64,000 bases of DNA from Maricaulis parjimensis. GTDB taxonomy: Bacteria > Pseudomonadota > Alphaproteobacteria > Caulobacterales > Maricaulaceae. The notes under the pieces were generated by a model. The model was not told where the DNA came from, did no database searches, and worked only from the letters and a program-made list of their open reading frames with translations. Positions 1-64,000 of this stretch are shown one piece after another. The stretch lies in the NCBI RefSeq assembly GCF_016817355.1, contig NZ_JADOTT010000008.1, positions 39,787 through 103,786 of the forward strand, given 5' to 3'. A program made the translations under genes and the position numbers. Within the stretch, counting starts at the first letter, position 1, and each line of letters starts with the position of its first letter.

Positions 1-60
1 GTCACGCCAGGTCTGCACGTCGGGCCCTTCGCAGGCATAGGCGAGGTAATGCAGTTCCCG
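1..60 (-). pseudogene. possible remnant of a coding sequence at the window edge
   Basis: Read on the minus strand, this stretch gives an open, protein-like frame (RELHYLAYACEGPDVQTW) that runs off the left edge. Directly upstream in that frame there are two stop codons within about 15 bases and no start codon. It could be the broken 5' end of a gene continuing left of the window, or chance. I do not recognise the family. A rightward AT-rich stretch follows, so the junction near base 60 may be an old rearrangement point. Confidence 0.2.
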
Positions 61-291
61 ATCTCACGGATCTCAAATATAGAGCTCTGTTTTAGTACTA
101 AGAATAGATTGCATATTCGTCCTTAAGTAGTGGGTTCAGGGTCTGCCTGGTTTTGTGATTTTCACCAATTCTGAAAATAGTTACGCATTAATATCGTATG
201 AGCGCCTAGAAGCGCATGGTTAATACTTGCCCTCTTACAAAACTGTCATGAAGTGTCGCAAAGGGCACTCGAATTACGGGTAGGGCTTTTC
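61..291. other. AT-rich intergenic region upstream of the YfiR-like gene
   Basis: No convincing gene. Base composition is visibly more AT-rich than the rest of the window, which fits a promoter region for the gene at 292. I see an AGAGCTCT palindrome near base 80 and scattered TTAA-like words, but no complete TTAA-N7-TTAA box and no clear sigma-54 element. Confidence 0.4.
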
Positions 292-801
292 ATGCGTAAA
301 TACATTTTGCCGGTGCTCGCCGGCGTCATCCTTTCAACCCCCGCCATGGCCGAAACCACCCAGCGCGATCTTGAAGTGATCGGTCGCGCCCTGAGCTTCG
401 TTGACGGAGCCAGCGGGTCGGACCGGACTGTGGCCATTGTTTATGACGCAGCCAGCGAGGGCGAAGCCCAGGCGCTGGCCAGCACGATGGCCGGTGGTCT
501 GTCGGCCGGTCGTGTCACCCTGAATGCGCGCCTGGTGCCGCTGGCGGATGCCGGCAGCCTGTCCGGATCGGACGCGGCCGTGCTGCTGGGCGCCGCCTCT
601 GGCGATGCCGGCGTGTTCTCTGCGGCCAGCTCGGCCGGCGTGATGACCGTCTCCACCGATATGGGCTGCGTGCAAAGCGGCAATTGCGTGATGGGGGTGC
701 AATCGGCGCCGTCCGTTCGCATCGTCGTCAATCGCGGCGCGGCTGATGCCTCCTCGGTCTCCTTCGCGGCGGCTTTCGCCATGATGATTGAAGAAATCTA
801 G
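292..801 (+). CDS. exported YfiR-like (DUF4154-type) periplasmic protein
   Basis: A 169-residue protein with a signal peptide (about residues 1-20, ending AMA). The ATG at 292 is preferred to the upstream in-frame start at 253 because it opens directly into that signal peptide. The mature part begins with a 'TVAIVYD' strand. The C-terminal half carries 'GVMTVSTD', a pair of cysteines at about 126 and 132, a 'VRIVVNRGAA' segment and a final helix. This is the order seen in YfiR-family periplasmic proteins, which bind and restrain inner-membrane signalling proteins. The family call is by eye only. A TonB-dependent receptor follows after 28 bases and a chemoreceptor after that, so it may be the periplasmic link of an outer-membrane sensing unit. 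Confidence 0.6.
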   Translation: MRKYILPVLAGVILSTPAMAETTQRDLEVIGRALSFVDGASGSDRTVAIVYDAASEGEAQALASTMAGGLSAGRVTLNARLVPLADAGSLSGSDAAVLLGAASGDAGVFSAASSAGVMTVSTDMGCVQSGNCVMGVQSAPSVRIVVNRGAADASSVSFAAAFAMMIEEI

Positions 802-829
802 GCGAAACAAGGAATTAGAGAGAATTACC

Positions 830-2848
830 ATGAAGAACATTTTCCTCACGACCTCTGTCTCCGCCCTTGTCGCCGGCCTGGCCGCGACGGCGGGTGCCTC
901 CGCGCAAACGCTCGACTACACGATGATGAGCGAGCTCTTTGGTGAGCCGGTTACGGCGGGTGCCACGGGTGCTCCGCAGCGCGCCTCTGACGTCCCGGCC
1001 ACGATGATCATCATCACGCAGGACGATATCCAGCGTTTCCCCGAGTACGATATTCCCGGCATTCTGCGTCACTATGCCGGTATCGATTACAATCGTTACG
1101 GCTATGGCGATGGCCAATTGTCGATCCGCGGACCGGCGACGCCGAACAATCCGCGCCTTCTGGTTCTGGTGAATGGCCGCGATGTCTATCTGGACAGTTA
1201 CGGCTATACGGCCTGGTCGACCCTGCCGGTCCAGCTGGAAGAGATCCAGCAGATCGAAGTCGTCAAAGGCGCCCAGTCCGCCCTCTACGGTTTCAACGCC
1301 GTGTCCGGTGTGGTGAACATCATCACCCGCAACCCGCAGCTGGAAGAATATGCCACCAGCCGGGTCAATGTCGCGGAGAATGGTGGTTATGATGCCGCTT
1401 TCGTGGCCGCCTACCAGTTCAATGAGCGGGCCGGTGTGCGCGTCTCCTACAGCCATGGCGAGATGCCGGAGTTTGGTCCCTTTGCCCAATCCGGACGCGC
1501 AGCCCTGCTGGCGCCGTTTGATTTCACGCGTGAAACCGGCGCGGTTGAAGGACGGTTTACACTGACCGACGACATTTCCCTGACGGCGGAAGCGACCTTC
1601 AGCAATGTGGATCAGCTGGAACTGACCTCCGGCTATTCATCCGCGCGCGGTGTCTACGACCTGCAAAGCTTTAAGGGCCAGCTCGACTGGGATTCCGATT
1701 TCGGTTTCATCAGCGCGCAGGCTTATCGCAATGAGACCAATGTCGACTATACCTACGGCTCCTTGCGCTATGAGCTCACGACCTATCGCGTGCAGGATCT
1801 GTTCAAGATCGGCACCAATGACACGGTCCGTGTAGGCGTCGAGTATCGCGAAGCCTCGACCGGTTCCTTCCCGCTGCCGGGCAATGGCGATTTCGGGTAT
1901 GAGTCCACGGCCTTCTCGGCAATGTGGAACCATAAATTCTCCAACACGCTGGACGTGACATTGGCGGGCCGCCTGGACCGGGTGGACTGGAGCCGTGACG
2001 GGCAACCGGACCCGACGCTCTATCCGTTCTCCCAGGCTGAATACTCCGTCACCTATGAGGAATTCTCCTATAATGCCGCGGTCGTCTGGCATCCCGAATT
2101 CGGCGGGACGTTCCGCTTCATGGCGGGACGTGGCGTGCAGGCTCCGACCTCCTGGGATATCGGCTTTACGCTCGCCCTGAATGTCGGTGGCAATAATTTC
2201 GTGGTTTCGGGCAATCCGGGCATGGTGCCGTCCATCGTGGACAGCTATGAGATTGCCTATGACCGCAGCCTGACCGAGACGATCAATATGCGGGCCGCCA
2301 TTTTCCGCCAGGACACGGCGGATGTGCGGGGCCTGTTCGGTCTGTTGCCTGACCTGCTTCCGCCGGACGCTCCGGGCCCGGTATCGCTGTTCGACAACCG
2401 CGGCGACACATCCACCTCCGGCGTCGAGATCGCGTTTGAAGGTGATCCGGAAGGCGCTTGGGACTGGGGTGTGAACTATACCTACCAGGTGACCGAGGAT
2501 GATCTGGAGGGCGTTTGGGGCCTCAACTATCTGCACGATTTCGAGGCGATGACCCCGGCCCACACCGTCAATGCCCATCTGGGCTGGACCGGTGAACGTT
2601 TCAGCGCTGACGTCTATGCCAATTATCTCTCGGATACGGCGAGCCCGTACCAGACGAATCTCGGCAGCCTGGCGCTGCAGGAAATCGACAGTGCGCTGGC
2701 GCTGAGCGTGCGGGCGGCCTACCGGGTCAATGACCATGTGTCCGCATCGTTCAACGTCCAGAATGCGAGCTTCGGCGATGGTGAGCTGACGAATGTCAAC
2801 ACCGAGACCGAGTCCCGAGCCTGGTTCGGCCTGAGCGCCTCGTTCTGA
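830..2848 (+). CDS. TonB-dependent outer-membrane receptor
   Basis: A 672-residue receptor that would import a ligand across the outer membrane using TonB energy. The ATG at 830 opens a clear signal peptide (MKNIFLTTSVSALVAGLAAT, then Ala-Ser-Ala), so I chose it over the upstream ATG at 788, which overlaps the previous gene. The plug domain spans about residues 40-155: 'DVPATMIIITQDDIQRFPEY', 'LSIRGPA', 'VLVNGRDVY', 'IEVVKGAQSALYGFNAVSG', 'VVNIITRNP'. The rest alternates aromatic beta strands and ends in Phe, typical of a 22-strand barrel. Its size and plug resemble the vitamin B12/colicin I receptor class, but the ligand cannot be read from sequence. It probably forms one transcription unit with the upstream YfiR-like gene. 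Confidence 0.9.
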   Translation: MKNIFLTTSVSALVAGLAATAGASAQTLDYTMMSELFGEPVTAGATGAPQRASDVPATMIIITQDDIQRFPEYDIPGILRHYAGIDYNRYGYGDGQLSIRGPATPNNPRLLVLVNGRDVYLDSYGYTAWSTLPVQLEEIQQIEVVKGAQSALYGFNAVSGVVNIITRNPQLEEYATSRVNVAENGGYDAAFVAAYQFNERAGVRVSYSHGEMPEFGPFAQSGRAALLAPFDFTRETGAVEGRFTLTDDISLTAEATFSNVDQLELTSGYSSARGVYDLQSFKGQLDWDSDFGFISAQAYRNETNVDYTYGSLRYELTTYRVQDLFKIGTNDTVRVGVEYREASTGSFPLPGNGDFGYESTAFSAMWNHKFSNTLDVTLAGRLDRVDWSRDGQPDPTLYPFSQAEYSVTYEEFSYNAAVVWHPEFGGTFRFMAGRGVQAPTSWDIGFTLALNVGGNNFVVSGNPGMVPSIVDSYEIAYDRSLTETINMRAAIFRQDTADVRGLFGLLPDLLPPDAPGPVSLFDNRGDTSTSGVEIAFEGDPEGAWDWGVNYTYQVTEDDLEGVWGLNYLHDFEAMTPAHTVNAHLGWTGERFSADVYANYLSDTASPYQTNLGSLALQEIDSALALSVRAAYRVNDHVSASFNVQNASFGDGELTNVNTETESRAWFGLSASF

Positions 2849-2855
2849 TCCAACA

Positions 2856-2882
2856 GCCCCGGCCTGCGTGTCAGGCCGGGGC
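2856..2882 (+). terminator. GC-rich hairpin after the TonB receptor
   Basis: An 11-bp perfect stem (2856-2866 with 2872-2882) and a CGTGT loop start 8 bases after the receptor stop. There is no strong T-run after it, so termination may be partial and allow some read-through into the chemoreceptor gene. Confidence 0.6.
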
Positions 2883-2961
2883 GTTAACCCTGATTTCAGC
2901 GATTCAGATGGATGTTCGTTGAAACACTTTTCGCCCTGCGGGGCATAACCGGGAGAGGGCA

Positions 2962-4665
2962 ATGGGCAAGCTGACCTCGTTCTTCAATCTAAGTATCGCA
3001 CAGTCATTCGCTGTCGCACCGATCGCCGCCATTCTGGCGCTGATTTCGGTCGCCGGCTTGGGCGCCTGGTCGCTGGAAAGCGGTTCCGCCAACCAGGAAC
3101 GCGCCATGAATGACCTCAACTCGGCGATCGAGCTGACCCGGTTCAAGGCCCGGCTTGAGCAGATCAATGGCGATGTTCTCGCCCTGGTCACGGCCCAGGC
3201 GGCCGGCAATCCGATGGATGTCATGGCCGAGTTCGAAGCTGTTGGCGTGCGTGTCGACGCGCTGTCCAGCGAGCTGGAAGTCATGATGAATGATGACGAG
3301 CAGACCCTGGCCGACCCGGAGATCATCTCCGGCCTGGTCGAGCAGCTCGGCCTTTACGGTGATGCGCTGGATTTCGTCGGCCAGATGCTGGAGCTGGATT
3401 TTGCCAGCTCAGTGGCCTTCCTTCAGCCTTTCGATGATGTGTTCGCCGAGATCAATGGCGAGATTGAAGCGCTGGCGGAAGAAGGCGCAGCCCTGGCCCG
3501 TCTCGACGCCCAAGCAACCCGCCAGGCGGCCCGCAATTCCATCATGCTCTTCATCGGTCTGACCGCGATTGTCGGTCTGGCCCTGATCGCCCTGGCTGTC
3601 TTCTTCGGCCGCCGTACGGCCCATTCGGTACGCTCCATTGCCCAAGCCACCGAAACCCTGGCCGAAGGCGACTACTCCTTGAACATCGAGGCGCTGGAAC
3701 GCTCTGACGAGCTGGGTGCCGTGGTACAGAGCCTGAAACGCTTCCGCGACAATGGCCTCAAGGCCGAACAGCTGGAAGCGGATACCCGCCGCCAGGCTGC
3801 GGAGAATGAGCGCCGGGCTGCCAAGCTCAACGAGCTGGCCAAGACGTTTGATGCCGATGTGATGGCCATGCTGGGTGAGGTGAATGAGGCCTGTTCCTCC
3901 ATGTCCGCCATTGCCCAGCAATTGTCGCAGACGGCGACGGAAGGCTCGCAGCAGAGCGACATGATGGCGTCGGCGGCCTCTGAGGCCTCCGCCAATGTGG
4001 AATCCGTGGCGGCTGCCGCGGAAGAGCTGACCGCCTCGATTGCCGAAGTGACCCAGCAGATCCAGGGCTCGTCCGACATGGCCAGCCAGGCCGATGAGCG
4101 GGCCAAGTCCGTGCAGGCCGTGGTCGACAATCTGGGCGAGGCCGCCCAGGAAATCGGTCACGTTGTCCAGCTGATCAATGATATTTCCGAACAGACCAAT
4201 TTGCTGGCCCTGAACGCCACGATCGAAGCCGCGCGTGCGGGTGAAGCCGGCAAGGGCTTTGCGGTTGTGGCTTCGGAAGTGAAATCGCTGGCCGCCCAGA
4301 CGGCCAAGGCCACGGATGATATCCGCGACCAGATCACCGCCATCCAGGAAGCCGCAGCGACCTCGTCCGCCTCGATCGAGGATGTGACGCGGGCAGTCGG
4401 TGAAATCAGCCGGGCTGCCTCTGCGATTGCCGCAGCGGCCGAGGAGCAGAGCGCCTCGACCCGCGAGATTTCCTCCTCCGTGGCCCACGCTGCGACCAGC
4501 GCCCGGTCCGTGTCGGACAATGTCGGCTCCGTGTCGCGGTCCGCCCGTGAGACCGGTGAAGCGTCGCAGGATGTGCTGAATGCAGTCCAGACCGTGTCGG
4601 AGCGGGCCGAGCGTCTGAACTCCACGGTGACCACCTTCCTGAGCGAGGTTCGCGAGGCCGGCTGA
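2962..4665 (+). CDS. methyl-accepting chemotaxis protein
   Basis: A 567-residue inner-membrane chemoreceptor. TM1 lies at about residues 12-35. A helical periplasmic domain rich in Asp/Glu follows to about 190, then TM2 at 192-215 ([20 protein letters not shown]), a HAMP domain at about 216-268, and a long coiled-coil signalling domain. The hairpin tip near residue 409 reads '[18 protein letters not shown]' and '[15 protein letters not shown]', the conserved CheA/CheW contact. There is no C-terminal CheR/CheB tethering pentapeptide; the protein ends EVREAG. A strong ribosome site (GGGAGAGGG) precedes the ATG. It sits just behind a YfiR-like protein and a TonB receptor, which suggests it senses something related to that receptor. 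Confidence 0.93.
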
Positions 4666-4697
4666 TCTCCCCCTTCAAGATGCCGACTTGCAAGCCT

Positions 4698-4740
4698 AGA
4701 AGGCCCGGATCCACTCCCCCGGATCCGGGCCTTCTTCTGT
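4698..4740 (+). terminator. strong rho-independent terminator
   Basis: A 15-bp perfect stem (4698-4712 with 4721-4735) and an 8-base loop, followed by a T-rich tail. It ends the chemoreceptor transcript and may also serve the convergent gene, which stops at 4770. Confidence 0.9.
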
Positions 4741-4769
4741 TTGCAACTGGGGTGAAATGGAGGGCGGGC

Positions 4770-5897
4770 TCAGCGTTCGCCGAGGGCGCGGGCGGGCAGG
4801 TAGATGATGCGGGCGGCCAGGTCGGAGAGCGTGCCGATGCCGCTGTCCTGCGGGATGGCTTCCACGCCGATCAGGGCCGTGGCCAGAACGCCGGTATTAG
4901 CCATACGCATCAGGGTGGGCGAACTGGCGAAAGCCGTGTGCCCCGAGAAGCCGCCATCGCGCAAATCCGTCAGGTCGATCACCGTCGCGCCGAGCTCGGT
5001 CAAAAGCTCGCGCTGGGCGCCGATGCCGAGGCGGCGATTATCGCCGCCGCGCAATTGGTCGGACAGCTGCAGCGCCCGGTCCCGTGCGGACACAAAGACG
5101 AGAAGATGTTCCGGCATCGGATCAATCGCCGCCAATTGGGACTGGAAGACGTCGATATCGATGTCGGGCGAGGCGAGAATGACCGGGTCGATCTTCTCCA
5201 GCACATCGCTGCGCCCGGTCAGGGAGAGCTCGCGCAGGGCTTCCATCGTCACCAGTGAGCCCATGGAATGGGCGATCAGATTGATGCGGATTGCTTCGCT
5301 GTCGGCCAGGAGTGTGAGCGTTTCCACCAGGCCGTCGCGGGCGAACTGAGCGCTGTCGCGGTCGTAGAGATAGGCCGGGAATTGACCGGCCGAGGGCCAG
5401 GCATAATGGACGAAGGCGGTCTGGAGGCCGAAATCATTGATGATCTGGGCGTTGAGATAGAGCCCGTCAGAGAAGGGCGTGTTGAAGCCGTGCACGAAGA
5501 CAAAAACGTCGCGCTCGGCAAAGCGCATTTCGGAGAGGTCGTGGTTGAGGTCGCGGGCGAAGTCGGCCTGGCTGTCATAGTCCTGCCAGCCGGTCAGCGC
5601 GAATTCGGTCGAGGGATCGGCGCGGCGGCCCGGATAATTGATCTCACCGGGCAGCCGGTTGTGCGGCACCCAGACATCGGCGCGCGCGAAGCGCAGCACG
5701 CGTGAACGTTCGACGCCGAAATGGTCAGCCGGATCATCGGCGAGCTGGCGTGAGGTGGTGATGTAGACGGGGTGGGACGTCCCGGCAGAGCTGCCCGGGT
5801 CCAGCACGGGCAGGCGGGCCGGCGAGGCAGCACAGCCGGTGGCCAGGGCCAGCAGGGCCAGGCCGAAAATCTGGATCAGAACGCGAGTCACAGGCAT
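4770..5897 (-). CDS. lipoprotein alpha/beta hydrolase (DUF900-type esterase)
   Basis: A 375-residue predicted esterase anchored as a lipoprotein. The start at 5897 (MPVTRVLIQIFGLALLALAT) is chosen because it opens a signal peptide ending in the lipobox ATGC; the longer frame would run into the tRNA gene. The fold shows 'VFVFVHGFNTPFSDGLY' (oxyanion region), 'AFVHYAWPSAG', and the nucleophile elbow 'IAHSMGSLV' near residue 210. An acidic segment 'ILASPDID' and a late His in 'DGGFSGHTAF' complete a plausible Ser-Asp-His triad. These are hallmarks of the DUF900 hydrolases. The substrate is unknown. No operon partner is seen. Confidence 0.85.
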   Translation of the reverse strand: MPVTRVLIQIFGLALLALATGCAASPARLPVLDPGSSAGTSHPVYITTSRQLADDPADHFGVERSRVLRFARADVWVPHNRLPGEINYPGRRADPSTEFALTGWQDYDSQADFARDLNHDLSEMRFAERDVFVFVHGFNTPFSDGLYLNAQIINDFGLQTAFVHYAWPSAGQFPAYLYDRDSAQFARDGLVETLTLLADSEAIRINLIAHSMGSLVTMEALRELSLTGRSDVLEKIDPVILASPDIDIDVFQSQLAAIDPMPEHLLVFVSARDRALQLSDQLRGGDNRRLGIGAQRELLTELGATVIDLTDLRDGGFSGHTAFASSPTLMRMANTGVLATALIGVEAIPQDSGIGTLSDLAARIIYLPARALGER

Positions 5898-5952
5898 CCC
5901 CCTTGTCGCGATGATCTTGGTCAGGGGAAGCGGTGTGTAAAGGGGAGAGTGT

Positions 5953-6028
<76 letters not shown>

Positions 6029-6146
6029 GCCGGAAAGAGCCGGGAAAATACGCAGCAATGCGACAAAATCAAGACAAAGTTTGCCCCGCCCTGCACATGC
6101 CTGTCATGCGAATGTGCGGGGCGGGGCAGACCTTTCCGGCAAAGCG

Positions 6147-6602
6147 CTACCAGCGCCGCGGGCGGTGATGCCGGCCGACATAATAGACCAGGCGGCGCGA
6201 GCCCCGCTCGATATAGTGGCGGCCATAGCGGTCACGGCAGACCCGCATGGAAACCACGGCCGGACGCCCGCGGAAACGGTCATGCCGTTCCTCGCGCCAG
6301 CAGCGGGGGGCGGCATAATGGGGGCGGTGGTAACTGCCATGGCGGCGGTTCCGGTCGCGATAGCCATGATCATGGCGTGAGCGCCGGTCCCGGTAACCGC
6401 GCCGGTCGCGATGGTCGCGGTCGCGGTAATGCCGGTCTCTGTAATCACGCCGGTCACGGCGCTGTTTGAGCTGGGACTTGGACGGGTCCGTCAAAGCTGT
6501 GCCGGGCGCGGCCGCAGCACGGGCGGGCTCGGCCGAGGCGAGCGCGCCGGCGGACAGGCTGACGGCGAGGGCGCAGGCCAGGGTACTGATCCATCTGCTC
6601 AT
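6147..6602 (-). CDS. exported Arg/Asp/His-rich repeat protein, unknown function
   Basis: A 151-residue secreted or periplasmic protein. The ATG at 6602 follows a clear GGGAGGA ribosome site and opens a signal peptide (MSRWISTLACALAVSLSAGA). The middle, about residues 50-95, is low complexity and built from RDR/YRDRD-type units (RDYRDRHYRDRDHRDRRGYR). The C-terminal part has two Cys in 'CWREERHDRF' and 'VCRDRYGRHYIERG' and is Tyr/Arg rich. This composition recalls small alphaproteobacterial exported proteins of the RcnB/BA14K kind, but I see no diagnostic motif. The charge pattern suggests binding to the envelope, nucleic acid or metal ions. No operon partner. Confidence 0.75.
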   Translation of the reverse strand: MSRWISTLACALAVSLSAGALASAEPARAAAAPGTALTDPSKSQLKQRRDRRDYRDRHYRDRDHRDRRGYRDRRSRHDHGYRDRNRRHGSYHRPHYAAPRCWREERHDRFRGRPAVVSMRVCRDRYGRHYIERGSRRLVYYVGRHHRPRRW

Positions 6603-6748
6603 CTGATCCTCCCTATCTGGCAGGCCCCAAGCGTGCGATTTCGCGCGTGAAGCGAAACTGAACGCTCTATTCACCTAGTTGAACGAAGTCGGCTTGGGCG
6701 GGATGCGATCTAAGCGCGATGTTAAGATTGCTCCTGTAGCAAAACCGT

Positions 6749-7090
6749 ATGAAAGCCCAGAGCTCTCCCCAAGCGGAAACACCGCTTTTCGATCGTGCGC
6801 ATCTCGACCGGTATACCGGCGGGGATGAAGCGCTGACGGCGGAATTGCTCAATCTGATGTGCGATCAGGCCCGGCGCTGCCTTGGCCTGATGGAAACCGC
6901 CAGCGATGAAACGGCCTGGACGGCGGCAACCCATACACTCAAGGGAGCAGCCCGCGGTGTCGGGGCCTTTGCGCTCGCCGATCTGTGCGAACAGGCGGAA
7001 GCCCAGCCGCAAATGGCCTGGGAGCCGGCGCGTCTCGACGTGGCGCGCTGTTTCAAGGATACCGAAGCGGCTTTTGCCGGCCTGATCTGA
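6749..7090 (+). CDS. single-domain histidine phosphotransfer (Hpt) protein
   Basis: A 113-residue protein that is essentially one Hpt domain, a four-helix bundle that relays phosphate between response regulators or hybrid kinases. The phosphorylated histidine is His62 in 'THTLKGAARGVGA', followed by the expected small residues and an 'LADLCEQAE' helix. There is no kinase or receiver next door, so its partners lie elsewhere. It is convergent with the next gene: the two stop codons touch without a gap. Confidence 0.88.
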   Translation: MKAQSSPQAETPLFDRAHLDRYTGGDEALTAELLNLMCDQARRCLGLMETASDETAWTAATHTLKGAARGVGAFALADLCEQAEAQPQMAWEPARLDVARCFKDTEAAFAGLI

Positions 7091-7426
7091 TCAGCTGTCC
7101 GCGGTTTCGCGGGTCTTGTCCCAGACGGAAAATTCGTAGGCGATGGAGCGTTCCACGAGTTCGCGCCAGACCGGTTCGGCGATGTCGAGGCAGAGACCGG
7201 TGCGCGCGGCTTCGGCCTTCACCTTGGAGACGACATCCTCCACCCGCCAGTCATCGCGGACCGTGTCGCGGCTCGGCTTGATGCGGGCCGCGGCCTCCAT
7301 ATAGCGCGAGCGGCGGGCAATCAGGCCGACCAGGGCTCGGTCGAGCGCGTCGACGCCCTCGCGGACCTGGGCCATGGTCTGGCAGTCTTCCGGAGCGGTG
7401 ACGGAATCGAGATCGGACGCGGACAT
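7091..7426 (-). CDS. chorismate mutase type II (AroQ/PchB-like) domain protein
   Basis: A 111-residue all-helical protein of the AroQ fold. The pattern 'VREGVDALDRALVGLIARRSRYMEAAARIK' (read in pieces) gives the helix-1 Arg and the conserved Arg-Arg/Lys positions. 'RVEDVVSKVKAEA' and 'WRELVERSIAYE' supply the later Arg/Val and Glu segment. The family rearranges chorismate to prephenate, or acts as an isochorismate-pyruvate lyase. The free-standing short form with 'VWRELVERSIAYE' resembles PchB-like members, and I cannot separate the two activities. No aromatic biosynthesis genes are adjacent. Confidence 0.8.
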   Translation of the reverse strand: MSASDLDSVTAPEDCQTMAQVREGVDALDRALVGLIARRSRYMEAAARIKPSRDTVRDDWRVEDVVSKVKAEAARTGLCLDIAEPVWRELVERSIAYEFSVWDKTRETADS

Positions 7427-7577
7427 GCGGGAATCCTGTAACTGACGGGCTGGTTATAGGGGCAGGGCGGGCCGGGCCCAAGCGGCAAGCTGTCACGGCT
7501 CGCAGGATTGTCATCATTTGGCGCTCGATCTGGCGGCCGGTCGCGTTATGGTGCCGGGAAACCGAAAGGATCAGCCC

Positions 7578-8201
7578 ATGTTAGCACCCGTCCGGATCTA
7601 TGGAGATCAGCGCAGCGGCAATTGCCTGAAGGTGAAATGGACCGCCGACCATCTCGGCATTCCCTATGAATGGCATGAAGTGGATGTGCTGAAGGGGCAG
7701 ACCCGCACCGAGGACTTCCTGGCGATCAATCCGGCCGGGCAGGTGCCCTGTCTGGAACGGCCGGACGGGCGTATCCTGGCCCAGTCCAACGCGATCATCT
7801 TCCACCTGGCACGCGGCTCGAAACTCATCCCGAGCGATGATTTCGATCAGGCCAAAATGCTGGAATGGATGTTCTGGGAACAATACAGCCACGAGCCTTT
7901 CATCGCCGTGCGGCGCTTTCGCAAGGCCTTCCAGAACCTCTCCGATGACGAGATTGATCCCGAATTGATGGCCAAGGGCCGGCGGGCTCTGGGCGTGATG
8001 GAAATGCGCTTGCTGTCGCGGGATTTCATGGTTCGCAACCATGTCACCCTCGCCGACATCGCCCTGGTCGCCTATACGCGCGTTGCTGATGAGGGCGGGT
8101 TCGACCTGGATGAATTCCTGGGCGTGCGCGCCTGGGTGGCCCGGGTGGAAAACGAGTTGGGCATCGATCCGGATGCAGGCCGGGTGAGCCCGGTGCTTTG
8201 A
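7578..8201 (+). CDS. glutathione S-transferase family protein
   Basis: A 207-residue cytosolic GST. The ATG at 7578 lies 8 bases after GAAAGGA, and homologous proteins start just before the first beta strand, so it is preferred to the in-frame start 60 bases upstream. The thioredoxin-fold N-terminus (about 1-80) has 'SGNCLKVKW' at the active-site loop, the cis-Pro motif 'GQVPCLE' and 'LAQSNAIIFHLA', which binds the gamma-glutamyl end of glutathione. The helical C-terminal domain carries 'VTLADIALVAYT', the conserved GST capping box. The substrate is unknown. Confidence 0.9.
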   Translation: MLAPVRIYGDQRSGNCLKVKWTADHLGIPYEWHEVDVLKGQTRTEDFLAINPAGQVPCLERPDGRILAQSNAIIFHLARGSKLIPSDDFDQAKMLEWMFWEQYSHEPFIAVRRFRKAFQNLSDDEIDPELMAKGRRALGVMEMRLLSRDFMVRNHVTLADIALVAYTRVADEGGFDLDEFLGVRAWVARVENELGIDPDAGRVSPVL

Positions 8202-8213
8202 CCGCGCGAGCGA

Positions 8214-8723
8214 TCAGGTTCGGGACCAGGCAACCCAGCTGATTTCATAGAGCGTGCTGGCGCCGAGCGTTTCAGCGTCGGGCAGAACGCCGTTTGTGTC
8301 GGCAAGCCCCGTTCTGAACCAGTAGACCGGGGCGGTCAGCTCTCCGGCTTCCCTGGCGAAGATGTCGCCCTCGCGGCCGGGTACGTCAGAAGCCGTGAAG
8401 CAATCATCCGGTTTGAACAGGGTTTGCGAAAACGCGCTGCCGATGAGCCAGGCATTGGGAATGCGGCCGGCTTCGCGCACGCGCACCCCTGTGATGTTCG
8501 GCGTTTCGGCATGCCCCAGAAAGACCAGGCCCGGCTCTTGGGCATGCGGTGCCGCGGCGAGAATTTCGCGAAAGGGCGACCCGTCCGGTGACGGTGCCTC
8601 TGTCAGAGTGTAGCCGGGCAGCAGCGCGGACAGGGCCTCAAGGTCGAACGGGGTTTCAGCGCTGACGGGGCCGAGGGCGTAGGCGCTGATATCCCAGGGC
8701 TCTGGTGCGGGCAGAGTCCCCAC
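8214..8723 (-). CDS. hypothetical protein coupled to the VWA gene
   Basis: A 169-residue protein starting at a GTG whose first base overlaps the TAG stop of the upstream VWA gene, so the two are probably translationally coupled. It has no signal peptide. Visible patterns are 'ISAYALGPVSAETPFDLEAL', 'LLPGYTLTEA', 'LVFLGHAETPNITGVRV', a single Cys in 'PDDCFTASDV', and an aromatic C-terminus 'YEISWVAW'. The 'GPVSAETPFDLEAL..LPGY' stretch loosely recalls DUF1131 (E. coli YfeY-type) proteins, but that is a memory-level resemblance. Function unknown. Confidence 0.6.
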   Translation of the reverse strand: MGTLPAPEPWDISAYALGPVSAETPFDLEALSALLPGYTLTEAPSPDGSPFREILAAAPHAQEPGLVFLGHAETPNITGVRVREAGRIPNAWLIGSAFSQTLFKPDDCFTASDVPGREGDIFAREAGELTAPVYWFRTGLADTNGVLPDAETLGASTLYEISWVAWSRT

Positions 8724-9898
8724 TAGCGTGCCAGTTCTTTCATCGCGGCATCCACGCCTTCCAGCGTCAGCGGGAACATGCGGTCCGGCCCGATCAGTTC
8801 CTGGATCAGCCGGGTGGAGTAGGAATGCTCCCACCATTTCTCCGGCGTGGGATTGATCCAGATCAGATGCGGCCAGGTGTCGACGATGCGCTTGATCCAG
8901 ACGGCGCCGGCTTCCTCGTTCCAATGCTCCACGGACCCGCCATCATGGGTGATTTCATAGGGAGCCATGGCGGCATCACCAACGATGATGACTTTCCAGT
9001 CGTGCGGGTATTTGTGCATGAGATCCATGGTCGGCACGGTCTCGGCACGGCGGCGCAGATTGGAGCGCCACATCCCCTCATAGGGGCAGTTGTGGAAGTA
9101 GAAATATTCGAGATTCTTGAAGGTGGATCGGGCGGCGGAGAAGAGCTCCTCGCACATTTTCACATGCGGATCCATCGAGCCGCCGACATCGAACAGGGCG
9201 AGCACCTTGATCGCATTGCGGCGTTCCGGACGCATGACGACATCCAGCCAGCCCTGTTTGGCCGTGGCGTTGATCGTATTGTCCAGGTCGAGTTCTTCAT
9301 GGGCGCCGTCGCGGGCGAATTTGCGCAGGCGGCGCAGGGCGACCTTGAGATTGCGCGTGCCGAGTTCGCGGTCGCCATCGAGATCCTTGTAGCGGCGCTG
9401 TTCCCAGACCTTCACCGCCTTCTTGTTGCGGCTTTGCCCGCCAATCCGCACGCCGGCGGGATTGTGGCCGGAATGGCCGAAGGGCGAAGTGCCGCCCGTG
9501 CCAATCCACTTGTTTCCGCCTTCATGGCGTTCCTTCTGCTCTTCCAGACGCTTTTTCAGCGTCTCCATGAGCTCGTCGAAAGGCATTTCCTTGAGCGCCG
9601 CCATCTCCTCTTCGGAGAGCTGGCGCTGCATCATGGCTTCCAGCCAGTCGGCCGGGATTTCCTTGTCGCCGAAAAGCTGAGTGAGGGTTTCAACGCCTTT
9701 GAAGACATGGGCAAAGACCATGTCGAACTTGTCGAAATCCTTCTCGTCCTTGACCAGGGCGGCGCGGCTGACGGAGTAGAAATGGCCGATCTCGGGCGAG
9801 ACCACGCCCTTGTCGAGCGCCTCGAGCAGGGTGAGGTATTCCCGCGTGGTGACGGGAATGCGGGCAGCGCGAAGCTCGGTGAAGAAATGATGCAGCAT
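8723..9898 (-). CDS. CoxE-like VWA domain protein
   Basis: A 391-residue cytosolic protein with a C-terminal von Willebrand A domain. The N-terminal helical part (about 1-130) is Lys/Glu rich, and a Gly-rich linker follows (GGTSPFGHSGHNPAG). The metal-ion site near residue 230 reads 'LALFDVGGSMDPH', the DxGxS form typical of CoxE-type proteins rather than DxSxS. A later 'IIVGDAAMAP' strand fits the VWA fold. Such proteins work with MoxR AAA+ ATPases in metallo-enzyme maturation or chaperone-like remodelling. A MoxR gene lies 1.6 kb upstream on the same strand, separated by two unrelated genes. Confidence 0.88.
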   Translation of the reverse strand: MLHHFFTELRAARIPVTTREYLTLLEALDKGVVSPEIGHFYSVSRAALVKDEKDFDKFDMVFAHVFKGVETLTQLFGDKEIPADWLEAMMQRQLSEEEMAALKEMPFDELMETLKKRLEEQKERHEGGNKWIGTGGTSPFGHSGHNPAGVRIGGQSRNKKAVKVWEQRRYKDLDGDRELGTRNLKVALRRLRKFARDGAHEELDLDNTINATAKQGWLDVVMRPERRNAIKVLALFDVGGSMDPHVKMCEELFSAARSTFKNLEYFYFHNCPYEGMWRSNLRRRAETVPTMDLMHKYPHDWKVIIVGDAAMAPYEITHDGGSVEHWNEEAGAVWIKRIVDTWPHLIWINPTPEKWWEHSYSTRLIQELIGPDRMFPLTLEGVDAAMKELAR

Positions 9899-10022
9899 GA
9901 TGGGAACAGGATAGCGCGCGTCGCGGTCGTGTCGATGCTTTCAGTGAGGTGGACGGGTTCCTTTTTGGCAGAGCCGGTCTAGGCTTCCCATCCTGTTCCT
10001 GCGTGCCCTGAGAGGCTGTGTC

Positions 10023-10718
10023 ATGTCTGCCGTCCTGATTGCTGCCCTCGCGGGTTTGACCCTGGTCCAGTCGGAACCGGCGGCCGGGGCGCCGCCCTCG
10101 AATGCCAGCCGGCTGCAGGACATGCTCAATGCGATGCGCGATGACACGCCGGAGCATGAGGCCGAGCGCGAGGCACGGCTGCAGGCCGATGCTCGGGCCT
10201 ATATCGCCGAGGTGGAGGCTGCCCTGCAGGCTCTGCGGGGCTATGCGCCGGCCATGCGCACGGGTGATGAGGCGGACACGCTCGCCGTACTCGACCAGTT
10301 TGATGCCTGGGCAGAGCTGTATGCTGTGGGCGACACGCATGCCCTCACAGCCGACCAGCAGGCGCGTCGCGCAGAATTCCTGAGACAGGCCGCCTGGGCG
10401 CAGGCCCGTCTCCTGCCGCGACTGCGCAGCGGGCTGGGCGCGATCGACGTTCTACGGCCGCGCACGCATTGCAGCGCCCAGAGCGGGCCGTCGGGTGTGA
10501 TCCTGTGCACCAATCCGGCCTTCCAGCGGGAAAGTGAAGTGCGCGATTTCCGCTATCAGACCCGCGACCTGTTTCGCCGCCTGCGGGCGCGACGGGTTCT
10601 CTACAAACCCTTTGCCTCGCAGGCGACGAATTACCGGTCCGACAGCTATGAACCGCCGCGGGACAACCAGATGGTGATCTGGGACCGCAATGGCGGTTTC
10701 AGGGATGTCAGCGATTAG
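10023..10718 (+). CDS. exported hypothetical protein
   Basis: A 231-residue protein with a short hydrophobic N-terminus (VLIAALAGLTLVQSEPAAGA) that looks like a signal peptide. The body is helical and charged (ALN-AMRDD, EAEREARLQADA). It has two Cys near 'THCSAQSG' and 'ILCTNPAF' that could form a disulfide in the periplasm. The C-terminus is Arg/Tyr rich. I do not recognise a family. It sits divergent from the VWA gene and converges with an acetyltransferase, with a four-base stop overlap. Confidence 0.65.
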   Translation: MSAVLIAALAGLTLVQSEPAAGAPPSNASRLQDMLNAMRDDTPEHEAEREARLQADARAYIAEVEAALQALRGYAPAMRTGDEADTLAVLDQFDAWAELYAVGDTHALTADQQARRAEFLRQAAWAQARLLPRLRSGLGAIDVLRPRTHCSAQSGPSGVILCTNPAFQRESEVRDFRYQTRDLFRRLRARRVLYKPFASQATNYRSDSYEPPRDNQMVIWDRNGGFRDVSD

Positions 10719-11365
10719 GTGATGGTGAAGCGCTCCAGAGCGTCGACATCCGCTTTCATGAGCGCATCGGACGCGGCCTGGATGGTCTCCACCGGCCAGT
10801 CCCACCATTTCAGCTCCAGCAGGCGTTCGATATCCGCTTCGGGCAGGCGTTTGCGGATCGGGCGGGCCGGATTGCCACCGACAATCGTGTAGGGCTCGAC
10901 ATCGGCCGTCACGACGGATTTGGCGGCGATGATGGCGCCAGGCCCGACCGTGACGCCGGGCATGATCACGGCATCCCAGCCGATCCAGACATCATGTCCG
11001 ATCGTGATGCCGCCCTTGTTCGGCCAGGGCCCGGGATCGGGTTCGCCCCAGGCGCCGAAAATGGAGAAGGGATAGCTCGACAGGCGGTCGGCAAAATGAT
11101 TGCCGCCATTGAGCACGAAGCTGGCGCCGTGTGCGATCGAGCAGAATTTCCCGATCACGAGTTTGTCCTCGATGAAATCGAAGGCGTATTTCACATGGTC
11201 GGCAAAGCGCTCGGGATCTTCAAAGGAATGGATATAGGTGAAGTCGCCGGCCTCGATCTTGGGGTGATCGGCGACAAGCGGTTTGAGATAGGCCATGGAG
11301 GGCGCCGCCGGCAGGGGCGTGCGCATCATGGGATCAAGGGCGGGATGTGAAACAGGCGCTGTCAT
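10715..11365 (-). CDS. CatB-type xenobiotic (hexapeptide) acetyltransferase
   Basis: A 216-residue left-handed beta-helix acyltransferase. The core holds 'KLVIGKFCSIAHGASFVLNG' with the catalytic-type His in 'GGNHFADRLSSYPF'. The hexapeptide run 'ITIGHDVWIGWDAVIMPGVT' and 'VGPGAIIAAKSVVTADVEPY' follows, then 'IVGGNPARPIRKR', which is characteristic of CatB/VatD-type chloramphenicol or streptogramin acetyltransferases. Many chromosomal members have other acceptors, so drug resistance should not be assumed. It is a single gene converging with the exported protein at 10023. Confidence 0.9.
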   Translation of the reverse strand: MTAPVSHPALDPMMRTPLPAAPSMAYLKPLVADHPKIEAGDFTYIHSFEDPERFADHVKYAFDFIEDKLVIGKFCSIAHGASFVLNGGNHFADRLSSYPFSIFGAWGEPDPGPWPNKGGITIGHDVWIGWDAVIMPGVTVGPGAIIAAKSVVTADVEPYTIVGGNPARPIRKRLPEADIERLLELKWWDWPVETIQAASDALMKADVDALERFTIT

Positions 11366-11543
11366 GAACAGACCTCGGGTGTGGGGTGGTTTCAGTGACG
11401 TGAAACGCGCCCCCGGTTTCCCGGGCGGACGCGGGGTCTAGCCGCGATTGTTCATCGGAACGCTCTCCTGTAGTGTTGAGGGGGTGATAGCCGGGGGCGG
11501 GGCGTCCCGTCCAGTGGAAAGACGCCCCGGCAATCCCGTGTTC

Positions 11544-12431
11544 TTATGCCGCACCCGGACCGCGCGGGCCACCGCCCGGCGTGCCGGGTCCGCCCTGGCG
11601 GCGGGCCATGAAGGCGAGCTTTTCGAACAGCATCACGTCCTGCTCATTCTTCAAGAGCGCGCCATGGAGCGGCGGGATCAGCTTGCGCGGATCGCGTTCG
11701 GACAGGACGGAGGGATCGATATCCTCCACCAGAAGGAGTTTGAGCCAGTCCAGGAGTTCCGAGGTGGAGGGCTTTTTCTTGACGCCCGGCACATCGCGGA
11801 TCTCGTAGAAGAGTTTCAGCGCTTCGGACAGAAGCCGGCCCTTGAGGCCTGGATAGTGGACCTCGACGATTTTCTTCATCGTCTCTTCGTCGGGGAAGGC
11901 GATGAAGTGGAAGAAGCAGCGGCGCAGGAAGGCGTCCGGCAGTTCTTTCTCATTGTTGGAGGTGATGATGACGACGGGGCGGTTTTCCGCCTTCACCGTT
12001 TCGCCGGTCTCGTAGACATGGAATTCCATCTTGTCGATTTCCTGCAGGAGATCGTTCGGAAATTCGATGTCGGCCTTGTCGATCTCGTCGATCAGGAGCA
12101 CCGAGCGTTCCGGCGCGACGAAAGCTTCCCAGAGCTTGCCGCGGCGGATGTAGTTGTCGATGTCGTGGACCTTGTCATCGCCCAGCTGGCTGTCGCGCAG
12201 ACGCGCCACAGCGTCATACTCGTACAGGCCCTGGCGGGCTTTGGTCGTTGACTTGATGTGCCATTCGATCAGCGGCATGCCCATGGCACGCGCGACCTGT
12301 TTGGCCAGTTCAGTCTTGCCCGTGCCCGGCTCGCCCTTGACGAGCAACGGGCGCTCGAGAGCCACCGCGGCGTTGACCGCGGCGCTCAGTTCGCCGTCTG
12401 CGACGTATTGATCGGTACCTTCAAAGCGCAT
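11544..12431 (-). CDS. MoxR-family AAA+ ATPase
   Basis: A 295-residue AAA+ ATPase. Walker A is 'GEPGTGKTE' at residues 33-41. Walker B is 'VLLIDEIDKAD' near residue 110, and sensor 1 is 'VVIITSNNEKELPDAFLRR' with the arginine finger region after it. The C-terminal lid carries 'STSELLDWLKLLL'. A Gly/Pro-rich tail (GGPGTPGGGPRGPG) ends the protein. MoxR ATPases team with VWA proteins, here most likely the CoxE-like protein at 8723-9898, to insert cofactors or remodel target complexes. Confidence 0.92.
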   Translation of the reverse strand: MRFEGTDQYVADGELSAAVNAAVALERPLLVKGEPGTGKTELAKQVARAMGMPLIEWHIKSTTKARQGLYEYDAVARLRDSQLGDDKVHDIDNYIRRGKLWEAFVAPERSVLLIDEIDKADIEFPNDLLQEIDKMEFHVYETGETVKAENRPVVIITSNNEKELPDAFLRRCFFHFIAFPDEETMKKIVEVHYPGLKGRLLSEALKLFYEIRDVPGVKKKPSTSELLDWLKLLLVEDIDPSVLSERDPRKLIPPLHGALLKNEQDVMLFEKLAFMARRQGGPGTPGGGPRGPGAA

Positions 12432-12576
12432 GCTTCCGACTTAGCGCGATTGGTCGCATGTCTCCAGAGGTCATACGCCGTTAATTATCTATGCGTGCAA
12501 TGCGCCCGTGAATTAAGACACTGTAAAGACGAATCCTCTCGACTGGGCAGGCATATTGGTAGAGGTGCATAGAAAA

Positions 12577-13290
12577 ATGGCTGATGGGATGATCCGGACC
12601 CAGAACTTTTTCGCCTTCGATTGGCTGACCGGCAAGGTCGCCGATTGCGATCCGAACTTTCCGACCACGCTCTATGCGTGGGACGGTGAGGTGCTGGACC
12701 TGAAGGCGGTCGACACCGCGTTTTTTGGTTTTGTCCAGGAAGGTGATGCCGTGCTGACGACGTCGTCGGGCACGTTCACGCTGGGCGCGGGCATGTATTT
12801 CTCCGCCAATAATGTTCTCTCCGTCAAAGGCGGCAAGGGCATCGTGATGGCCCGCGAGAACCACCAGGCTTTCTTCATGGTCGGCGGTCCCGTCGAAGAG
12901 AAGGGCCGGCTGAAATACATCGATGGCTGCACGGACAGCCTGCTGATCTCGCCGGTCAAGGAAGGCGATCCCTGCCTGAACCTGCTCTTCTTCCCGCCGG
13001 GCATTGACCAGACCCCGCACACGCACCCCTCCGACCGGATCGGTGTGGTGTTCTCGGGCAAGGGCGAATGCGAGACACCGGAGGGCATCACCCAGCTCGA
13101 GCCGGGCGTGATGTTCCGCATCCCCTATGAGGGCAATCACAAATTCCGCACTTTCGACAGCGAGATGCGTGTCATCGCCTACCACCCGGACAGCGATTTC
13201 GGCCCGCAGGACGAAGACCACCCGATGATCAACCGGACCATGGTTGATGGTGTGTCGGCTTCGAAGATCGACGCGATCCGGACGAAATAG
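12577..13290 (+). CDS. cupin-domain protein
   Basis: A 237-residue protein with two beta-barrel halves. The second half, about residues 145-215, has the cupin metal motif 'HTHPSDRIGVVFSGKGE' and a later 'PYEGNHKFRTF' that supplies the final His. The first half (GDAVLTTSSGTFTLGAGM) looks like a degenerate cupin without ligands. The start is uncertain; I favour the ATG at 12577 with AGAGG upstream, although an ATG at 12589 is possible. Such bicupins include dioxygenases, isomerases and binding proteins. Nothing around it shows the substrate. A strong terminator follows. Confidence 0.75.
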   Translation: MADGMIRTQNFFAFDWLTGKVADCDPNFPTTLYAWDGEVLDLKAVDTAFFGFVQEGDAVLTTSSGTFTLGAGMYFSANNVLSVKGGKGIVMARENHQAFFMVGGPVEEKGRLKYIDGCTDSLLISPVKEGDPCLNLLFFPPGIDQTPHTHPSDRIGVVFSGKGECETPEGITQLEPGVMFRIPYEGNHKFRTFDSEMRVIAYHPDSDFGPQDEDHPMINRTMVDGVSASKIDAIRTK

Positions 13291-13314
13291 TTTTTGCTTC
13301 ATCGCTGAACAATC

Positions 13315-13341
13315 AGGGCGCCAATCGGCGCCCTTTTTGTT
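13315..13341 (+). terminator. rho-independent terminator of the cupin gene
   Basis: An 8-bp perfect GC-rich stem (13315-13322 with 13327-13334), loop AATC, then a run of T. Confidence 0.92.
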
Positions 13342-13368
13342 TGGCTGAATGCTTGTCGCTACACACAG

Positions 13369-13473
13369 CGTCATCCTGACGAAGGTCAGGACCCAGGTCG
13401 TAGGGCCGGGTCCAGCCAAGCTTGGCGCCATCCCGCTTTATGACCTGGGTCCCGGCATTCGCCGGGATGACGG
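13369..13473. repeat. dispersed palindromic repeat, family B, copy 1
   Basis: The left end GTCATCCTGACGAAGGTCAG leads to ACCCAGG; the right end is CCTGGGT followed by CCGGCATTCGCCGGGATGAC. The outer ends and the inner ACCCAGG/CCTGGGT pair by inversion, and each arm also makes its own small hairpin. The same element is present in the opposite orientation at 60473-60543. It sits between the cupin terminator and a GIY-YIG gene. Confidence 0.85.
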
Positions 13474-13540
13474 TGAAACGTGATGCGCGTCACATTTGGA
13501 ATGGCGTGCGCTGGCTAGGCTTTTCGGGAGGGGAGCCGGC

Positions 13541-13849
13541 ATGCCCAAGCATCCGTGTGTCTACATTCTCGCCAGCAAGCGCAATGGCACACTTTATGTC
13601 GGAGTGACTGGCGATATCGCCATACGTGTGTGGATGCACAAGCAGGGCAAGGGTTCTGCATTCACCCGCAAATATGGCGTCGACAAGCTGGTCTGGTGCG
13701 AGTTCCACGAGGATTTCGGGTTCGCCATTGCCAGAGAGAAGCAGCTCAAGAACTGGCGGCGCCTCTGGAAGTTAAACCTGATCGAAGAGCGCAATCCGGA
13801 CCGGGCAGACCTCTACGAGACCATCCAGATGTGGGCACCGCTCGACTAA
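13541..13849 (+). CDS. GIY-YIG nuclease-domain protein
   Basis: A 102-residue single-domain GIY-YIG protein. The start at 13541 follows GGGAGGGGAG and opens 'MPKHPCVYILASKRNGTLYV'; the longer frame has no ribosome site. The motifs are C-V-Y for GIY, then Y-V-G, the Arg in 'DIAIRVWMHKQG', 'TRKYGVDKLVW' and the Glu of 'REKQLKNW'. This matches the YhbQ/UPF0213 class. Such proteins cut or nick DNA in some cases, and their cellular role is poorly known. It lies directly behind a palindromic repeat and ends one base from the convergent neuB-like gene. Confidence 0.88.
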   Translation: MPKHPCVYILASKRNGTLYVGVTGDIAIRVWMHKQGKGSAFTRKYGVDKLVWCEFHEDFGFAIAREKQLKNWRRLWKLNLIEERNPDRADLYETIQMWAPLD

Positions 13850-13850
13850 C

Positions 13851-14768
13851 CTATTTCCCCGCCCGGTCGTCCGCTTCCCATTGTGGGCGGAGCCAGGTTT
13901 CGCCGTCGGCGGAGGGGTGGCCGGTGGCGGTATCATAGCGGCCGCGGCGCAGATTGCGGCGGCGGTTGATTTCGCTGGCGGCGGGCTTTTTCTCACCATC
14001 ACCGAGTGCCTGTTCGAGCAGGCGCAGATCGGCGATCAGGGCGGCGAGTTCATCCATCTCCATGGCGAAGGGATGGTCCGGACCTTCCAGAGAGCGGCTG
14101 AAAGTGACGTGTTTCTCGATCACCACTGCGCCCAGGGCGGCGGCCGCGATGGGAGCGGTATGGCCCGGTGAGTGGTCGGACAGGCCGACCTTGCGACCGG
14201 TGGCCGTTTTCAGCGTCGTGATGGCGGACAGGTTGAGATCATCCCAGCTGGGCGGATAGCTGGCGGCGCAATGCAGGACGGTGATGTCGGAACAGCCGGC
14301 ATGCTTGAGCGTGGCAATGGCGTCTTCCACCTCGTCCAGATAGGACGCGCCGGTGGACAGGATGACGGGCTTGCCGGTCTGGCCCAGCTTGCTCAGAAGC
14401 GGCGCGAAAGTCATGTCGCCGGAGGCCACCTTGTAGCGCTTAACGCCGATGCGCTCCATCAGGTCGACCGCTTCGAGTGAGAAGGGCGTGGACATGAATT
14501 CCACGCCATTGTCCGTCGCGCACTGCATCAGCGGGGCGTGCCAGTTATCGGGCAGTCCGGCATTGCCGAAAGCAGCATATTTCGGGTTCTCGACCACCTG
14601 GCCGTCGGCATCGCGGATGAAGCGCGCGATCAGCCCGTCACGGGTGAGGGTCTGGAATTTGACGACATCGGCACCGGCGCGGGCCGAAGCCTCGATATAG
14701 CGCTTGGCCTCGTCCAGATCGCCGCCATGATTGGAGCCGATTTCGGCGATGATATCGATATGGGTCAT
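13851..14768 (-). CDS. NeuB/PseI-type nonulosonic acid synthase, short C-terminus
   Basis: A 305-residue synthase expected to condense phosphoenolpyruvate with a six-carbon amino sugar to a nine-carbon sialic-acid-like sugar. The TIM barrel has 'IIAEIGSNHGGDLDEA', 'GADVVKFQT', 'FMSTPFSLEAVD', 'YKVASGD', 'ILSTGAS', 'VLHCAASYP', 'GLSDHSPGH', 'VIEKHVTF' and 'GPDHPFAM', all family hallmarks. Family members are usually near 340-350 residues with a C-terminal SAF (antifreeze-like) domain that contributes an Arg to the neighbouring active site. Here only about 45 residues follow the barrel, and a full SAF domain is not visible. It is the last gene of the minus-strand glycosylation operon and abuts the cytidylyltransferase gene without a gap. 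Confidence 0.87.
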   Translation of the reverse strand: MTHIDIIAEIGSNHGGDLDEAKRYIEASARAGADVVKFQTLTRDGLIARFIRDADGQVVENPKYAAFGNAGLPDNWHAPLMQCATDNGVEFMSTPFSLEAVDLMERIGVKRYKVASGDMTFAPLLSKLGQTGKPVILSTGASYLDEVEDAIATLKHAGCSDITVLHCAASYPPSWDDLNLSAITTLKTATGRKVGLSDHSPGHTAPIAAAALGAVVIEKHVTFSRSLEGPDHPFAMEMDELAALIADLRLLEQALGDGEKKPAASEINRRRNLRRGRYDTATGHPSADGETWLRPQWEADDRAGK

Positions 14769-15497
14769 TCAGGAAGCCAGGTCGGTGATGATGGAATGGA
14801 GGACCGCGTTCTCTTCCATCAGACGGCAGATATGCAGCGTGTCGACGGGCCAGCCACGGGCCAGGAGTTCGGCATGGACCGAGCGGACGACATCGAGATC
14901 ATCGGGCGTGTCCACGGAGAGGTCGATTTCCGGATGGCGCAGCGCTTCGGGGAATTCCACGACATGGCAGCGATAGCGGTCGAGATGTTCGCGGATATGA
15001 ATGGTAACATGTTCGCGGTCGCGCACCGTTGTGGCCGGATCTTCGTCGATCTGGCGCAGGACGGCGGTCTCGACGACTTCGGCCCGCAGTCCCTTGGGCA
15101 GGTGCCCGTCGGCCGGGCGCGTGTATTCAGCGCCATGGGCGCGATGCTCGGCGACACATTTCGCGATCACATCGGGATCGCGGAAAGGGCTGTCCGAGGT
15201 GATGCGGATCAGGGTTGAGGCCAGGGTCGCATCGGCGACCAGGAGAAAGCGGCTCAGCACATTTTCTTCCGATCCGCGGAAAACGCGGATGCCCTCGGCC
15301 TTGGCCAGTTCCACCACGGCGTCGTCGTCCGGGGCCTCGGTCGTCGCGATGACCAGCTCATCCACGCCGGGAATGTCACGGAGACGGCGGCACTGATAGG
15401 CGAGCAGGGAGACATCCTCGTACAGGGCTTCCAGGATTTTGCCGGGGAGCCGGTTGGAGCCTGTGCGGGCCTGGATGACGGCAACGGTACGGGTCAA
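14769..15497 (-). CDS. SpsF/PseF-type cytidylyltransferase
   Basis: A 242-residue nucleotidyltransferase that would activate the nonulosonic acid as a CMP-sugar. The N-terminal signature 'VAVIQARTGSNRLPGKILEAL' (read in pieces) gives the Arg and Lys of the CTP-binding loop. 'VIATTEAPDDDAVVELA', 'VFRGSEENVLSRF' and 'LIRITSDSPFRDP' follow, with the metal-binding Asp in the last; 'LSVDTPDDLDVV' ends the fold. This is the SpsF (COG1861) branch. Translation starts at TTG, overlapping the ATP-grasp stop as TTGA, which implies coupling. The substrate is inferred from the adjacent neuB-like gene. Confidence 0.87.
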   Translation of the reverse strand: MTRTVAVIQARTGSNRLPGKILEALYEDVSLLAYQCRRLRDIPGVDELVIATTEAPDDDAVVELAKAEGIRVFRGSEENVLSRFLLVADATLASTLIRITSDSPFRDPDVIAKCVAEHRAHGAEYTRPADGHLPKGLRAEVVETAVLRQIDEDPATTVRDREHVTIHIREHLDRYRCHVVEFPEALRHPEIDLSVDTPDDLDVVRSVHAELLARGWPVDTLHICRLMEENAVLHSIITDLAS

Positions 15498-16543
15498 GGT
15501 CTACCCTCCGGGGTGGTCGGAATTTCAATGTCCTGCCAGGTGCGGACCATACGCTTTGCAGAATAGGGCGGAAAGGTTGACGGGATATGGCCGTCCAGAT
15601 GCTCCGACCCGGCCAGCATGCGGACCAGGAGTTCGGGCACGTTGAGCCCGGCAAGGGTCATCAGATAGCCAAAACCCCACATGCGCGGATTGATCTCCAG
15701 CAGATAGGGCGGTTCTCCCGGGGCCGGGCGTTTCACCTCGACGGCGGCGAGCCCGTGCCAGGGGCCGGAGGCTTCCAGAACGGCGAGCCCGGCCTTCATC
15801 AATTCGGGGTCATCCACCGTCTCGCCGGCGACAGCCACGCCGCCTGTGGGCGGGTTGGTCTGCAGCTTGCGGTGAAGGGTTGAAACAATGAGTTCGCCGC
15901 GGTTCCAGAGCGAGCCGATCGTGTAGACCGTCTCGGCTCCGCCGGGGATGTAGGACTGGACCACACAGGGACCGTGCACGGCGTGTGTCTCGCGCCAGGT
16001 CTCTTTCAGGGCCTCCATGTCCGCGGGATAGCTGACACCGCGGGCGCCGCGCGAGGTGCGGGGCTTGATCACGCAGGGGAAGCCGCCGGACCAGGCGTCC
16101 AGATCGGTTTCACTCTCCGGCTGGAGTGTGACGGGGCAGGGCAGGCCGCGTTCAGCGCAGCGGGCCAGCAGACGCCCTTTGTCGATGCCGAAAGCCACCA
16201 CGTCGGGATCGGCGACGGGGACACGCAGGCCGTTCTCCGTCCAGTCGCGCGCGACCGGAGCGAGGGCCGCGATTTCCGCTTCGGAACCGGGGATGATGAT
16301 GTCCAGATTGCGTTCGGCGCAGACGGCACGGACCGCGGCGCGGTAGGCCTCGGCATCGCTGGCCGATGGCAGGACGCAGGATTGTGTGCCCGGCTCGAAC
16401 ATGCCGCCAGCCAGGGCATTGATGTCGGCCGCGACCAGTTTGAGTGCCGGATCGGCCTGTTTCAGGGAGCGCAGCGTGCCCAGTCCGGGCGGAGCGCCCA
16501 CGCCGGTGACCAGAATGCCCGAGCTGAGCTGTGACAGGGTCAT
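15494..16543 (-). CDS. ATP-grasp ligase in the nonulosonate operon
   Basis: A 349-residue carbamoyl-phosphate-synthase-like ATP-grasp protein. An N-terminal Rossmann-like part 'GILVTGVGAPPGLGTLRSL' precedes the ATP-grasp core, with 'FGIDKGRLLARCAERGLPCP', 'PCVIKPRTSRGARGV', 'CVVQSYIPGG' and the metal site 'YLLEINPRMWGFG'. Family members join a carboxylate to an amine or thiol using ATP. Its ATG overlaps the sulfotransferase stop (ATGA) and its own stop overlaps the cytidylyltransferase start, so it is firmly in the operon. The likely job is tailoring the nonulosonic acid or an acyl or amino-acid substituent; the acceptor is unknown. Confidence 0.85.
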   Translation of the reverse strand: MTLSQLSSGILVTGVGAPPGLGTLRSLKQADPALKLVAADINALAGGMFEPGTQSCVLPSASDAEAYRAAVRAVCAERNLDIIIPGSEAEIAALAPVARDWTENGLRVPVADPDVVAFGIDKGRLLARCAERGLPCPVTLQPESETDLDAWSGGFPCVIKPRTSRGARGVSYPADMEALKETWRETHAVHGPCVVQSYIPGGAETVYTIGSLWNRGELIVSTLHRKLQTNPPTGGVAVAGETVDDPELMKAGLAVLEASGPWHGLAAVEVKRPAPGEPPYLLEINPRMWGFGYLMTLAGLNVPELLVRMLAGSEHLDGHIPSTFPPYSAKRMVRTWQDIEIPTTPEGRP

Positions 16544-17484
16544 GAGCGCCAAACCTCAAGAGAACGTCCGAGCAGGCCCTCCAGGCGCTCGATCTCAGGC
16601 GCGAAACGGGCCGTCAGGGCGTCACGGATATCGGCGTCCATGGGCGGAACAGTGGTTTCGCCGTCCACCATGGGCGGGTAGACGCCATCGGCGGTCGGGG
16701 CGTCGGCGTTTGTGGCGTCCCGCGGAGCGATGAATTCGGCATAGAGGTCTTCGAAGGGCTCTTTGGACCGGGCGTCCAGCACGCCTTCCAGAATGGGCAG
16801 GCGGGATCGCGGAATGCCGCCCGTATTATAGCGCTGGCGGGTTTCGGGCTCGATCCGGTCGAGGCCCAGATAGTCCTGTACCTTGGCGACAATGCCCGGT
16901 GTGTCGGCATCGAGTTCGTCCTGCAGGAGGACCAGCATGTCCGGGAAATGCTGCTTCCAGATCGCGATCCGCTCGGCGTAGCAGCTGGTATCGGCATAGA
17001 GCCACTGGAAGCCCCAATTGGCCGCCTTGCGGCGCGGCTCATCGGCGAGCGCGCTGCGGAAGGTGGCGAATTCGGCATCGCGGCGGACGTTCTGCAGATA
17101 GTGGGAATAGGTCCGCTCGACCGGATTGCGCAGGAGCGCGATGATCCGGGTCTGTGGCCCGCAATATTTCAGGGCGCGCGGGGCGGAGATGGGTGCGTAG
17201 GCATAATAGTCCGGCGAGACATCGCCGATGCGCTTCTGACCCGACCAGGTTTCGAACAGGGTCTGGTAGTCGGCCACGGTCGGGGCCGTGTCATAGTGGT
17301 AGTAGGCAGGCCAGTAGACCTCACCTTCGCCAATGCCGGAGAAGAAACGGCCTTCCTTGCGCACAGGCGAGAGGAAGATGTCCTTGTGCTGGGCGAGGTA
17401 GTGATAGAGCGAGGTCGTGCCGGATTTCGGCGCACCGATCACCAGGAAGTTCGGCCAGATATCTTGGGTCGCGTTGGAGCTCAC
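16540..17484 (-). CDS. PAPS-dependent sulfotransferase family protein
   Basis: A 314-residue sulfotransferase. The 5'-phosphosulfate loop is 'FLVIGAPKSGTTSLYHYLAQ' near residue 14. The 3'-phosphate motif is 'IIALLRNPVERTYSHYLQNV', with the Arg and Ser in place. 'EGRFFSG' and 'RIGDVSPDYY' match Sulfotransfer_1 enzymes, and the C-terminal 'RQRYNTGGIPRSRL' gives the usual loop. I prefer the GTG at 17484 (AAAGGA seven bases upstream) to an ATG at 17520 that lacks a ribosome site. Placement between pseG and the ATP-grasp gene suggests it sulfates the flagellar glycan or its precursor. Confidence 0.87.
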   Translation of the reverse strand: MSSNATQDIWPNFLVIGAPKSGTTSLYHYLAQHKDIFLSPVRKEGRFFSGIGEGEVYWPAYYHYDTAPTVADYQTLFETWSGQKRIGDVSPDYYAYAPISAPRALKYCGPQTRIIALLRNPVERTYSHYLQNVRRDAEFATFRSALADEPRRKAANWGFQWLYADTSCYAERIAIWKQHFPDMLVLLQDELDADTPGIVAKVQDYLGLDRIEPETRQRYNTGGIPRSRLPILEGVLDARSKEPFEDLYAEFIAPRDATNADAPTADGVYPPMVDGETTVPPMDADIRDALTARFAPEIERLEGLLGRSLEVWRS

Positions 17485-17580
17485 ATCCCGGTCCTTTGCG
17501 AGGGGCGTGATCCGCAACATTTCAGGCTGCGAATCAGGCCGATCATTCGCCCCCCAATCGGCCTGCTGGAAGTTAAGGTT

Positions 17581-18558
17581 TTACTGAGAAGCGCCCTGTT
17601 GTGACAGGGGAAATTCGATCAAGTGCCGGGCCAGCCGGTCGGCACCCCTGCCATCGACCAGGGTCTGGCCCCGGCGGGCCATGCGGACACGGCGCTCCGC
17701 ATCGGTTGCCAGCGCTTCCATCGTCTCGGTGACCCGGCGTTCAAAACAGGGCTTTTCCGGGTCGATCATGAGGCCCAGCCCCAGACGCTGGAACTGGCGG
17801 GCACGATCATATTGATGCGGAACAATCGGCACGCACAGGGCGGGCAGGCCCGTGGCGGCGGCCTCGTGCAGGGTGGTGCCGCCGGCGAGCACGGCCAGGT
17901 CGGCGTTCAGGAGCGCATCGTGCAAGGGCAGGAGCGTACGGCCATCCCGTGTCCCGCCCGGGCGGCGGACATTCAGTTCCAGCCCGGACAAGGCGGGGGA
18001 TTGGCGGATCGAGTTTTCGATACGGTCGACCAGATCGGTAGCCGTGCCGCCCAGGGAGACAAGGATATTGGCGGCCGGCTGAGCGATTTGTTTGGCTGGC
18101 AGGCCGGCATAGGCGTCATCCAGCAGGAGCCAGTCGGCACCGGATAATTGGGGGCGCTGGGGATCCGGATCGGTTTCGGCAAAGCCCTGGCGGACATGAA
18201 GGTCTGCGACGGCTTCGCCTGTGAAGCCGCCGATCAACACGACCGGACAGACCGTGGTCCGGATCTGCGCCACCAGATCGGCGGGCGTGTTTTTCCAGTC
18301 GCCGACGAAAAGGTCGCTGCCGGCTGCCACCAGCATGGGGGTGAGCAGGTCGGCTTCGATCTCTTCGTCGAGGATGTGGACATGGTCGTCATCGTCGAGC
18401 CAGTCGGGCAGGACAGTGGGTGTGGTGGTGAACCAGTCGATCTCGACGCCGGCCCTGATCAGGGCGCGGGCGAGGGCGCTGCAGCGCATGACATGGCCCA
18501 GACCGATATCGCCGCCGCCATCGGCGCGCAGGGCAATGCGGCGCGGCGAACCAGTCAC
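17581..18558 (-). CDS. pseG: PseG-like UDP-sugar hydrolase
   Basis: A 325-residue GT-B-type hydrolase that would remove UDP from the 2,4-diacetamido-trideoxy-hexose just before the synthase step. The N-terminus 'IALRADGGGDIGLGHVMRCS' is the PseG signature, with the catalytic-type His in GHVMRC. 'VLIGGFTG', 'ADWLLLDDAYAGL', 'ILVSLGGTATD', 'LAVLAGGTTLHEAAATGLPA' and 'HQYDRARQFQRLG' give the nucleotide-binding half. The GTG start overlaps the flmG stop (GTGA). About 96 bases separate it from the sulfotransferase and hold a 9-bp inverted repeat (17535-17543 with 17557-17565), a possible attenuator. Confidence 0.88.
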   Translation of the reverse strand: MTGSPRRIALRADGGGDIGLGHVMRCSALARALIRAGVEIDWFTTTPTVLPDWLDDDDHVHILDEEIEADLLTPMLVAAGSDLFVGDWKNTPADLVAQIRTTVCPVVLIGGFTGEAVADLHVRQGFAETDPDPQRPQLSGADWLLLDDAYAGLPAKQIAQPAANILVSLGGTATDLVDRIENSIRQSPALSGLELNVRRPGGTRDGRTLLPLHDALLNADLAVLAGGTTLHEAAATGLPALCVPIVPHQYDRARQFQRLGLGLMIDPEKPCFERRVTETMEALATDAERRVRMARRGQTLVDGRGADRLARHLIEFPLSQQGASQ

Positions 18559-20351
18559 GAGCGGGCCTTCACCTCTTGGGCCAGGGCTTCCTGGACGCGG
18601 CGCATCGTATTGTCCCAGTCCTGGAAGCCTTCACCAAAGAAGGAGCGGGTCTGGGGATACCAGTGCTGGTGATCAGAACCGAGCAGGGTCCAGGTTGAGG
18701 AGCGGGCATGGATGAACCAGACCTTGCCACCGCTGGCAGCCGCCAGGTTGGATGTTGCATTCATCGGGCCCAGGACCAGATCGCAGGCGGCAGAGAGGGC
18801 TGCAACCTTGTCGAGATCCATTTTGAGATCGATGTCGCGCGGCTGGTGGATGTCGACGCCGAAGCGCTCCTTGGCCAGCGCCAATTCCTCTTCGGCCTTG
18901 CCGTACTGAAGATTGACGAAGTCGACGCCGGGGGTTTGCAGGACGTCCTTCCAGGCATCAAAGGCGGAAAAGAATTTGGAGCGGCGAGCGTCCATTTTCA
19001 GGGATTTCCAGAGAATCCCGACCTTCAGGCCGGAACCGAAACTGGCCAGTTGATCCCGGAAGGCCTGCAGCTGGTCCGGGGCAGGCTTGAGGAAGCCTTG
19101 TCTGTCCGGGAAGGCGTTGAGGCTGGAGCGGAAGGCCCGGAGCGGGCTGGCCATGGGGGTCCAAAGGTCAGCGCTCTCGGCGCCTTTTACCGTGCGGATC
19201 TCGCGGCCTTCCACTGTGGCAGACAGGTGATTGGTTACCTGGACCTGCGGGAAGGAGCGTTTGACCAGCGGCATGAGGCGGTATTCGCAGGCGATGCACA
19301 ATTGACCGTCCGGCCCCAGGGCTTCGATCAGGTCCGGGATGATGCTCATGAAAAGGACTTCATCGCCCAAGCCCTGTTCGCCGATCAGAAGGAGTGTCTT
19401 GCCGCGGATCTCGCGGGCATCGGCACCGTCCCACATGGGAATGGGCAGGGAGAAGAGCGTCGCCTGGGCGCGATTGGGATCGAGGCGGGAGGCATTGGCT
19501 TCCCAGCCTTCCGCGATCTGCCCGGCGGCCAGAAGGACCATGGAGCGGCCATGCCGCATCGTGGCCAGTTCGGTCTCGTCAGCCGGGTCCTTGAGGGCTT
19601 CCTCATAGTGCGGCAGGGCTTTTTCAGGCTCGCCGAGGAGTTCGTAGACATTGGCCATATTGTTATGGGCACGGCCGTAATCGGGCTTCAGGCGAAGCGC
19701 TTCCAGATAAAAGGTCGAAGCTTCCTCCGGCTTGCCGCTGTCATTGATGACGGTGCCCATGGAGTTCCAAAGCTCGTAATTGTCCTGATGGGCATAAATG
19801 GCCGTGCGCAGGATCTCGATGGCTTCCTCGAATTTGGATTGGTCACGCAGCACGCCGGCCAAATTGATCTGGGCGTTGATGGAATTGGGCGCGAGCTGGC
19901 ATTCGATCCGGTAGAACTTCTCCGCCACGTCGAGCATGTCGAGCTTCCACGCGACCAGGCCGAGCTTCTGGTAGATCTCGGCATCCTGGGGATCCAGCTC
20001 CCAGGCTTTCTGGAAGAAGTCGAGTGCGCTGGAGAGGCGGCCGAGCCGGTACAGCATCAGGCCCATGACGTGATTGGTCAGCGCCAGGTCGGGCGCCAGA
20101 TTGACCGTCTTCCAGGCCAGGCGCGCCGCTTCGGAATGCTGGTTCTCGGCCGACATTTTCAGGGCACGCTTCGCCTGGGCCACGACTTTTGTGTACTGCT
20201 TGCGCTTGGCGTCAGGCAGGCGATTGAGCTGGTCGTCCAGCTTCAGGGCGCTGCGTCCCAGCGGGACCGCGTCACGCGCTTCGTTCCGGACGGTTTCGGC
20301 TTGTGCGGAGAGTTCCGCGTCCAGATCCAGCACCGGGGCGTATTGCGTCAT
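18555..20351 (-). CDS. flmG: FlmG-like TPR flagellin glycosyltransferase
   Basis: A 598-residue two-part protein. TPR repeats span about residues 60-290 (for example 'NHVMGLMLYRLGRLSSALDF', 'AEIYQKLGLVAWKLDMLDVA', 'AHNNMANVYELLGEPEKALP'). A GT-B-like domain follows from about 320: 'LLIGEQGLGDEVLFMSIIPD', 'VGILWKSL', 'LVLGPMNATSNLAAASGGKV'. This is the architecture described for Caulobacter FlmG, where the TPR part binds flagellins and the second part transfers the nonulosonic acid. The divergent neighbours are flbT and flaF. The start is the ATG at 20351; an in-frame TTG lies two codons upstream. A near-match CtrA box lies 46 bases upstream of the start. Confidence 0.85.
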   Translation of the reverse strand: MTQYAPVLDLDAELSAQAETVRNEARDAVPLGRSALKLDDQLNRLPDAKRKQYTKVVAQAKRALKMSAENQHSEAARLAWKTVNLAPDLALTNHVMGLMLYRLGRLSSALDFFQKAWELDPQDAEIYQKLGLVAWKLDMLDVAEKFYRIECQLAPNSINAQINLAGVLRDQSKFEEAIEILRTAIYAHQDNYELWNSMGTVINDSGKPEEASTFYLEALRLKPDYGRAHNNMANVYELLGEPEKALPHYEEALKDPADETELATMRHGRSMVLLAAGQIAEGWEANASRLDPNRAQATLFSLPIPMWDGADAREIRGKTLLLIGEQGLGDEVLFMSIIPDLIEALGPDGQLCIACEYRLMPLVKRSFPQVQVTNHLSATVEGREIRTVKGAESADLWTPMASPLRAFRSSLNAFPDRQGFLKPAPDQLQAFRDQLASFGSGLKVGILWKSLKMDARRSKFFSAFDAWKDVLQTPGVDFVNLQYGKAEEELALAKERFGVDIHQPRDIDLKMDLDKVAALSAACDLVLGPMNATSNLAAASGGKVWFIHARSSTWTLLGSDHQHWYPQTRSFFGEGFQDWDNTMRRVQEALAQEVKARS

Positions 20352-20396
20352 GATCAAACCTGTTTCGATTGTTGTCCTACACGCATGGGATTCGCT

Positions 20397-20412
20397 TTAA
20401 GAACTCGCTAAC
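20397..20412. promoter_or_regulatory. near-match CtrA box between flmG and flbT
   Basis: The sequence reads TTAA-GAACTCG-CTAA-C, one mismatch from TTAA-N7-TTAA. It sits in the 171-base divergent region between flmG and flbT. The symmetric form could serve either gene. Weak on its own. Confidence 0.35.
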
Positions 20413-20522
20413 GTAAAAACCGGCGCAGGGTTTCGGGCGGAAACGATTTCTTCACTCAGCATTGCCAACCTGCGCGAGACTCAAAGTCGTGACCGCCGCA
20501 TTGTGCGCAACGGAGCTTGCAT

Positions 20523-20909
20523 ATGCCGCTTAAAATCTCGCTCAAACCTGGCGAGCGGTTTGTCCTCAACGGGGCCGTGATCGAAAACGGTGAACGTCGG
20601 GCGAATCTCGTTCTCAAGAACAAGGCTGCGGTTCTGCGGGAAAAGGATATCCTCCACGAAGAGGATGTCACGACGCCGGTCCGCCGCATCTATTTCCCGA
20701 TCATGATGATGTATCTGTCGGACAAGGCGGACGACAAGCTCTACGACGAATTTGTGCTCCGCATGAATGAGTTCATGGGCGTGGTCACCAATCCGGATGT
20801 GCTGACTGTCTGTGTCGCGATCAGTCGCGATGTCATGGCGGGCGAGCACTACAAGGCCCTGATGGGGTGCCGGAAACTCATGACGTATGAAGCAGAGAGA
20901 TTGGGCTGA
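20523..20909 (+). CDS. flbT: FlbT flagellin synthesis regulator
   Basis: A 128-residue FlbT family protein. The ATG at 20523 gives 'MPLKISLKPGERFVLNGAVI', the typical start. 'VLKNKAAVLREKDILHEED' and 'PVRRIYFPIMMMYL' follow, then 'HYKALMGCRKLM'. In Caulobacter, FlbT binds the 5' leader of flagellin mRNA and limits translation until the hook is finished. Its stop overlaps the flaF start (TGATG), so the two are coupled, and the flagellin genes come directly after. Confidence 0.95.
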   Translation: MPLKISLKPGERFVLNGAVIENGERRANLVLKNKAAVLREKDILHEEDVTTPVRRIYFPIMMMYLSDKADDKLYDEFVLRMNEFMGVVTNPDVLTVCVAISRDVMAGEHYKALMGCRKLMTYEAERLG

Positions 20910-21292
20910 TGTCGCTTCAAGCCTATCAGGCTGCGAGCCAACGCAGCGAAGACCCCCGGGCTACGGAATACCGCCTGTTTGCGCAGGTGACGCGGGCGCT
21001 CATGGCGTCAAAGACTTTGCCGATGGAAGATGTGCGCGGCCGGGCCGATGCCATCGACTGGAACCGGCGGATCTGGAGCAATCTGGCCGTCGATTGTGCC
21101 AGTAATGACAACAAGCTGCCGGAAGGCTTGCGGGCTGCCATCATCTCGCTGTCCATCTTCGTGTCCAAGCATGGCAGTGTCGCCATGCGTGATCCGAGTG
21201 CGATCGATGATCTGGTGGATATCAATCGCACGGTGATGCAGGGGCTGATGCCCCAGGCCGGCGCGGGAGCTGGCGGGCAGGCGGCCCTCTAG
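20909..21292 (+). CDS. flaF: FlaF flagellin secretion/assembly factor
   Basis: A 127-residue FlaF family protein with 'LQAYQAASQRSEDPRATEYR', 'IDWNRRIWSNLAVDCASNDN' and 'RAAIISLSIFVSKH', all characteristic. FlaF is needed with flagellins for their secretion and works opposite FlbT in flagellin control in Caulobacter relatives. It is translationally coupled to flbT. A terminator at 21334 separates it from the first flagellin. Confidence 0.95.
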   Translation: MSLQAYQAASQRSEDPRATEYRLFAQVTRALMASKTLPMEDVRGRADAIDWNRRIWSNLAVDCASNDNKLPEGLRAAIISLSIFVSKHGSVAMRDPSAIDDLVDINRTVMQGLMPQAGAGAGGQAAL

Positions 21293-21333
21293 GGCAGGAA
21301 TTGCCGCCCCGGCAAAAACAGGCAGGCAGGATC

Positions 21334-21361
21334 GGGCGCTTCCCTCGGGAGGCGTCTTTTT
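21334..21361 (+). terminator. terminator after flaF
   Basis: A 9-10-bp stem (about 21335-21344 with 21347-21356, with G-T pairs) and a two-base loop, followed by five T. It separates flbT-flaF from the flagellin promoter just downstream. Confidence 0.75.
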
Positions 21362-21407
21362 CATATCCTATTACACTGAAATCATTGGGTTTGTCGGAAT
21401 GCCAAAG

Positions 21408-21422
21408 CGGCACGCTGCTTGC
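21408..21422 (+). promoter_or_regulatory. sigma-54 promoter of flagellin 1
   Basis: CGGCACGCTGCTTGC matches the sigma-54 consensus TGGCAC-N5-TTGC in 9 of 10 positions, with exact GG-N10-GC spacing. Transcription should begin near 21434, giving a leader of about 64 bases before the ATG. Confidence 0.85.
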
Positions 21423-21497
21423 GAAGTCGTATCCGGGCAAAACGTCCGCGGCCGCAGAAGTCGGCTTTGATTACTTCCAGAATGGAGGACTTACACA

Positions 21498-22325
21498 ATG
21501 GCACTTTCTGTCAACACCAACGCTGGCGCCATGATGGCGCTGCAGAACTTGAACAAGACGAATATGGACCTGACCCAGGTGCAAAACCGTATCAATACCG
21601 GACTGGAAGTATCCGGCGCTAAGGACAATGGCGGCATTTACGCCATCGCCCAGCGCATGCGCTCCCAGGTGAACGGCTATAGTGCGGTGACCAACTCCCT
21701 GGATCTGGCCACTTCAGTCACCGACGTGTCTCTGGCCGCCGGTGAAGCGATTTCCGATCTGCTGATCGAAATGAAGGAAAAAGCCCTGGCTGCGGCTGAC
21801 ACGTCGCTCGATACGGCCTCGCGGAACGCCCTGAACGAAGACTTCAAGGCCCTGCGCGACCAGATCACGACAATCACGTCGAACGCCGAATTCAACGGAA
21901 CGAACCTCATCAATGGTTCGATCACGTCGATCTCGGCACTGGCCAATGCTGACGGCTCCAACACGATCACCATCTCCGATGCGAACCTGACGCTCGGTGG
22001 CGGTGTTGTGACGGTGGCCGCGGCGGCCTCCTTCGCTTCGGCGGGTGACGCGTCTACCCTCGTCACCACGATCGAGACTTCGCTCGATAACCTGAACGCG
22101 TCTCTGGCCAAGCTCGGTACGGCATCCAAGTCGCTGGAGGTCCACAAGTCCTTCGTGACCAAGCTGTCCGACGCGCTGGAAACGGGTATCGGCCATCTGG
22201 TCGACGCCGACATGGCGAAGGAAAGCGCACGGCTCCAGTCGCTGCAGGTCAAGCAGCAGCTGGGTGTCCAGGCCCTGTCCATCGCCAACCAGGCGCCGAG
22301 CACGATCATGTCGTTCTTCGGGTAA
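21498..22325 (+). CDS. flagellin 1
   Basis: A 275-residue flagellin. The N-terminal coiled-coil part 'SVNTNAGAMMALQNLNKTNM' and 'QNRINTGLEVSGAKDNGGIY', and the C-terminal 'SLQVKQQLGVQALSIANQAP', form the D0/D1 core. The short central domain (about 130-190) has no bulky D2/D3 insert, as is usual in Caulobacter-type filaments. It contains many Ser/Thr that could be glycosylated. It is nearly the same protein as flagellin 2, differing at scattered positions (for example Ser-Ala versus Asn-Ser near the start). It has its own sigma-54 promoter and its own terminator, so it is monocistronic. Confidence 0.97.
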   Translation: MALSVNTNAGAMMALQNLNKTNMDLTQVQNRINTGLEVSGAKDNGGIYAIAQRMRSQVNGYSAVTNSLDLATSVTDVSLAAGEAISDLLIEMKEKALAAADTSLDTASRNALNEDFKALRDQITTITSNAEFNGTNLINGSITSISALANADGSNTITISDANLTLGGGVVTVAAAASFASAGDASTLVTTIETSLDNLNASLAKLGTASKSLEVHKSFVTKLSDALETGIGHLVDADMAKESARLQSLQVKQQLGVQALSIANQAPSTIMSFFG

Positions 22326-22341
22326 TCGCCCATTCGTTTTG

Positions 22342-22378
22342 GTCGGGACCGCGGCTTCGCGGTCCCGACAATTTTTTT
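22342..22378 (+). terminator. strong terminator of flagellin 1
   Basis: A 12-bp perfect stem (22342-22353 with 22358-22369), loop GCTT, then AA and seven T. Confidence 0.95.
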
Positions 22379-22422
22379 CTGCATTTTCGGCGCTGGCGCG
22401 TCAGCATGCCTGAATTCCGGAA

Positions 22423-22437
22423 TTAACTCATTTTTAA
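22423..22437. promoter_or_regulatory. CtrA-type box between flagellins 1 and 2
   Basis: TTAA-CTCATTT-TTAA is an exact TTAA-N7-TTAA match followed by GC. It lies about 160 bases upstream of the sigma-54 promoter, too far to be that promoter's core. It may recruit CtrA for cell-cycle control or mark a second, sigma-70 type promoter. Confidence 0.6.
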
Positions 22438-22445
22438 GCATAAAT

Positions 22446-22504
22446 TTTTGCCGATCGGCAAAATCTGCCTAGCATTTTGAGGGGGGAGGGCGGCAATTTC
22501 TGCC
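22446..22504. promoter_or_regulatory. pair of ftr-like enhancer elements upstream of flagellin 2
   Basis: Two near-identical 14-mers lie 35 bases apart: CGGCAAAATCTGCC (22456-22469) and CGGCAATTTCTGCC (22491-22504). The first overlaps a perfect 18-bp palindrome TTTTGCCGATCGGCAAAA (22446-22463). They sit about 92-140 bases upstream of the -24 element, the expected place for an NtrC-type activator such as FlbD. Confidence 0.7.
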
Positions 22505-22595
22505 CACCACTTTCTTACCGGTTAACCAGAGTGATTCGCGGAGGGCCGTTTCGAATCAGGGCCGGGGCCATTAACCCTGCCTGTCAATCGTAAAC

Positions 22596-22610
22596 TGGCA
22601 TTGCCCTTGC
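22596..22610 (+). promoter_or_regulatory. sigma-54 promoter of flagellin 2
   Basis: TGGCATTGCCCTTGC fits TGGCAC-N5-TTGC with one mismatch and exact GG-N10-GC spacing. The predicted start is near 22622 and the leader about 63 bases. Confidence 0.9.
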
Positions 22611-22684
22611 TGTTTATGGGTTGGGTCAGAAGACCTGGCGAGCAAAAGGCTCGTGACAACACTAGAACAGGAAAGGGCCAAGAA

Positions 22685-23509
22685 ATGGCTACGATCAACA
22701 CCAATGCTGGCGCGATGATGGCGCTGCAAAACCTCAATCAGACCAACAAAGACCTGCAGATGGTCCAGAACCGTATCAACACCGGTCTGGCCGTCTCGTC
22801 CGCTAAGGACAATGGTGGTATCTACGCGATCGCCCAGAAAATGCGTTCGGACGTCAACGGCTATGCCGCGGTCGGCAACTCGCTCGACCTGGCCCAGTCC
22901 ACGACCGACGTGGCCCTGGCTGCTGGTGAAGCCATCTCCGATCTTCTGATCGAGATGAAGGAAAAGGCCCTGGCCGCTTCCGACACCTCGCTGGACACCG
23001 CGTCCCGCTCTGCCCTGAACGAAGACTTCAAGGCCCTGCGTGACCAAATCACGACCATCGCTTCCAACGCCGAATTCAACGGCACGAACCTGATCAACGG
23101 TTCCGTGACCTCGATCTCGGCTCTGGCCAATGCTGACGGTTCCAACACGATCACCATCTCCGACGCCAACATGACGCTCGGCGGTGGCACCGTGACGGTT
23201 TCCGCGACGGCTTCGTTCGCTTCTGCGGGCGACGCGTCCACGATGGTCTCCACGATCGAAACCTCTCTGGACAACCTGAACGCTTCGCTGGCCAAGCTCG
23301 GCACGGCTTCGAAGTCTCTGGAAGTTCACAAGAGCTTCGTGGGTAAGCTGTCCGACGCCCTGGAAACGGGTATCGGCAACCTGGTCGACGCCGACCTGGC
23401 CAAGGAAAGCGCCCGCCTTCAGTCGCTGCAGGTCAAGCAGCAGCTGGGTGTGCAGGCTCTGTCCATCGCCAACTCGGCTCCGAGCACGATCCTGGGTTAC
23501 TTCCGTTAA
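22685..23509 (+). CDS. flagellin 2
   Basis: A 274-residue flagellin. The ATG at 22685 follows AGGAAAGGG and opens 'MATINTNAGAMMALQNLNQT'; the longer frame upstream runs through the promoter. The C-terminus 'SLQVKQQLGVQALSIANSAP' is the D0 helix. Codon choice is strongly biased to AAC, GAC, TCC and CTG, more than in flagellin 1, which suggests it is the most heavily expressed filament subunit. It has its own sigma-54 promoter with two upstream activator-type sites. It is followed by a hairpin and then by flaG. Confidence 0.97.
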   Translation: MATINTNAGAMMALQNLNQTNKDLQMVQNRINTGLAVSSAKDNGGIYAIAQKMRSDVNGYAAVGNSLDLAQSTTDVALAAGEAISDLLIEMKEKALAASDTSLDTASRSALNEDFKALRDQITTIASNAEFNGTNLINGSVTSISALANADGSNTITISDANMTLGGGTVTVSATASFASAGDASTMVSTIETSLDNLNASLAKLGTASKSLEVHKSFVGKLSDALETGIGNLVDADLAKESARLQSLQVKQQLGVQALSIANSAPSTILGYFR

Positions 23510-23519
23510 TCGCGGGACT

Positions 23520-23546
23520 GGATGGCGGAGCTCAGCTCCGCCATCC
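23520..23546 (+). terminator. hairpin after flagellin 2
   Basis: A 12-bp perfect stem (23520-23531 with 23535-23546) with a TCA loop; the tail is CCCTT rather than a T-run. It could stabilise the flagellin mRNA 3' end while letting some transcription reach flaG. Confidence 0.7.
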
Positions 23547-23613
23547 CCCTTCGCGACTGACGCGAATGCCTTGAGACGTGGGCGGTGAAAGGACCGCCTG
23601 ATCCGAAAACGAA

Positions 23614-23985
23614 ATGGCAGAAACGGGGTTCCATACCAACAGACCTGTTCCGGTGACGTCGTACACCGAAAACAGAGATCTTCATGCCGACCGCCCGCGG
23701 GAGACTGCGGCGCGGGTTGATCCCGTTGAGCATACCGACAAGACGGCGACCGATACGCCGCAGCAGCGCGAAGAGCGCGCCGCCGAAATTGAACGGCTGG
23801 CCAATGACGCTCTGAGGAATTCCCGCCTGAAAATCCTCCAGGACGAAAACAATGGCGACTATATCTATATGATGGTCGACGAGGATACGGGCGAGCAGAT
23901 CCGTCGATGGCCGCCGGAAAAGCATGGCGACCTGATGGAATATCTGCGCACCAAGACGGCCGGCCTGCTCGACGCCAAGGCCTGA
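23614..23985 (+). CDS. flaG: FlaG family protein
   Basis: A 123-residue protein with a disordered, charged N-terminus. The C-terminal FlaG domain (about residues 60-115) has 'SRLKILQDENNGDYIYMMVD' and 'DEDTGEQIRRWPPEKHGDLM', the family signature. FlaG proteins sit in flagellin clusters and affect filament length or flagellin folding. No separate promoter is obvious in the 104-base gap, so it may depend on read-through from flagellin 2. It ends in a strong terminator. Confidence 0.9.
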   Translation: MAETGFHTNRPVPVTSYTENRDLHADRPRETAARVDPVEHTDKTATDTPQQREERAAEIERLANDALRNSRLKILQDENNGDYIYMMVDEDTGEQIRRWPPEKHGDLMEYLRTKTAGLLDAKA

Positions 23986-24013
23986 CGGCAAGACGCACTC
24001 ACGCAACCCCAGA

Positions 24014-24042
24014 AAAACCCGCGGCCCTCCCGCGGGTTTTTT
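24014..24042 (+). terminator. strong terminator after flaG
   Basis: An 11-bp stem (24014-24024 with 24030-24040), loop of five, running into TTTTTT. Confidence 0.93.
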
Positions 24043-24089
24043 GTGTGTGCGGGGCGGATCAGAGCCGGGCCAAAACCGTCATTTCCACT

Positions 24090-24124
24090 CGGCAAAAAAC
24101 GCCCACTTCCCGGCAGAAAACGGT
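24090..24124. promoter_or_regulatory. ftr-like elements upstream of flagellin 3
   Basis: CGGCAAAAAACGCC (24090-24103) and CGGCAGAAAACGGT (24111-24124) resemble the pair upstream of flagellin 2, although their right halves are more degenerate. They lie about 87-120 bases upstream of the -24 element at 24211. Confidence 0.55.
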
Positions 24125-24210
24125 CTGTTTACCGGGCCAATTGCGCACCGCTGAATTGGGCGCTCCTCCCAACGCATTGATAAATCGTAGAAATTCCGAT
24201 TAACCAAACT

Positions 24211-24225
24211 TGGCACGCTCGTTGC
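24211..24225 (+). promoter_or_regulatory. sigma-54 promoter of flagellin 3
   Basis: TGGCACGCTCGTTGC is a perfect match to TGGCAC-N5-TTGC. The predicted start is near 24237, about 48 bases before the ATG. Confidence 0.95.
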
Positions 24226-24284
24226 GGATATGTCAGCGAACCCGCCGCTGAAGGAGCGGCAATGACTACGCGGGAGAATGTCGC

Positions 24285-25118
24285 ATGACGATGAGCGTTC
24301 ACACCAATACCGGCGCAATGATTGCGCTGCAGAACCTGAACAAGACCAATGAAGAGATGCAGGGCGTCCAGAACCGCATCAATACGGGTCTCAAGATCGC
24401 GGGTGCCAAGGACAATGCCGCCATTTACGCGGTGGCCCAGGGCATGCGCTCGGACATTGGCGCTCTGGAAGCTGTCCAGACCGGCCTGAACCGCGCCACC
24501 ACGATTGGTGATGTCGCGCTGGCCGCCGGCGAAAGCATCTCGGACATGCTGATCCAGATGCGCGAGAAAGCCACGGCCGCCATGGACCCGTCGCTCGATA
24601 CCTTCTCTCGCCAGGCTTATGACGCCGACTTCAAGGCCCTGCTGGACCAGGTTGCCGGCATCCTGCAGAATGCCGAGTTCGACGGTGCGAACATCCTGGA
24701 CGGCTCCATTACGGGCGGTATCCAGTTCCTGGCCGATGCCGATGGCGTGCGCTCTGTCACGCTGAAGTCGCAGGACATGTCGATCGGTGGCGCCATCATT
24801 ACCCTGGCCGCGACCGCTTCGCTGAGCACGGTCACGCTGGCCACGGCAGCTGTTGCCGCGGTGAAGACCAGCCTGGAGAACGTCAACCAGGCGCTGGCCA
24901 ATCTTGGCTCCGACGTGAAGAAGCTGGAAGCCCATGACAGTTTCGTCGGCAAGCTGATGGACAGCCTGAACAAGGGTGTCGGTGACCTCGTCGATGCCGA
25001 CCTGGCGGTTGAAAGTGCGATGCTGCAATCCTTGCAGGTGAAGCAGCAGCTGGGTGTCCAGGCGCTGTCGATCGCCAACTCGCAGCCGCAGACCATTCTG
25101 TCCCTGTTCCAGGGCTAA
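24285..25118 (+). CDS. flagellin 3
   Basis: A 277-residue flagellin, more distant from flagellins 1 and 2 than those are from each other. The N-terminus is 'MTMSVHTNTGAMIALQNLNK' and the C-terminus 'SLQVKQQLGVQALSIANSQP'. The central part (QDMSIGGAIITLAATASLST) differs in sequence but keeps the short domain size. GGGAGA upstream supports the ATG at 24285; an ATG two codons later is possible. It has the best sigma-54 promoter of the three. As a divergent paralogue it may occupy a different zone of the filament, such as the hook-proximal part. Confidence 0.96.
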   Translation: MTMSVHTNTGAMIALQNLNKTNEEMQGVQNRINTGLKIAGAKDNAAIYAVAQGMRSDIGALEAVQTGLNRATTIGDVALAAGESISDMLIQMREKATAAMDPSLDTFSRQAYDADFKALLDQVAGILQNAEFDGANILDGSITGGIQFLADADGVRSVTLKSQDMSIGGAIITLAATASLSTVTLATAAVAAVKTSLENVNQALANLGSDVKKLEAHDSFVGKLMDSLNKGVGDLVDADLAVESAMLQSLQVKQQLGVQALSIANSQPQTILSLFQG

Positions 25119-25175
25119 GGGTTTCGTTCCGGGTTTCTCCCGGACCCGGAACAAACGACCTCCACCACCACGGCG

Positions 25176-25205
25176 CGGCCCTCCGGATCATCCGGGGGGC
25201 CGTTT
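25176..25205 (+). terminator. terminator after flagellin 3
   Basis: 13-base complementary arms (25176-25188 with 25190-25202, one G-T pair) around a very tight centre, followed by TTT. In practice the innermost pairs must open to form the loop. Confidence 0.7.
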
Positions 25206-25253
25206 CCGTTGGTGCGACTCAATTCATGATTTCGGCGCTAGAGTGGGGTCACG

Positions 25254-26426
25254 ATGACACAGAGATTTCTCCCCTATGGGCGGCAGGCCCTGGACGAGCA
25301 GGACATCGAGGCTGTGGCCGAAGTTCTGCGCGGCGATTGGCTGACAACCGGGCCCACCGTCGATGCTTTCGAGACGGCGTTCGCGGCGGCCTGCGGGGCA
25401 GGGCATGCCATTGCCTGTTCCAACGGTACGACAGCGCTCCACCTCGCCCTGGCGGCCCTGGATGTAGGCCCTGGCGATGTCTGCATCGTGCCGGCCGTGA
25501 CCTTCATGGCGACGGCCAATGCAGCGCGCTATTGCGGTGCCGATGTGGTGTTTGCCGATGTTGATCCGGAGACGGGTCTGATGACGCCGGAAACCCTTGA
25601 TGTGGCGCTGCAGGTCGCGCGCCTGCGCGGGCCGGTCAAGGCTGTCCTGCCTGTGCACCTGGCCGGACAGTGCGAGGATGTGGCGGCCATGGCCAGCCTG
25701 GCTCATGCCGCCGGAGCCGTCCTGGTGGAGGATGCCTGCCATGCCGTGGGGACACGCCATGAGGGCGAACCGGTTGGCGCCTGCCGGCACGCGGTTTCCG
25801 CCTGTTTCTCCTTTCACCCGGTCAAGACGATTGCGGCCGGCGAGGGCGGGGCGATCACGACGAATGATGCGGACATGGCCGAGCGCCTGCGCCGTCTGCG
25901 CAGCCATGGGATCGAACGTGATCCGGACCGGATGCAGCGTCAGGAAGGTGAGCCCTGGTGGCATGAAATGGTCGAACTGGGCTGGAATTACCGGCTAAGC
26001 GATATCCAGGCCGCGCTGGCCCTGTCACAGCTCAAGCGGCTGGATCATTTTGCGGCCCGCCGGCAGGAGCTGGCCGGGCTGTATGATACGGCCTTCGAGG
26101 CGATGGCGCCCCGGGTCCAGCCCTTGGCGCGGACGCCGGATTGTGAGCCCTGCCTGCACCTTTATCCGGTGCGGATCGATTTTGACGCAGCGGGCAAGGA
26201 CCGGACCGAGGTGATGGAGGCCCTGCGTGCGCAGGGCATTGGCAGCCAGGTTCACTACATCCCTGTGCCGGATCAGCCCTATTATCTGGACCTCTATGGC
26301 CGTCAGGAGCTCCCGGGGGCGCAGCGCTATTACGCGCGTACCCTGTCCTTGCCGCTGTTCGTGGGCATGGAGGATGGCGATCCCCTGAGGGTAGCGGACG
26401 CTTTGAAGGCCGCTCTGGGCGGCTAG
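25254..26426 (+). CDS. pseC: PseC-like UDP-sugar aminotransferase
   Basis: A 390-residue PLP-dependent aminotransferase of the DegT family, expected to add the 4-amino group after PseB. Motifs are 'LPYGRQALDEQDIEAV', 'IACSNGTTALHLALAALDVG', 'VLVEDACHAVG', and the PLP lysine near residue 191 in 'SFHPVKTIAAGEGGAITTND'. 'WNYRLSDIQAALALSQL' and 'QVHYIPVPDQPYY' complete the PseC-type pattern. It lies behind flagellin 3 and converges with pseB, so two consecutive pathway enzymes are encoded tail to tail with a four-base CTAG overlap. Confidence 0.93.
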   Translation: MTQRFLPYGRQALDEQDIEAVAEVLRGDWLTTGPTVDAFETAFAAACGAGHAIACSNGTTALHLALAALDVGPGDVCIVPAVTFMATANAARYCGADVVFADVDPETGLMTPETLDVALQVARLRGPVKAVLPVHLAGQCEDVAAMASLAHAAGAVLVEDACHAVGTRHEGEPVGACRHAVSACFSFHPVKTIAAGEGGAITTNDADMAERLRRLRSHGIERDPDRMQRQEGEPWWHEMVELGWNYRLSDIQAALALSQLKRLDHFAARRQELAGLYDTAFEAMAPRVQPLARTPDCEPCLHLYPVRIDFDAAGKDRTEVMEALRAQGIGSQVHYIPVPDQPYYLDLYGRQELPGAQRYYARTLSLPLFVGMEDGDPLRVADALKAALGG

Positions 26427-27496
26427 GCTGCGGCGGCTTCGCCGATCAGGGCGCGCAGGGCCTTGCCGTCGAGCTGTTCCGGATTGGTGTTGGAGGCGTA
26501 CTGGAAACCGTCAGGCACCAGCTTGCCGCCGGTGGCCAGATAGCGCGCCATGATCTTGGCCGAGTGGGCCGGCAGGATGGCATAGCGGTCGGCCAGTTCC
26601 ACCGTGGTGCGGCTGTCGTCCTCGGGGACCATGATTTCGTGCAGTTTCTCGCCCGGGCGGATGCCGACAATCTTGTGCGGCAGGTGCGGGGCCATGGTGC
26701 GGGCCAGTTCGGCCGTGGACATGGAGGGAATCTTCGGCACGAAGATCTCACCGCCGCGCGCCATGGCGAGGCTGGAGAGGACGAAATTGACGCCCTGGTC
26801 GAGCGTGATCCAGAAGCGTGTCATGCGCGGATCGGTGATCGGCAGCTCCTTGGCACCATCATCGATCAGCTTGCGGAAATAGGGGATGACCGAGCCGCGT
26901 GAGCCCACGACATTGCCATAGCGCACGACGGAGAAAACCGGCCCGCCTTCACCGCCCATATGCTGGGCCGCGGTGAATATTTTATCCGCCGCCAGTTTGG
27001 ACGCGCCGTAGAGATTGATCGGGTTGGCGGCCTTGTCCGTGGACAGGGCGCAGACATGGCTGACCCCGCGCTTGATCGCCGCGCGGACCACATTCTCGGC
27101 ACCCATGACATTGGTCTTGATGCATTCAAACGGGTTGTATTCGGCGATCGGAACATGCTTCAGCGCGGCCGCGTGGATCACCACATCGACATCGCGCATG
27201 GCCTGGTCGAGCCGGGCCTCGTCGCGCACATCGCCAATGAAATAGCGCAGGAAAGGATAATCGCTCGGCGAAAAATCCTGAGCCATTTCATACTGTTTCA
27301 GCTCATCACGCGAGAAGATGATGAGTTTCTTCGGCTTGAATTCCCGGCAAATCGTTTCGGTGAATTTGTGGCCGAAGGATCCGGTGCCGCCCGTCACGAG
27401 GATGGTCTTGCCGTCGAGCGGCATGCGCGGCTCGAGAAAATCACGGCTCGGGATCATGTCCTCGAAGGGGTTGTCGGGCGATGTCTTGTCGGACAT
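26423..27496 (-). CDS. pseB: PseB-like UDP-GlcNAc 4,6-dehydratase (inverting)
   Basis: A 357-residue short-chain dehydrogenase that starts the pseudaminic-type pathway from UDP-GlcNAc. The NAD(P) loop is 'ILVTGGTGSFGHKFTETI' near residue 31. The catalytic block 'STDKAANPINLYGASKLAAD' contains the Asp-Lys pair and the YxxxK motif of the FlaA1/PseB class. 'VRYGNVVGSRGSVIPYF' and 'RMTRFWITLDQGVNFV' are typical of this group. It is transcribed toward pseC and away from the FlaEY-like gene. Confidence 0.94.
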   Translation of the reverse strand: MSDKTSPDNPFEDMIPSRDFLEPRMPLDGKTILVTGGTGSFGHKFTETICREFKPKKLIIFSRDELKQYEMAQDFSPSDYPFLRYFIGDVRDEARLDQAMRDVDVVIHAAALKHVPIAEYNPFECIKTNVMGAENVVRAAIKRGVSHVCALSTDKAANPINLYGASKLAADKIFTAAQHMGGEGGPVFSVVRYGNVVGSRGSVIPYFRKLIDDGAKELPITDPRMTRFWITLDQGVNFVLSSLAMARGGEIFVPKIPSMSTAELARTMAPHLPHKIVGIRPGEKLHEIMVPEDDSRTTVELADRYAILPAHSAKIMARYLATGGKLVPDGFQYASNTNPEQLDGKALRALIGEAAAA

Positions 27497-27545
27497 GCGG
27501 GGGCCTCACGAATCGTCGTCTTTGTCCGACGCTGCGCTGCCGGGG

Positions 27546-27560
27546 TTAACGGCGCGTTAG
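27546..27560. promoter_or_regulatory. near-match CtrA box between pseB and the FlaEY-like gene
   Basis: TTAA-CGGCGCG-TTAG is one mismatch from TTAA-N7-TTAA. It sits 50 bases upstream of pseB and 166 upstream of the FlaEY-like gene, so pseB is the more likely target. It could be chance. Confidence 0.3.
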
Positions 27561-27725
27561 GGGCAGGCCGGCCGGCCACTCTAGCAGAGTGTCGTGGCAA
27601 GCGCACTTCGCGCCGGTCCGGGGCCGCGAAAACGCCTTGTATGACCGGCTATTTACCGTCTTTCGCAACACTTTGTTTGCAGATCGGGTCCAGACTGGGC
27701 ACCGAGTACGAAAAGGTGTCCGATC

Positions 27726-30479
27726 GTGACGATCATCGGTATCAATCAGGGACTGCTGACCAGCTGGTATGGCGCGCGCATCACAAGCGCGACCATTGGC
27801 TCGTCCTCCTTTGCGCAGGCGTCAGCCAGCTCGCGCAAGACCGAAGATGTCGCGGCTCCCTGGGAGATCGGCTCCAGCCAGCTCCAGACGCTGGAGGAAA
27901 TGCGCCGCCGCGTTCTGGGCACTGGCGATTTCTTCCTCAATCCGGATCGCGAATTTTCCGACATCAATGCGCCGGCGGATCACAAGAAGCTCTTCTCCCT
28001 GCACCAGGGTCTCAAGCGCTTGGCCGCGCTGGCGGACGAGGCGCGGGAAAAGGGCACGAATGATGTCCGCCGCGACTTCCTGGAAAAGGCCTTCGTGAAG
28101 GGCCTCAGCCAGATGAGCGAATTCTTTGATGATCTGGACCTGGAAGAACTGACCCTGCTGAAGGGTGAGGAATTGAAGAAGATGGAGAGCGAGGTCGCGA
28201 TCTCGCGCGGGCTCTCCCAATTCAAGACGGGTACGATCCATACGGGCGATTTCGATGCCGAGGTCGCCAGCCTGACCGGGGATGTCCAATTCACGATCTC
28301 GGTGAAGAAGAGCGGCGTGACCACGGACGTCCAGATCAATCTGGCGGATATGGGCGCGCAGACCCGCAATCTCGACAACATCACGGCCCACATCAATGCC
28401 GAGCTGGAAGCCAATGGCGTGATCACGCGCTTTGAGCGGACCAAGATCGGCGAAGAGAATGATGTCGGGGTCATTCCCGGCAATAATTTCGGCTTCCTGA
28501 TCAAGGGTGTTTCCACCGAGCAGATCAGTTTCTCTGCGCCAGCGGCTGAACCGGCGGTCTATTTCACCGGCACGTCGGGCATCAATGAGACCGCAGGCGG
28601 CCAGATCGTGAAACTGACCGATCTGGCGAGCGGCGATCCGGTGACCGGCTATTCCACGCGCTTCTCGGCTGATGCCACGGAAAGCGAAGTGGCGGTGCCC
28701 GGTGGTGAAGAGGGCGAGACCCGGATCAAGCTGGAAGACAATCCGCTGGAGATCAGCGACACGGCCGCGGCAGCCGATGGCGGTATCTATGTGGTCGGCA
28801 AGACGACGGCGTCGACGGATGGTCAGGTGCTCAAGGGTGAGCAGGACCTCGTCCTGGCCAAGTATGACAGCACGGGCAAGCGCGTCTGGAGCCGGGTGCT
28901 CGGCGCGGCCGAAACGGCGGAAGGTTCCAGCGTTACGGTTGATGCCGATGGCAATGTCATCGTGGCCGGCAAGGTGTCGGGCGGGCTGGGCGACAGTACG
29001 GATGTCGGCGGCACGGACAGTTTCGCTACCAAGTATAATTCAGCCGGCGTCGAGCAATGGACCCAGCGTTTCGGCGGGACGGGCGACGATAATGCGACGT
29101 CTGTCGCCGTGGCCGATGACGGCACGGTCTATGTCGCAGGCAAGGCGGCCACGGCCTTTGGCGGCGAAGCCCATGCCGGTGGTCTGAGCGATGGCTATGT
29201 CCGCGCGATCGGGTCTGACGGTACGACATTGTGGACCCGCCGGGTCGGCGATACGGGCGATGAAACCATTTCCGCGATCGCGATTGCCGATGACGGCAAT
29301 ATCCTAGTGGCCTCGAATGAGGGCGGCAGTGCGGTCCTGCGCAAATTCGATGCGGCGGACAATACGTCGGCCGCGATCTGGGAACAGAATCTCGGCGATC
29401 TGGACGATGGCAGTATTGGCGGGATCGCGGTTGAAGGCACGGATATCTATCTGACCGGCGCGGCCGGCAGTGCCTTTGCGCCGAGCGCTCCGGTTGGCGC
29501 GCACAATGGCGGGATCCGTGATGCCTTCCTGGTGAAATTCACTGATGGTGCCTCGGCGAGCGTCGACTACACGACCTTTGTCGGCTCGACCAATGATGAT
29601 GGCGCGGCCGCGATCGATATCCTCAATGGCAAGGTCTATATCGCTGGCAAGACGCTGGGCGACATCAATGGCGACACACTCAATGGCGAGCGCGATGCCT
29701 TCGCGGCGCAGATTGACGGTGCCACGGGTGCGCTGGACTGGAGCCACCAGATTTCCGGCCGCAATGGCCTGGCCGCGGCTTCGGGCATTGCCGTGGCAGC
29801 GTCGGATGATTCCGTGCTGGACGCGCTGGGCCTGCCGACGGGTACGGTGACCTATTCCGACAGCCGCGTGATCACGGACCGCAGCTCGGCCCGCGAGGAT
29901 GATTATTTCTACGTCTCCGTGAATGGCGGACGCCGCAAGAAGATCACGCTGGACGCGGATGACACGATCCGTTCGCTGACCTTCAAGATCAATGCGGCCC
30001 TGGTGCTGGACGGGACGGCCGATGTGCGCCGATCCTCCGAGGGCGACATGCTGCGGATCAAGGCCGCGGAAGGCTCCACGATCGAGCTGTTTGCCGGTGG
30101 GGAAGGGCGCGACCTGCTCAAATCCATGGGCATGCAGGCGGGCGCCATCGTCAATACCGGCTCGCTGCTGGACAAGGACGAGAAAACCTCCGACGCCCCG
30201 CCGCTGCACGCGCTGGACCTGCCGCCGACCATGACGATCGGTTCGTTCGAGGATGCCGAGAAGGCCTATGAATTCATCGAGACGGCGATGTCCAAACTGC
30301 AGCGGGCCTATCGCGACATCACGATGGATCCGGCCCTGAAAGCCCTGTTGGAAGGTCCGCAGGCGGGCAAGCGGGGCGGCACGGTTCCGGCCCATGTCTC
30401 GGCCCAGCTGGCCAATTACCAGGCGGGCCTGTCCCGGCTGGCGGGCGGTTCCGGCGTCAATGCGACGGCCTTCTTCTAG
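27726..30479 (+). CDS. flaEY: FlaEY-like flagellar regulatory protein with beta-propeller repeats
   Basis: A 917-residue protein started by GTG after AAAGG. Three parts can be seen. The N-terminal helical region has no classical signal peptide and is followed by a flagellin-hook-IN-like segment at about 184-240 ('VQFTISVKKSGVTTDVQINL', 'ITAHINAELEANG'). Then comes a central array (about 338-691) of SBBP-type propeller blades, with repeats such as 'DGNVIVAGKVSG', 'DGTVYVAGKAAT' and 'NGKVYIAGKTLG'. A second IN-like motif lies at about 720-800 ('FYVSVNGGRRKKITLDADDT', 'LTFKINAALVL'), before a helical C-terminus. I recall FlaEY of Caulobacter, encoded near flagellins, with this make-up. It may be a secreted filament-associated or checkpoint protein. 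Confidence 0.7.
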   Translation: MTIIGINQGLLTSWYGARITSATIGSSSFAQASASSRKTEDVAAPWEIGSSQLQTLEEMRRRVLGTGDFFLNPDREFSDINAPADHKKLFSLHQGLKRLAALADEAREKGTNDVRRDFLEKAFVKGLSQMSEFFDDLDLEELTLLKGEELKKMESEVAISRGLSQFKTGTIHTGDFDAEVASLTGDVQFTISVKKSGVTTDVQINLADMGAQTRNLDNITAHINAELEANGVITRFERTKIGEENDVGVIPGNNFGFLIKGVSTEQISFSAPAAEPAVYFTGTSGINETAGGQIVKLTDLASGDPVTGYSTRFSADATESEVAVPGGEEGETRIKLEDNPLEISDTAAAADGGIYVVGKTTASTDGQVLKGEQDLVLAKYDSTGKRVWSRVLGAAETAEGSSVTVDADGNVIVAGKVSGGLGDSTDVGGTDSFATKYNSAGVEQWTQRFGGTGDDNATSVAVADDGTVYVAGKAATAFGGEAHAGGLSDGYVRAIGSDGTTLWTRRVGDTGDETISAIAIADDGNILVASNEGGSAVLRKFDAADNTSAAIWEQNLGDLDDGSIGGIAVEGTDIYLTGAAGSAFAPSAPVGAHNGGIRDAFLVKFTDGASASVDYTTFVGSTNDDGAAAIDILNGKVYIAGKTLGDINGDTLNGERDAFAAQIDGATGALDWSHQISGRNGLAAASGIAVAASDDSVLDALGLPTGTVTYSDSRVITDRSSAREDDYFYVSVNGGRRKKITLDADDTIRSLTFKINAALVLDGTADVRRSSEGDMLRIKAAEGSTIELFAGGEGRDLLKSMGMQAGAIVNTGSLLDKDEKTSDAPPLHALDLPPTMTIGSFEDAEKAYEFIETAMSKLQRAYRDITMDPALKALLEGPQAGKRGGTVPAHVSAQLANYQAGLSRLAGGSGVNATAFF

Positions 30480-31129
30480 TCAGGCTTGGTGAAGGTGAGG
30501 GCAAGCAGGCGGGGCGGTGTCGTTTCGCTGACCTCCACGCCGGCCTCGATCGCTTCATTGATCCCGCTCAGGGCCAGTCCGGCTGCTTCCCCGGCCCGGA
30601 CATAATCCGACAAGGTGTGGTGATAGGCCTCCACCAGGCGGGTCTTTCCGTCCTGTTCGAAGCGGGCCTGGCTGCCCAGTGCCTGGCGGTCCGGGTGGAG
30701 CTCGCAGATGAAGAGCGTGCCGCCGGGGACCAGCACGCGGGCCGCTTGGGTGAAGACCGGCCCCATATCCTCGATATGCTCCAGGACGAGATTGCCGATG
30801 ACGAGATCGGCACAGGCATCCTGTGCCGGCCAGGGCGTGGTGACATCATGCTCGGCAAAGCGGACATGATCGGCCTGAAGCCGGGCACGGGCCTTGTCCA
30901 GCATGGCGGATGAGAGATCCAGCGCCAGCACCGTGCCGGCGCGTTCGGCGAGATAGGCGGTGTTCTTGCCGGTCCCGGCGCCGAATTCGATCACCCGGGC
31001 GCCATCGAGCGGCAGGTCCATGCTCTGCACGATCAGCGCGTCGAGATCGCGCGTGCGGTTTTCATTGCTGTCATAGATCTCCGCCCAGTCCTGATAGGCC
31101 TTGCGGGCAGGTATAGGCTCGTCGCTCAT
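30476..31129 (-). CDS. SAM-dependent methyltransferase (class I)
   Basis: A 217-residue methyltransferase. The ATG at 31129 follows GGGAG and begins 'MSDEPIPARKAYQDWAEIYD'; a longer upstream frame has no ribosome site and covers the hicA promoter region. Motif I is 'VIEFGAGTGKNTAYLAERAG', motif II 'VLALDLSSAMLDKARARL', and motif IV 'ADLVIGNLVLEHIEDM'. 'VLVPGGTLFICELHP' completes the fold. The UbiE/BioC-like layout suggests a small-molecule substrate, not identified. Its stop overlaps that of the FlaEY-like gene by four bases. Confidence 0.88.
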   Translation of the reverse strand: MSDEPIPARKAYQDWAEIYDSNENRTRDLDALIVQSMDLPLDGARVIEFGAGTGKNTAYLAERAGTVLALDLSSAMLDKARARLQADHVRFAEHDVTTPWPAQDACADLVIGNLVLEHIEDMGPVFTQAARVLVPGGTLFICELHPDRQALGSQARFEQDGKTRLVEAYHHTLSDYVRAGEAAGLALSGINEAIEAGVEVSETTPPRLLALTFTKPD

Positions 31130-31255
31130 CACGCACTCCCTGACCCTACGGTGTCCGGGTTCGTGCGCGGATGTAAAGGGTGGAAGGAAATAACCTCTAT
31201 GGTTGTGTATATGCTCGTGGAGGGTGTATTCTGAGCACGGATCAGGATGGCCAGC

Positions 31256-31438
31256 ATGACCATGAGCAGCCGGGAGATCATCCAGCGGCTCCGCAAAGAA
31301 GGCTGGGTCAAAGTCAATCAGAAGGGAACGCACACGCAATGGAAGCATCCGCTTCGTGCGGGGCGGGTGACTGTGCCCCACCCGAAGCGGGACCTGCCGG
31401 CCGGCACTTTGAAATCCATCTATCGCCAGGCTGGCTGA
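31256..31438 (+). CDS. hicA: HicA-type mRNA interferase toxin
   Basis: A 60-residue double-stranded-RNA-binding-fold toxin that cleaves mRNA when free of HicB. The sequence 'SSREIIQRLRKEGWVKVNQK' and 'GTHTQWKHPLRAGRVTVPHP' contains the catalytic-type His of the GTHTQW motif; 'RDLPAGTLKSIYRQAG' ends it. The start is uncertain among ATGs at 31247, 31256 and 31262. I chose 31256 for its spacing from AGGA. hicB follows after a 77-base gap that carries its own promoter-like signals. Confidence 0.9.
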   Translation: MTMSSREIIQRLRKEGWVKVNQKGTHTQWKHPLRAGRVTVPHPKRDLPAGTLKSIYRQAG

Positions 31439-31446
31439 GAGCAGGC

Positions 31447-31490
31447 TTGAGTCCCGGGTGGTTGTCTTGCTATACACACGGGGTGTGTAG
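31447..31490 (+). promoter_or_regulatory. candidate hicB promoter with an inverted repeat
   Basis: Between hicA and hicB there is TTGAGT (31447-31452), an 18-base spacer and TATACA (31471-31476). An inverted repeat ACACAC-GGG-GTGTGT (31474-31488) overlaps the -10. This fits an internal promoter that lets the antitoxin be made separately and be repressed by a DNA-binding HicB. Confidence 0.5.
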
Positions 31491-31515
31491 TTCGGCATTG
31501 GCGGGGAGTTCGGTC

Positions 31516-31917
31516 ATGTATGTCGCCCTGGTCCACAAGGACGCGGACAGTGATTTCGGTGTGATGTTTCCCGATCTGCCCGGTTGCGTGTCAGCGGGGC
31601 GGACGGTGGAAGAGGCGCTGGACGAAGCTCGCCTGGCTCTGGCTCTTCACTTGGAAGGATTTCGGCAGGATGGGGAGGCACCGCCGCCCGTTCGGTCGAT
31701 CGATGATTTGCTGCAGGATCCGGTGTTCCGGTCTGACCGGGCAGATGCTGTCTTGATGGCCTATGTCAGCCCGTCGATTGCGAGCGGAAAGATCACGCGG
31801 ATCAATCTGTCGGTTGATACCGGGCAATTGGCCCTGATCGACCAGGCCGCTTCGGCCGCAGGGATGAACCGGTCGGCCTTCATGGTGTCGGCGTCATTGT
31901 CGGCGTTGGCGGGGTGA
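31516..31917 (+). CDS. hicB: HicB-type antitoxin with C-terminal ribbon-helix-helix
   Basis: A 133-residue antitoxin. The N-terminal partial RNase-H fold reads 'MYVALVHKDADSDFGVMFPD' and 'LPGCVSAGRTVEEALDEARL', the HicB signature that docks on HicA. The C-terminal segment 'TRINLSVDTGQLALIDQAAS' plus 'GMNRSAFMVSAS' is a ribbon-helix-helix DNA-binding domain, so HicB should autorepress. The ATG at 31516 follows GGGGAG. It ends seven bases before the convergent flbY-like gene. Confidence 0.92.
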   Translation: MYVALVHKDADSDFGVMFPDLPGCVSAGRTVEEALDEARLALALHLEGFRQDGEAPPPVRSIDDLLQDPVFRSDRADAVLMAYVSPSIASGKITRINLSVDTGQLALIDQAASAAGMNRSAFMVSASLSALAG

Positions 31918-31924
31918 GCCGCGA

Positions 31925-32374
31925 TCAGGCCGTGCGGTTGACGGCGACGGCGAAGCCTTGCGGGGTGGCCTGGCGGGCGGTGGCGCCGGGGCCGTAGCCA
32001 GCGCCGGCCGAGCGCTGGCGGGCGGCTTCATCGGCGATGGCTTTCACCACGCCTTCGGTGACGACTTTCAGCGCATTCACGACATGGCCGTTTTCCGACA
32101 GGGCGGTGTGGAAGGCCTGGGTGGCCTCGCGCAGCATGGCTTTCATCGGGGCCGGGGCCGTGGCGAAACGGGTCGGGTCCTGCTTGGTGCGGGCGACCTC
32201 GGCCCGGTAGACATTGGCCAGCTGGGTCTTCTCGTCCTGCAGGCCGAGCGCGTCCTGGGGACGCTTGGCCTTGAACAGGCGGGTCTCTTCCTGCAGCAGC
32301 TCGGTGAGGCGCTGGGTGAGTTTGAGCAGGGCCTGGACGCGTTCGGTCGGGTTGGCAGCGTGAAGTTCACTCAT
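31925..32374 (-). CDS. flbY: FlbY-like (FlgN-type) flagellar protein
   Basis: A 149-residue helical protein, third gene of the flgI operon. The ATG at 32374 lies two bases after the cheL stop. Long helices 'RVQALLKLTQRLTELLQEET' and 'LGLQDEKTQLANVYRAEVAR' resemble FlgN-type export chaperones. In Caulobacter relatives the gene after flgI and cheL is called flbY, and this position is the main reason for the name. The C-terminus is Ala/Gly rich and probably disordered. It probably acts in export or assembly of late flagellar subunits. Confidence 0.7.
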   Translation of the reverse strand: MSELHAANPTERVQALLKLTQRLTELLQEETRLFKAKRPQDALGLQDEKTQLANVYRAEVARTKQDPTRFATAPAPMKAMLREATQAFHTALSENGHVVNALKVVTEGVVKAIADEAARQRSAGAGYGPGATARQATPQGFAVAVNRTA

Positions 32375-32376
32375 GA

Positions 32377-32703
32377 TCAAATCTCTCCGTCTTCCTGGTA
32401 GCGCAGGATTTCGCCGGTCAGGCGATCGGCCAGGCCCAGACCGCCGGAGCGGGCCATGACCTTGGCATATTCTTCGTGAAGCAGGCCGCGGAAGGCGCGC
32501 TCGCCCGGTCCGCCGCCAAAGGGATTGTCCTCGCCCACGCCGGTGAACATCTGTTCCAGCATCTGCGAGAGGAAGAAGCTCTCGAATTCCTCGGCGACCT
32601 CGCGGGCTTCCGCCTCGCTGCGCACACCGCTGATGTCCGGCGCGCCCTGGGTGCGGCCGGCAGCGGTGGCATTCGCCATTTGGAGTTCGAGGAAGCCGTC
32701 CAT
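32377..32703 (-). CDS. cheL: CheL/FlgJ-N-type rod-binding protein
   Basis: A 108-residue protein matching the rod-binding (N-terminal FlgJ) domain alone, without the muramidase part. The core 'REVAEEFESFFLSQMLEQMF' and 'FGGGPGERAFRGLLHEEYAK' followed by 'SGGLGLADRLTGEIL' is diagnostic. In alphaproteobacteria this gene is often annotated as the chemotactic signal-response protein CheL. It should cap or scaffold rod assembly in the periplasm. It starts two bases after flgI and ends two bases before the FlbY-like ATG. Confidence 0.88.
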   Translation of the reverse strand: MDGFLELQMANATAAGRTQGAPDISGVRSEAEAREVAEEFESFFLSQMLEQMFTGVGEDNPFGGGPGERAFRGLLHEEYAKVMARSGGLGLADRLTGEILRYQEDGEI

Positions 32704-32705
32704 GA

Positions 32706-33827
32706 TTACAGGACCTCGATTTCGGCCTGCAGCGCGCCGGCTGCCTTGATGGCCTGGAGGATGGTGATCATGTCGCGCGGGGTGACGCCCATCGCGTTGA
32801 GGCCGTCGACCAGCTCACGCAGGGACACGCCGCCCTGGTCAAGTACGCCCAGCTGCATCGTGTCTTCCTCGGCCGTCACCTGGGTGCGCGGCAGGACTTC
32901 GGTCTGGCCGCCCTCGGTGAACGGGTTGGGCTGGCTGGCGATCGGGGTCTCGGTGACGGTGATGGTCAGATTGCCCTGGGCAATGGCGACGGTGGAGACG
33001 CGGACATTCTCGCCCATGACGATCGTGCCGGTATTCTCGTCGATGATGATGCGGGCCGGCTGGTCGGCCTCGACGCGCAGCTGCTCGACCTCGGAGATCA
33101 GGTCGATCATGTCGCCGCGGAAGCTGGCCGGACGCGTCAGGCGGACCGTGGACGGGTTCTCGGCACGGGCCGCGCCGGCACCGACATAGGCATTGATGGC
33201 GCTGGCCATACGGCGCGCCGTGGTGAAGTCCGGATTGCGCAGGGAGAGGGCCAGGCTGTCGCGATTGGCGATCTCGGCCCAGGGATCAATCCCGGTGCCG
33301 GCGAACGGGTTCTCGACAATGGCGCCGGAAGCGATGCGGCCGGAGGTCGGCACGCCGCGCGTGATGGAGGCGGCATCGCCCTGAGCCTGGAAACCGCCAA
33401 CCGTCAGCGAGCCCTGGGCGACGGCCCAGGTCCGGCCATAGCTGTCGAGCAGGGGCGTGGCGATCAGCGTGCCGCCCTGCAGGGAACCGGCATCACCAAT
33501 GGCGGAGATCGTCACGTCGATGCGCGTGCCCTGGCTGGAGAAGGCCGGCAGGGAGGCGGTGACCATCACAGCCGCGACATTGCGCGTGTTCAGGTTCGCA
33601 TCGCGCGTATTGACGTTGAAGCGTTCCAGCATCGCGTTGAGCGACTGGTTGGTGAAGGCGGAGTTGCGCAGGCTGTCACCGGTGCCGTCCAGACCGACCA
33701 CGAGGCCGTAGCCGACAATCTGGTTGTCACGGACATCCTCGATGTCGACCATGTCCTTGATCCGCGACGAGGCTTGGGCCGGCACGGCCAGGATCAGGGC
33801 GGACAGAAGGGCGGTGATGATGCGCAT
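32706..33827 (-). CDS. flgI: FlgI, flagellar P-ring protein
   Basis: A 373-residue P-ring subunit with a signal peptide (MRIITALLSALILAVPAQAS) and the family opening 'RIKDMVDIEDVRDNQIVGYG' with 'LVVGLDGTGDSLRNSAFT'. Further marks are 'RNVAAVMVTASLPAF', 'GTRIDVTISAIGDAGSLQGG' and 'TLIATPLLDSYG', with 'GVTPRDMITILQAIKAAGAL' at the end. It forms the periplasmic bushing around the rod in the peptidoglycan layer. It leads an operon with cheL and flbY, has a sigma-54 promoter 36-50 bases upstream of the ATG, and diverges from fliX as in Caulobacter. Confidence 0.97.
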   Translation of the reverse strand: MRIITALLSALILAVPAQASSRIKDMVDIEDVRDNQIVGYGLVVGLDGTGDSLRNSAFTNQSLNAMLERFNVNTRDANLNTRNVAAVMVTASLPAFSSQGTRIDVTISAIGDAGSLQGGTLIATPLLDSYGRTWAVAQGSLTVGGFQAQGDAASITRGVPTSGRIASGAIVENPFAGTGIDPWAEIANRDSLALSLRNPDFTTARRMASAINAYVGAGAARAENPSTVRLTRPASFRGDMIDLISEVEQLRVEADQPARIIIDENTGTIVMGENVRVSTVAIAQGNLTITVTETPIASQPNPFTEGGQTEVLPRTQVTAEEDTMQLGVLDQGGVSLRELVDGLNAMGVTPRDMITILQAIKAAGALQAEIEVL

Positions 33828-33862
33828 TTTGCGGTCTCCGGGGTCGTTTCGCTCACGTCCTT

Positions 33863-33877
33863 GCGAAGACCATGCCA
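33863..33877 (-). promoter_or_regulatory. sigma-54 promoter of the flgI operon
   Basis: On the minus strand TGGCATGGTCTTCGC keeps the GG-N10-GC core with mismatches in the -12 half. The predicted start is near 33851, about 24 bases before the flgI ATG. A palindromic ftr-like element lies about 105 bases upstream. Confidence 0.7.
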
Positions 33878-33980
33878 GAATGCCGCTTGTGGTTAATAAA
33901 ATAAGACACTTAAAAACAATGACTTGGGCTTCGTATCGCGAAATTCGGGGCGGAAAACATGACCGGGTGGGCTGTGCGGG

Positions 33981-33995
33981 CGGCAGATTTTGCCG
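33981..33995. promoter_or_regulatory. ftr-like element in the flgI-fliX intergenic region
   Basis: CGGCA-GATTT-TGCCG is palindromic; its reverse strand reads CGGCAAAATCTGCC, identical over 14 bases to the element at 22456-22469 upstream of flagellin 2. It lies between the flgI sigma-54 promoter and the fliX CtrA box, so it could act on both genes. Confidence 0.7.
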
Positions 33996-34010
33996 GTCAA
34001 AAGGACTAAG

Positions 34011-34025
34011 TTAAGTCTCTATTAA
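34011..34025. promoter_or_regulatory. CtrA box upstream of fliX
   Basis: TTAA-GTCTCTA-TTAA is an exact TTAA-N7-TTAA match, 50-64 bases upstream of the fliX ATG. fliX of Caulobacter is a CtrA-controlled class II flagellar gene, so position and target agree. Confidence 0.75.
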
Positions 34026-34074
34026 GCGGCCCAGCGCATGCATTAATCTACGCACGAAGGCATGGAATAGCGTC

Positions 34075-34494
34075 ATGAAGATCCAAGGACCCGGCTCGAC
34101 CTCTTCGGTATCCGCCAGCAAGCGCAAGACGACGTCCGGCGCCAGCCAGGGCGGATTCCAGGTGGAGACCGGTGCGCAGACGACGGCGTCAGCCCCGATG
34201 GGCGGTGCCTCTGCGGCCAGTTCGGTCCAGTCGGTCGATGCCATTCTCGCCCTGCAGGGCGTGGAAGACTTCACCCAGGCCAAGAAGAAGGCGACCGAGC
34301 GGGCCATGGACCTGCTGGACGTGCTCGACGAGCTGAAGATCGGCCTTCTGGAAGGCGGTCTGCCGCGCGCCAAACTGGTCGCCCTGATGGACCTGCTCCA
34401 GACCCGGCGGGACCAGACGCATGATGCCAAGCTGGAGGCCGCACTCGACGAGGTCGAGACTCGCGCCGCCGTCGAACTGGCGAAATTCAGCTAA
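34075..34494 (+). CDS. fliX: FliX, flagellar assembly checkpoint regulator
   Basis: A 139-residue FliX family protein. The N-terminal 55 residues are Ser/Gly/Ala rich. The conserved part begins at about 57: 'VDAILALQGVEDFTQAKKKA', 'TERAMDLLDVLDELKIGLLE' and 'LDEVETRAAVELAKFS'. In Caulobacter, FliX links completion of the basal body to the activity of the sigma-54 activator FlbD. Divergence from flgI with a CtrA box and an ftr-like site between them matches that role. A weak hairpin (TTCACGGT/ACCGTGGAA) follows the gene. Confidence 0.92.
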   Translation: MKIQGPGSTSSVSASKRKTTSGASQGGFQVETGAQTTASAPMGGASAASSVQSVDAILALQGVEDFTQAKKKATERAMDLLDVLDELKIGLLEGGLPRAKLVALMDLLQTRRDQTHDAKLEAALDEVETRAAVELAKFS

Positions 34495-34689
34495 ACTTTC
34501 CCCAGGCTGCTGTTATTCACGGTTTTGATCACCGTGGAATGACACAATTTCTTCAACCTATTCGGTTATTTGCCTGGCTTGTCGCGGCAAGCAACAGCGC
34601 TTGCGCGTTGACTCCGAAGGGTCCGTGCATATTCTCCGGCCCGCTTTCTGGGGGAGAGCGCGAGCCTGCGTAGAGTTGAGTGGAAAGCG

Positions 34690-35118
34690 ATGAGCGAAGC
34701 TGAACGCATTGAACTTCCGAAAGACTACGTCCCCTCCGAGGACGAGGACTTCATGAATGACCGGCAGAAGGAATACTTCCGCCGCAAGCTCATGGCTTGG
34801 AAGGATGAAATCCTCCGTGAAAGCCGCTCGACGATTTCCAATCTCCAGGAAGACATGGGCGCTCTGCCGGATCTGGCGGATCGCGCCTCGACGGAAACCG
34901 ACCGTTCCCTGGAGCTTCGCGCCCGTGACCGCCAGCGCAAGCTGATCTCCAAGATCGAGAGCGCGCTGCGCCGGATCGAGGAAGACGAGTACGGCTATTG
35001 CGAGGAAACGGGTGAGCCGATCGCCCTGGCCCGCCTGGACGCCCGCCCGGTCGCCACGCTGAGCCTCGAGGCGCAGGAGCGCCACGAGCGCAAGGAACGC
35101 GTTCACCGCGACGATTAG
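34690..35118 (+). CDS. dksA: DksA-type RNA polymerase-binding protein, one zinc-site cysteine
   Basis: A 142-residue DksA/TraR protein that enters the RNA polymerase secondary channel and works with ppGpp. The coiled-coil part (about 25-100) has 'RQKEYFRRKLMAWKDEILRE' and 'PDLADRASTETDRSLELRAR', with the Asp-x-x-Asp-x-Ala tip. The zinc-finger region 'YGYCEETGEPIALARLDARP' retains only Cys104 of the usual four; the other positions are Thr, Ser and Ala. This fits known DksA forms that do not bind zinc through four cysteines. It lies behind fliX on the same strand. Confidence 0.93.
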   Translation: MSEAERIELPKDYVPSEDEDFMNDRQKEYFRRKLMAWKDEILRESRSTISNLQEDMGALPDLADRASTETDRSLELRARDRQRKLISKIESALRRIEEDEYGYCEETGEPIALARLDARPVATLSLEAQERHERKERVHRDD

Positions 35119-35175
35119 GCGGTGAAGCGCTCCGCGCTTCCTGTTTTGGTTTAAGCAGCCACTTCAAGAGTGCGA

Positions 35176-35706
35176 TCAGTCCACCCGCCGGTACACACCG
35201 TCGATGGGCACATTGCCGTCATGCTCTGCGATATAGCTCAGCAGGGTGCCTTCCAGGCGGTTCCAGTCGCTGACTTCGCAGGCGCCGGGTTCTTCTTCGT
35301 GCTGGACGAGTTCATAGGTCGTGCGGGCGGCCTCTGACAGGTCGGCGCATTGGGGCTGGTGGTAGGTGGCGACGCGGCCGCCCTCATAGACATAGAGCAG
35401 GCCGTAGAGGAATTGGCCCTCACTCTCGCGCTGGGCGGCATAAATGCCCGGGGCGAGTTCGCGCAGGCGTGTGCGCTGGTGCGGGAAGTTTTCGTCATCC
35501 GAGACATAGCGCGCACCGCGGCGCTCGATCTGGCCGGACCAGGCCGGGCGGTCGAAGGGGCGGCCGTCGGGATGATAGGGGGTGTGGCTGTAAAAGCCGT
35601 CTTCCAGCGGGAACTGGGCCGAGAACCGGCCGATCAGGGCATCCTCGGAATAAAAGCAGCCGCCCAGAAGGGCGGCTGCAATCAGGACAAAAGCCGGCCG
35701 GATCAC
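35176..35706 (-). CDS. hypothetical lipoprotein
   Basis: A 176-residue lipoprotein started by GTG; the signal peptide ends in the lipobox LLGGC (Cys at residue 17). The body is soluble with Tyr/Asp-rich strands ('DGFYSHTPYHPDGRPFDRPA', 'QFLYGLLYVYEGG') and three further Cys. I do not recognise a family. It starts two bases after the aminopeptidase gene, so the two form an operon, but nothing else links them. Confidence 0.75.
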   Translation of the reverse strand: MIRPAFVLIAAALLGGCFYSEDALIGRFSAQFPLEDGFYSHTPYHPDGRPFDRPAWSGQIERRGARYVSDDENFPHQRTRLRELAPGIYAAQRESEGQFLYGLLYVYEGGRVATYHQPQCADLSEAARTTYELVQHEEEPGACEVSDWNRLEGTLLSYIAEHDGNVPIDGVYRRVD

Positions 35707-35708
35707 GA

Positions 35709-37541
35709 TCAGGCGCCGGCCAGGGGTTCGGTGGCAGCGACCAGCCAGTCCGCCACGTCACCATCGACGAGCGGCAGGACGCGCTCGCGGACGAGGGCGT
35801 GATAGCTGTCCAGCCAGCTGATCTCTTCGGCGGTGAGCAGCGCTGTATCGATCAGGCCCTTGTGGATCGGAGCGACGGTGAGCGTCTCGAAGCCGAGCAT
35901 GGGGCGTTCGCCGCCGGGAATTTCTTCCGCCGCGGTGACGACCTGCAGGTTCTCGATACGGATGCCATAGCCGTCCGCCTTGTAGAAACCCGGCTCGTTG
36001 GAAACGATCATGCCCGGTTCCAGCGCGACCGCATTGGGGGCCTTGGAGATGCGCTGCGGGCCTTCATGAACGCCCAGGAAGCTGCCGACACCATGGCCTG
36101 TGCCATGATCATAGTCGAAACCGGCCTGCCACAGGCTGTAGCGGGCCAGGATGTCCAGCTGGGTGCCGGTCGTTCCCTTGGGATAGCGGACCATGGACAG
36201 GGCGATATGGCCCTTCAGCACGCGCGTGAACTGGGTGCGCATCTCGTCCGTGGGCTCACCGATCGGCACGGTACGGGTGATGTCCGTCGTGCCGTCCGGA
36301 TACTGGCCGCCACTGTCGACCAGATAGAGCGAGCCCTTGGCGAGTTTGAGATTGGTCTCTTCGGAGACGCGGTAGTGGGCGAAGGCCCCATTACCCTGGG
36401 CCCCGGAAATTGTGTCGAAGGACAGATCGCGCAGTTCGGGCAATTGCTTGCGCAGGCTTTCCAGCTTCTGGGCGGCCTGGATCTCGTCGACCTGGCCGGA
36501 CTGGGCCTCGGTGTCGAGCCAGTGCAGGAATTTCACGATGGCGCCGCCATCGCGGATATGGGCCTGGCGGGAGCCTTCCACCTCGGCGGCATTCTTGGCC
36601 GCCTTGGGACGCATGACCGGATCTTCCAGCTGTTGCACGCTGGCGCCGCCGGTCTCGAGGGTTTCCAGAACCCAGGCCGAAGCCGTGGTGGGGTCGACGC
36701 GGACCGTCTTGCCCTGGCAGGCGGCGAGGGCGTCACCGAACTCGCTCTCCGGGCGCAGGGCAATCTCATTGCCCAGATGGGAGCGGGTCTCGTCGGAAAT
36801 CTTGTCCGGATCGACGAAGAAGGTTGCCGTGCCGTCGGCATCAATCATGGCGGCGGAGAGGGGCAGGGGCGAACGGGAGACGTCACTGCCGCGGACATTG
36901 AACAACCAGGCGATCGAGGGCGGCGCCGTGATCACGGCGGCGTCGGCGCCACCGCGGCGGATGGCAATGCCGATGCGCGAACGCTTGGAGGCATGATCCT
37001 CGCCGGCAAACTCGATCGGGTGCGGGATGACCGGCGTTTTCGGCGGTTCCGGACGGTCGGTCCAGGCGGCGTCGACCGGATTGGTCTTGACGGAGACCAG
37101 GGTCACGCCAGCGCGCTGGGCGGCCGTGCGCAGGAGGTTGAGGGCGGCCGGGGAGTGGAGACGGGCGTCATAGCCGATCTTTTCGCCCTTGCGGCCATGA
37201 TCCTCGATCCAGCCGTAGAGGCCTTGTTCCACAAGATCGCAATACTCGAAGATCGAGCCGTCGACCTGATCCTTGACCTGCAGCGTGTAGCGGCCGTCGA
37301 CGAAGACGGCCGCGCGGTCCTTCATGACCAGCGCAGCCCCGGCAGAACCGGAGAAACCGGTCACCCAGAGCAGGCGTTCATTGCAGTCGGGCAGGTACTC
37401 ATTGTCGTACTCGTCCTCGTGCGGGATCAGGAAACCGTCCAAGCCGAGCTCATCCAGCGCGGCGCGGAGCTTGGGGACGTTCTCGCGACCATAGTGCGGG
37501 CCACCTTTGACGTCGAAAGTCTGGGATATCATCTGGGTCAT
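35709..37541 (-). CDS. pepP: aminopeptidase P (Xaa-Pro aminopeptidase, M24B)
   Basis: A 610-residue large-form aminopeptidase P that removes N-terminal residues before proline. The ATG at 37541 begins 'MTQMISQTFDVKGG'; longer frames run into the promoter of the opposite gene. Two creatinase-like N-terminal domains precede the pita-bread domain. The metal ligands are visible as Asp in 'YLVDSGGQYPDGTTDITRTV' (about 407), His in 'HGTGHGVGSFLGVHEGP' (about 482), Glu in 'MIVSNEPGFYK' (about 514) and Glu in 'LGFETLTVAPI' (about 549). It probably acts in the cytoplasm. A lipoprotein gene follows in the same operon. Confidence 0.94.
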   Translation of the reverse strand: MTQMISQTFDVKGGPHYGRENVPKLRAALDELGLDGFLIPHEDEYDNEYLPDCNERLLWVTGFSGSAGAALVMKDRAAVFVDGRYTLQVKDQVDGSIFEYCDLVEQGLYGWIEDHGRKGEKIGYDARLHSPAALNLLRTAAQRAGVTLVSVKTNPVDAAWTDRPEPPKTPVIPHPIEFAGEDHASKRSRIGIAIRRGGADAAVITAPPSIAWLFNVRGSDVSRSPLPLSAAMIDADGTATFFVDPDKISDETRSHLGNEIALRPESEFGDALAACQGKTVRVDPTTASAWVLETLETGGASVQQLEDPVMRPKAAKNAAEVEGSRQAHIRDGGAIVKFLHWLDTEAQSGQVDEIQAAQKLESLRKQLPELRDLSFDTISGAQGNGAFAHYRVSEETNLKLAKGSLYLVDSGGQYPDGTTDITRTVPIGEPTDEMRTQFTRVLKGHIALSMVRYPKGTTGTQLDILARYSLWQAGFDYDHGTGHGVGSFLGVHEGPQRISKAPNAVALEPGMIVSNEPGFYKADGYGIRIENLQVVTAAEEIPGGERPMLGFETLTVAPIHKGLIDTALLTAEEISWLDSYHALVRERVLPLVDGDVADWLVAATEPLAGA

Positions 37542-37697
37542 GGCGCGGAAGGTAGGCCTGTCTCCGGGCCGGTTCAATCTTTGTCCGTAGCCCTGAGCGC
37601 AGTGCCATGCGTTATTGCAAGTGCGAGATGCGAGAGTGAAAATTGTGCGCTGCACAAAGTCATGGCAAATCGGGGGTTAAGAGCAAGGAGACCCCCC

Positions 37698-37859
37698 ATG
37701 TTGTTCGGCATTGATGACTGGCGCTACATGAACGCCAATTCCATGATCAACCGCGCGATGGAGCGCTCCCGTGAACGCGCCGGCGTGAAATCCCAGCCGC
37801 GCAATACGGATGTCGACGCCTATCTCGCCAATAACGGTCTGGCGGCCAAGCGCCGCTAG
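37698..37859 (+). CDS. small 53-residue protein
   Basis: A short gene with an excellent ribosome site (AAGGAG, seven bases before the ATG). It encodes 'MLFGIDDWRYMNANSMINRA' and 'MERSRERAGVKSQPRNTDVD', ending 'AYLANNGLAAKRR'. The sequence has natural amino-acid composition, balanced charge and no membrane segment. It is divergent from pepP and converges with the LytTR gene through a four-base CTAG overlap. Function unknown. Conservation in related genomes would confirm it; the ribosome site and codon use already argue for a real gene. Confidence 0.65.
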   Translation: MLFGIDDWRYMNANSMINRAMERSRERAGVKSQPRNTDVDAYLANNGLAAKRR

Positions 37860-39328
37860 CGCACCAGCCGGGCCTTGAGCTCGGCGACCTGGCTGCGGCT
37901 GACCGGAAGGCTTTCGCCCGATTTCAGCTGCAGCCGGTAACGGCTGCCCTCCGACGCCGTTATCGACGCCGCCTCGTCCAGATTGACGGCATGGCTGCGA
38001 TGCTGCCGGAAGAAGCGGTCTGCAGGCAGGGCATCAAGCACCTGAGCCAGATTGCGATTGTCCAGGTGCTGGCCACCGCCGCGTGTATGGACTTCGGTGT
38101 AATTGCCGGCTGCTTTCAGGAAACTGATCTCCGCGACATCCAGGTAGAGGGTGCGGCCCGTCATGTGCAAGGCCAGGCGGTCCGGCGGGGCGTCGGGACT
38201 GGGCAGAAGAAATCCGGGTTGGCGAATGGCTGGCCAGGCCAGCAGGGCCAGGGTGAAGGCGTAGACGCCCCGATCAATGATATCGCTCGGCCAGCGCAGC
38301 GCGTAGGCGGCAATCACCGCCAGGCCGATGGCGAGGACCCGTCCGGACGCATCGCCGCGCCAGGCCAGCCAGGCCGTGGCAGACGTTGCCGCGGTAGCAG
38401 TGGCGATGGCCGATTTCCCATCATAGCCGGTCATGCCGAGCGCGGCGGCCAGCATGGCGGCTGCCGTCAGGCCGAGCCAGACCTGGCCGGTGCGGGGCCC
38501 GGCCGGCCAGCGTTGTTGCAGGAAGCGCAACAGGGTGAGGCCGAACAGGATCAGGCCAAGCAGGCTGATGGCCTGGCGGGGCTGGTGCCAGTCATAGGGA
38601 TAATTGATCAGCGAGCGGGACACTTCGGCCAGGCCGGCCAGGACCAGTCCGCCCATGGCCGCGATCAGCCACAGTCCGCGCCGGTCGCCGGTCTGCCGGG
38701 TGCGCAGGATCAGGGCGATGATGAGCGCCAGCAGTGCGCTGCCGGTCACCACGAGCGGCAGGTAGTAGCGCACGGGACGCCGGGCATCATCCATGTAGGG
38801 AACAACAAAGACCGCCTGGACGAGCGTGTGCGGCTGATAGCCGGCATGATGGCTGGACAGGCGCAGGGCGATCCAGTTGCCCTCATCCCGGATCAGGCGG
38901 GCGGGCAGGGCCGTGACATGCTCGATCGGTCCGGCGCGTTCGCGGGCGGCATCCGGACCCGGCTCACCCTTGGCGCCGATGATCTCGCCATTGAAGACGA
39001 TCTCGGCGGAGAAGGGGCCGGACAGCAGGAGGGCCGGCGGTGCGCCGTCCCGTTCCAGCGGGACATCCTCCCAGATCAGCCAGGCTTCCTCATCGGGCCG
39101 GTCCAGCGTGTAGAAGGGCAGGCGCTCGCCGGTCTCCGGGGCGGCCTGCCAGCGTGCCAATCCGTCAGACCCGTCGACATGGCGCAGGGGCGGCGGTGCG
39201 GTGAGGTCGATCTGCGGCTCCGGAATGAAGAGCAGGGCGGCCAGGACGAAGGCACACAGCGCCAGCGCTTCCAGCCCGGTACGGGCTGGCTGCAGGGCTT
39301 TGAGCCATTCATCCGGGATATGAGCCAT
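37856..39328 (-). CDS. membrane-bound LytTR transcription regulator with 7TM-type sensor
   Basis: A 490-residue regulator. An N-terminal membrane helix (about 20-36) is followed by an extracytoplasmic beta-sandwich domain to about 185. A block of hydrophobic helices at about 190-370 ('YLPLVVTGSALLALIIALIL', 'GLWLIAAMGGLVLAGLAEVS') is of the 7TMR-DISM kind. The C-terminal LytTR domain (about 395-490) reads 'ISFLKAAGNYTEVHTRGGGQ' and 'FFRQHRSHAVNLDEAASIT', with 'LPVSRSQVAELKARL' at the end, the DNA-binding signature. It would sense an external signal and bind DNA directly from the membrane. Targets are unknown; the divergent serine hydrolase is a candidate. Confidence 0.88.
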   Translation of the reverse strand: MAHIPDEWLKALQPARTGLEALALCAFVLAALLFIPEPQIDLTAPPPLRHVDGSDGLARWQAAPETGERLPFYTLDRPDEEAWLIWEDVPLERDGAPPALLLSGPFSAEIVFNGEIIGAKGEPGPDAARERAGPIEHVTALPARLIRDEGNWIALRLSSHHAGYQPHTLVQAVFVVPYMDDARRPVRYYLPLVVTGSALLALIIALILRTRQTGDRRGLWLIAAMGGLVLAGLAEVSRSLINYPYDWHQPRQAISLLGLILFGLTLLRFLQQRWPAGPRTGQVWLGLTAAAMLAAALGMTGYDGKSAIATATAATSATAWLAWRGDASGRVLAIGLAVIAAYALRWPSDIIDRGVYAFTLALLAWPAIRQPGFLLPSPDAPPDRLALHMTGRTLYLDVAEISFLKAAGNYTEVHTRGGGQHLDNRNLAQVLDALPADRFFRQHRSHAVNLDEAASITASEGSRYRLQLKSGESLPVSRSQVAELKARLVR

Positions 39329-39410
39329 TCAGCCGATTTCACTTCTGGAACAAGGCATTGTCTGCGCGATTGTGCGGGCCGAGACGGCATTCGCAATCAC
39401 AGGATAAAGC

Positions 39411-40436
39411 ATGTTGAATTCAAGAAGTCAGCTGGGCGCTGCGCTCGTGGCCGGTGTGTTTCTCTCTTCACTGGCCGGTGCCCAGACCGCCGATCCGCGC
39501 GCGGAGGCGGCCCAGGCCCTGTTTGACGCGATGGCGGGGCAATACCCCGCGCTCAATGCGACGGTGATGGTCGCGGGCGAGATTGTCTGGGAAGCCGAGG
39601 GGGGCATGAACCGCTTGCCCGGCGATGGCGTGAACCAGGACTATAATGTCTACTCCGTCGCCAAGCTGATGGTCGCCTTGGCCTATCTGCGCCTGGAACA
39701 GACGCGGGGGCTCGATCTGGGCAGCGATGTCCGGGAGATCGATCCGGACCTGCCCGCGCATTATGACGGCGTCACCCTGCGCCAGCTGATCGATCACCGG
39801 GCGGGGGTGCGGCACTACACGTCCCAGGCCGACTGGATCGCCTTCTCCGAGCGGCGCTGTGATGTGCCGGCAGACGCGCTGGGGCATTTCATCCAGGATC
39901 CGCTGGCGCCTCCGCCGGACGGAGACAGCCGGTACACGACCTTCGGCTATGTCCTGCTCTCGCATCTTCTGGTGCGGATCACCGGGGCTGAGACCTTTGA
40001 TGCGGCCATGACGGATGTGCTGGGCGAGGCCTATACGGCGCATCGCGACAGCGAGGATGCTGCCAAGGCGGTCAATTGGGTGGATCTGGGTGAGGGGCTG
40101 GAACAGGTCTCCGGCCTGTCGGCGGAGTGCAAGTTCGGCGGTGGCGGCCTGCTGGCCAGTTCCCGTGATCTGGCGGCCTTGCTGGACCAGCTGGCGGCGG
40201 GTGATCTGGTCGAGATATCCAGCCTGGCCAATCAGCCCGGGCAGTGGGCCGGCCATGATCCCAGCGCCGGTCTGCACTATGCGGCGCATTCCGGGGGCTC
40301 GCCCGGCGGGCGGTCCTTCATGATCACCTATGCCGAGCCGCGCGTGTCCGTGGCCGTGACCGCCAATGCGGACGGTGAGAACTTCTATGCGCTCTCGGTC
40401 GGGCTGGCGAATGTGTTCGCCGGGCTGGAGGACTAG
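39411..40436 (+). CDS. exported serine hydrolase (beta-lactamase/PBP class C fold)
   Basis: A 341-residue protein with a signal peptide (SQLGAALVAGVFLSSLAGAQ). The catalytic SxxK is 'YSVAKLMVALAYLRL' near residue 82. The second motif region is 'RYTTFGYVLLSHLLVRITG', with Tyr at the YxN position but no exact Asn, and the third motif is 'HSGGSPGGRSF'. 'LRQLIDHRAGVRHY' is the usual conserved loop of the class C/EstB-like group. It is probably a periplasmic esterase or peptidase; resistance should not be inferred. It is divergent from the LytTR regulator. Confidence 0.87.
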   Translation: MLNSRSQLGAALVAGVFLSSLAGAQTADPRAEAAQALFDAMAGQYPALNATVMVAGEIVWEAEGGMNRLPGDGVNQDYNVYSVAKLMVALAYLRLEQTRGLDLGSDVREIDPDLPAHYDGVTLRQLIDHRAGVRHYTSQADWIAFSERRCDVPADALGHFIQDPLAPPPDGDSRYTTFGYVLLSHLLVRITGAETFDAAMTDVLGEAYTAHRDSEDAAKAVNWVDLGEGLEQVSGLSAECKFGGGGLLASSRDLAALLDQLAAGDLVEISSLANQPGQWAGHDPSAGLHYAAHSGGSPGGRSFMITYAEPRVSVAVTANADGENFYALSVGLANVFAGLED

Positions 40437-41293
40437 TCGCGTACCGCGATCAGGGTTTCCCAGTTTTCCAGCGGCGGCTGGCGGTGAACCGTGAGGCCGG
40501 CGGCTTCATAGATTTCGCGAACCATGGCTTCCTGTTCGGTCAGCAGGCCGGACAGGATGACCTTGCCGCCGGGCTCCAGGGCGTTCGCAATGTCGGGGGC
40601 CAGCTCCATCAGGGCGCGCGCCAGGATGTTGGCGAAGATCAGCTCGAACTTGCGTCCGGCCAGCTGGCCATGGTCGAGGCCTTCCGCGACGAAGCATTCA
40701 ATCTCCGGCGTGCCGTTCTTGCGGCAATTCTCCTGGCTCTCCGCAACCGCTTCCGGATCGATATCCGAGGCCAGGATTTGCGCATCGGGCAGGGTCTTGG
40801 CGGCGGCGATGGCCAGCACGGCGGTGCCGCAGCCCAGATCGAGCACGGTCTTGGGCGAGGCCCCCGCATCCAGCATTTCAGAGAAGGCGATCAGGCAGCC
40901 GCGCGTGGTGCCGTGATGGCCCGTGCCGAAAGCCGGCCCGGCCTCGATCTCGATGCCGATCTGGCCGTCAGCCACAGCATCGCGATCATGGGCGCCGAAC
41001 AGGGTGAAACGGCCGCCCTCGACCGGTTTCAGACCGGCCAGGGAAAGACGCACCCAATCCTCATCCGGCATTTTATCGCAGGCCAGATCCATGCTGTCGG
41101 GGATGTTCGCGAAGCTGCGGACATCGGCCAGGTCCGGCTCGACATCGAAGATCAGGTCGAGACGGGCGATATCGCCCTCATCAAAGAGCGACCAGGAGGT
41201 CATCGTCTCCGGCGCAACATCATCAAGATGCTCGACAATATTCCCGAGCAGAGCGAAATCCGCATGCGTCGTCACGCGCCAGAACTGGGTCAT
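40433..41293 (-). CDS. prmA: PrmA, ribosomal protein L11 methyltransferase
   Basis: A 286-residue methyltransferase. The ATG at 41293 follows AAAGGAG and begins 'MTQFWRVTTHADFALLGNIV'; upstream in-frame codons fall in the repeat region. The catalytic part has 'IEAGPAFGTGHHGTTRGCLI', the PrmA signature, with motif I 'VLDLGCGTAVLAIAAAKTLP', then 'ILASDIDPEAVAESQENCRK' and 'FELIFANILARALMELAPDI'. It methylates L11 in the ribosomal stalk base. It is convergent with the serine hydrolase with a four-base overlap. Confidence 0.94.
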   Translation of the reverse strand: MTQFWRVTTHADFALLGNIVEHLDDVAPETMTSWSLFDEGDIARLDLIFDVEPDLADVRSFANIPDSMDLACDKMPDEDWVRLSLAGLKPVEGGRFTLFGAHDRDAVADGQIGIEIEAGPAFGTGHHGTTRGCLIAFSEMLDAGASPKTVLDLGCGTAVLAIAAAKTLPDAQILASDIDPEAVAESQENCRKNGTPEIECFVAEGLDHGQLAGRKFELIFANILARALMELAPDIANALEPGGKVILSGLLTEQEAMVREIYEAAGLTVHRQPPLENWETLIAVRD

Positions 41294-41383
41294 GAAGTCT
41301 CCTTTGGCGCGAGGGTTTGGACGCTTTGGGGGCGGTTGGCAAGCTTTCCGCTCGCTTGGGGGATGGGGTATTGCAACACAGGG

Positions 41384-41505
41384 CATTTTTCCCGGAAGCG
41401 CGCCAGCGCTGTCCGGGATCAACGGGAGACTCATCGACTGTCACTGCGTTCGGTTGGTCCCGGAACTCCGCCCGGCTCTAGGCTGGGCTGCGTCCGGGAA
41501 AAATG
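41384..41505. repeat. composite palindromic repeat, family A, element 1
   Basis: Outer arms CATTTTTCCCGGA (41384-41396) and TCCGGGAAAAATG (41493-41505) are perfect inverted repeats. Inside, the left half forms CCCGGA-AGCGC/GCGCT-TCCGGG and the right half starts with TTGGTCCCGGAAC. The same design occurs at 55373-55473, and single halves are found at 44647, 44755 and 45235. It sits between prmA and the helicase gene, which lies 18 bases away. Confidence 0.85.
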
Positions 41506-41523
41506 GAGCCTTGGAGGTGCGGC

Positions 41524-43809
41524 TCACGGCAAATCCCGCAGGAAGCTCTCCACCACTTTCTTCTCACCCGCCTTGTCGAAGCGGACGGTGTATTTACTGC
41601 CGTCGGCTTTCTTGACGACGCCATAGCCGAACTTGTCGTGGAAGACGCGGTCGCCGGATTTCCAGCGGCCGTTTTCATCGCCGCTTTCGATCAGGGTGGC
41701 CTTGGCATTGATGGTGGGCGCGGCGGAGCGGCGGCCTTCGGCCTGGCTGGCCTGATAGCGTTTCCAGCCGGGGCTGGAATAGCTGGACGCGCTGGCATCA
41801 GCGGTCTGGCGCACGCTCTCGAAGCCGGGGCCGCCATCATAATAGCCGGTCTCCGACTTGGCCTCGACATGATCCATCGGCAGCTCGTCGATGAAGCGGC
41901 TCGGGATCACGGTTTGCCAGCGGCCATAGATCATGCGGTTGGCGGTGAAGGTGATGATGGCGCGTTCGCGGGCACGGGTGATGCCGACATAGGCCAGGCG
42001 GCGTTCTTCCTCGAGCGAGCGTGTGCCGCCTTCATCCAGTGAGCGCTGGGAGGGGAAGACGGTCTCTTCCCAGCCCGGCAGGAAGACGAGCGGGAATTCC
42101 AGACCCTTGGCGCCGTGCAGCGTCATCAGGGAGACCTCGTCCTCATCCGGGGCGCGATCGGCATCGGTGAGCAGGGCGACGTGTTCCAGATAGGCTTCCA
42201 GCGTGTCGTACTCGCCCATGGAGCGGACGAGTTCCTTGAGGTTTTCCAGCCGGCCGGCGGCCTGGGGCGTCTTGTCCTCGCGCCACATGGCGGTATAGCC
42301 GCTTTCATCCAGCACGATCTCGGCGAGCTCATCTAGGCGCGATTGCCCGGCCTGTTCGCGCCAGCGATCCATGTCGCGCAGGAAGACGGTGAGGGCGGTG
42401 CGGGCCTTGCCGCGGATCTCGTCCGTACCGACCATGATGCGGGCGGCCTCGGTCATGGAGACCTGCATCTGGCGCGCCGTCATGGCGATCTTCTGGACGC
42501 TGGTATCACCAATGCCGCGCTTGGGCGTGTTGACGATGCGCTCGAAGGCGAGATCATCCTCCGGCGAGCGGACCAGGCGCAGATAGGCATGAGCGTCGCG
42601 CACTTCGGCGCGTTCGAAGAAGCGCGGTCCGCCGATCACCTTGTAGGGCAGGCCCAGCATGATGAAACGGTCTTCAAAGGCCCGCATCTGCCAGGCCGCG
42701 CGGACCAGGACGGCGGTGTCGGAATAGGCGCGGCCGCCGGAGACCCAGTTCTCGATCTCCTCGGCGACATAGCGGGCCTCGGCCTCGCCATCCCAGATGC
42801 CGCGCACCTGGACTTTCTCGCCGGCCTCATCCTCGGTCCACAGCGTCTTGCCCAGGCGCGAGCGGTTGGCCGCGATCAGGCCGGAGGCGGCACCCAAGAT
42901 ATGAGCGGTGGAGCGGTAATTGCGTTCCAGGCGGATCACTTCGGCGCCCGGGAAGTCCTTCTCGAAGCGAAGGATGTTGTCGACCTCGGCGCCGCGCCAG
43001 CCATAGATGGACTGGTCGTCATCGCCCACGCAGCAGATATTCCCCGTGCCCTGGGCCAGAAGGCGCAGCCAGAGATATTGGGCGATATTGGTGTCCTGGT
43101 ATTCGTCGACGAGGAGATAGCGGAACTTGGCGTGATAGGTCGCCAGCACGTCCGGATTGTCCTTGAAGATGTGCAGGGTGTGCAGGAGAAGATCGCCGAA
43201 ATCGCAGCAATTGAGCTGTTTCAGGCGCTCCTGGTAGATCTGGTAGAGACCCTGTCCGCGCCCCTCCGCGAAGGACCATTTGTCCTCTTCATTGAGCTGG
43301 TCGGGCAGGAGGCCGCGGTTTTTCCAGCCATCGATGAGCGAGGCGAGATGGCGCGGCGTCCAACGCTTCTCGTCGATATTCTCCGCCTGGATGATCTGTT
43401 TCAAAAGGCGCAGCTGGTCGTCGGTATCGAGGATGGTGAAGCCGGATTTCAGATCCACCAGTTCGGCATGGCGGCGCAGGATCTGGGCAGAGACGGAGTG
43501 GAAGGTGCCCAGCCAGGGCACGCCCTCGACAGCCTCGCCGATGATCTGGCCGACCCGTTCCTTCATCTCCCGTGCAGCCTTGTTGGTGAAGGTCACAGCG
43601 AGGATTTCCCAGGGCCGCGCCCGTCCGGTCGCCAGGATATGCGCCAGCCGCGTCGTCAGAACACGCGTCTTGCCCGTGCCGGCCCCCGCCAGCACCAGAA
43701 CCGGCCCGTCCAGCGCTTCCACGGCGGCACGCTGTTCGGCGTTCAGCCCTTCAAGATACGGCGTCGGCGGCGCGGGGCGCGCCATGTCTGAGATGGAAAG
43801 ATTGGACAT
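41524..43809 (-). CDS. UvrD/PcrA-family DNA helicase
   Basis: A 761-residue superfamily 1A helicase. Motif Q/I reads 'LNAEQRAAVEALDGPVLVLA' and 'GAGTGKTRVLTTRLAHIL' (Walker A near residue 42). 'ILAVTFTNKAAREMKERV' is motif Ia, 'YLLVDEYQDTNIAQYLWL' is motif II, and 'VGDDDQSIYGWRGAEVDNIL' is motif III. 'LMTLHGAKGLEFPLVFLPGW' and 'RRLAYVGITRARERAIITF' give motifs V-VI. A C-terminal Tudor-like tail 'FHDKFGYGVVKKADGSKYTV' is the RNA-polymerase-binding type seen in PcrA/UvrD. It works in nucleotide excision repair and clearing of stalled complexes. Confidence 0.95.
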   Translation of the reverse strand: MSNLSISDMARPAPPTPYLEGLNAEQRAAVEALDGPVLVLAGAGTGKTRVLTTRLAHILATGRARPWEILAVTFTNKAAREMKERVGQIIGEAVEGVPWLGTFHSVSAQILRRHAELVDLKSGFTILDTDDQLRLLKQIIQAENIDEKRWTPRHLASLIDGWKNRGLLPDQLNEEDKWSFAEGRGQGLYQIYQERLKQLNCCDFGDLLLHTLHIFKDNPDVLATYHAKFRYLLVDEYQDTNIAQYLWLRLLAQGTGNICCVGDDDQSIYGWRGAEVDNILRFEKDFPGAEVIRLERNYRSTAHILGAASGLIAANRSRLGKTLWTEDEAGEKVQVRGIWDGEAEARYVAEEIENWVSGGRAYSDTAVLVRAAWQMRAFEDRFIMLGLPYKVIGGPRFFERAEVRDAHAYLRLVRSPEDDLAFERIVNTPKRGIGDTSVQKIAMTARQMQVSMTEAARIMVGTDEIRGKARTALTVFLRDMDRWREQAGQSRLDELAEIVLDESGYTAMWREDKTPQAAGRLENLKELVRSMGEYDTLEAYLEHVALLTDADRAPDEDEVSLMTLHGAKGLEFPLVFLPGWEETVFPSQRSLDEGGTRSLEEERRLAYVGITRARERAIITFTANRMIYGRWQTVIPSRFIDELPMDHVEAKSETGYYDGGPGFESVRQTADASASSYSSPGWKRYQASQAEGRRSAAPTINAKATLIESGDENGRWKSGDRVFHDKFGYGVVKKADGSKYTVRFDKAGEKKVVESFLRDLP

Positions 43810-43886
43810 TGCAATCCGAACGTTTGCCCGAGTGATTCAATCCGTCATACTGGACCGATTGGCGCCCGATCCCAAGGGAGAGATGT

Positions 43887-44639
43887 GTGATTGTTCGAGT
43901 TTTGTTCGCTTTGTTCGGATTTGTCGGGATGACGGGTGCCGTGAATGCCGAAGGTGAGCCTGTCCTGACGATCTTCACACTGCCATCTGGTTCGAATGAC
44001 GCGTTGAACCCGCTTCACTGCCATGCGTCAGAGCCGCGTTTCTGGCTGGATGCTGAAACCGAGATACTGGTCAGCGGGCATTTGGTCGCCGAAGAGCCAA
44101 GACTGATCTTGTATGCGCGCCGTGGAGACAGGCGTGAGCTGGAGGCCGTGTGGAACGGTTCTGTCGGGCATGATTATCCGTTGATCGGGGCCTTGTTCAG
44201 CCTGGCCACTCTGGATCTCAATGATGATGGTCAGGCTGAACTTTTACTCACGCAGGCGGGATTTCACGGTGGTCCCACCCACGTTCTGAGCCGTTTGGCC
44301 CACGGCGAGTGGCGGCATGTTTTGACGGTGCGCGGGTCCTCACTGCTTGGAGAAGATCGGCGAACGGGTTTCGAACGGGTAGAGGGCGGTTTGCGATTGT
44401 GGGGGGCGACTGCCTCCTACCCCGATGCGTGTTGGCAGTGGGAAGCGGGAGACCCAATCGAGGCCTTCTCCCTGCGAGCGGATCGCTGCGGTCACGCCGC
44501 CGAAGAGGGAACGGAACTCGGGGAGACCGTGGGGATGATCATTATTGCCCCGCCGGAAGAAAGTGCGCGTTTGCTCGCTGAGGCAGAAGAGCAGCTGGAC
44601 CAGCAGGGCGTGTCAGTCTCCTGTGATGAGGTTGAATGA
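43887..44639 (+). CDS. exported hypothetical protein with FG-GAP-like segment
   Basis: A 250-residue protein starting at GTG after AAGGGAG, with a signal peptide (MIVRVLFALFGFVGMTGAVN, cleaved near NAEG). A segment 'LATLDLNDDGQAELLLTQAG' has the calcium-loop-like DxNxDG pattern of FG-GAP/VCBS-type repeats. Cys occur near 'LHCHASEP', 'DACWQWEAG', 'RADRCGH' and 'SVSCDEVE' and could form two disulfides. No family recognised. It is followed by the family A repeats and is divergent from the helicase gene. Confidence 0.7.
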   Translation: MIVRVLFALFGFVGMTGAVNAEGEPVLTIFTLPSGSNDALNPLHCHASEPRFWLDAETEILVSGHLVAEEPRLILYARRGDRRELEAVWNGSVGHDYPLIGALFSLATLDLNDDGQAELLLTQAGFHGGPTHVLSRLAHGEWRHVLTVRGSSLLGEDRRTGFERVEGGLRLWGATASYPDACWQWEAGDPIEAFSLRADRCGHAAEEGTELGETVGMIIIAPPEESARLLAEAEEQLDQQGVSVSCDEVE

Positions 44640-44646
44640 CTTTCCG

Positions 44647-44680
44647 TTGGCCCCGGAACGCGCTGCGCGCGTCCGGGGGA
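44647..44680. repeat. family A palindromic repeat, half element (GGCC orientation)
   Basis: TTGGCCCCGGAACGCGCTGC leads into a GCGCGTCCGGGG arm. It is a hairpin of about 12 bp with one bulged A and begins 8 bases after the preceding gene. A partial copy of the right arm (GCGCGTCCGGGGG) is repeated at 44694-44706. Confidence 0.85.
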
Positions 44681-44754
44681 AAAGAGGTGCTTTGCGCGTC
44701 CGGGGGAATTGCTCTTGTATATGGTCGAGTGGAGTTGTTTGCAGGACAAACTCC

Positions 44755-44787
44755 GTTTTTCCCGGACGCGCGCAGCGCGTTCCGGGA
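44755..44787. repeat. family A palindromic repeat, half element (inverse orientation)
   Basis: GTTTTTCCCGGACGCGCGCA leads into GCGCGTTCCGGGA. It is the inverse of the copies at 44647 and 45235. Together with the copy at 45235 it brackets the GIY-YIG gene at 44819-45160. Confidence 0.85.
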
Positions 44788-44818
44788 CCTGCGTTGGGCT
44801 TACCGTTGCAGGATGATT

Positions 44819-45160
44819 TCAGTCGGTGAGTGAGCTCACGGTGGGAATGGCGTCGTCGAAGTCGCCTCGGATATCGAACCATAGGTCTTTCCAGCCGGGG
44901 TTCATGGCTTCGATGAGGTTGATCTTCCAGGCGCGGCGCCAGCGTTTGATCAGATATTCCCGGCGGGCGGCGGATTCGAAGCCGTCATGCCATTCGAACC
45001 AGACCAGCTGCTTGATGTCATGGCGTTTGGTGTGGCCGGGGATGGCGCCGGTGCGATGTTGCCAGGTGCGCCAGACGAGGTTCTGGGTGCGGCCGACATA
45101 GAAGGCCCCCCGGGGGTGGGTGGCCATGATGTAGACGGCTTCGGGGGCGAGCATGGTCAT
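44819..45160 (-). CDS. GIY-YIG nuclease-domain protein flanked by inverted repeats
   Basis: A 113-residue single-domain GIY-YIG protein. The N-terminal 'LAPEAVYIMATHPRGAFYVG' gives A-V-Y and Y-V-G in place of GIY and YIG. 'RTQNLVWRTWQHRTG' carries the catalytic-type Arg, 'HDIKQLVWFEWHDGFESA' follows, and the Glu lies in 'ARREYLIKRWRRAWKINLIE'. It belongs to the same class as the gene at 13541 (both share the W-x-x-x-W-K-x-N-L-I-E block). Family A repeats in opposite orientation lie 31 bases downstream and 74 bases upstream of the gene. A 19-base palindrome overlaps the start codon. Confidence 0.87.
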   Translation of the reverse strand: MTMLAPEAVYIMATHPRGAFYVGRTQNLVWRTWQHRTGAIPGHTKRHDIKQLVWFEWHDGFESAARREYLIKRWRRAWKINLIEAMNPGWKDLWFDIRGDFDDAIPTVSSLTD

Positions 45161-45177
45161 GCAATTTATAATTGCAT
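45159..45177. promoter_or_regulatory. palindrome overlapping the GIY-YIG start codon
   Basis: ATGCAATT-TAT-AATTGCAT is a perfect 8-bp inverted repeat. On the minus strand its last two bases are the first two of the ATG at 45160, and it includes a TTATAA-like core. It could be an operator for autorepression or an mRNA hairpin. Confidence 0.5.
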
Positions 45178-45234
45178 TGTATGGCGGTTTCCACAATCGC
45201 GGGATTTCTTCTGGTGATGAGGCGTGTTGGGGGT

Positions 45235-45275
45235 GGTTGGCCCCGGAACGCGCTGCGCGCGTCCGGGGAAAATGG
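45235..45275. repeat. family A palindromic repeat, half element upstream of the GIY-YIG gene
   Basis: GGTTGGCCCCGGAACGCGCT leads into GCGCGCGTCCGGGGAAAATGG. The core is identical to the copy at 44647 over nearly its full length. It ends six bases before the stop of the bacteriohemerythrin gene. Confidence 0.88.
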
Positions 45276-45280
45276 CAGGT

Positions 45281-45691
45281 TCAGCCCGCCTTCTTCAACT
45301 GATCCGCTTTCGGGCCGTATTTCATGTCGATGCCCTTGATGTGGGCGGTGAGCCAGAGTTTGAGGAACATCAGGAATTTGTCCGGGAGGACGCCGTTGGC
45401 GGCGCGGATGTCGGTGGCGTAACCGGTGTATTTTTCCAGCAGGTCCTTGTGGATCAGCTTGTGGGTGGCCAGACCGGAATAGCCGGTCTGCTCCATGTAT
45501 CGCTCCTCGTCGCGGAAATGGTCGATCGTGACCTGGGCGAGATCGTCGACGAGTTTGATGACGGGCGCGCCGGTCTGGCCGGCGGTGGAGGCGTCATGGA
45601 TGCGGTTCATCAGATCGAGGATCTGCTTGTGTTCGTCATTCATCGCCTCGACGCCAACGTCGAGATCGCTGTTCCATTCCATGATCGGCAT
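45281..45691 (-). CDS. bacteriohemerythrin
   Basis: A 136-residue four-helix bundle with a non-haem di-iron oxygen-binding site. The ligands are seen as His in 'VEAMNDEHKQILDLMN', His and Glu in 'VTIDHFRDEERYMEQTGY', His in 'LATHKLIHKDLLEKY', and the late His and Asp in 'WLTAHIKGIDMKYGP'. It is the length of stand-alone hemerythrins. Roles in the family include oxygen delivery, sensing and storage, sometimes linked to motility. It is probably monocistronic, with a family A repeat just downstream. Confidence 0.94.
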   Translation of the reverse strand: MPIMEWNSDLDVGVEAMNDEHKQILDLMNRIHDASTAGQTGAPVIKLVDDLAQVTIDHFRDEERYMEQTGYSGLATHKLIHKDLLEKYTGYATDIRAANGVLPDKFLMFLKLWLTAHIKGIDMKYGPKADQLKKAG

Positions 45692-45795
45692 GACCGGTCT
45701 CCTGATTTGTCCCGGTCAGTTGCCGTATCCTGACTGAATTTGTGGTTAATCGGCTGTGGCGGATTTGAACGGCCGGGTGCGGCAAAATCGCCCGC

Positions 45796-46149
45796 TCAGG
45801 CGGCTGCGCGCGGGGCCTCGCCGGGCAGGGTTTCAACGAGCTGGAAGAAGCTGTCATCGAGTTCGCCATTGCGGCTGGCGATCGTGTTGAAGGCTTCGCT
45901 GAGCTGGAGGAAGAAGCGATCCGATTCCGGGCAGCAGGCGGGCCGCGCCCTACCGTTTTCATCGCAGCGATAGGTGAGGATATCCTCGGCCAGGCAGGTG
46001 AGTTCATTGACCAGGGCGAGGATGAGCGGGCCTTCGGCAGAGCGGGCATGGGCCTCGCGCAGGGCGTCCAGCGTGCGGGTGTATTCGCGGGCCCGGAAGG
46101 CGGCGAAGTCCGTGACATTGGAGGCGGAAGCGGGCTGGTTGCTCGACAT
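45796..46149 (-). CDS. hypothetical protein
   Basis: A 117-residue soluble, mostly helical protein with no signal peptide. Visible features are 'VTDFAAFRAREYTRTLDALR', a pair of adjacent Cys in 'RPACCPESDRFFLQLSEAF' with a third Cys upstream in 'LTCLAEDIL' and a fourth in 'YRCDENG', so it may bind metal or form disulfides. Family unknown. The gene upstream on the same strand (46334-46864) is also an unknown helical protein of similar flavour; a TATAAT-like box at about 46233 lies between them, but pointing the other way. Confidence 0.65.
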   Translation of the reverse strand: MSSNQPASASNVTDFAAFRAREYTRTLDALREAHARSAEGPLILALVNELTCLAEDILTYRCDENGRARPACCPESDRFFLQLSEAFNTIASRNGELDDSFFQLVETLPGEAPRAAA

Positions 46150-46333
46150 GACTACACCGTTTTCAATGCGTGCCGGCAGGCATGCAGGGACGAATTTCCC
46201 GGCCGGGGAGGGCGGCGCCGACGGATAGCGTACTCATATAATATGAAGGTGCGTGTGTTCGCCGTCACGCCGCGTCGACGATCCGTCTGCCGGTCTTTCG
46301 TGACAGGATTAAGCGCGGCTGAAGAGCCGGGTG

Positions 46334-46864
46334 TCAGCCGAACAGGGCGTCGACATCGGCCTGGGCCGCGTCTTCGCCAAAACTGTCCTCGCCATCGATC
46401 CGGCCGTGAATGGCGCCGGAGGCGGCCCCGATCAGCGGTTTGATCTCGTCGGTGGCAAGACGGGCGATGCGGGCGCAGGTGTCGGCACCGGTATCCCCGC
46501 GCAGCGCGTCCTGGGCATCTATGACTTCGCTGTTGATCTGCAGGATCAGGGTTTCCAGATGGGCGCGGATCGCGTTGGGGGCTGCGCCATAGGCCTGCAC
46601 AGCGAGGTCCTTGTCCTTGAAACCGGATTGCAGGAAGTGGCCGCAATAATCGACCGGTTCCCAGTCCAGCACATCCTCGGCGCAATCGGGCATGTCCGGC
46701 AGCATTTCCATCAGCATGACCACTTCATTGAAGTGGTTGAGATAGTCGGTCGCCAGTCCGGTATCGGGATTGATATTGGCCGCACGCAGGGCGTCCGCGC
46801 TCAGCGCGCCCTGTCCGAGGGAGAACGCGCTCCCCGTTTCCACGTGCAACCCACCCTGTGTCAT
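46334..46864 (-). CDS. hypothetical protein
   Basis: A 176-residue helical, acidic, cytosolic protein. Segments include 'YLNHFNEVVMLMEMLPDMPD', 'CAEDVLDWEPVDYCGHFLQS', 'AHLETLILQINSEVIDAQDA' and a C-terminal acidic tail 'GEDSFGEDAAQADVDALFG'. The sequence has the look of a conserved alphaproteobacterial protein, with long helices and few charged clusters, but I cannot name it. It has no partner with a clear role; the ClC gene is downstream of its promoter side on the same strand. Confidence 0.65.
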   Translation of the reverse strand: MTQGGLHVETGSAFSLGQGALSADALRAANINPDTGLATDYLNHFNEVVMLMEMLPDMPDCAEDVLDWEPVDYCGHFLQSGFKDKDLAVQAYGAAPNAIRAHLETLILQINSEVIDAQDALRGDTGADTCARIARLATDEIKPLIGAASGAIHGRIDGEDSFGEDAAQADVDALFG

Positions 46865-46943
46865 GGGGCAAGCCTAGGCCAGACATCCTTTCCAGAGCGC
46901 TAACCGTGCTGACATGAAGGACAAATCCGAGCCGGAGCAGGGA

Positions 46944-48578
46944 TCAGCGGTGTTCTTCTTCGCTGATTTCCGCGAGGCGGCGGGCATAGGCGGCCTGGGC
47001 ATCGGCCTTGGTCACCACGCCGATAATGGGCTGGTCGCCACCGCGGCCGCGGACGGCGGCGCTGTCGACCTGTTCGGCGTCGAGCACGCCCAGCGTCCGG
47101 CCGAGCGTGTCATCCTCGAAGACGACGGTGCTGTCGGAAATCTCCGACCGGCCCCAATCATCCAGCGGGACCATGACATCGCGGGTGCGGATGGTCTGCA
47201 GGATGAGGCGGCCAGACCCGCCGGAAACGTCGAACCCCTTGCGCTGGACCTGGAGCTGGAACAGCGAGCCACCCAGTGCAGACTGGGCCAGGACGGTGGC
47301 CAGGGAAACGGAGAGAAGGACGGCGACGGAGGCCTCATAGCTGGAGGTCAGCTCGAACACGATCAGCGTGGTGGAGAGCGGCGCGCCCAGCACGGCACCG
47401 GAGACCGCGCCCATGCCGATCACCGCGAAGAAGCCGGGGCCAGCGGTCTGGTCGCCCAGGGCGAGGCCTGCCAGAAGGCCGAAGGCCGATCCCAGCATGG
47501 CGCCGAGATAGAGGGAGGGCGAAAACACGCCGCCGCCAAAGCGGAAGCCCAGCGTGATCACGGTGGCCAGCGTCTTCATACCGATCAGCAGCAAGAGCAG
47601 GGCGAGCCCGTATTCAGTGCGCAGGGCATTGGAGGTGGCCTCATAGCCGACGCCGAGGATTTCCGGGGCAATCAGGGCCATCAGGCCGATCAGCAGACCA
47701 CCGGGCAGGGGCAGGATCCAGAGCGGAATGCCCCGCTTCTCGCACCATTGGGCGATGCGGGCGGGCAGGAAAATCGCGCCGCGATTGAACAGGATGGCTA
47801 GGCCGGCTGCGGCGACGCCGAGCATGGCGGCCAGCGGGAAGTCCCAGACCGTGGCAGCCCCCATTTCCGGCAGGCCGAAGACCGGATCCTGTCCGAGATG
47901 GTGGCGGACGATCAGGGCCCCGATGATCGAGGCGGAAGCGACCGGCGCGATGGAGCGCAGGGCGTAATGGCCCAGGATCACCTCGAAGGCGAAAAGGGCA
48001 CCGGCGACGGGCGCGTTGAAGCTGGCGGAAACCGCGGCCGCGGCACCGCAGGCCAGCAGGACACGGCTGCCGCGGGCGGGCATGTCGAGCCATTTGCCCA
48101 GGGCTGCGGCGAGTGATGCGCCGAGATGGACTGCGGGGCCTTCGCGGCCGGCACTGGCGCCACCGCCCAGGGAAATGGCCGAGAGCACGGCGGAATAGAG
48201 GCCGGATTTCAGATCAATGCGGCCGGCCTTCACGGCGCGCGCCTCGATCACATCGGCCACGCCCTGGCTGCGGGCTTCCGGGGTCAGGTTGAGACGCAGG
48301 CCGAGCCAGAGACCGAAAGCGACCAGCGCACCGGTGGCCAGGGGAATGAGGATGACGCGCCAGGGCGGCAGATGGGCCGCCGCGGAAGCGAGGTGGATTT
48401 CGGTGACGCCGAAGGCGGTCTGTTCAACAAAGGAAATGCCCAGGCGCAGGCCCAGCGTGGCATAGCCGGCAATCACGCCGATCAGAATGCCCAGCGCCCA
48501 TAGCGCCGGACCCCGTCCGCCCCTGATCGCGCTGACGAGCCGTTCAAGCCAGACCGAGATTTGCCCTGAGTCGCTCAC
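46944..48578 (-). CDS. ClC-family chloride channel/transporter
   Basis: A 544-residue inner-membrane protein with about 10-12 membrane helices. 'GGGASAGREGPAVHLGASLA' contains the GREGP chloride-site motif, and 'FGGGVFSPSLYLGAMLGSAF' is the third ClC motif. The first motif, GSGIP in E. coli ClcA, is replaced by RSQGV as in many bacterial homologues. The C-terminus (about 445-540) looks like a partial CBS-type regulatory region ('TIRTRDVMVPLDDW', 'PIIGVVTKADAQAAYARRLA'). The start is uncertain: the GTG at 48578 is preferred, but an ATG at 48647 with AGGAAA upstream lies inside the arsR operator. Confidence 0.88.
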   Translation of the reverse strand: MSDSGQISVWLERLVSAIRGGRGPALWALGILIGVIAGYATLGLRLGISFVEQTAFGVTEIHLASAAAHLPPWRVILIPLATGALVAFGLWLGLRLNLTPEARSQGVADVIEARAVKAGRIDLKSGLYSAVLSAISLGGGASAGREGPAVHLGASLAAALGKWLDMPARGSRVLLACGAAAAVSASFNAPVAGALFAFEVILGHYALRSIAPVASASIIGALIVRHHLGQDPVFGLPEMGAATVWDFPLAAMLGVAAAGLAILFNRGAIFLPARIAQWCEKRGIPLWILPLPGGLLIGLMALIAPEILGVGYEATSNALRTEYGLALLLLLIGMKTLATVITLGFRFGGGVFSPSLYLGAMLGSAFGLLAGLALGDQTAGPGFFAVIGMGAVSGAVLGAPLSTTLIVFELTSSYEASVAVLLSVSLATVLAQSALGGSLFQLQVQRKGFDVSGGSGRLILQTIRTRDVMVPLDDWGRSEISDSTVVFEDDTLGRTLGVLDAEQVDSAAVRGRGGDQPIIGVVTKADAQAAYARRLAEISEEEHR

Positions 48579-48632
48579 CCGATTGGTTTCACTGCCAAAA
48601 GCGGGCGCGGTCAAGCGTGACCCGCGATCGGG

Positions 48633-48679
48633 TTGACATGAAACCATTTAGTTTCCTATAAAAGAAACCAAATGGTTTC
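48633..48679 (+). promoter_or_regulatory. sigma-70 promoter with two operators for the arsR-type gene
   Basis: TTGACA (48633-48638), an 18-base spacer and TATAAA (48657-48662) form a strong promoter. Two palindromes flank the -10: GAAACCATTTAGTTTC (48640-48655) and GAAACCAAATGGTTTC (48664-48679), centres 24 bases apart. They are also inverted repeats of each other over 18 bases. This is a clear autorepression arrangement. Confidence 0.85.
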
Positions 48680-48694
48680 ATATTGGAGGCGGGC

Positions 48695-49027
48695 ATGACA
48701 CCCAACCCCGTTCAGGCACCGGATGTCTTCCGGGCCATCGCTGATCCGACACGGCGCGCCATCCTGGGCTTGCTGGCCGAGCAGGCGCTGAGTGTGGGCG
48801 ATGTTGCAGAGCGGTTCGAGATGAGCCGGCCGGCGGTGGCCAAGCATCTCAAGGTGCTCAGCGATGGCGGGCTGGTGGAGGTGGAGGTTCGCGGGCGCAG
48901 CCGGATCAACCGGCTGAATGCAGCCCCGCTGGCGGATATTGCCGGCTGGCTCGCCCGGTTCGAAGGCTTCTGGGACGACAAACTGACGGCATTGAAACAG
49001 GAAGTGGAGGGTGAAAATGACCAGTGA
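48695..49027 (+). CDS. ArsR-family winged-helix repressor
   Basis: A 110-residue ArsR/SmtB regulator. 'DVFRAIADPTRRAILGLLAE' is the family opening, and the recognition region is 'LSVGDVAERFEMSRPAVAKH' with 'LKVLSDGGLVEVEVRGRSRI'. There are no Cys metal sites; this is the subgroup that pairs with SRPBCC (AHSA1) proteins. The ATG at 48695 follows GGAGGCGGGC. It overlaps the next gene by 11 bases and has two operators in its promoter, so it probably represses both genes in response to a ligand. Confidence 0.93.
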   Translation: MTPNPVQAPDVFRAIADPTRRAILGLLAEQALSVGDVAERFEMSRPAVAKHLKVLSDGGLVEVEVRGRSRINRLNAAPLADIAGWLARFEGFWDDKLTALKQEVEGENDQ

Positions 49028-49454
49028 AGCGATTGAGAAAAGCGTTTTGTTGAAGGCTCCGCCGGCACGGGTCTGGGCCTTTCTGACCGAGCCGGACTTG
49101 CTGGGCCGCTGGTTCCATCCTTCCGACCGGGCCCTGACCGAGCCGGGCCCCTATGTGTTCTGGAAGAATGCCGAGACCGAGGGGCAGCGCCATTGCTGGG
49201 GCGAGGTGCTGGAAGTCGAGCCGGGACGGCGACTGGTCTACACTTTCACCCATGAATGGCTGGGCGGGCATCCCACGCGCGTGGAATGGAGCCTGGAAGC
49301 GGTCGGCGAGGGGACGCGGTTGCGCCTGGTCCATGACGGATTTGCCGGCGCGCCGGTGGATAGTTTCGACTCCCTGTTCGGTCATGATGAGGGCTGGGGC
49401 GAGCACCTCACCACGCTGCGCAACCGGGTCGGCGTGCCGGAAACGGTGGCCTGA
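49017..49454 (+). CDS. SRPBCC (AHSA1-type) domain protein
   Basis: A 145-residue START-like fold protein with a hydrophobic pocket. 'IEKSVLLKAPPARVWAFLTE', 'LLGRWFHPSDRAL', 'EVLEVEPGRRLVYTFTHEW' and 'RLRLVHDGFAG' are the AHSA1 marks. The ATG at 49017 follows GGAGGGTG. It is coupled to the ArsR repressor. Such pairs are common and the SRPBCC member probably binds or degrades the small molecule that relieves repression; the ligand is unknown. Confidence 0.9.
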   Translation: MTSEAIEKSVLLKAPPARVWAFLTEPDLLGRWFHPSDRALTEPGPYVFWKNAETEGQRHCWGEVLEVEPGRRLVYTFTHEWLGGHPTRVEWSLEAVGEGTRLRLVHDGFAGAPVDSFDSLFGHDEGWGEHLTTLRNRVGVPETVA

Positions 49455-49518
49455 CCGGCAAAGGCTTGCGCCCGGGCGCGGGCTGATTAAGGTGCGGGGC
49501 GAAGTTGGGGAGGCGGAC

Positions 49519-50127
49519 ATGTCCCGCATTACAGGTCAGATCCTGGCCGGTCTCGCACTGGTTTGGGCGGGTGCCGGCATGGCGCAAGCGCAAGCCGTGG
49601 TCACCGCCTATTCGCGCATTGGCGATCACTGCACGGAACAGGCGTCGATGGACGAGCCGGTCGTGGAAATCCATTGCAATGGACGCGGTGGGTGGAAGAT
49701 CGTGGTGCATGCGTCCGAGCACGGGGCATTCATGACCTATCAGCACGGGGATGATCCCGCGTCCCAACCCTTGTATCCGCCCTCACTCGGCCTGTTCGGG
49801 CATTTCCATAACGTGCTGGAATGGCGGGAGATTCTGGGGTCGCCCTTTGCGACCATCCATCGCTATTACCACGAAACGCCGGAGGAAATGTCGGGGCGGC
49901 CGGACGAGACCTACCAGACGCTGATGGTGACAGCGCTGCGGCCGAACTCTGCGGATGCGGCCTGTGTGGTGGCCTTTATTGATGCGTCCGGACTGAGCGG
50001 GGCGAATGAGGTCGCGCGTGATGTGGCCGACCGGCTGTCACGCGGTTGGGATTGTGCGCTGGAACCGATCGTCTTTGATGCGGATACGCCCAGTGTCGAC
50101 GCTTATCTGAGCCGGTTCGGGCATTAG
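49519..50127 (+). CDS. exported hypothetical protein
   Basis: A 202-residue protein with a signal peptide (MSRITGQILAGLALVWAGAG, cleaved near AQA). The mature part has Cys in 'DHCTEQAS', 'IHCNGRGG', 'AACVVAFID' and 'WDCALEP', which could form two periplasmic disulfides. The C-terminal half ('TYQTLMVTALRPNSADAACV') is beta rich. No known family. GGGGAGG precedes the ATG at 49519. The downstream end overlaps a small ribbon-helix-helix gene by four bases at TTAG. Confidence 0.7.
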   Translation: MSRITGQILAGLALVWAGAGMAQAQAVVTAYSRIGDHCTEQASMDEPVVEIHCNGRGGWKIVVHASEHGAFMTYQHGDDPASQPLYPPSLGLFGHFHNVLEWREILGSPFATIHRYYHETPEEMSGRPDETYQTLMVTALRPNSADAACVVAFIDASGLSGANEVARDVADRLSRGWDCALEPIVFDADTPSVDAYLSRFGH

Positions 50128-50342
50128 GTTCCGGCTGAATTCGTCAGTCTTTTCAGAACAAAGACCCGCAGCGAGGAGGCCAGCGGCTCCTCGCCGCGTG
50201 CGATGTCGATGGCGCCGACAAGTCCGGCCAGACTGTCGCCCTGCTCGGCGGCAGCCCGATCGATCTCGGCCCAGAATTCCGGTTCCAGAGAGACGCTGGT
50301 GCGGTGACCGGCCAGGGAGAGGGAGCGTTTGACAAGCGGCAT
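50124..50342 (-). CDS. ribbon-helix-helix domain protein
   Basis: A 72-residue protein starting 'MPLVKRSLSLAGHRTSVSLE', then 'PEFWAEIDRAAAEQGDSLAG' and 'LVGAIDIARGEEPLASSLRV'. It matches the small alphaproteobacterial RHH family (often RHH_4), where the first strand 'HRTSVSLE' contacts DNA. It has no toxin partner next to it. It is divergent from the glycosylase gene, with 105 bases between the starts, and could regulate it or itself. Confidence 0.85.
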   Translation of the reverse strand: MPLVKRSLSLAGHRTSVSLEPEFWAEIDRAAAEQGDSLAGLVGAIDIARGEEPLASSLRVFVLKRLTNSAGT

Positions 50343-50447
50343 GGCGGCAGTTGAACCGGAGCGGGGACAGGCTGGCAAGTGAGGGCTTGCATGCCGCCTC
50401 CGGCTCGCCATATCGGTAGGGTCGCCAAGGCCCGGGGGAGAGCGGTC

Positions 50448-51116
50448 ATGAAATCCTTTGCACAGATCGAGGCCGAGGCCCGGGAACAGCATCCTGATCT
50501 GGACGCGCGTCTGGCCCAGCATGCCCCGCCGAAATCCGCGGCCGAACTGGCGGATATCCCCGATGATCGCTGGCTCTCCCTGATGACCCGCAGCGTCTTC
50601 CAGGCCGGTTTCGTGTGGAAGGTGATCGAGGCGAAATGGGACGGGTTCGAAGCAGCCTTCGACGGGTTCGACCCGGCCCGTGTGGCCTTCTATTCCGATG
50701 AGGATGTCGACCGGCTGCTGGGCGATGAGCGCATTGTCCGCAATGGCCAGAAGATCATGGCGACGATCGCGAATGCCGGATTTGTCAGCGATATCGCGAC
50801 GGAACATGGCGGGTTCGGACGTTTCATTGCCAGCTGGCCGGTCAGCGACCAGGCCGGCCTGTTGGATCTGTTCAAGACACGCGGGTCCCGCCTGGCCGGA
50901 ATGACGGGCCAGTATGTGCTGCGCTTTGCCGGCTGGGACGCCTGGATCCTGTCCAAGGATGTCTCGGCGGCCCTGGTGCGGGCGGGGATTGTCGACAAGC
51001 CGCCCACGTCGAAATCCGCGCTGGCGAAGGTGCAGGCGGCGTTTGATCAATGGCGGATGGAAAGTGGGAAGAGTCAGAGTGAAATCAGCCGGATCTTGGC
51101 GATGAGTGTGGGCTAA
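50448..51116 (+). CDS. DNA-3-methyladenine glycosylase I (Tag)-like protein
   Basis: A 222-residue member of the Tag fold. Family marks are 'RWLSLMTRSVFQAGFVWKVI', 'GFEAAFDGFDPARVAFYSDE' and 'DVDRLLGDERIVRNGQKIMA'. The Cys/His 'zinc snap' of E. coli Tag at both termini is absent, and the C-terminal block is replaced by 'RSRLAGMTGQYVLRFAGWDA' and a helix-turn-helix-like tail ('KSQSEISRILAMS'). It may be a distinct subfamily of base-excision enzymes or a non-canonical glycosylase. GGGGGAGAG precedes the ATG at 50448. Confidence 0.8.
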   Translation: MKSFAQIEAEAREQHPDLDARLAQHAPPKSAAELADIPDDRWLSLMTRSVFQAGFVWKVIEAKWDGFEAAFDGFDPARVAFYSDEDVDRLLGDERIVRNGQKIMATIANAGFVSDIATEHGGFGRFIASWPVSDQAGLLDLFKTRGSRLAGMTGQYVLRFAGWDAWILSKDVSAALVRAGIVDKPPTSKSALAKVQAAFDQWRMESGKSQSEISRILAMSVG

Positions 51117-51227
51117 ACCACTTCACACACATGTTAATTTCCCGGTTACCGGGAGTGCAGGAAAGTGTCGCGCATTTGAATGAAATGCTGCACGGTATCG
51201 TTACGAGACTGAAAAAGCAGGATGTTG

Positions 51228-51533
51228 ATGCGTCGCTGGCATAAGCCCGTGCCCCTGGAAATCAGATGGGCCGACGAGATTCCGGATACGCCCGGGGTCT
51301 GCGTCCTGCTGCGCAATTCCAAGGATATTTCCAGCGTGCTGAAAATCGGTCCGGCGCGATCCCTGCGGCGGATGTTCCAGCGCGAATGCCGCACGGATTA
51401 TACCGGCATGCCCGACCGGCCCGGGGCGATGATGTGGATGGAAAGCTGGGCGGACGCGGAAGAGGCTGCCCGCCTGATCGGCGAGTATCGCCGTCGCCAT
51501 GGCCGGGCACCGGTTCTGAACTCGCCCTACTGA
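51228..51533 (+). CDS. small protein with a degenerate GIY-YIG-like fold
   Basis: A 101-residue protein. 'IPDTPGVCVLLRNSKDISSV' then 'LKIGPARSLRRMFQRECRTD' has the spacing of the UvrC-type N-terminal GIY-YIG domain, with G-V-C for GIY and K-I-G for YIG and the Arg in place. 'MMWMESWADAEEAARLIGEY' occupies the position of the catalytic Glu helix, so Glu may be retained. The call is tentative. The start could also be the ATG at 51222. It converges with the DUF4169-like gene with a seven-base overlap. Confidence 0.55.
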   Translation: MRRWHKPVPLEIRWADEIPDTPGVCVLLRNSKDISSVLKIGPARSLRRMFQRECRTDYTGMPDRPGAMMWMESWADAEEAARLIGEYRRRHGRAPVLNSPY

Positions 51534-51736
51534 TTATCCCCGTCGTCCGGCGAGGATTTATCCTCACGGCGATGCGCCTCCACCCGTTTCTTCGCCAGAT
51601 CCTGACGCGCCTTGGCCAGATCGCTGACCGCTTTCGGCGTGCCGTGGGCAATGCGATTGGCCTCGGCGGTCTTCGCCTTGTCCTCGCGCTGTTTGCGCTT
51701 GCGGTATTGGCGCAGATTGATCGGTTTGCTGGTCAT
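51527..51736 (-). CDS. small DUF4169-like protein
   Basis: A 69-residue, very basic, helical protein: 'MTSKPINLRQYRKRKQREDK', 'AKTAEANRIAHGTPKAVSDL' and 'AKARQDLAKKRVEAHRREDK'. This is the pattern of the short alphaproteobacterial DUF4169 proteins (I-N-L-R-x-x-R-K near the start). Function unknown. It is convergent with the gene at 51228 and divergent from the S41-like protease gene. Confidence 0.8.
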   Translation of the reverse strand: MTSKPINLRQYRKRKQREDKAKTAEANRIAHGTPKAVSDLAKARQDLAKKRVEAHRREDKSSPDDGDNQ

Positions 51737-51824
51737 GTCAGGGCGCTCTTGCAGGTCCGGCGCATCCGTTCGGGTGCGCCCGGGCATCCCAAGCCTAAAC
51801 CGTGATCGGGCTGGGGAGAAGTAC

Positions 51825-53261
51825 ATGCTGCGCAAGGTATTCCGTTTTCTGGGCACGCCCTTCCGGGTGATCCCCTGGTATGTGTGGCTGGCCGCGCTCG
51901 CCGTGGCGGCCTGGTTCGGCCGGACCATTCTGGTGATCATTGCGACGATCATCGCCTTTCACCCGATCCCGGTGCCGCCACTCTTCCAGGGCGATCCGGA
52001 CAGTGTCGCCGAGGCGCGGCTGCAGGATCTGGAGCATTTCAACCATGTCCGGCGCAATGAGCGTTCGATGACACCGCAGATGCGGGCGCGGTTTGATGAC
52101 CGGGTCGCCGCGCTGAGGGCGCAGGTGGAGACGCTGAGCGATGCCGAATTCATGCTGGGTCTGGCCCGCGCGCAGGCGGTGATCGACAATGGGCATTCCA
52201 ATGCGTCGGTGACGCGGATGGTCGCAAGGTTTGACCGTCTGCCGATGCGCTTTGCCGATATGGCCGGCGAGGTTCGCATCCTGCGGGCGCGCGGCGAGGC
52301 GGCGGAATTGCTGGGTGCCCGGCTGGACGCGATCAATGGTGTGCCGGCCGCCCAGGCGCTGGCCCGGTTCCGCGACACGCTGGGCGGAAATGACGCCTTC
52401 GCGGCGACAATCCTGCCGGCCTATCTGGATGCGCCGGACTTCCTGGCAGCGGTCGGGATCGGTGCGGCGGAGGCGCCGGTTGTCCTGGACCTGACCCTGG
52501 TCAGCGGCGAGCGCGCACAGGTGCCGCTGGCGGCGGAACCGGCCGATGCAGATGCCCCGCGTGCCTATCCCGGTGATCTGCCCCAGCCCTGGGTGATCGC
52601 GGAGGACTGGCAGGTCGTGCAGCCGCAGGGCGCACCGCTTTACCTGCAGCACGCCGATCGCGGCTATTGGATGGAGCGGATCGCGGGCGGGGAAATCGCC
52701 TATGTCAGCCTGCGCACCAATTTCGACGATGACAGTGGCGAAAGCCTGCAGGATTTCGCGGCGCGGATCGAGGCCGAACTGGCCGCCAATCCGCCGCGTG
52801 CCATCCTCGTCGATCAGCGCTTTTCCGGTGGCGGTGATCTGACCCGGACCCATGCGCTGATGTCCGCCCTGCCGGAACTGACCGAGGGCCGTGTCTATCA
52901 TCTGGTCTCGGCCAACACTTTCTCCGCAGCGATCGTCAATCTGGCCTCCACCGAGGAAGTGGCGCCGGAACGCACTCTTCTGGTGGGCGAGCCGATTGGT
53001 GACCGTCTGCAATTCTGGGCAGAGGGCTGGACCTTCAATCTGCCGAATTCGGGCTTCCGGGCGCGCTATTCCACCGGCTTCTATGACCTGCAGAATGGCT
53101 GTGAGGGCCTGTTCCGCTGCCATTGGGGCAGTTTGCACATCTTCCCCATCCTGGTGGAGGATCTGGACATTGATGTTGCCGCGCCTCTGACCTTCGAAGC
53201 GTTTGCGGCCGGCCGTGATCCGGCGCTGGAGGCGGTGCTGGCGATGGAGGGGGTGGAGTAG
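51825..53261 (+). CDS. membrane-anchored S41-family peptidase-like protein
   Basis: A 478-residue protein. The ATG at 51825 follows GGGGAGAAG. The N-terminus has a membrane segment 'PWYVWLAALAVAAWFGRTIL' (about residues 17-37) with the bulk probably periplasmic. A helical domain is followed by a PDZ-like part ('ARLDAINGVPAAQALARFRD'). The C-terminal S41 core has 'RAILVDQRFSGGGDLTRTHA' and 'HLVSANTFSAAIVNLAST', where the Ser of TFSAA matches the tail-specific protease nucleophile, and 'TLLVGEPIGDRLQFWAEGW'. The catalytic Lys is not obvious, so activity is uncertain. A strong terminator follows. Confidence 0.8.
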   Translation: MLRKVFRFLGTPFRVIPWYVWLAALAVAAWFGRTILVIIATIIAFHPIPVPPLFQGDPDSVAEARLQDLEHFNHVRRNERSMTPQMRARFDDRVAALRAQVETLSDAEFMLGLARAQAVIDNGHSNASVTRMVARFDRLPMRFADMAGEVRILRARGEAAELLGARLDAINGVPAAQALARFRDTLGGNDAFAATILPAYLDAPDFLAAVGIGAAEAPVVLDLTLVSGERAQVPLAAEPADADAPRAYPGDLPQPWVIAEDWQVVQPQGAPLYLQHADRGYWMERIAGGEIAYVSLRTNFDDDSGESLQDFAARIEAELAANPPRAILVDQRFSGGGDLTRTHALMSALPELTEGRVYHLVSANTFSAAIVNLASTEEVAPERTLLVGEPIGDRLQFWAEGWTFNLPNSGFRARYSTGFYDLQNGCEGLFRCHWGSLHIFPILVEDLDIDVAAPLTFEAFAAGRDPALEAVLAMEGVE

Positions 53262-53274
53262 CCGGCCACGAAAA

Positions 53275-53309
53275 AAGGCGCGCCGGAGAAACCGGCGCGC
53301 CTTCTTTTT
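53275..53309. terminator. bidirectional terminator between the S41-like gene and fumC
   Basis: A 12-bp perfect stem (53275-53286 with 53292-53303), AGAAA loop, flanked by A-run on the left and CTTTTT on the right. It can stop transcription from both convergent genes. Confidence 0.93.
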
Positions 53310-53326
53310 GAGGGTGGTGAAAAACC

Positions 53327-54721
53327 CTAGTCCTTCGGGCCCAGCATGTTTTCCGGGCGAACAATGCTGTCGAATTGTTCTTCGGTGACGAAGCCGAGTT
53401 TGACGGCCTCTTCGCGCAGGGTGGTGCCGTTCTTGTGGGCGGTCTTGGCGACGATGGTGGCATTGTCATAGCCGATCGTCGAGTTGAGCGCGGTGACCAG
53501 CATGAGGGAGCGTTCCATCAGCTGGCGGATATTGTCCTCGCGGGCCTCGATGCCGACGACACATTTCTCGGTGAAAGTGTTGGCGCTGTCGGCCAGGAGT
53601 CGGATCGACTGCAGGACATTGTAGATGATGACCGGCTTGTAGACATTGAGCTCGAAATGGCCCTGGGAGCCGGCGAAGCTCACCGTCGTGTTATTGCCCA
53701 TCACCTGGGAGCAGACCATGGTCATGGCTTCGCACTGGGTCGGGTTCACCTTGCCCGGCATGATCGAGGAGCCCGGCTCGTTTTCCGGCAGGGCCAGCTC
53801 GCCCAGACCCGAACGCGGGCCGGAGCCCAGGAGGCGGATGTCATTGGCGATCTTGAACAGGGAGACGGCGGCCGAGTTGAGCGCGCCATGGGCTTCCACC
53901 AGGGCGTCCTTGGTGGCCAGGGCCTCGAACTTGTTGGGGGCGGTGACGAAGGGAAGCTTGGTGAAGCCGGCGACTTCCTCGGCGAAGGCTTCGGCGAAAC
54001 CCTTCTTGGTGTTCAGACCGGTGCCGACGGCAGTGCCGCCCTGGGCCAACTCGCACAGGGCGGGCAGGGTGGCCTCGATGCGGCGGATCGCATTCTTGAC
54101 CATGGCGACATAGCCGGAGAATTCCTGGCCCAGCGTCAGCGGCGTGGCGTCCTGGGTGTGGGTGCGGCCGATCTTGATGATGTGTTTGAAGGCCTGCGAC
54201 TTGTCGTTGAGGGCATTGTGCAGGGTCTGCAGGGCCGGGATCAGGCTGTGCGAGATCTCCTCGGCGGCGGCGATATGCATGGCCGTCGGGAAGGTGTCGT
54301 TGGAGGACTGGGACCGGTTCACATGGTCGTTCGGGTGGATCGGATCCTTGGAGCCGACCACGCCGCCGAGCATCTGGATGGCGCGGTTGGAGACCACCTC
54401 ATTGGTGTTCATGTTGGACTGCGTGCCCGAGCCGGTCTGCCAGACGGAGAGCGGGAAATGGTCGTCCAGCTTGCCTTCGGCAACCTCCAGCGCGGCGGCG
54501 GCAATGGCGTCGGCATATTCCGCTTCCATATTGTCCAGGCGCTTATTGGCGAGGGCGGCGGAACGCTTGACGATGCCCAGGGCGCGGATCAGTGGTTTGG
54601 GCATGGTTTCCGTGCCGATCGGGAAATTGATCAGCGAGCGGGCGGTCTGGGCGCCGAAGAGTTTGTCGGCGGGTACTTCAAGCGGTCCGAAGCTGTCGGT
54701 CTCGGTGCGCATCTCGCTCAT
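53327..54721 (-). CDS. fumC: fumarate hydratase class II
   Basis: A 464-residue class II fumarase, an iron-free TCA enzyme converting fumarate to malate. '[20 protein letters not shown]' opens the fold. '[20 protein letters not shown]' and '[20 protein letters not shown]' contain the substrate-binding Thr, Asn and His, and the signature '[20 protein letters not shown]' lies near residue 318. Full length, no defects. It is divergent from the RusA-like gene, with 40 bases between the starts. Confidence 0.97.
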
Positions 54722-54761
54722 CAGGGGAGGCTCCTTGCAGCCCGCTGCGTGCGGGGGGTAG

Positions 54762-55244
54762 ATGGTGAAGATCGAGTCGAACGTGTATCACTCGGACATG
54801 ATGGATCAAGCAGGCGATGCGCTTCGCCAGGGTCGGACGGGCAAATCCCGGACCCAAGGGGGGCTGGCGCAAAACTGGACAGGACGCGGGAAGGTTCAGG
54901 CACTGATGTCTGGCGACGAACTCAATTTGCGCGTTGACGCGGTGACCACGCAGACGCGCCGGTTCAAATCCCTGATCGGGGAATTCTTCCGTCTGGAATT
55001 CAAGCGCGCGCGCCCGAAATGGGGCCCGTATGAAGTCTCCATCGAGATCCAGCGCACCCCGGACAGCCCCACCCACGACGTCGACAATGTCGCCAAGGCC
55101 GTGCTCGACGCGCTCACCGGCGTGGTCTTCCATGATGACAGCCAGGTGGAACGCCTCCTGGTGACCAAGGTGGAAGGCGACCGCCCGCGGATCTGTGTGA
55201 CGGCGCGGCCGATGCGTGAGGTGAGGGTGCTGGAGGAGGCTTAG
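54762..55244 (+). CDS. RusA-like Holliday-junction resolvase family protein
   Basis: A 160-residue protein whose C-terminal 100 residues match RusA: '[20 protein letters not shown]', '[20 protein letters not shown]', '[16 protein letters not shown]'. The acidic positions 'DVDN' and 'HDDSQ' are the metal-binding Asp of this family. The N-terminal 45 residues (basic, '[16 protein letters not shown]') are extra. RusA proteins cut four-way junctions and are usually phage-borne. Here it lies 355 bases upstream of the GTA cluster on the same strand, separated by repeats. The ATG at 54762 follows GGGGGGTAG. Confidence 0.82.
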
Positions 55245-55598
55245 GTTTCTTTCGCTTGATGGGGAAAGCGCGTTGCGCTTTCGGGCTCTTGTCAGGTCAC
55301 CCACTCCACCATTGCTGCGCAATGGTCCCCCTCGCCCATCAAGGGCGAGGATGATCCTGAGCTCGTACGTTCCATTTTTCCCGGACGCGCGGCAGCGCGT
55401 TCCGGGATCGGCTTTCATCTCACCGCTTGAAGAAATCGGTCGGTTGGCCCCGGAACTTCGTCCGGGGAAAATGCTTATTGGGGGGATAGTTTAGCGCTTG
55501 TCCTCCTGGTCGCCGAAAACTTCTCCAATCTCCCCAATCCCTTCCCGCAAACCCGCCACAAGAAATCCGACCGTCCCGGCGGGACGGTAGAGTTGGGC
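55245..55598. other. intergenic region of hairpins and repeats upstream of the GTA cluster
   Basis: No gene. In order it holds GAAAGCGC-GTT-GCGCTTTC (55264-55282), CCATTGCTGCGCAATGG (about 55309-55325), CTCGCCC-ATCAA-GGGCGAG (55331-55349), the composite family A repeat (55373-55473), and a pyrimidine-rich stretch ending in CCGTCCCGGCGGGACGG (55571-55587) just before the first GTA gene. The GTA promoter should lie in the last 120 bases; I cannot point to a convincing -35/-10 pair. Confidence 0.7.
55373..55473. repeat. composite palindromic repeat, family A, element 2
   Basis: CATTTTTCCCGGACGCGCGG (from 55373) pairs with the end of TTGGCCCCGGAACTTCGTCC plus GGGGAAAATG (to 55473). It has the same two-half design as the element at 41384-41505, with different spacer sequence. 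Confidence 0.88.
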
Positions 55599-56093
55599 AT
55601 GGTCGGAAAAGAGCGAAAGAGGCGGCCCTCGGATGGTGAGTGGCTGCCCTGGTGGTTCCTCTCCCAAGCGGGATGGAGCGACAAGGAGATAGCGGAGCTT
55701 CGCGGCATGGAAGTGCCCTCGGTCCGCAATCGGTTGAAGGCATTTCCAAACTTGCCGGTGGCGCGGCTGTTTGCCGAGGAGGTGAATAAGCTCTGCCAGG
55801 GCGTGCAGGGGCTCATTCTCCTCGGCCGGATGGACGAGGTGGAAGAGGCGTTCGCGAAGCTGGAATGGCTCGACAAGGTGAGACGCAAACAGGAGGCGCT
55901 CGTGGACAGCAATGAGATCAAGGCGCTGCCGGCTCCGTCCGGGGACGTGCAGGAGGGTGAGAGTGCAGCCGAAGAAGAAGCCAGACTCAGAGCTGAAATC
56001 CTCGACCGAATTGAGCGTCAGGCAGTTCGCTTTGGATTTGAAGAAGAACTTCGCGCCCTTGACGCTGGAGATGTTGAGAGAGGCCAGGGCTGA
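55599..56093 (+). CDS. GTA small terminase-like protein (gp1 position)
   Basis: A 164-residue protein at the head of the GTA cluster. The helix-turn-helix-like 'SQAGWSDKEIAELRGMEVPS' with 'VRNRLKAFPNLPVARLFAEE' suits a DNA-recognising small terminase. A helical middle and an acidic C-terminus ('GDVQEGESAAEEEARLRAEI') follow. It is longer than the roughly 100-residue gp1 I recall for Rhodobacter GTA. Assignment rests on position before the large terminase, with which it overlaps by 131 bases. In GTAs this subunit gives headful packaging with little sequence specificity. Confidence 0.7.
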   Translation: MVGKERKRRPSDGEWLPWWFLSQAGWSDKEIAELRGMEVPSVRNRLKAFPNLPVARLFAEEVNKLCQGVQGLILLGRMDEVEEAFAKLEWLDKVRRKQEALVDSNEIKALPAPSGDVQEGESAAEEEARLRAEILDRIERQAVRFGFEEELRALDAGDVERGQG

Positions 56094-57300
56094 CTTCCTT
56101 CTGGAAACGGCGGACGCCCAATTCGCCCCGCCCGACCCCGACTGGCTGATCTGGCTCTTCCTCGGTGGGCGTGGGGCCGGGAAGACGCGGGCCGGGGCTG
56201 AGTGGGTGCGCTTGCAGGTGGCGGCCGGGGTGGGGCGGATCGCGCTGGTCGGGCCGACTTTCAATGATGTGCGTGAGGTGATGATCGAGGGGCCGTCCGG
56301 GCTGATGGCGGTGGGGCCGGCGAGTGAGCGGCCGCGCTACGAGGCGACACGGAAGCGGCTGGTCTGGGAAAGCGGAGCGGTCGCCTATGCGTTTTCGGCA
56401 GAGGATCCGGACGGGTTGCGCGGGCCGCAATTCGAGCGGGCCTGGGGGGATGAGTTTGCCGCCTGGGCAAAACCGCAGGCGACGTTGGACATGTTGCGCA
56501 TGGGGCTGCGGCTGGGCGATCGGCCGCGCCTGATGCTGAGCACGACACCGCGGCCGATCCCGGCGCTCAAAGCGCTGGTGAAGGCGAAGGGCGTGGTGAC
56601 CACGCACCAGCCGACCGAAGCGAATGCGAGAAATCTGGCGCCGGGCTTTCTGGCAGCGATGCAGGCGGCCTATGGCGGGTCGACGCTGGGACGTCAGGAG
56701 ATTGAGGGCCTGTTGATCGATGATCCGCCGGGGGCGTTGTGGACGCGCTCGCAGGTGGAGGGGGCGCGCTGTGACAGCGTGCCGGAGCTGGACCGGATCG
56801 TGGTGGCGGTGGACCCGCCGGCGACGGGCGGGCCGCGTTCGGACGAATGCGGGATTGTGGTGGCCGGGGCCTGTGGCGAAGGCGTGCAGCGGCGCGGCTA
56901 TGTACTGGCGGATTTGTCCTTCGGGCCGGCCTTGCCCGCGGACTGGGCGGCGCGGGTGGCGAACGGGTTTGAACAATACGAGGCCGATGCGGTGATCGCA
57001 GAGGCCAATCAGGGCGGGGAGATGGTGCGTTCTGTCCTCAAGGCGGCCGATGCCGGTCTGCCGGTGACCTTGGTGCGGGCCAGTCGCGGCAAGCAGACGC
57101 GGGCCGAACCGGTGGCGGCGCTCTATGCGGCGGGCCGGGTGCGGCATGCCGGGGGTTTTGCGGCGCTGGAAGACCAGATGTGTGCCTTCGGCGCGCCAGA
57201 CGCGCCGGGCGGCAGTCCGGACCGGGTGGATGCCCTGGTCTGGGCACTGAGTGCGCTGATGCTGGGCGCGAAAGGCGCGCCGCGATTGCGGCGTCTTTGA
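55963..57300 (+). CDS. GTA large terminase (gp2)
   Basis: A 445-residue packaging motor. The GTG at 55963 follows AGGAGGG at good spacing, giving a long overlap with the preceding gene; an upstream start at 55912 has no ribosome site. Walker A is 'LGGRGAGKTRAGAEWV' near residue 68. The Walker B-like segment is 'RAWGDEFAAWAKPQATLDML', and the coupling motif region is 'PRLMLSTTPRPIPAL'. The RNase-H-type nuclease has Asp in 'IVVAVDPPATGG', Glu in 'AVIAEANQGGEMVRSV' and Asp in 'SPDRVDALVWALSAL'. It matches RcGTA-type terminases rather than typical prophage ones. Confidence 0.93.
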   Translation: MQPKKKPDSELKSSTELSVRQFALDLKKNFAPLTLEMLREARADFLLETADAQFAPPDPDWLIWLFLGGRGAGKTRAGAEWVRLQVAAGVGRIALVGPTFNDVREVMIEGPSGLMAVGPASERPRYEATRKRLVWESGAVAYAFSAEDPDGLRGPQFERAWGDEFAAWAKPQATLDMLRMGLRLGDRPRLMLSTTPRPIPALKALVKAKGVVTTHQPTEANARNLAPGFLAAMQAAYGGSTLGRQEIEGLLIDDPPGALWTRSQVEGARCDSVPELDRIVVAVDPPATGGPRSDECGIVVAGACGEGVQRRGYVLADLSFGPALPADWAARVANGFEQYEADAVIAEANQGGEMVRSVLKAADAGLPVTLVRASRGKQTRAEPVAALYAAGRVRHAGGFAALEDQMCAFGAPDAPGGSPDRVDALVWALSALMLGAKGAPRLRRL

Positions 57301-57318
57301 CATCAACAGGAGCAGACG

Positions 57319-58359
57319 ATGGCGAATTGGCTCTCCCGCCTCACGGGCGGGGACAGGAAATCTGTGTCCGCGAGCCGGCTGGCCTCGCTGGCTGGCGGCG
57401 GATTGCCGGGTTGGGTGCCGCGGGCGCTGCCGGTGCAGATGCAGGCGGGTTATGGGCGCAATGCGATTGCCAATCGCTGTGTGCGCCTGGTGGCGGAAGC
57501 GGCGGCCTCGCTGGGGTTTCAGGCTTCGGATACAGCCGCGCAGCGTCTGCTGGAGCGGCCTAATGCGGAGCAGTCCGGCGCGGAATTGTGGGAGGGCGTG
57601 TATGGCTTCCTGCAGCTGGCGGGCAATGCCTATCTGGAACTCTCCAGCCTGGAGGGCGAGCCGCGCGAACTGTTTGGACTGCGGCCGGACCGGATGCGAG
57701 TGCTGGCGGACCGGACGGGCTGGCCGGCGGGGTGGGAATATTCCGCGGCGGGCAGTGTGCGGCGCTTCGAGCGGGACCGGGCGAGCGGGCGCTCGCCGGT
57801 GTTTCATCTCAAACTGTTTCACCCCGGCGATGATCATTACGGATTGTCGCCGCTGGAGCCGGCGGGACGGGCGCTGGATCTGCACACGGCCTCGGCGGAC
57901 TGGGCGCGGGCGCTGATTTCCAATGCGGCGCGGCCCTCGGGGGCTTTGGTGTTCAACGGGGCGGACGGGCATCTGACCGAGGACCAGTTCGACCGGCTCA
58001 AGGCGGAACTGACCGGGGCGCATACCGGACCGGACAATGCCGGGCGGCCGCTGCTGCTGGAAGGCGGGCTGGACTGGAAGCCCATGGCGCTGAGCCCGGC
58101 GGAGATGGATTTCATCGCGGCGAGGCGGGAGGCGGCGCGCGAGATCGCGCTGGCCTTTGGTGTGCCGCCGCTGCTGCTGGGCCTGCCCGGCGACAATACC
58201 TACGCCAACTACAAGGAGGCCAACCAGGCCTTCTGGACCCAGACGGTCGAGCCGCTGGCGCGCAAGGCGGCGCGGGCGCTGGAGGTTTGGCTGGCGCCTT
58301 GGTTCGGGGCGGATCTGAAAGTCTTGGTGGAGCCGCGCAAGACGGGGGAGAGGGCATGA
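57319..58359 (+). CDS. GTA portal protein (gp3)
   Basis: A 346-residue HK97-type portal. 'GRNAIANRCVRLVAEAAASL', 'LLERPNAEQSGAELWEGVYG', 'FLQLAGNAYLELSSLEGEPR' and 'ELFGLRPDRMRVLADRTGWP' are the conserved N-terminal blocks. 'YGLSPLEPAGRALDLHTASA' is the wing/stem region, and 'IALAFGVPPLLLGLPGDNTY' with 'ANYKEANQAFW' is the clip to crown signature. It forms the dodecameric DNA gate at the capsid vertex. It overlaps the next small gene by four bases. Confidence 0.93.
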   Translation: MANWLSRLTGGDRKSVSASRLASLAGGGLPGWVPRALPVQMQAGYGRNAIANRCVRLVAEAAASLGFQASDTAAQRLLERPNAEQSGAELWEGVYGFLQLAGNAYLELSSLEGEPRELFGLRPDRMRVLADRTGWPAGWEYSAAGSVRRFERDRASGRSPVFHLKLFHPGDDHYGLSPLEPAGRALDLHTASADWARALISNAARPSGALVFNGADGHLTEDQFDRLKAELTGAHTGPDNAGRPLLLEGGLDWKPMALSPAEMDFIAARREAAREIALAFGVPPLLLGLPGDNTYANYKEANQAFWTQTVEPLARKAARALEVWLAPWFGADLKVLVEPRKTGERA

Positions 58360-58595
58360 TGGTGACGAATGGATGGACTCTGCAGCGTCAGGTCACGCTG
58401 GGCGTGCTGCTGGCGATCGTGCTGCAGACCTCCGGCGCGCTGATCTGGTCCGGCCGGGTGAGCGAACGGCTGGACCAGCTGGAACGGATGGATGACCGGC
58501 AGGGGCCGCTGGCGGAGCGGCTGGCGAGCCTGGAAGCGGAGATGCGCCTGGCCCGCGAGAGCCTGGTACGGATCGAGCGGCGGATGGAGGAATAG
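58356..58595 (+). CDS. small membrane/coiled-coil protein in the GTA cluster (gp3.5 position)
   Basis: A 79-residue protein whose ATG overlaps the portal stop (ATGATG). One membrane-type helix 'QVTLGVLLAIVLQTSGALIW' is followed by a coiled coil 'VSERLDQLERMDDRQGPLAE' and 'RLASLEAEMRLARESLVRIE'. It occupies the gp3.5 position of RcGTA-like clusters. The membrane helix plus coiled coil suggests a role at the inner membrane during capsid assembly or release, but this is inference. Confidence 0.75.
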   Translation: MMVTNGWTLQRQVTLGVLLAIVLQTSGALIWSGRVSERLDQLERMDDRQGPLAERLASLEAEMRLARESLVRIERRMEE

Positions 58596-58608
58596 TGCCG
58601 GCTACCCC

Positions 58609-58755
58609 GCTTCACCCTTTCCTCCCCATGCCATGGGGAGGTGTCCGGCGTATGCCGGGCGGAGGGGCCGGCGGAGCCGGAAATCGGCGCTTCGCGCCGC
58701 CCCATCGACCCGAGGCTTTGCCTCGGCCCACTTCCCCATGAAATGGGGAAGAAAA
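58609..58755. repeat. multi-hairpin repeat element inserted in the GTA operon
   Basis: Six hairpins in about 150 bases: CCTCCCCATG-C-CATGGGGAGG (58621-58641), CCGGC-GTAT-GCCGG (58645-58658), a CCGGC/GCCGG pair at about 58668-58680, GGCGC-TTC-GCGCC (58686-58698), CGAGGC-TTT-GCCTCG (58711-58725) and CTTCCCCAT-GAA-ATGGGGAAG (58731-58751). The first and last are related, as ends of an element would be. It lies between the gp3.5-position gene and the protease gene. Confidence 0.8.
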
Positions 58756-58776
58756 CACACAAATCACGAGGCGAAC

Positions 58777-59205
58777 ATGGCCCGGAGCATTGCGATTGCG
58801 GGGCATGCCTCGCTGTTTGGATTGGCGGATCTGTCGGGCGATGTGGTGCATCGCGGGGCGTTTGTGCGGGCGCTGGCGGCGGGGGCGCGGGTGCCCATGC
58901 TGTTCCAGCATGACCCGGCCGAGCCGGTGGGCGTCTGGCACACGCTGAAAGAGGATGGGCGCGGGCTCTTCGTGGCGGGGGAGATCCTCACCAATGGGCC
59001 GCGCGGGCGGACGGCGGCGGGGCTGGTGGAGCGGGGCGCGGTGAACGGGCTCTCTATCGGGTTTCGCACGCGGCAATCGCGGCCCCGGCGTCCGAAAGGG
59101 CGCGATCTGTTCGATCTCGATCTTTGGGAAGTGTCGATCGTGACCTTCCCCATGCTGCCGCAGGCGCGGCTGCACCGGGTTGGCCCGCAGGACCGGGCGG
59201 CCTGA
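58777..59205 (+). CDS. GTA prohead protease (gp4, U35/HK97 family)
   Basis: A 142-residue herpesvirus-type serine protease that trims the capsid scaffold. 'GHASLFGLADLSGDVVHRGA' starts the fold. The catalytic His is in 'VPMLFQHDPAEPVGVWHTLK', the Ser in 'ERGAVNGLSIGFRTRQ', and 'LDLWEVSIVTFPMLPQARL' is the conserved end. ATG at 58777 with GAGGCGAAC before it. Translation is probably independent, because a multi-hairpin repeat separates it from the preceding gene. Confidence 0.93.
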   Translation: MARSIAIAGHASLFGLADLSGDVVHRGAFVRALAAGARVPMLFQHDPAEPVGVWHTLKEDGRGLFVAGEILTNGPRGRTAAGLVERGAVNGLSIGFRTRQSRPRRPKGRDLFDLDLWEVSIVTFPMLPQARLHRVGPQDRAA

Positions 59206-59233
59206 TTTTTCCTGGAAAGCTGAAAGGATGAGC

Positions 59234-60451
59234 ATGAGCAAGGAAACCAAGATGAGCCCGGTCTCCGCGGAGACGCGTGTGGCGCTGGGCGAGGTGATGG
59301 CGGCCTTCGAGGCGTTCAAGCAGACCAATGATGCGCGGCTGGACGAGCTGGCTGGCAAGGGCGCGGCGGATGTCGTGCTGGAGGAAAAGCTGCAGCGGAT
59401 CGATCAGGATCTGGTGCAGCAGAAATCCGTGCTCGACCGGCTGCTGCTGGACGGTGCACGCCCGGCGCTGGGCGGTGGATCACTGGCGCCGGAACGCACG
59501 GCCTGGTCGGACTATATGCGCCGGGGCGTGACCCAGGGGCTCAATGAGGCGAAGGCGGCCAGTGCGGGCTCGGACCCGGATGGCGGCTATGTCGTGCCGG
59601 CGGAGACGGAGGCGCGGATCGACCGTCTGCTGAGCGAGGCCTCGCCGATCCGCTCCATCGCGACGGTGAAACGGGTCTCCGCTCCGGTCTTCCGCAAACC
59701 GGTCTCTCGCGGCGGGGCGGCCTCGGGCTGGGTGAGTGAGACGGCGGCGCGTCCGGAAACGGACAGTCCGAGCCTGGACCTGCTGGATTTCCCGACCGCG
59801 GAAATCTACGCCATGCCGGCCGCGACGCAGCAATTGCTGGATGATGCCATGGTGGATGTCGATGCCTGGCTGGCCGAGGAAGTGCGTGATGTTTTCGCCG
59901 TTCAGGAAGGGGCGGCCTTTGTGGCCGGGGACGGTACAGGCAAGCCGCGCGGCTTCCTGGACTATACCCGCGCCGCCGAGGGCAATCAGGCCTGGGGTGA
60001 GCTGGGCTATGTGGCCACGGGCACGGCCGGCGGTTTCGATGCGGATGACCCCGCTGATGCGCTGATCGATCTCATCTATGCGCCCAAGACCGGCTATCGC
60101 GCCAATGGACGTTTCGTGATGAACCGGCAGACCGTCTCCGCCGTGCGCCGCTTCAAGGATGCGGACGGGAATTATCTCTGGCAGCCCTCGCTGAGTGAGG
60201 GCGGGTCTTCCACCCTGCTGGGCTATCCGGTGACCGAGGCGGAGGACATGCCCGATATCGGTGCCGATGCCTGCGCGATCGCGTTCGGGGATTTCGCCAA
60301 GGGCTATCTCGTGCTGGACCGCCAGGGCGTGGACGTGCTGCGCGATCCCTTCTCCGCGAAACCCTATGTCCTCTTCTACACGACCAAGCGTGTCGGCGGC
60401 GGCGTGCAGGATTTCGACGCGATCAAGCTTCTGAAGTTCGGGGCGAGCTAA
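59234..60451 (+). CDS. GTA major capsid protein (gp5, HK97 fold)
   Basis: A 405-residue HK97-fold capsid. The ATG at 59234 has AAAGG at proper spacing; an in-frame ATG at 59228 is too close to it. The N-terminal 100 residues are helical and Glu/Lys rich, the scaffold-like delta domain that gp4 should remove. The mature fold starts about 'SAGSDPDGGYVVPAETEARI' and has 'RPETDSPSLDLLDFPTAEIY' (E-loop region), 'EEVRDVFAVQEGAAFVAGDG' and 'KPRGFLDYTRA'. 'VTEAEDMPDIGADACAIAFG' is the conserved C-terminal part. Confidence 0.95.
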   Translation: MSKETKMSPVSAETRVALGEVMAAFEAFKQTNDARLDELAGKGAADVVLEEKLQRIDQDLVQQKSVLDRLLLDGARPALGGGSLAPERTAWSDYMRRGVTQGLNEAKAASAGSDPDGGYVVPAETEARIDRLLSEASPIRSIATVKRVSAPVFRKPVSRGGAASGWVSETAARPETDSPSLDLLDFPTAEIYAMPAATQQLLDDAMVDVDAWLAEEVRDVFAVQEGAAFVAGDGTGKPRGFLDYTRAAEGNQAWGELGYVATGTAGGFDADDPADALIDLIYAPKTGYRANGRFVMNRQTVSAVRRFKDADGNYLWQPSLSEGGSSTLLGYPVTEAEDMPDIGADACAIAFGDFAKGYLVLDRQGVDVLRDPFSAKPYVLFYTTKRVGGGVQDFDAIKLLKFGAS

Positions 60452-60472
60452 GGGGTTTTCCATCCCCTCCAA

Positions 60473-60543
60473 CCGTCATTCCGGCGAAGGCCGGAACCCA
60501 GTCGGGCCGCCGGTCTGGGTCCTGACTTTCGTCAGGATGACGG
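60473..60543. repeat. dispersed palindromic repeat, family B, copy 2
   Basis: CCGTCATTCCGGCGAAGGCC leads to GGAACCCAG; the other end is CTGGGTCCTGAC plus TTTCGTCAGGATGACGG. This is the reverse-oriented counterpart of 13369-13473, with a much shorter centre. It fills the gap between the capsid and connector genes of the GTA operon, 43 bases before the next ATG. Confidence 0.88.
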
Positions 60544-60585
60544 TGAGGTGGGCGGTTTTCAGATGACTTCACGGAGGCGCAGACC

Positions 60586-61170
60586 ATGTCCCTCACACTC
60601 CTTACTCCGCCTGCGGCGGAACCGGTCTCCGTGGCCGAGGCGAAGGCCCGGTTGCGGGTGGCCGGTGATGCCGAGGATTCGGCGATCAATCATTGGATAC
60701 AAAGCGCCAGAGAGCGCGTCGAGCGGGATACGGGGCGGGCTTGTCTCGCCCAGACCTGGATTGAACGGCGTGATGGCTGGGCCGGGGATGGGCGGCTGTG
60801 TGCTTTCGGGACGCAGCTGAGACTGCTCAAACCGCCCCTGATCGCCGTGGAGGCGGTCACGATTTACGACGCAGAGGATGCGCCGTCGGAGATCGATCCG
60901 GCGGCGTTTTTCGTGGACACGCTGTCGGATCCGGGACGGCTGGTATTGCGGCCGGGTGAGAGCTGGCCGGAGCCGGGACGTGTGGCGGGCGGGATCGAGA
61001 TCCGGTTTCGCTGCGGTTATGGCGAAACGGCGGCGGACGTGCCGGCAGCTTTGCGCGAGGCGATCCTGCAGCTGGTGCTGGCGCAGGCGCGGGGATCGGA
61101 CGGGTTGAAGGACGGGCTGCCGCCGGTGGCGGCGAGCCTGCTGGCGCCTTTCCGCCGGGTGTCGCTGTGA
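60586..61170 (+). CDS. GTA head-tail connector/adaptor (gp6)
   Basis: A 194-residue connector of the phage gp6/gp8-like family. The typical start is 'SLTLLTPPAAEPVSVAEAKA' with 'RLRVAGDAEDSAINHWIQSA' and 'RERVERDTGRACLAQTW'. 'RLLKPPLIAVEAVTIYDAED' and 'VAGGIEIRFRCGYGETAADV' with 'PAALREAILQLVLAQ' complete it. It binds below the portal. The next gene begins at a GTG overlapping its stop by four bases. Confidence 0.9.
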   Translation: MSLTLLTPPAAEPVSVAEAKARLRVAGDAEDSAINHWIQSARERVERDTGRACLAQTWIERRDGWAGDGRLCAFGTQLRLLKPPLIAVEAVTIYDAEDAPSEIDPAAFFVDTLSDPGRLVLRPGESWPEPGRVAGGIEIRFRCGYGETAADVPAALREAILQLVLAQARGSDGLKDGLPPVAASLLAPFRRVSL

Positions 61171-61574
61171 GCGGGCCGGGCGACGCGCTGAAGACGGCGC
61201 TGGAAACGGTGTTGCGCTCGGATGCGGGCGTCACGGCCCAGCTGGGCGTGCCCTTGCGGATCTTTCCGGAGCGCTCGCACCAGGCGGGCTATCCGCATGC
61301 CAGCTGGGGCCGGGCGCAGGTGCGTGACCGCGGCGCGTCCGGTGTTCTGCTGCTGGATTATCGCCAGACGCTGGACATCTGGCTGCGCGATGGCGTGGCG
61401 CTGGATCTGGTGGATGCGGTGCGCGTGGCACTGACCGGGGTGAAGCCGGAGCTGGCGGCGCCCTGGCGCCTGGTCAGCCTGGCCCCGGCCTATGCCGATC
61501 TTTTCACCACTACCCATAGCCGCGTCCGGCGCGGCCTGGTGCGTGTGCACGCGCTGATCGCGCGGGATGACTGA
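61167..61574 (+). CDS. GTA tail terminator-like protein (gp8, DUF3168)
   Basis: A 135-residue DUF3168 family protein, translated from GTG in GTGA overlap with gp6. 'DALKTALETVLRSDAGVTAQ', 'LRIFPERSHQAGYPHASWG' and 'RDRGASGVLLLDYRQTLDIW' match the family. 'FTTTHSRVRRGLVRVHALIA' is the usual end. It caps the tail tube at the head side. In RcGTA a separate gp7 stopper gene lies between gp6 and gp8; none fits here because the two genes overlap. Confidence 0.9.
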   Translation: MSGPGDALKTALETVLRSDAGVTAQLGVPLRIFPERSHQAGYPHASWGRAQVRDRGASGVLLLDYRQTLDIWLRDGVALDLVDAVRVALTGVKPELAAPWRLVSLAPAYADLFTTTHSRVRRGLVRVHALIARDD

Positions 61575-61597
61575 AGCTTCCAGACAAGGAGACAATC

Positions 61598-62014
61598 ATG
61601 GCCCCTCAAGCGGGACGGGATTTGCTGGTGCGGATCGGGGAGGGCGGGGAGCCGCCGGTCTTCACCGCGATGGCGGGTCTGCGGATCAAGACGTTCGCGC
61701 TCAATGCCAAGACGGTGGATGTCACGACGGCGGACTCGGTGGAGGGCTGGCGTGAGCTGCTGGCCGGAGCGGGGGTGAAGACCTGTTCGGTGTCCGGCAC
61801 GGGCGTGTTCGTCAGTGCGGCGGCGGATGCGCGGGTGCGCCAGGCCTTTTTCGACCAGTCGGCGCAGGACTGGCAGCTGGTCATCCCTGGTTTCGGCACG
61901 CTGACCGGGCCCTTCATCCTAGCTTCGCTGGACTATGCCGGCCGGCATGATCGCGAGGCGAGTTGGTCGCTTTCCCTGGCCTCGGCCGGGGCGATCGTGT
62001 TCGAGGCGGTCTGA
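61598..62014 (+). CDS. GTA major tail tube protein (gp9)
   Basis: A 138-residue tail tube subunit with AAGGAGA upstream of the ATG at 61598. 'QAGRDLLVRIGEGGEPPVFT' and 'MAGLRIKTFALNAKTVDVTT' are the conserved start of gp9-type proteins. 'GWRELLAGAGVKTCSVSGTG' follows, and 'ASLDYAGRHDREASWSLSLA' ends the barrel. Stacked hexamers form the tail tube. Its TGA overlaps the next ATG by one base. Confidence 0.93.
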   Translation: MAPQAGRDLLVRIGEGGEPPVFTAMAGLRIKTFALNAKTVDVTTADSVEGWRELLAGAGVKTCSVSGTGVFVSAAADARVRQAFFDQSAQDWQLVIPGFGTLTGPFILASLDYAGRHDREASWSLSLASAGAIVFEAV

Positions 62015-62280
62015 TGGCCAATCCGCAACGCGGCGAGATTGTCCGCGCACTGGGCGGGCAGAGCGTGACGCTGTGCCTGACCCTGGGAGCGCTGGCCGAG
62101 GTGGAGGCGATCTGCCCGCGCGGCGAGCGCCTGACGGCAGCGCGGCTGCTGGCGGTGCTGGCGGCCCTGGTGCGCGGCGGCGGGGATGCGGAACTTGCCG
62201 GACGGCTGGGTGAGCTGGCGATCGCGCCGGATGCGGCGGCGGAGGCGGTCGCGGCCTGTTTTGAAGCGGGGACATCATGA
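62014..62280 (+). CDS. GTA tail chaperone (gp10, GTA-specific family)
   Basis: An 88-residue protein matching the GTA gp10 family: 'MANPQRGEIVRALGGQSVTL', 'CLTLGALAEVEAICPRGERL', then a helical part 'ARLLAVLAALVRGGGDAELA'. Family members are thought to act as tail assembly chaperones that coat the tape measure. It is tightly coupled: it overlaps gp9 by one base and the next gene by four. Confidence 0.88.
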   Translation: MANPQRGEIVRALGGQSVTLCLTLGALAEVEAICPRGERLTAARLLAVLAALVRGGGDAELAGRLGELAIAPDAAAEAVAACFEAGTS

Positions 62281-62465
62281 ATTGGGCTGAGGGTTTGAAG
62301 GCCGCGATGGCGCGCGGCCTGCCGCCGGACGCGTTCTGGCGCACGAGTTTGAAGGAATGGCGGGCGCTGATGGCGCCGGGCCGGATCGAGGCGATGAGCC
62401 GGGCGGAGCTTCAGGCCCTGCTGGCGGAAATCGCGGGAGGACCGCATGACCGAAGACGAGATTGA
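62277..62465 (+). CDS. GTA small tail assembly chaperone (gp10.1)
   Basis: A 62-residue protein: 'MNWAEGLKAAMARGLPPDAF', 'WRTSLKEWRALMAPGRIEAM', 'SRAELQALLAEIAGGPHDRR'. The 'FW..SLKEWRAL' core is characteristic of the short phage_TAC_6 proteins found between gp10 and the tape measure in alphaproteobacterial GTAs. It overlaps gp10 by four bases and the tape-measure gene by 20. Confidence 0.88.
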   Translation: MNWAEGLKAAMARGLPPDAFWRTSLKEWRALMAPGRIEAMSRAELQALLAEIAGGPHDRRRD

Positions 62466-62949
62466 GGCGACTGGCGAGGCGCTGGAGGCGCTGGCCGAGG
62501 GGCCGGCACAACGGGCGGCGGAGGCCATCGAGGGCGTGTTTGAGCGGACCGGCCGCTCCATCGAGGACAATCTGGAACGCGCGGCGCGACAAGGCGAAGC
62601 GAGCTTTGCCCGGCTGACCGAGAGCATTCTGCGCGATCTGGCGCGGCTGGCGGCCGAGCAGCTGATCGCCAAACCGCTGGACGGGTTCCTGGCCAGTGCC
62701 CTGGACGGGTTGGATTTTGCCGGGGGCCGGGCCGAGGGCGGTCCGGTGATGGCGGGCCAGTCCTATTGGGTGGGCGAGCGCGGCCCGGAACTCTTCACAC
62801 CGCAGCAAAACGGGCAGATCGGTGAGGGGGTTGGCGCGCCGATCACCGTGAATGTGAACCTGGCATCGGGCGGGGGTGCGCCGGTGAGCGAGGCGGCGAT
62901 TTCACGCGCCGTGGCGCAGGCCGTGCGGCGGGCGGAGCGCTGGTCATGA
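62446..62949 (+). CDS. GTA tape-measure protein (gp11), short form
   Basis: A 167-residue tape-measure protein. The N-terminus 'MTEDEIEATGEALEALAEGP' precedes an amphipathic helix 'AQRAAEAIEGVFERTGRSIE'. The C-terminal part 'ESILRDLARLAAEQLIAKPL' and 'RGPELFTPQQNGQIGEG' is typical of GTA gp11. 'ITVNVNLASGGGAPVSEAAI' ends it. It is shorter than the roughly 220 residues I recall for RcGTA gp11, which suggests a shorter tail because tape-measure length sets tail length. Confidence 0.88.
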   Translation: MTEDEIEATGEALEALAEGPAQRAAEAIEGVFERTGRSIEDNLERAARQGEASFARLTESILRDLARLAAEQLIAKPLDGFLASALDGLDFAGGRAEGGPVMAGQSYWVGERGPELFTPQQNGQIGEGVGAPITVNVNLASGGGAPVSEAAISRAVAQAVRRAERWS

Positions 62950-63566
62950 ACGCATTTCACGAAATCCGCTTTCCCTTTGCCCTGGCACTGGGGGCGAGCG
63001 GCGGGCCGCAGAGGCGGACCGAGATCACCACGCTGGTCTCCGGCCGCGAGGCGCGGAATACGCCCCATGCCGACAGCCGGCGGCGCTGGGATGCGGGGCC
63101 GGGACTGAAATCGCTGGATGATGTCGACACGCTGCTGGCCTTCTTCGAAGCGCGGCGCGGGGCGCTTCACGGTTTCAGGTTTCGCGACCCGCTGGACAAT
63201 CGCTCCTGCAAACCCTCGCAGGCACCGCAGTCGACGGATCAAGTCCTGGGCACAGGCGATGGCGTGGCCACCCAGTTCCAGCTGGTCAAACACTATGAAA
63301 GCGGCGGTGAGCGCTGGACGCGGACGATCCACAAACCGGTGGACGGTTCGGTCGTGGTCGCCGTGGACGGGGTGGAGGCGGCTTTCTCCATCGACCTGAC
63401 GACGGGGCTTGTGACGCTGGATGCTGTGCCAAGCGCGGGGGCGGTCGTGACCGCGGGCTTTGCCTTTGACTGTCCGGTGCGGTTCGAAACGGACCGGCTG
63501 GATATTGCGCTGGATGCAATCGGCGCGGGGCGGGCGCACGTGCCGCTGATCGAACTCATTCTCTGA
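62946..63566 (+). CDS. GTA distal tail protein (gp12, DUF2460)
   Basis: A 206-residue DUF2460 protein: 'FHEIRFPFALALGASGGPQR', 'RTEITTLVSGREARNTPHAD', 'SRRRWDAGPGLKSLDDVDTL', 'FFEARRGALHGFRFRDPLDN'. Later 'KPVDGSVVVAVDGVEAAF' and 'CPVRFETDRLDIALDAIG' are also conserved. It forms the ring joining tail tube and baseplate hub. The ATG overlaps the tape-measure stop by four bases. Confidence 0.94.
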   Translation: MNAFHEIRFPFALALGASGGPQRRTEITTLVSGREARNTPHADSRRRWDAGPGLKSLDDVDTLLAFFEARRGALHGFRFRDPLDNRSCKPSQAPQSTDQVLGTGDGVATQFQLVKHYESGGERWTRTIHKPVDGSVVVAVDGVEAAFSIDLTTGLVTLDAVPSAGAVVTAGFAFDCPVRFETDRLDIALDAIGAGRAHVPLIELIL

Positions 63567-63593
63567 TCCAAACTTTGGCAAAAGGAGGCGGCG

Positions 63594-64000
63594 ATGCTGA
63601 GCCTTCCCGAACCGCTGGCAGCGAGCCTGGCCAGTGGGGTGACGACGCTGTGTGCCTGTTGGCGGGTGACGCGGCGTGATGGGGTCGTGTTCGGATTTAC
63701 CGGGCATGACCATGATCTGGACTTCGACACTCTCGTCTGGCGCGCGGGCAGCGGGCTGGGCGGGGCGGCGGCGGACCGGGAGGCGGGCCTGTCCATCGCC
63801 CAGGGCGAACTGGCCGGCGTGCTGGATGATGCGGTCATCCGTGAGGCCGATATCGAGGCCGGTCTGTGGGCCGGCGCGAAGCTGGAACGCTTTCAGGTCG
63901 ATTGGCAGGCCCCGGAAAACCGGGTGAAGACCGCAACGGGCTATCTGGGCGAGATCCGCCGCAAGGATGGAAGGTTCGAGGCGGAGCTTCTGGGGCTCAG
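63594..64000 (+). CDS. GTA baseplate hub protein (gp13, DUF2163), truncated by the window end
   Basis: The first 135 residues of a DUF2163 protein, with AAAGGAGG before the ATG at 63594. 'LAASLASGVTTLCACWRVTR', 'RDGVVFGFTGHDHDLDFDTL', 'GLSIAQGELAGVLDDAVIRE' and 'ADIEAGLWAGAKLERFQVDW' are its conserved N-terminal blocks. The frame is open to the last base. The cell-wall peptidase and the large host-recognition protein expected next in RcGTA-type clusters lie beyond the window. Confidence 0.93.
   Translation, partial: MLSLPEPLAASLASGVTTLCACWRVTRRDGVVFGFTGHDHDLDFDTLVWRAGSGLGGAAADREAGLSIAQGELAGVLDDAVIREADIEAGLWAGAKLERFQVDWQAPENRVKTATGYLGEIRRKDGRFEAELLGL

Follow-up and report, generated by a model that had tools for sequence, protein, structure and literature searches.

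A sulfotransferase and ATP-grasp gene pair kept within a flagellin nonulosonate operon of Maricaulis

The nonulosonates of bacterial flagellins are known to carry acetyl, acetamidino or comparable substituents. In the window (the whole stretch of 64,000 nucleotides from Maricaulis parjimensis that was analysed), the nonulosonate operon adjoining the flagellin genes also contains genes for a sulfotransferase (ST) and an ATP-grasp ligase, hereafter the cassette. This raises the question of which flagellar sugar is made and what the two enzymes contribute to it.

Organisation of the locus

An earlier note had placed the two genes between pseG and a cytidylyltransferase gene. We located them there, in a minus-strand operon of six genes that reads 5' to 3' flmG, pseG-like, ST, ATP-grasp, spsF-like and neuB (Table 1). 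The flbT-flaF pair and the three flagellin genes diverge from this operon, and pseB and pseC lie nearby. The same note had both genes joined to their neighbours by overlapping start and stop codons. This was so at the ST/ATP-grasp (ATGA) and ATP-grasp/SpsF (TTGA) junctions, and also at FlmG/PseG (GTGA), but 60 bases separate the pseG-like stop from the ATG of the ST. The SpsF and NeuB genes abut with no overlap. The ATP-grasp gene was started at its ATG; the mechanical open reading frame opens upstream at TTG 16552.

Table 1. Positions of the nonulosonate and flagellar features in the window
Feature	Coordinates	Strand	Matches and remarks
flmG-like flagellin O-glycosyltransferase	18555..20351	-	TPR N-terminal half (TPR families), GT-B (GT9-like) C-terminal half
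pseG-like UDP-sugar hydrolase	17581..18558	-	TIGR03590 below cut-off; GLGHVMRC motif
Sulfotransferase (ST), heparan-sulfate type	16540..17520	-	PF13469/PF00685
ATP-grasp ligase (PRK12767/ATP-grasp_3 type)	15494..16543	-	PF02655/PF15632
SpsF-like CMP-sugar synthetase (cytidylyltransferase)	14769..15497	-	PF02348 87.1 bits
NeuB-type nonulosonate synthase, 305 aa	13851..14768	-	no antifreeze-like (SAF) domain match
IHAR loop of FlmG, residues 547-550 (numbered from ATG 20351)	18702..18713	-	putative donor-reading loop
flbT	20517..20909	+	PF07378
flaF	20909..21292	+	PF07309
Flagellin gene 1	21498..22325	+	PF00669/PF00700
Flagellin gene 2	22601..23509	+	PF00669/PF00700
Flagellin gene 3	24285..25118	+	PF00669/PF00700
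pseC aminotransferase	25254..26426	+	TIGR03588 488.6 bits, cut-off 423.5
pseB dehydratase	26423..27496	-	TIGR03589 500.6 bits, cut-off 407.75

The PseB and PseC equivalogs of the pseudaminic acid pathway were both over cut-off. The gene named pseG in the note proved to be PseG-like only, with 74.2 bits against an equivalog cut-off of 153.55 and the G-L-G-H motif present. The SpsF-like enzyme scored 19.6 bits with the PseF equivalog (cut-off 205.7), and FlmC of Caulobacter crescentus is likewise described, in the excerpts of its paper, as without homology to PseF (PMC7591256).

The window NeuB, the sole NeuB of the genome, reached 247.8 bits with the PseI equivalog TIGR03586 (TIM barrel plus SAF), whose cut-off is 340.25. 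A Pfam scan for SAF, run on this NeuB and one conventional NeuB, showed no SAF match in the window NeuB; the remaining NeuBs were judged by length. In the 12 other cassette genomes NeuB measures 297-306 aa, and all 13 cassette NeuBs break off shortly behind the Arg that binds the substrate, which leaves no room for the antifreeze-like domain. The catalytic Glu, metal His and SAF Arg of NeuB/PseI were nevertheless all present, with E9, H220 and R294 aligning with E26, H241 and R318 of the conventional NeuB of genome G054. Residues E30, H245 and R322 given for C. crescentus NeuB in the excerpts of PMC7591256 each carry a number four higher than those of G054 and were matched by numbering. A separate SAF gene after neuB was also considered and rejected, as the three open frames examined in 12481-13849 were a cupin, a GIY-YIG protein and one with no match. 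An enzyme that ends right after its substrate Arg offers a test of the purpose of the antifreeze-like domain.

Distribution of the cassette and the acyl-transfer step

ST and ATP-grasp orthologues were found in an identical set of 13 of the 200 genomes of the order. Identity within this set was at least 52% for the ST and at least 53% for the ATP-grasp enzyme, and the next-best among the matches listed were at most 37% and 33% identical, respectively. Both genes occur in 15 of 19 Maricaulis genomes and neither in the other four (G201-G204, assemblies 89-94% complete); one Oceanicaulis genome (G063) has both. The cassette is also present on the contig of Maricaulis maris DSM 4734 (L175). No ST orthologue without the ATP-grasp gene was seen among the 200 + 7 genomes compared. 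The gene order was kept in all 13 loci (the window and 12 other genomes, 15-19.5 kb each) and was contiguous in 12, while in G054 a second sugar set is inserted between flmG and the pseG-like gene. Because the order recurs in 12 other genomes, the arrangement is not a chance one. The co-occurrence represents few independent events, since the 15 Maricaulis genomes form one clade. The note had assigned both genes to the flagellin nonulosonate pathway; judged from sequence, this assignment is well supported by the synteny with the flagellin genes and flmG, the strict co-occurrence and the shared junctions.

A haloarchaeal functional link was examined and rejected. A further 58 ATP-grasp relatives were mostly haloarchaeal and 25-43% identical over the matched pieces. 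In tblastn searches of their neighbourhoods with the window proteins (E 1e-5, up to 10 kb per side, some shorter), no ST or PseG-like match appeared in any of the 58, at a threshold that a distant ST could escape. NeuB was matched in one, L240 from a Gammaproteobacteria MAG, where an ATP-grasp fragment adjoins neuB, and a distant NeuB could likewise escape; five (L208, L217, L224, L230 and L232) had PseB- or PseC-like matches.

A search of the entire genome with TIGR03585 gave no PseH over cut-off (top score 26.3 bits, cut-off 93.1), and the generic GNAT genes present gave weak matches. Among 14 family relatives with PseB and without the cassette, 11 carry another acyl-transfer enzyme in the cluster, by five types of solution. 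The remaining three (G133, G168 and G019) have no neuB near pseB in the stretch read, and G019 gave a single weak (30%) formyltransferase-like match. None of these other solutions was found in the 10 genomes that have the cassette as their sole set (15-19.5 kb searched in each; 64 kb for M. parjimensis itself). Three Maricaulis genomes have, besides the cassette, a second set that includes a PseH or formyltransferase of its own together with a longer NeuB; the cassette is therefore not a damaged PseH set. In the excerpts of PMC7591256, a C. crescentus triple mutant lacking flmH (PseH) along with two paralogues failed to show the phenotype of neuB, flmA, flmB or flmG mutants, which its authors ascribe to redundancy or promiscuity; absence of PseH is thus no proof of absent N-acetylation.

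A hexapeptide acetyltransferase gene (10715-11365) was tried as a hidden PseH and rejected. The protein is Vat/CatB-like, with the NCBIfam scores shown below cut-off, and L179, L180, L182 and L183 lack its gene at the place flanked by moxR and the VWA gene. Being gone from these four cassette loci, which reach the VWA gene, it is not a constant part. Across the family, the N-acyl enzymes that may be swapped as a unit comprise PseH, formyltransferase, NeuD+WbqC, GNAT and two kinds of ATP-grasp.

The two inserted enzymes and the predicted pathway

The ATP-grasp fold was recognised over cut-off by both families in Table 1, and the structural model (pLDDT 87.5) matched 2pn1 with Z 29.5 over 288 residues at rmsd 2.5. 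Residues K122, K160, E269, E283, N285 and R287 were invariant across the 13 sequences and presumably include the two nucleotide Lys and the E...E.N metal site. ATP-grasp enzymes are versatile in their chemistry, and the listed fold matches include, beside amino-acid ligases, carboxylases, CPSase and purine ligases. L-amino-acid ligases (3vot, 4wd3 RizA, 3vmm BacD) share the fold and supply the top Foldseek match and two of the four PDB sequence matches, the second among them. They are, however, only 14-20% identical, and the expected acceptor in Maricaulis is a sugar amine.

The ST carries the PAPS motifs 5'-PSB KxGTTSL and 3'-PB RxPxxRxxSxY and the catalytic Glu, invariant in 13 of 13 sequences; the Pro preceding the motif Lys varies. 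The invariant K32, E56, R131 and S139 were aligned to 3-O-sulfotransferase-3 (3-OST-3). By profile the enzyme falls into one superfamily with the heparan sulfate 3-O-sulfotransferases (E 3e-16) and N-deacetylase/N-sulfotransferase (E 1e-11), whose motif Lys, Glu, Arg and Ser it keeps. Unlike these it is bacterial, and its closest solved relative is 3rnl, named only 'Sulfotransferase' (157.5 bits). An APS kinase is encoded in the genome.

We tentatively favour, at somewhat under even confidence, a flagellin nonulosonate pathway in which N-acetylation has been replaced; every substrate, the order of the steps and the sulfation itself are what we infer. PseB and PseC would yield UDP-4-amino-4,6-dideoxy-L-AltNAc. 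The ATP-grasp enzyme, in the place of PseH, would turn a carboxylic acid, probably a hydroxy or amino acid, into its acyl phosphate and link it to the 4-amino group through an amide bond. The PseG-like hydrolase would then strip UDP; condensation of the sugar with PEP would fall to the short NeuB, and formation of the CMP-sugar to the SpsF-like enzyme. The ST would place sulfate from PAPS onto the sugar unit in the cytoplasm, at the new acyl group or a ring hydroxyl, before FlmG, whose C-terminal loop has a lineage-invariant His and Arg, loads the sugar onto flagellins prior to export. The unusual sugar proposed in the earlier note gains support from features on which that note did not draw: the lack of a PseH over cut-off, the shortened NeuB and the altered FlmG loop. 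An amide-linked substituent, as suggested there, would agree with the ATP-grasp fold and with an acyl-transferase slot that is otherwise vacant, and the suggested sulfate would fit a PAPS-type enzyme with invariant motif residues and the APS kinase.

The same genes could be read with an ordinary Pse5Ac7Ac core made by a generic GNAT, the ATP-grasp enzyme and ST decorating the finished sugar late, for example with a C1-carboxyl amide and sulfate. We consider this rather unlikely. The PseH redundancy of C. crescentus (PMC7591256) and the weak GNAT matches in the genome are consistent with it, as is the flagellin cluster of Shewanella oneidensis, where, in the excerpts of PMC3765264, cells could still swim in liquid culture after deletion of the ATP-grasp gene, which sets it apart from the other four genes. 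Late decoration, however, would not need a NeuB altered at its substrate-touching domain, and the acyl-transfer census argues against it too, with such other enzymes in the clusters of 11 of the 14 relatives and in none of the 10 cassette-only clusters. That the ATP-grasp enzyme forms a carbamate or carbamoyl group on the amino sugar, by CPSase or biotin-carboxylase chemistry, instead of an acyl amide, appears very improbable. Its best NCBIfam models, scoring below their cut-offs, are 'carbamoyl phosphate synthase-like', and 2pn1, the best VIA match, is annotated as CPSase large subunit, with biotin carboxylases next; but the name of those models is by homology only, and the L-amino-acid ligase matches point the other way.

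It is also improbable, if less so than the carbamoyl chemistry, that the ST acts on another target, a surface polysaccharide or protein tyrosine, and merely shares the operon. The four additional sulfotransferase matches in the genome make other sulfated products likely, and the ST sequence does not reveal its acceptor. Against this stand the stop/start that the ST shares with the ATP-grasp gene in the window, its position in 13 of 13 loci and the strict pairing of the two genes across the genomes compared.

Known systems and the FlmG loop

As given in the excerpts of PMC7591256, the C. crescentus FlmA-B-H-D-NeuB-C / FlmG route likewise has the PseB/PseC start, PseG-like and NeuB-type steps, a non-PseF-like cytidylyltransferase, a TPR plus GT-B FlmG, a flagellin target and a cytoplasmic course. 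M. parjimensis differs in having no PseH/FlmH over cut-off, the ATP-grasp and ST genes inserted, a NeuB without the antifreeze-like domain and a single operon adjoining the flagellins. The S. oneidensis sfmABCDE genes, according to the excerpts of PMC3765264, also serve a flagellin nonulosonate; SfmA is a short NeuB-domain protein (290 aa) and SfmE an ATP-grasp enzyme, and PseB/PseC occur without a clear PseH. The product there is a nonulosonate of 274 Da with a single N-acetyl group, extended by a moiety of 236-264 Da whose assigned formulae contain no nitrogen (C9-C11), a point against the pathway favoured above. In contrast to M. parjimensis, the five genes include no sulfotransferase, with a TPP enzyme, a reductase and a methyltransferase instead, there is no clear PseG, and SfmE (412 aa, ATP-grasp_4) is likened by description. 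Flagellin glycans of Clostridioides difficile (type B flagellin) bear a sulfur-containing acidic group, but they are titled sulfonated peptidylamido-glycans, and the title and start of the abstract describe no nonulosonate (PMC5207245).

In the PMC open literature, no paper was found that brings together pseudaminic acid, a sulfotransferase and flagella, and titles and abstract starts among the matches listed gave no sulfated flagellin nonulosonate. By title, none of the matches listed for sulfated nonulosonic acid concerned flagellin, and none for Maricaulis flagellin concerned glycans. For Maricaulis, the cassette points to a flagellar sugar that would be new and is probably sulfated. If sulfated, it would make the filament of this swimming marine bacterium permanently negative in charge, which could alter its surface chemistry and recognition.

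The window FlmG has an N-terminal TPR and a C-terminal GT-B region, about 600 aa and a place beside flagellar genes, as has C. crescentus FlmG (596 aa, TPR + GT-B) in the excerpts of PMC7591256, with which it was compared by description. Its GT half was modelled with AlphaFold2 (pLDDT 86.6) and gave GT9 heptosyltransferases as the best PDB folds (top Z 16.9); no PDB sequence matched the GT domain at E 0.01, and the fold search alone succeeded. FlmG carries an [IV]H[AS]R loop in all 16 cassette genomes and in none of 11 others, a count that omits G004, G165 and G110, where the stretch taken yielded no FlmG. A fuller claim, that the nonulosonic acid on Maricaulis flagella is sulfated and bears an amide made by the ATP-grasp enzyme, that FlmG recognises this donor by a single loop in contact with the anionic substituent, and that the loop was rewritten along with the swapped N-acyl cassette, is speculative and on balance unlikely. 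If it is true, the loop, being rewritten together with the cassette, would become a handle to predict and re-target flagellar sugars. An FlmG-type transferase has reportedly been re-targeted between pseudaminic and legionaminic acid in a recent paper, which could already cover donor-specificity residues. That each acyl type has its own loop was too strong: among non-cassette genomes of one acyl type the two NeuD+WbqC pairs differ, as do G014 and G128, so the loop is not a clean code.

The contrast in FlmG rests on a single switch, the cassette-bearing Oceanicaulis G063, in which the loop segment is rewritten. With its congeners G044 and G078 as a matched pair, the census of relatives turns sugar recognition by a soluble flagellin glycosyltransferase into a one-loop test. 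Wholesale transfer of flmG with the cassette into G063 was rejected, its TPR half matching the congeners at 83-88% and its GT half at 77-78%, against 51-56% between its GT half and the five Maricaulis sequences compared. Apart from the H and R, the changes in G063 showed no shift towards Maricaulis: of the 55 changed sites in residues 291-600, 8 match the Maricaulis consensus, and at 8 it is the congeners' state that does.

Distribution and make-up of the sulfotransferase and ATP-grasp genes

The M. parjimensis genome (3.35 Mb, 99.98% complete) carries the window on its contig C16. The six genes of the flagellar nonulosonate set (Table) showed overlapping or abutting junctions at four of five positions, with a 60-base gap between pseG and the sulfotransferase gene. 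Divergent from them on the opposite strand are flbT, flaF, three flagellin genes and then pseC, which pseB faces. In the profile search PseB and PseC scored above the curated cut-offs, the PseG, PseI and PseF models matched in the operon below cut-off only, and PseH gave no match over cut-off in the whole genome (best 26.3 bits vs 93.1). The operon NeuB was the sole NeuB-family gene detected in the genome, which also encodes an APS kinase (PAPS supply).

Features and their coordinates in the window and in compared loci and contigs
Feature	Location	Strand	Remarks
Six-gene set	window 20351 down to 13851	minus	FlmG-type glycosyltransferase, PseG-like hydrolase, sulfotransferase, ATP-grasp ligase, SpsF-like cytidylyltransferase, NeuB-type synthase
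PseG-like protein	window 17581-18558		fastest-changing of the six: 37-50% identity vs 56-83% for the other five (ten Maricaulis genomes)
Open frame	window 29304-30395		no Pfam or NCBIfam match
Methyltransferase	window 30476-31498		adjoins the open frame
Hexapeptide acetyltransferase, Vat/CatB kind	window 10715-11365		models shown all under cut-off
Four further sulfotransferase matches, own genome	C14 134376-135786; C10 101015-101650; C1 352084-352788		two neighbouring, one within a 697-residue open frame, one isolated
Second ATP-grasp + methyltransferase	L253 4253-5485 (G178, contig C34)		weak L-amino-acid-ligase C-domain match; between moxR and flmG; longer neuB and pseG-like gene adjoin
Formyltransferase (PF00551)	L248 5029-5658; L156 5805-6401		between pseG and neuB
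Conventional set (SpsF, PseG, PseH, longer NeuB) plus sulfotransferase/ATP-grasp set	L051 6791-15161 (Maricaulis)		the two sets adjoin each other; one flmG in front of both
ATP-grasp fragment	L240 7553-9208 (Gammaproteobacteria MAG)		immediately before a neuB gene

We searched an order-level sample of 200 genomes for the ATP-grasp (E 1e-10) and the sulfotransferase (E 1e-15). The ATP-grasp matched in 39 genomes, 13 at 53% identity or above and the rest at no more than 33% among the matches listed; the sulfotransferase matched in 29, 13 of them at 52% or above (50% by alignment) and the rest at no more than 37% among the matches listed. The two groups of 13 were identical, comprising 12 Maricaulis (own genome included) and one Oceanicaulis (G063). 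All 13 showed the same gene order alongside flbT, flaF, flagellins and pseC (window used for the own genome), and in one Maricaulis, G054, a second sugar set is interposed between flmG and the pseG-like gene. Across 19 Maricaulis genomes, 15 had a sulfotransferase orthologue above 550 bits, two had weaker sulfotransferase matches and two had none; the ATP-grasp was present in the same 15 (12 from the order sample, three of the remaining seven).

Scanning 84,980 species, one genome each, with two ATP-grasp peptide patterns yielded 71 loci. Thirteen, at 53-91% identity (Maricaulis 11, Alphaproteobacteria 1, Oceanicaulis 1), all adjoined a sulfotransferase; because several share contigs with the compared genomes, these loci are not independent of them. 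The remaining 58 showed no sulfotransferase match beside the ATP-grasp. Both genes are very probably part of the pathway for the flagellin sugar.

The ATP-grasp protein shares 91% identity with its M. alexandrii counterpart. Its model (pLDDT 87.5) matched the folds of L-amino-acid ligases, a CPSase-like protein, biotin carboxylases and purine ligases, and two of the four PDB sequences matched in the profile search were L-amino-acid ligases. The Lys and Glu/Glu/Asn residues, which we take to be the nucleotide and metal site, were unchanged in 13/13. The sulfotransferase profile matched 3rnl (a bacterial sulfotransferase of unstated function, 157.5 bits), 3-O-sulfotransferase-3 and NDST; K32, E56, R131 and S139, presumably motif and catalytic residues, were likewise unchanged in all 13.

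The acyl-transfer step

According to the C. crescentus Flm study (PMC7591256), PseH N-acetylation is the third pseudaminate step, between PseC and PseG; the Flm pathway serves as the frame for the Maricaulis operon here. Besides the genomes with the pair, 14 genomes of the family in the sample have PseB (E 1e-90), and we surveyed their pse loci. One acyl-transfer solution lay near neuB in 11. G044 and G078 have PseH; G128 has a GNAT (PF13302; 26-27% to PseH), to which G004 and G014 hold relatives at 63-64%; G039 has a formyltransferase; G009, G143, G034 and G123 combine a NeuD-like hexapeptide enzyme with WbqC; and G178 has an ATP-grasp of another kind plus a methyltransferase. No neuB was seen in the stretch read for the other three (G133, G168, G019). 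With queries drawn from these loci, the relatives' acyl-transfer enzymes were not found in the loci of any of the 10 genomes that carry the sulfotransferase/ATP-grasp pair and in which no second set was seen (nine plus the own window), which leaves room for an unrelated acyltransferase elsewhere.

The pair could be a damaged PseH set. This was ruled out, because three Maricaulis own, in addition to the pair, a second set whose NeuB is longer (G054, PseH, same region; G138, PseH, another contig; G083, formyltransferase). On balance we favour the ATP-grasp as the stand-in for PseH. Since the G178 ATP-grasp is barely similar to that of the pair (E 0.009), the sequences suggest that ATP-grasp enzymes entered this slot twice.

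The nearest ATP-grasp case found in the literature was Shewanella sfmABCDE, for which PMC3765264 gives a short NeuB-domain protein, an ATP-grasp, PseB/PseC and no clear PseH. By analogy, this suggests that short NeuB and ATP-grasp go hand in hand. The sugar in that study is a mono-N-acetyl nonulosonate of 274 Da bearing an addition of 236-264 Da, to which C9-C11 formulae without nitrogen were assigned; as a caution, the Shewanella substituent was therefore not an amino acid.

From its position, the formyltransferase of L248 and L156 predicts an N-formyl nonulosonate in those relatives, and the L051 genome may draw two sugars from one PseB/PseC supply.

Short NeuB and the FlmG loop

With lengths taken from the first aligned position, the NeuB accompanying the pair has 297-306 residues in 12 other genomes and 305 here, vs 332-364 in six conventional proteins. 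Of the two NeuBs tested for the Pfam SAF (antifreeze-like) domain, the G054 conventional protein scored 48.7 bits and the window protein gave no match. In PMC7591256, C. crescentus NeuB is inactive as E30A or R322A and partly active as H245A, R322 is within the antifreeze-like domain, and in N. meningitidis this domain extends into the partner's active site. In the conventional NeuB of G054, residues E26, H241 and R318 keep a constant offset of four from the C. crescentus residues, and they align with E9, H220 and R294 of the window NeuB. R294 was conserved in 15/15 aligned sequences and the window chain stops 11 residues beyond it, so the alignment indicates an antifreeze-like domain reduced to a tail retaining the Arg. 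We infer a wider pocket fitting a larger N-substituent.

The model of the FlmG C-terminal half (pLDDT 86.6) showed a GT9 heptosyltransferase-like fold (3tov, Z 16.9, rmsd 3.8, 268 residues), as expected for a GT-B enzyme. Oceanicaulis G063, which carries the pair, and its congeners G044 and G078, which carry the PseH set, form a natural experiment. Identity between G063 and the congeners was 87-96% for pseB, flbT, flaF and flagellins, 80-82% for pseC, 83-88% for the TPR half of FlmG and 45-56% for an open frame without assignment. Where G044 and G078 agree, G063 FlmG showed 32 changes within its last 80 residues and 47 within the 520 that precede them (Fisher test on 80 and 520 residues, p 3e-11, sites treated as independent). 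The loop motif [IV]H[AS]R, inside these last 80 residues, was present in 16/16 genomes with the pair, 15 of them one genus, and 0/11 others, among which the loop also varies within acyl type. Changes in G063 other than the motif do not shift towards Maricaulis, and the loop contrast is a single switch.

Proposed pathway

PseB and then PseC would be followed by ATP-grasp N-acylation in place of PseH and by hydrolysis by the PseG-like enzyme. The short NeuB would next carry out the condensation, ahead of CMP activation and transfer by FlmG, and the sulfotransferase would act at some stage in the cytoplasm. The flagellin glycan is likely sulfated; no report joining pseudaminic acid, sulfotransferase and flagella was found in the open PMC literature. 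Pathway membership, PseH replacement and sulfation largely stand or fall as one, and the complete scheme (ATP-grasp for PseH, short NeuB, sulfation, FlmG transfer) has slightly less than an even chance. Separately, the window open frame without a family match has counterparts at a similar position in relatives' pse loci (28-51% identity).
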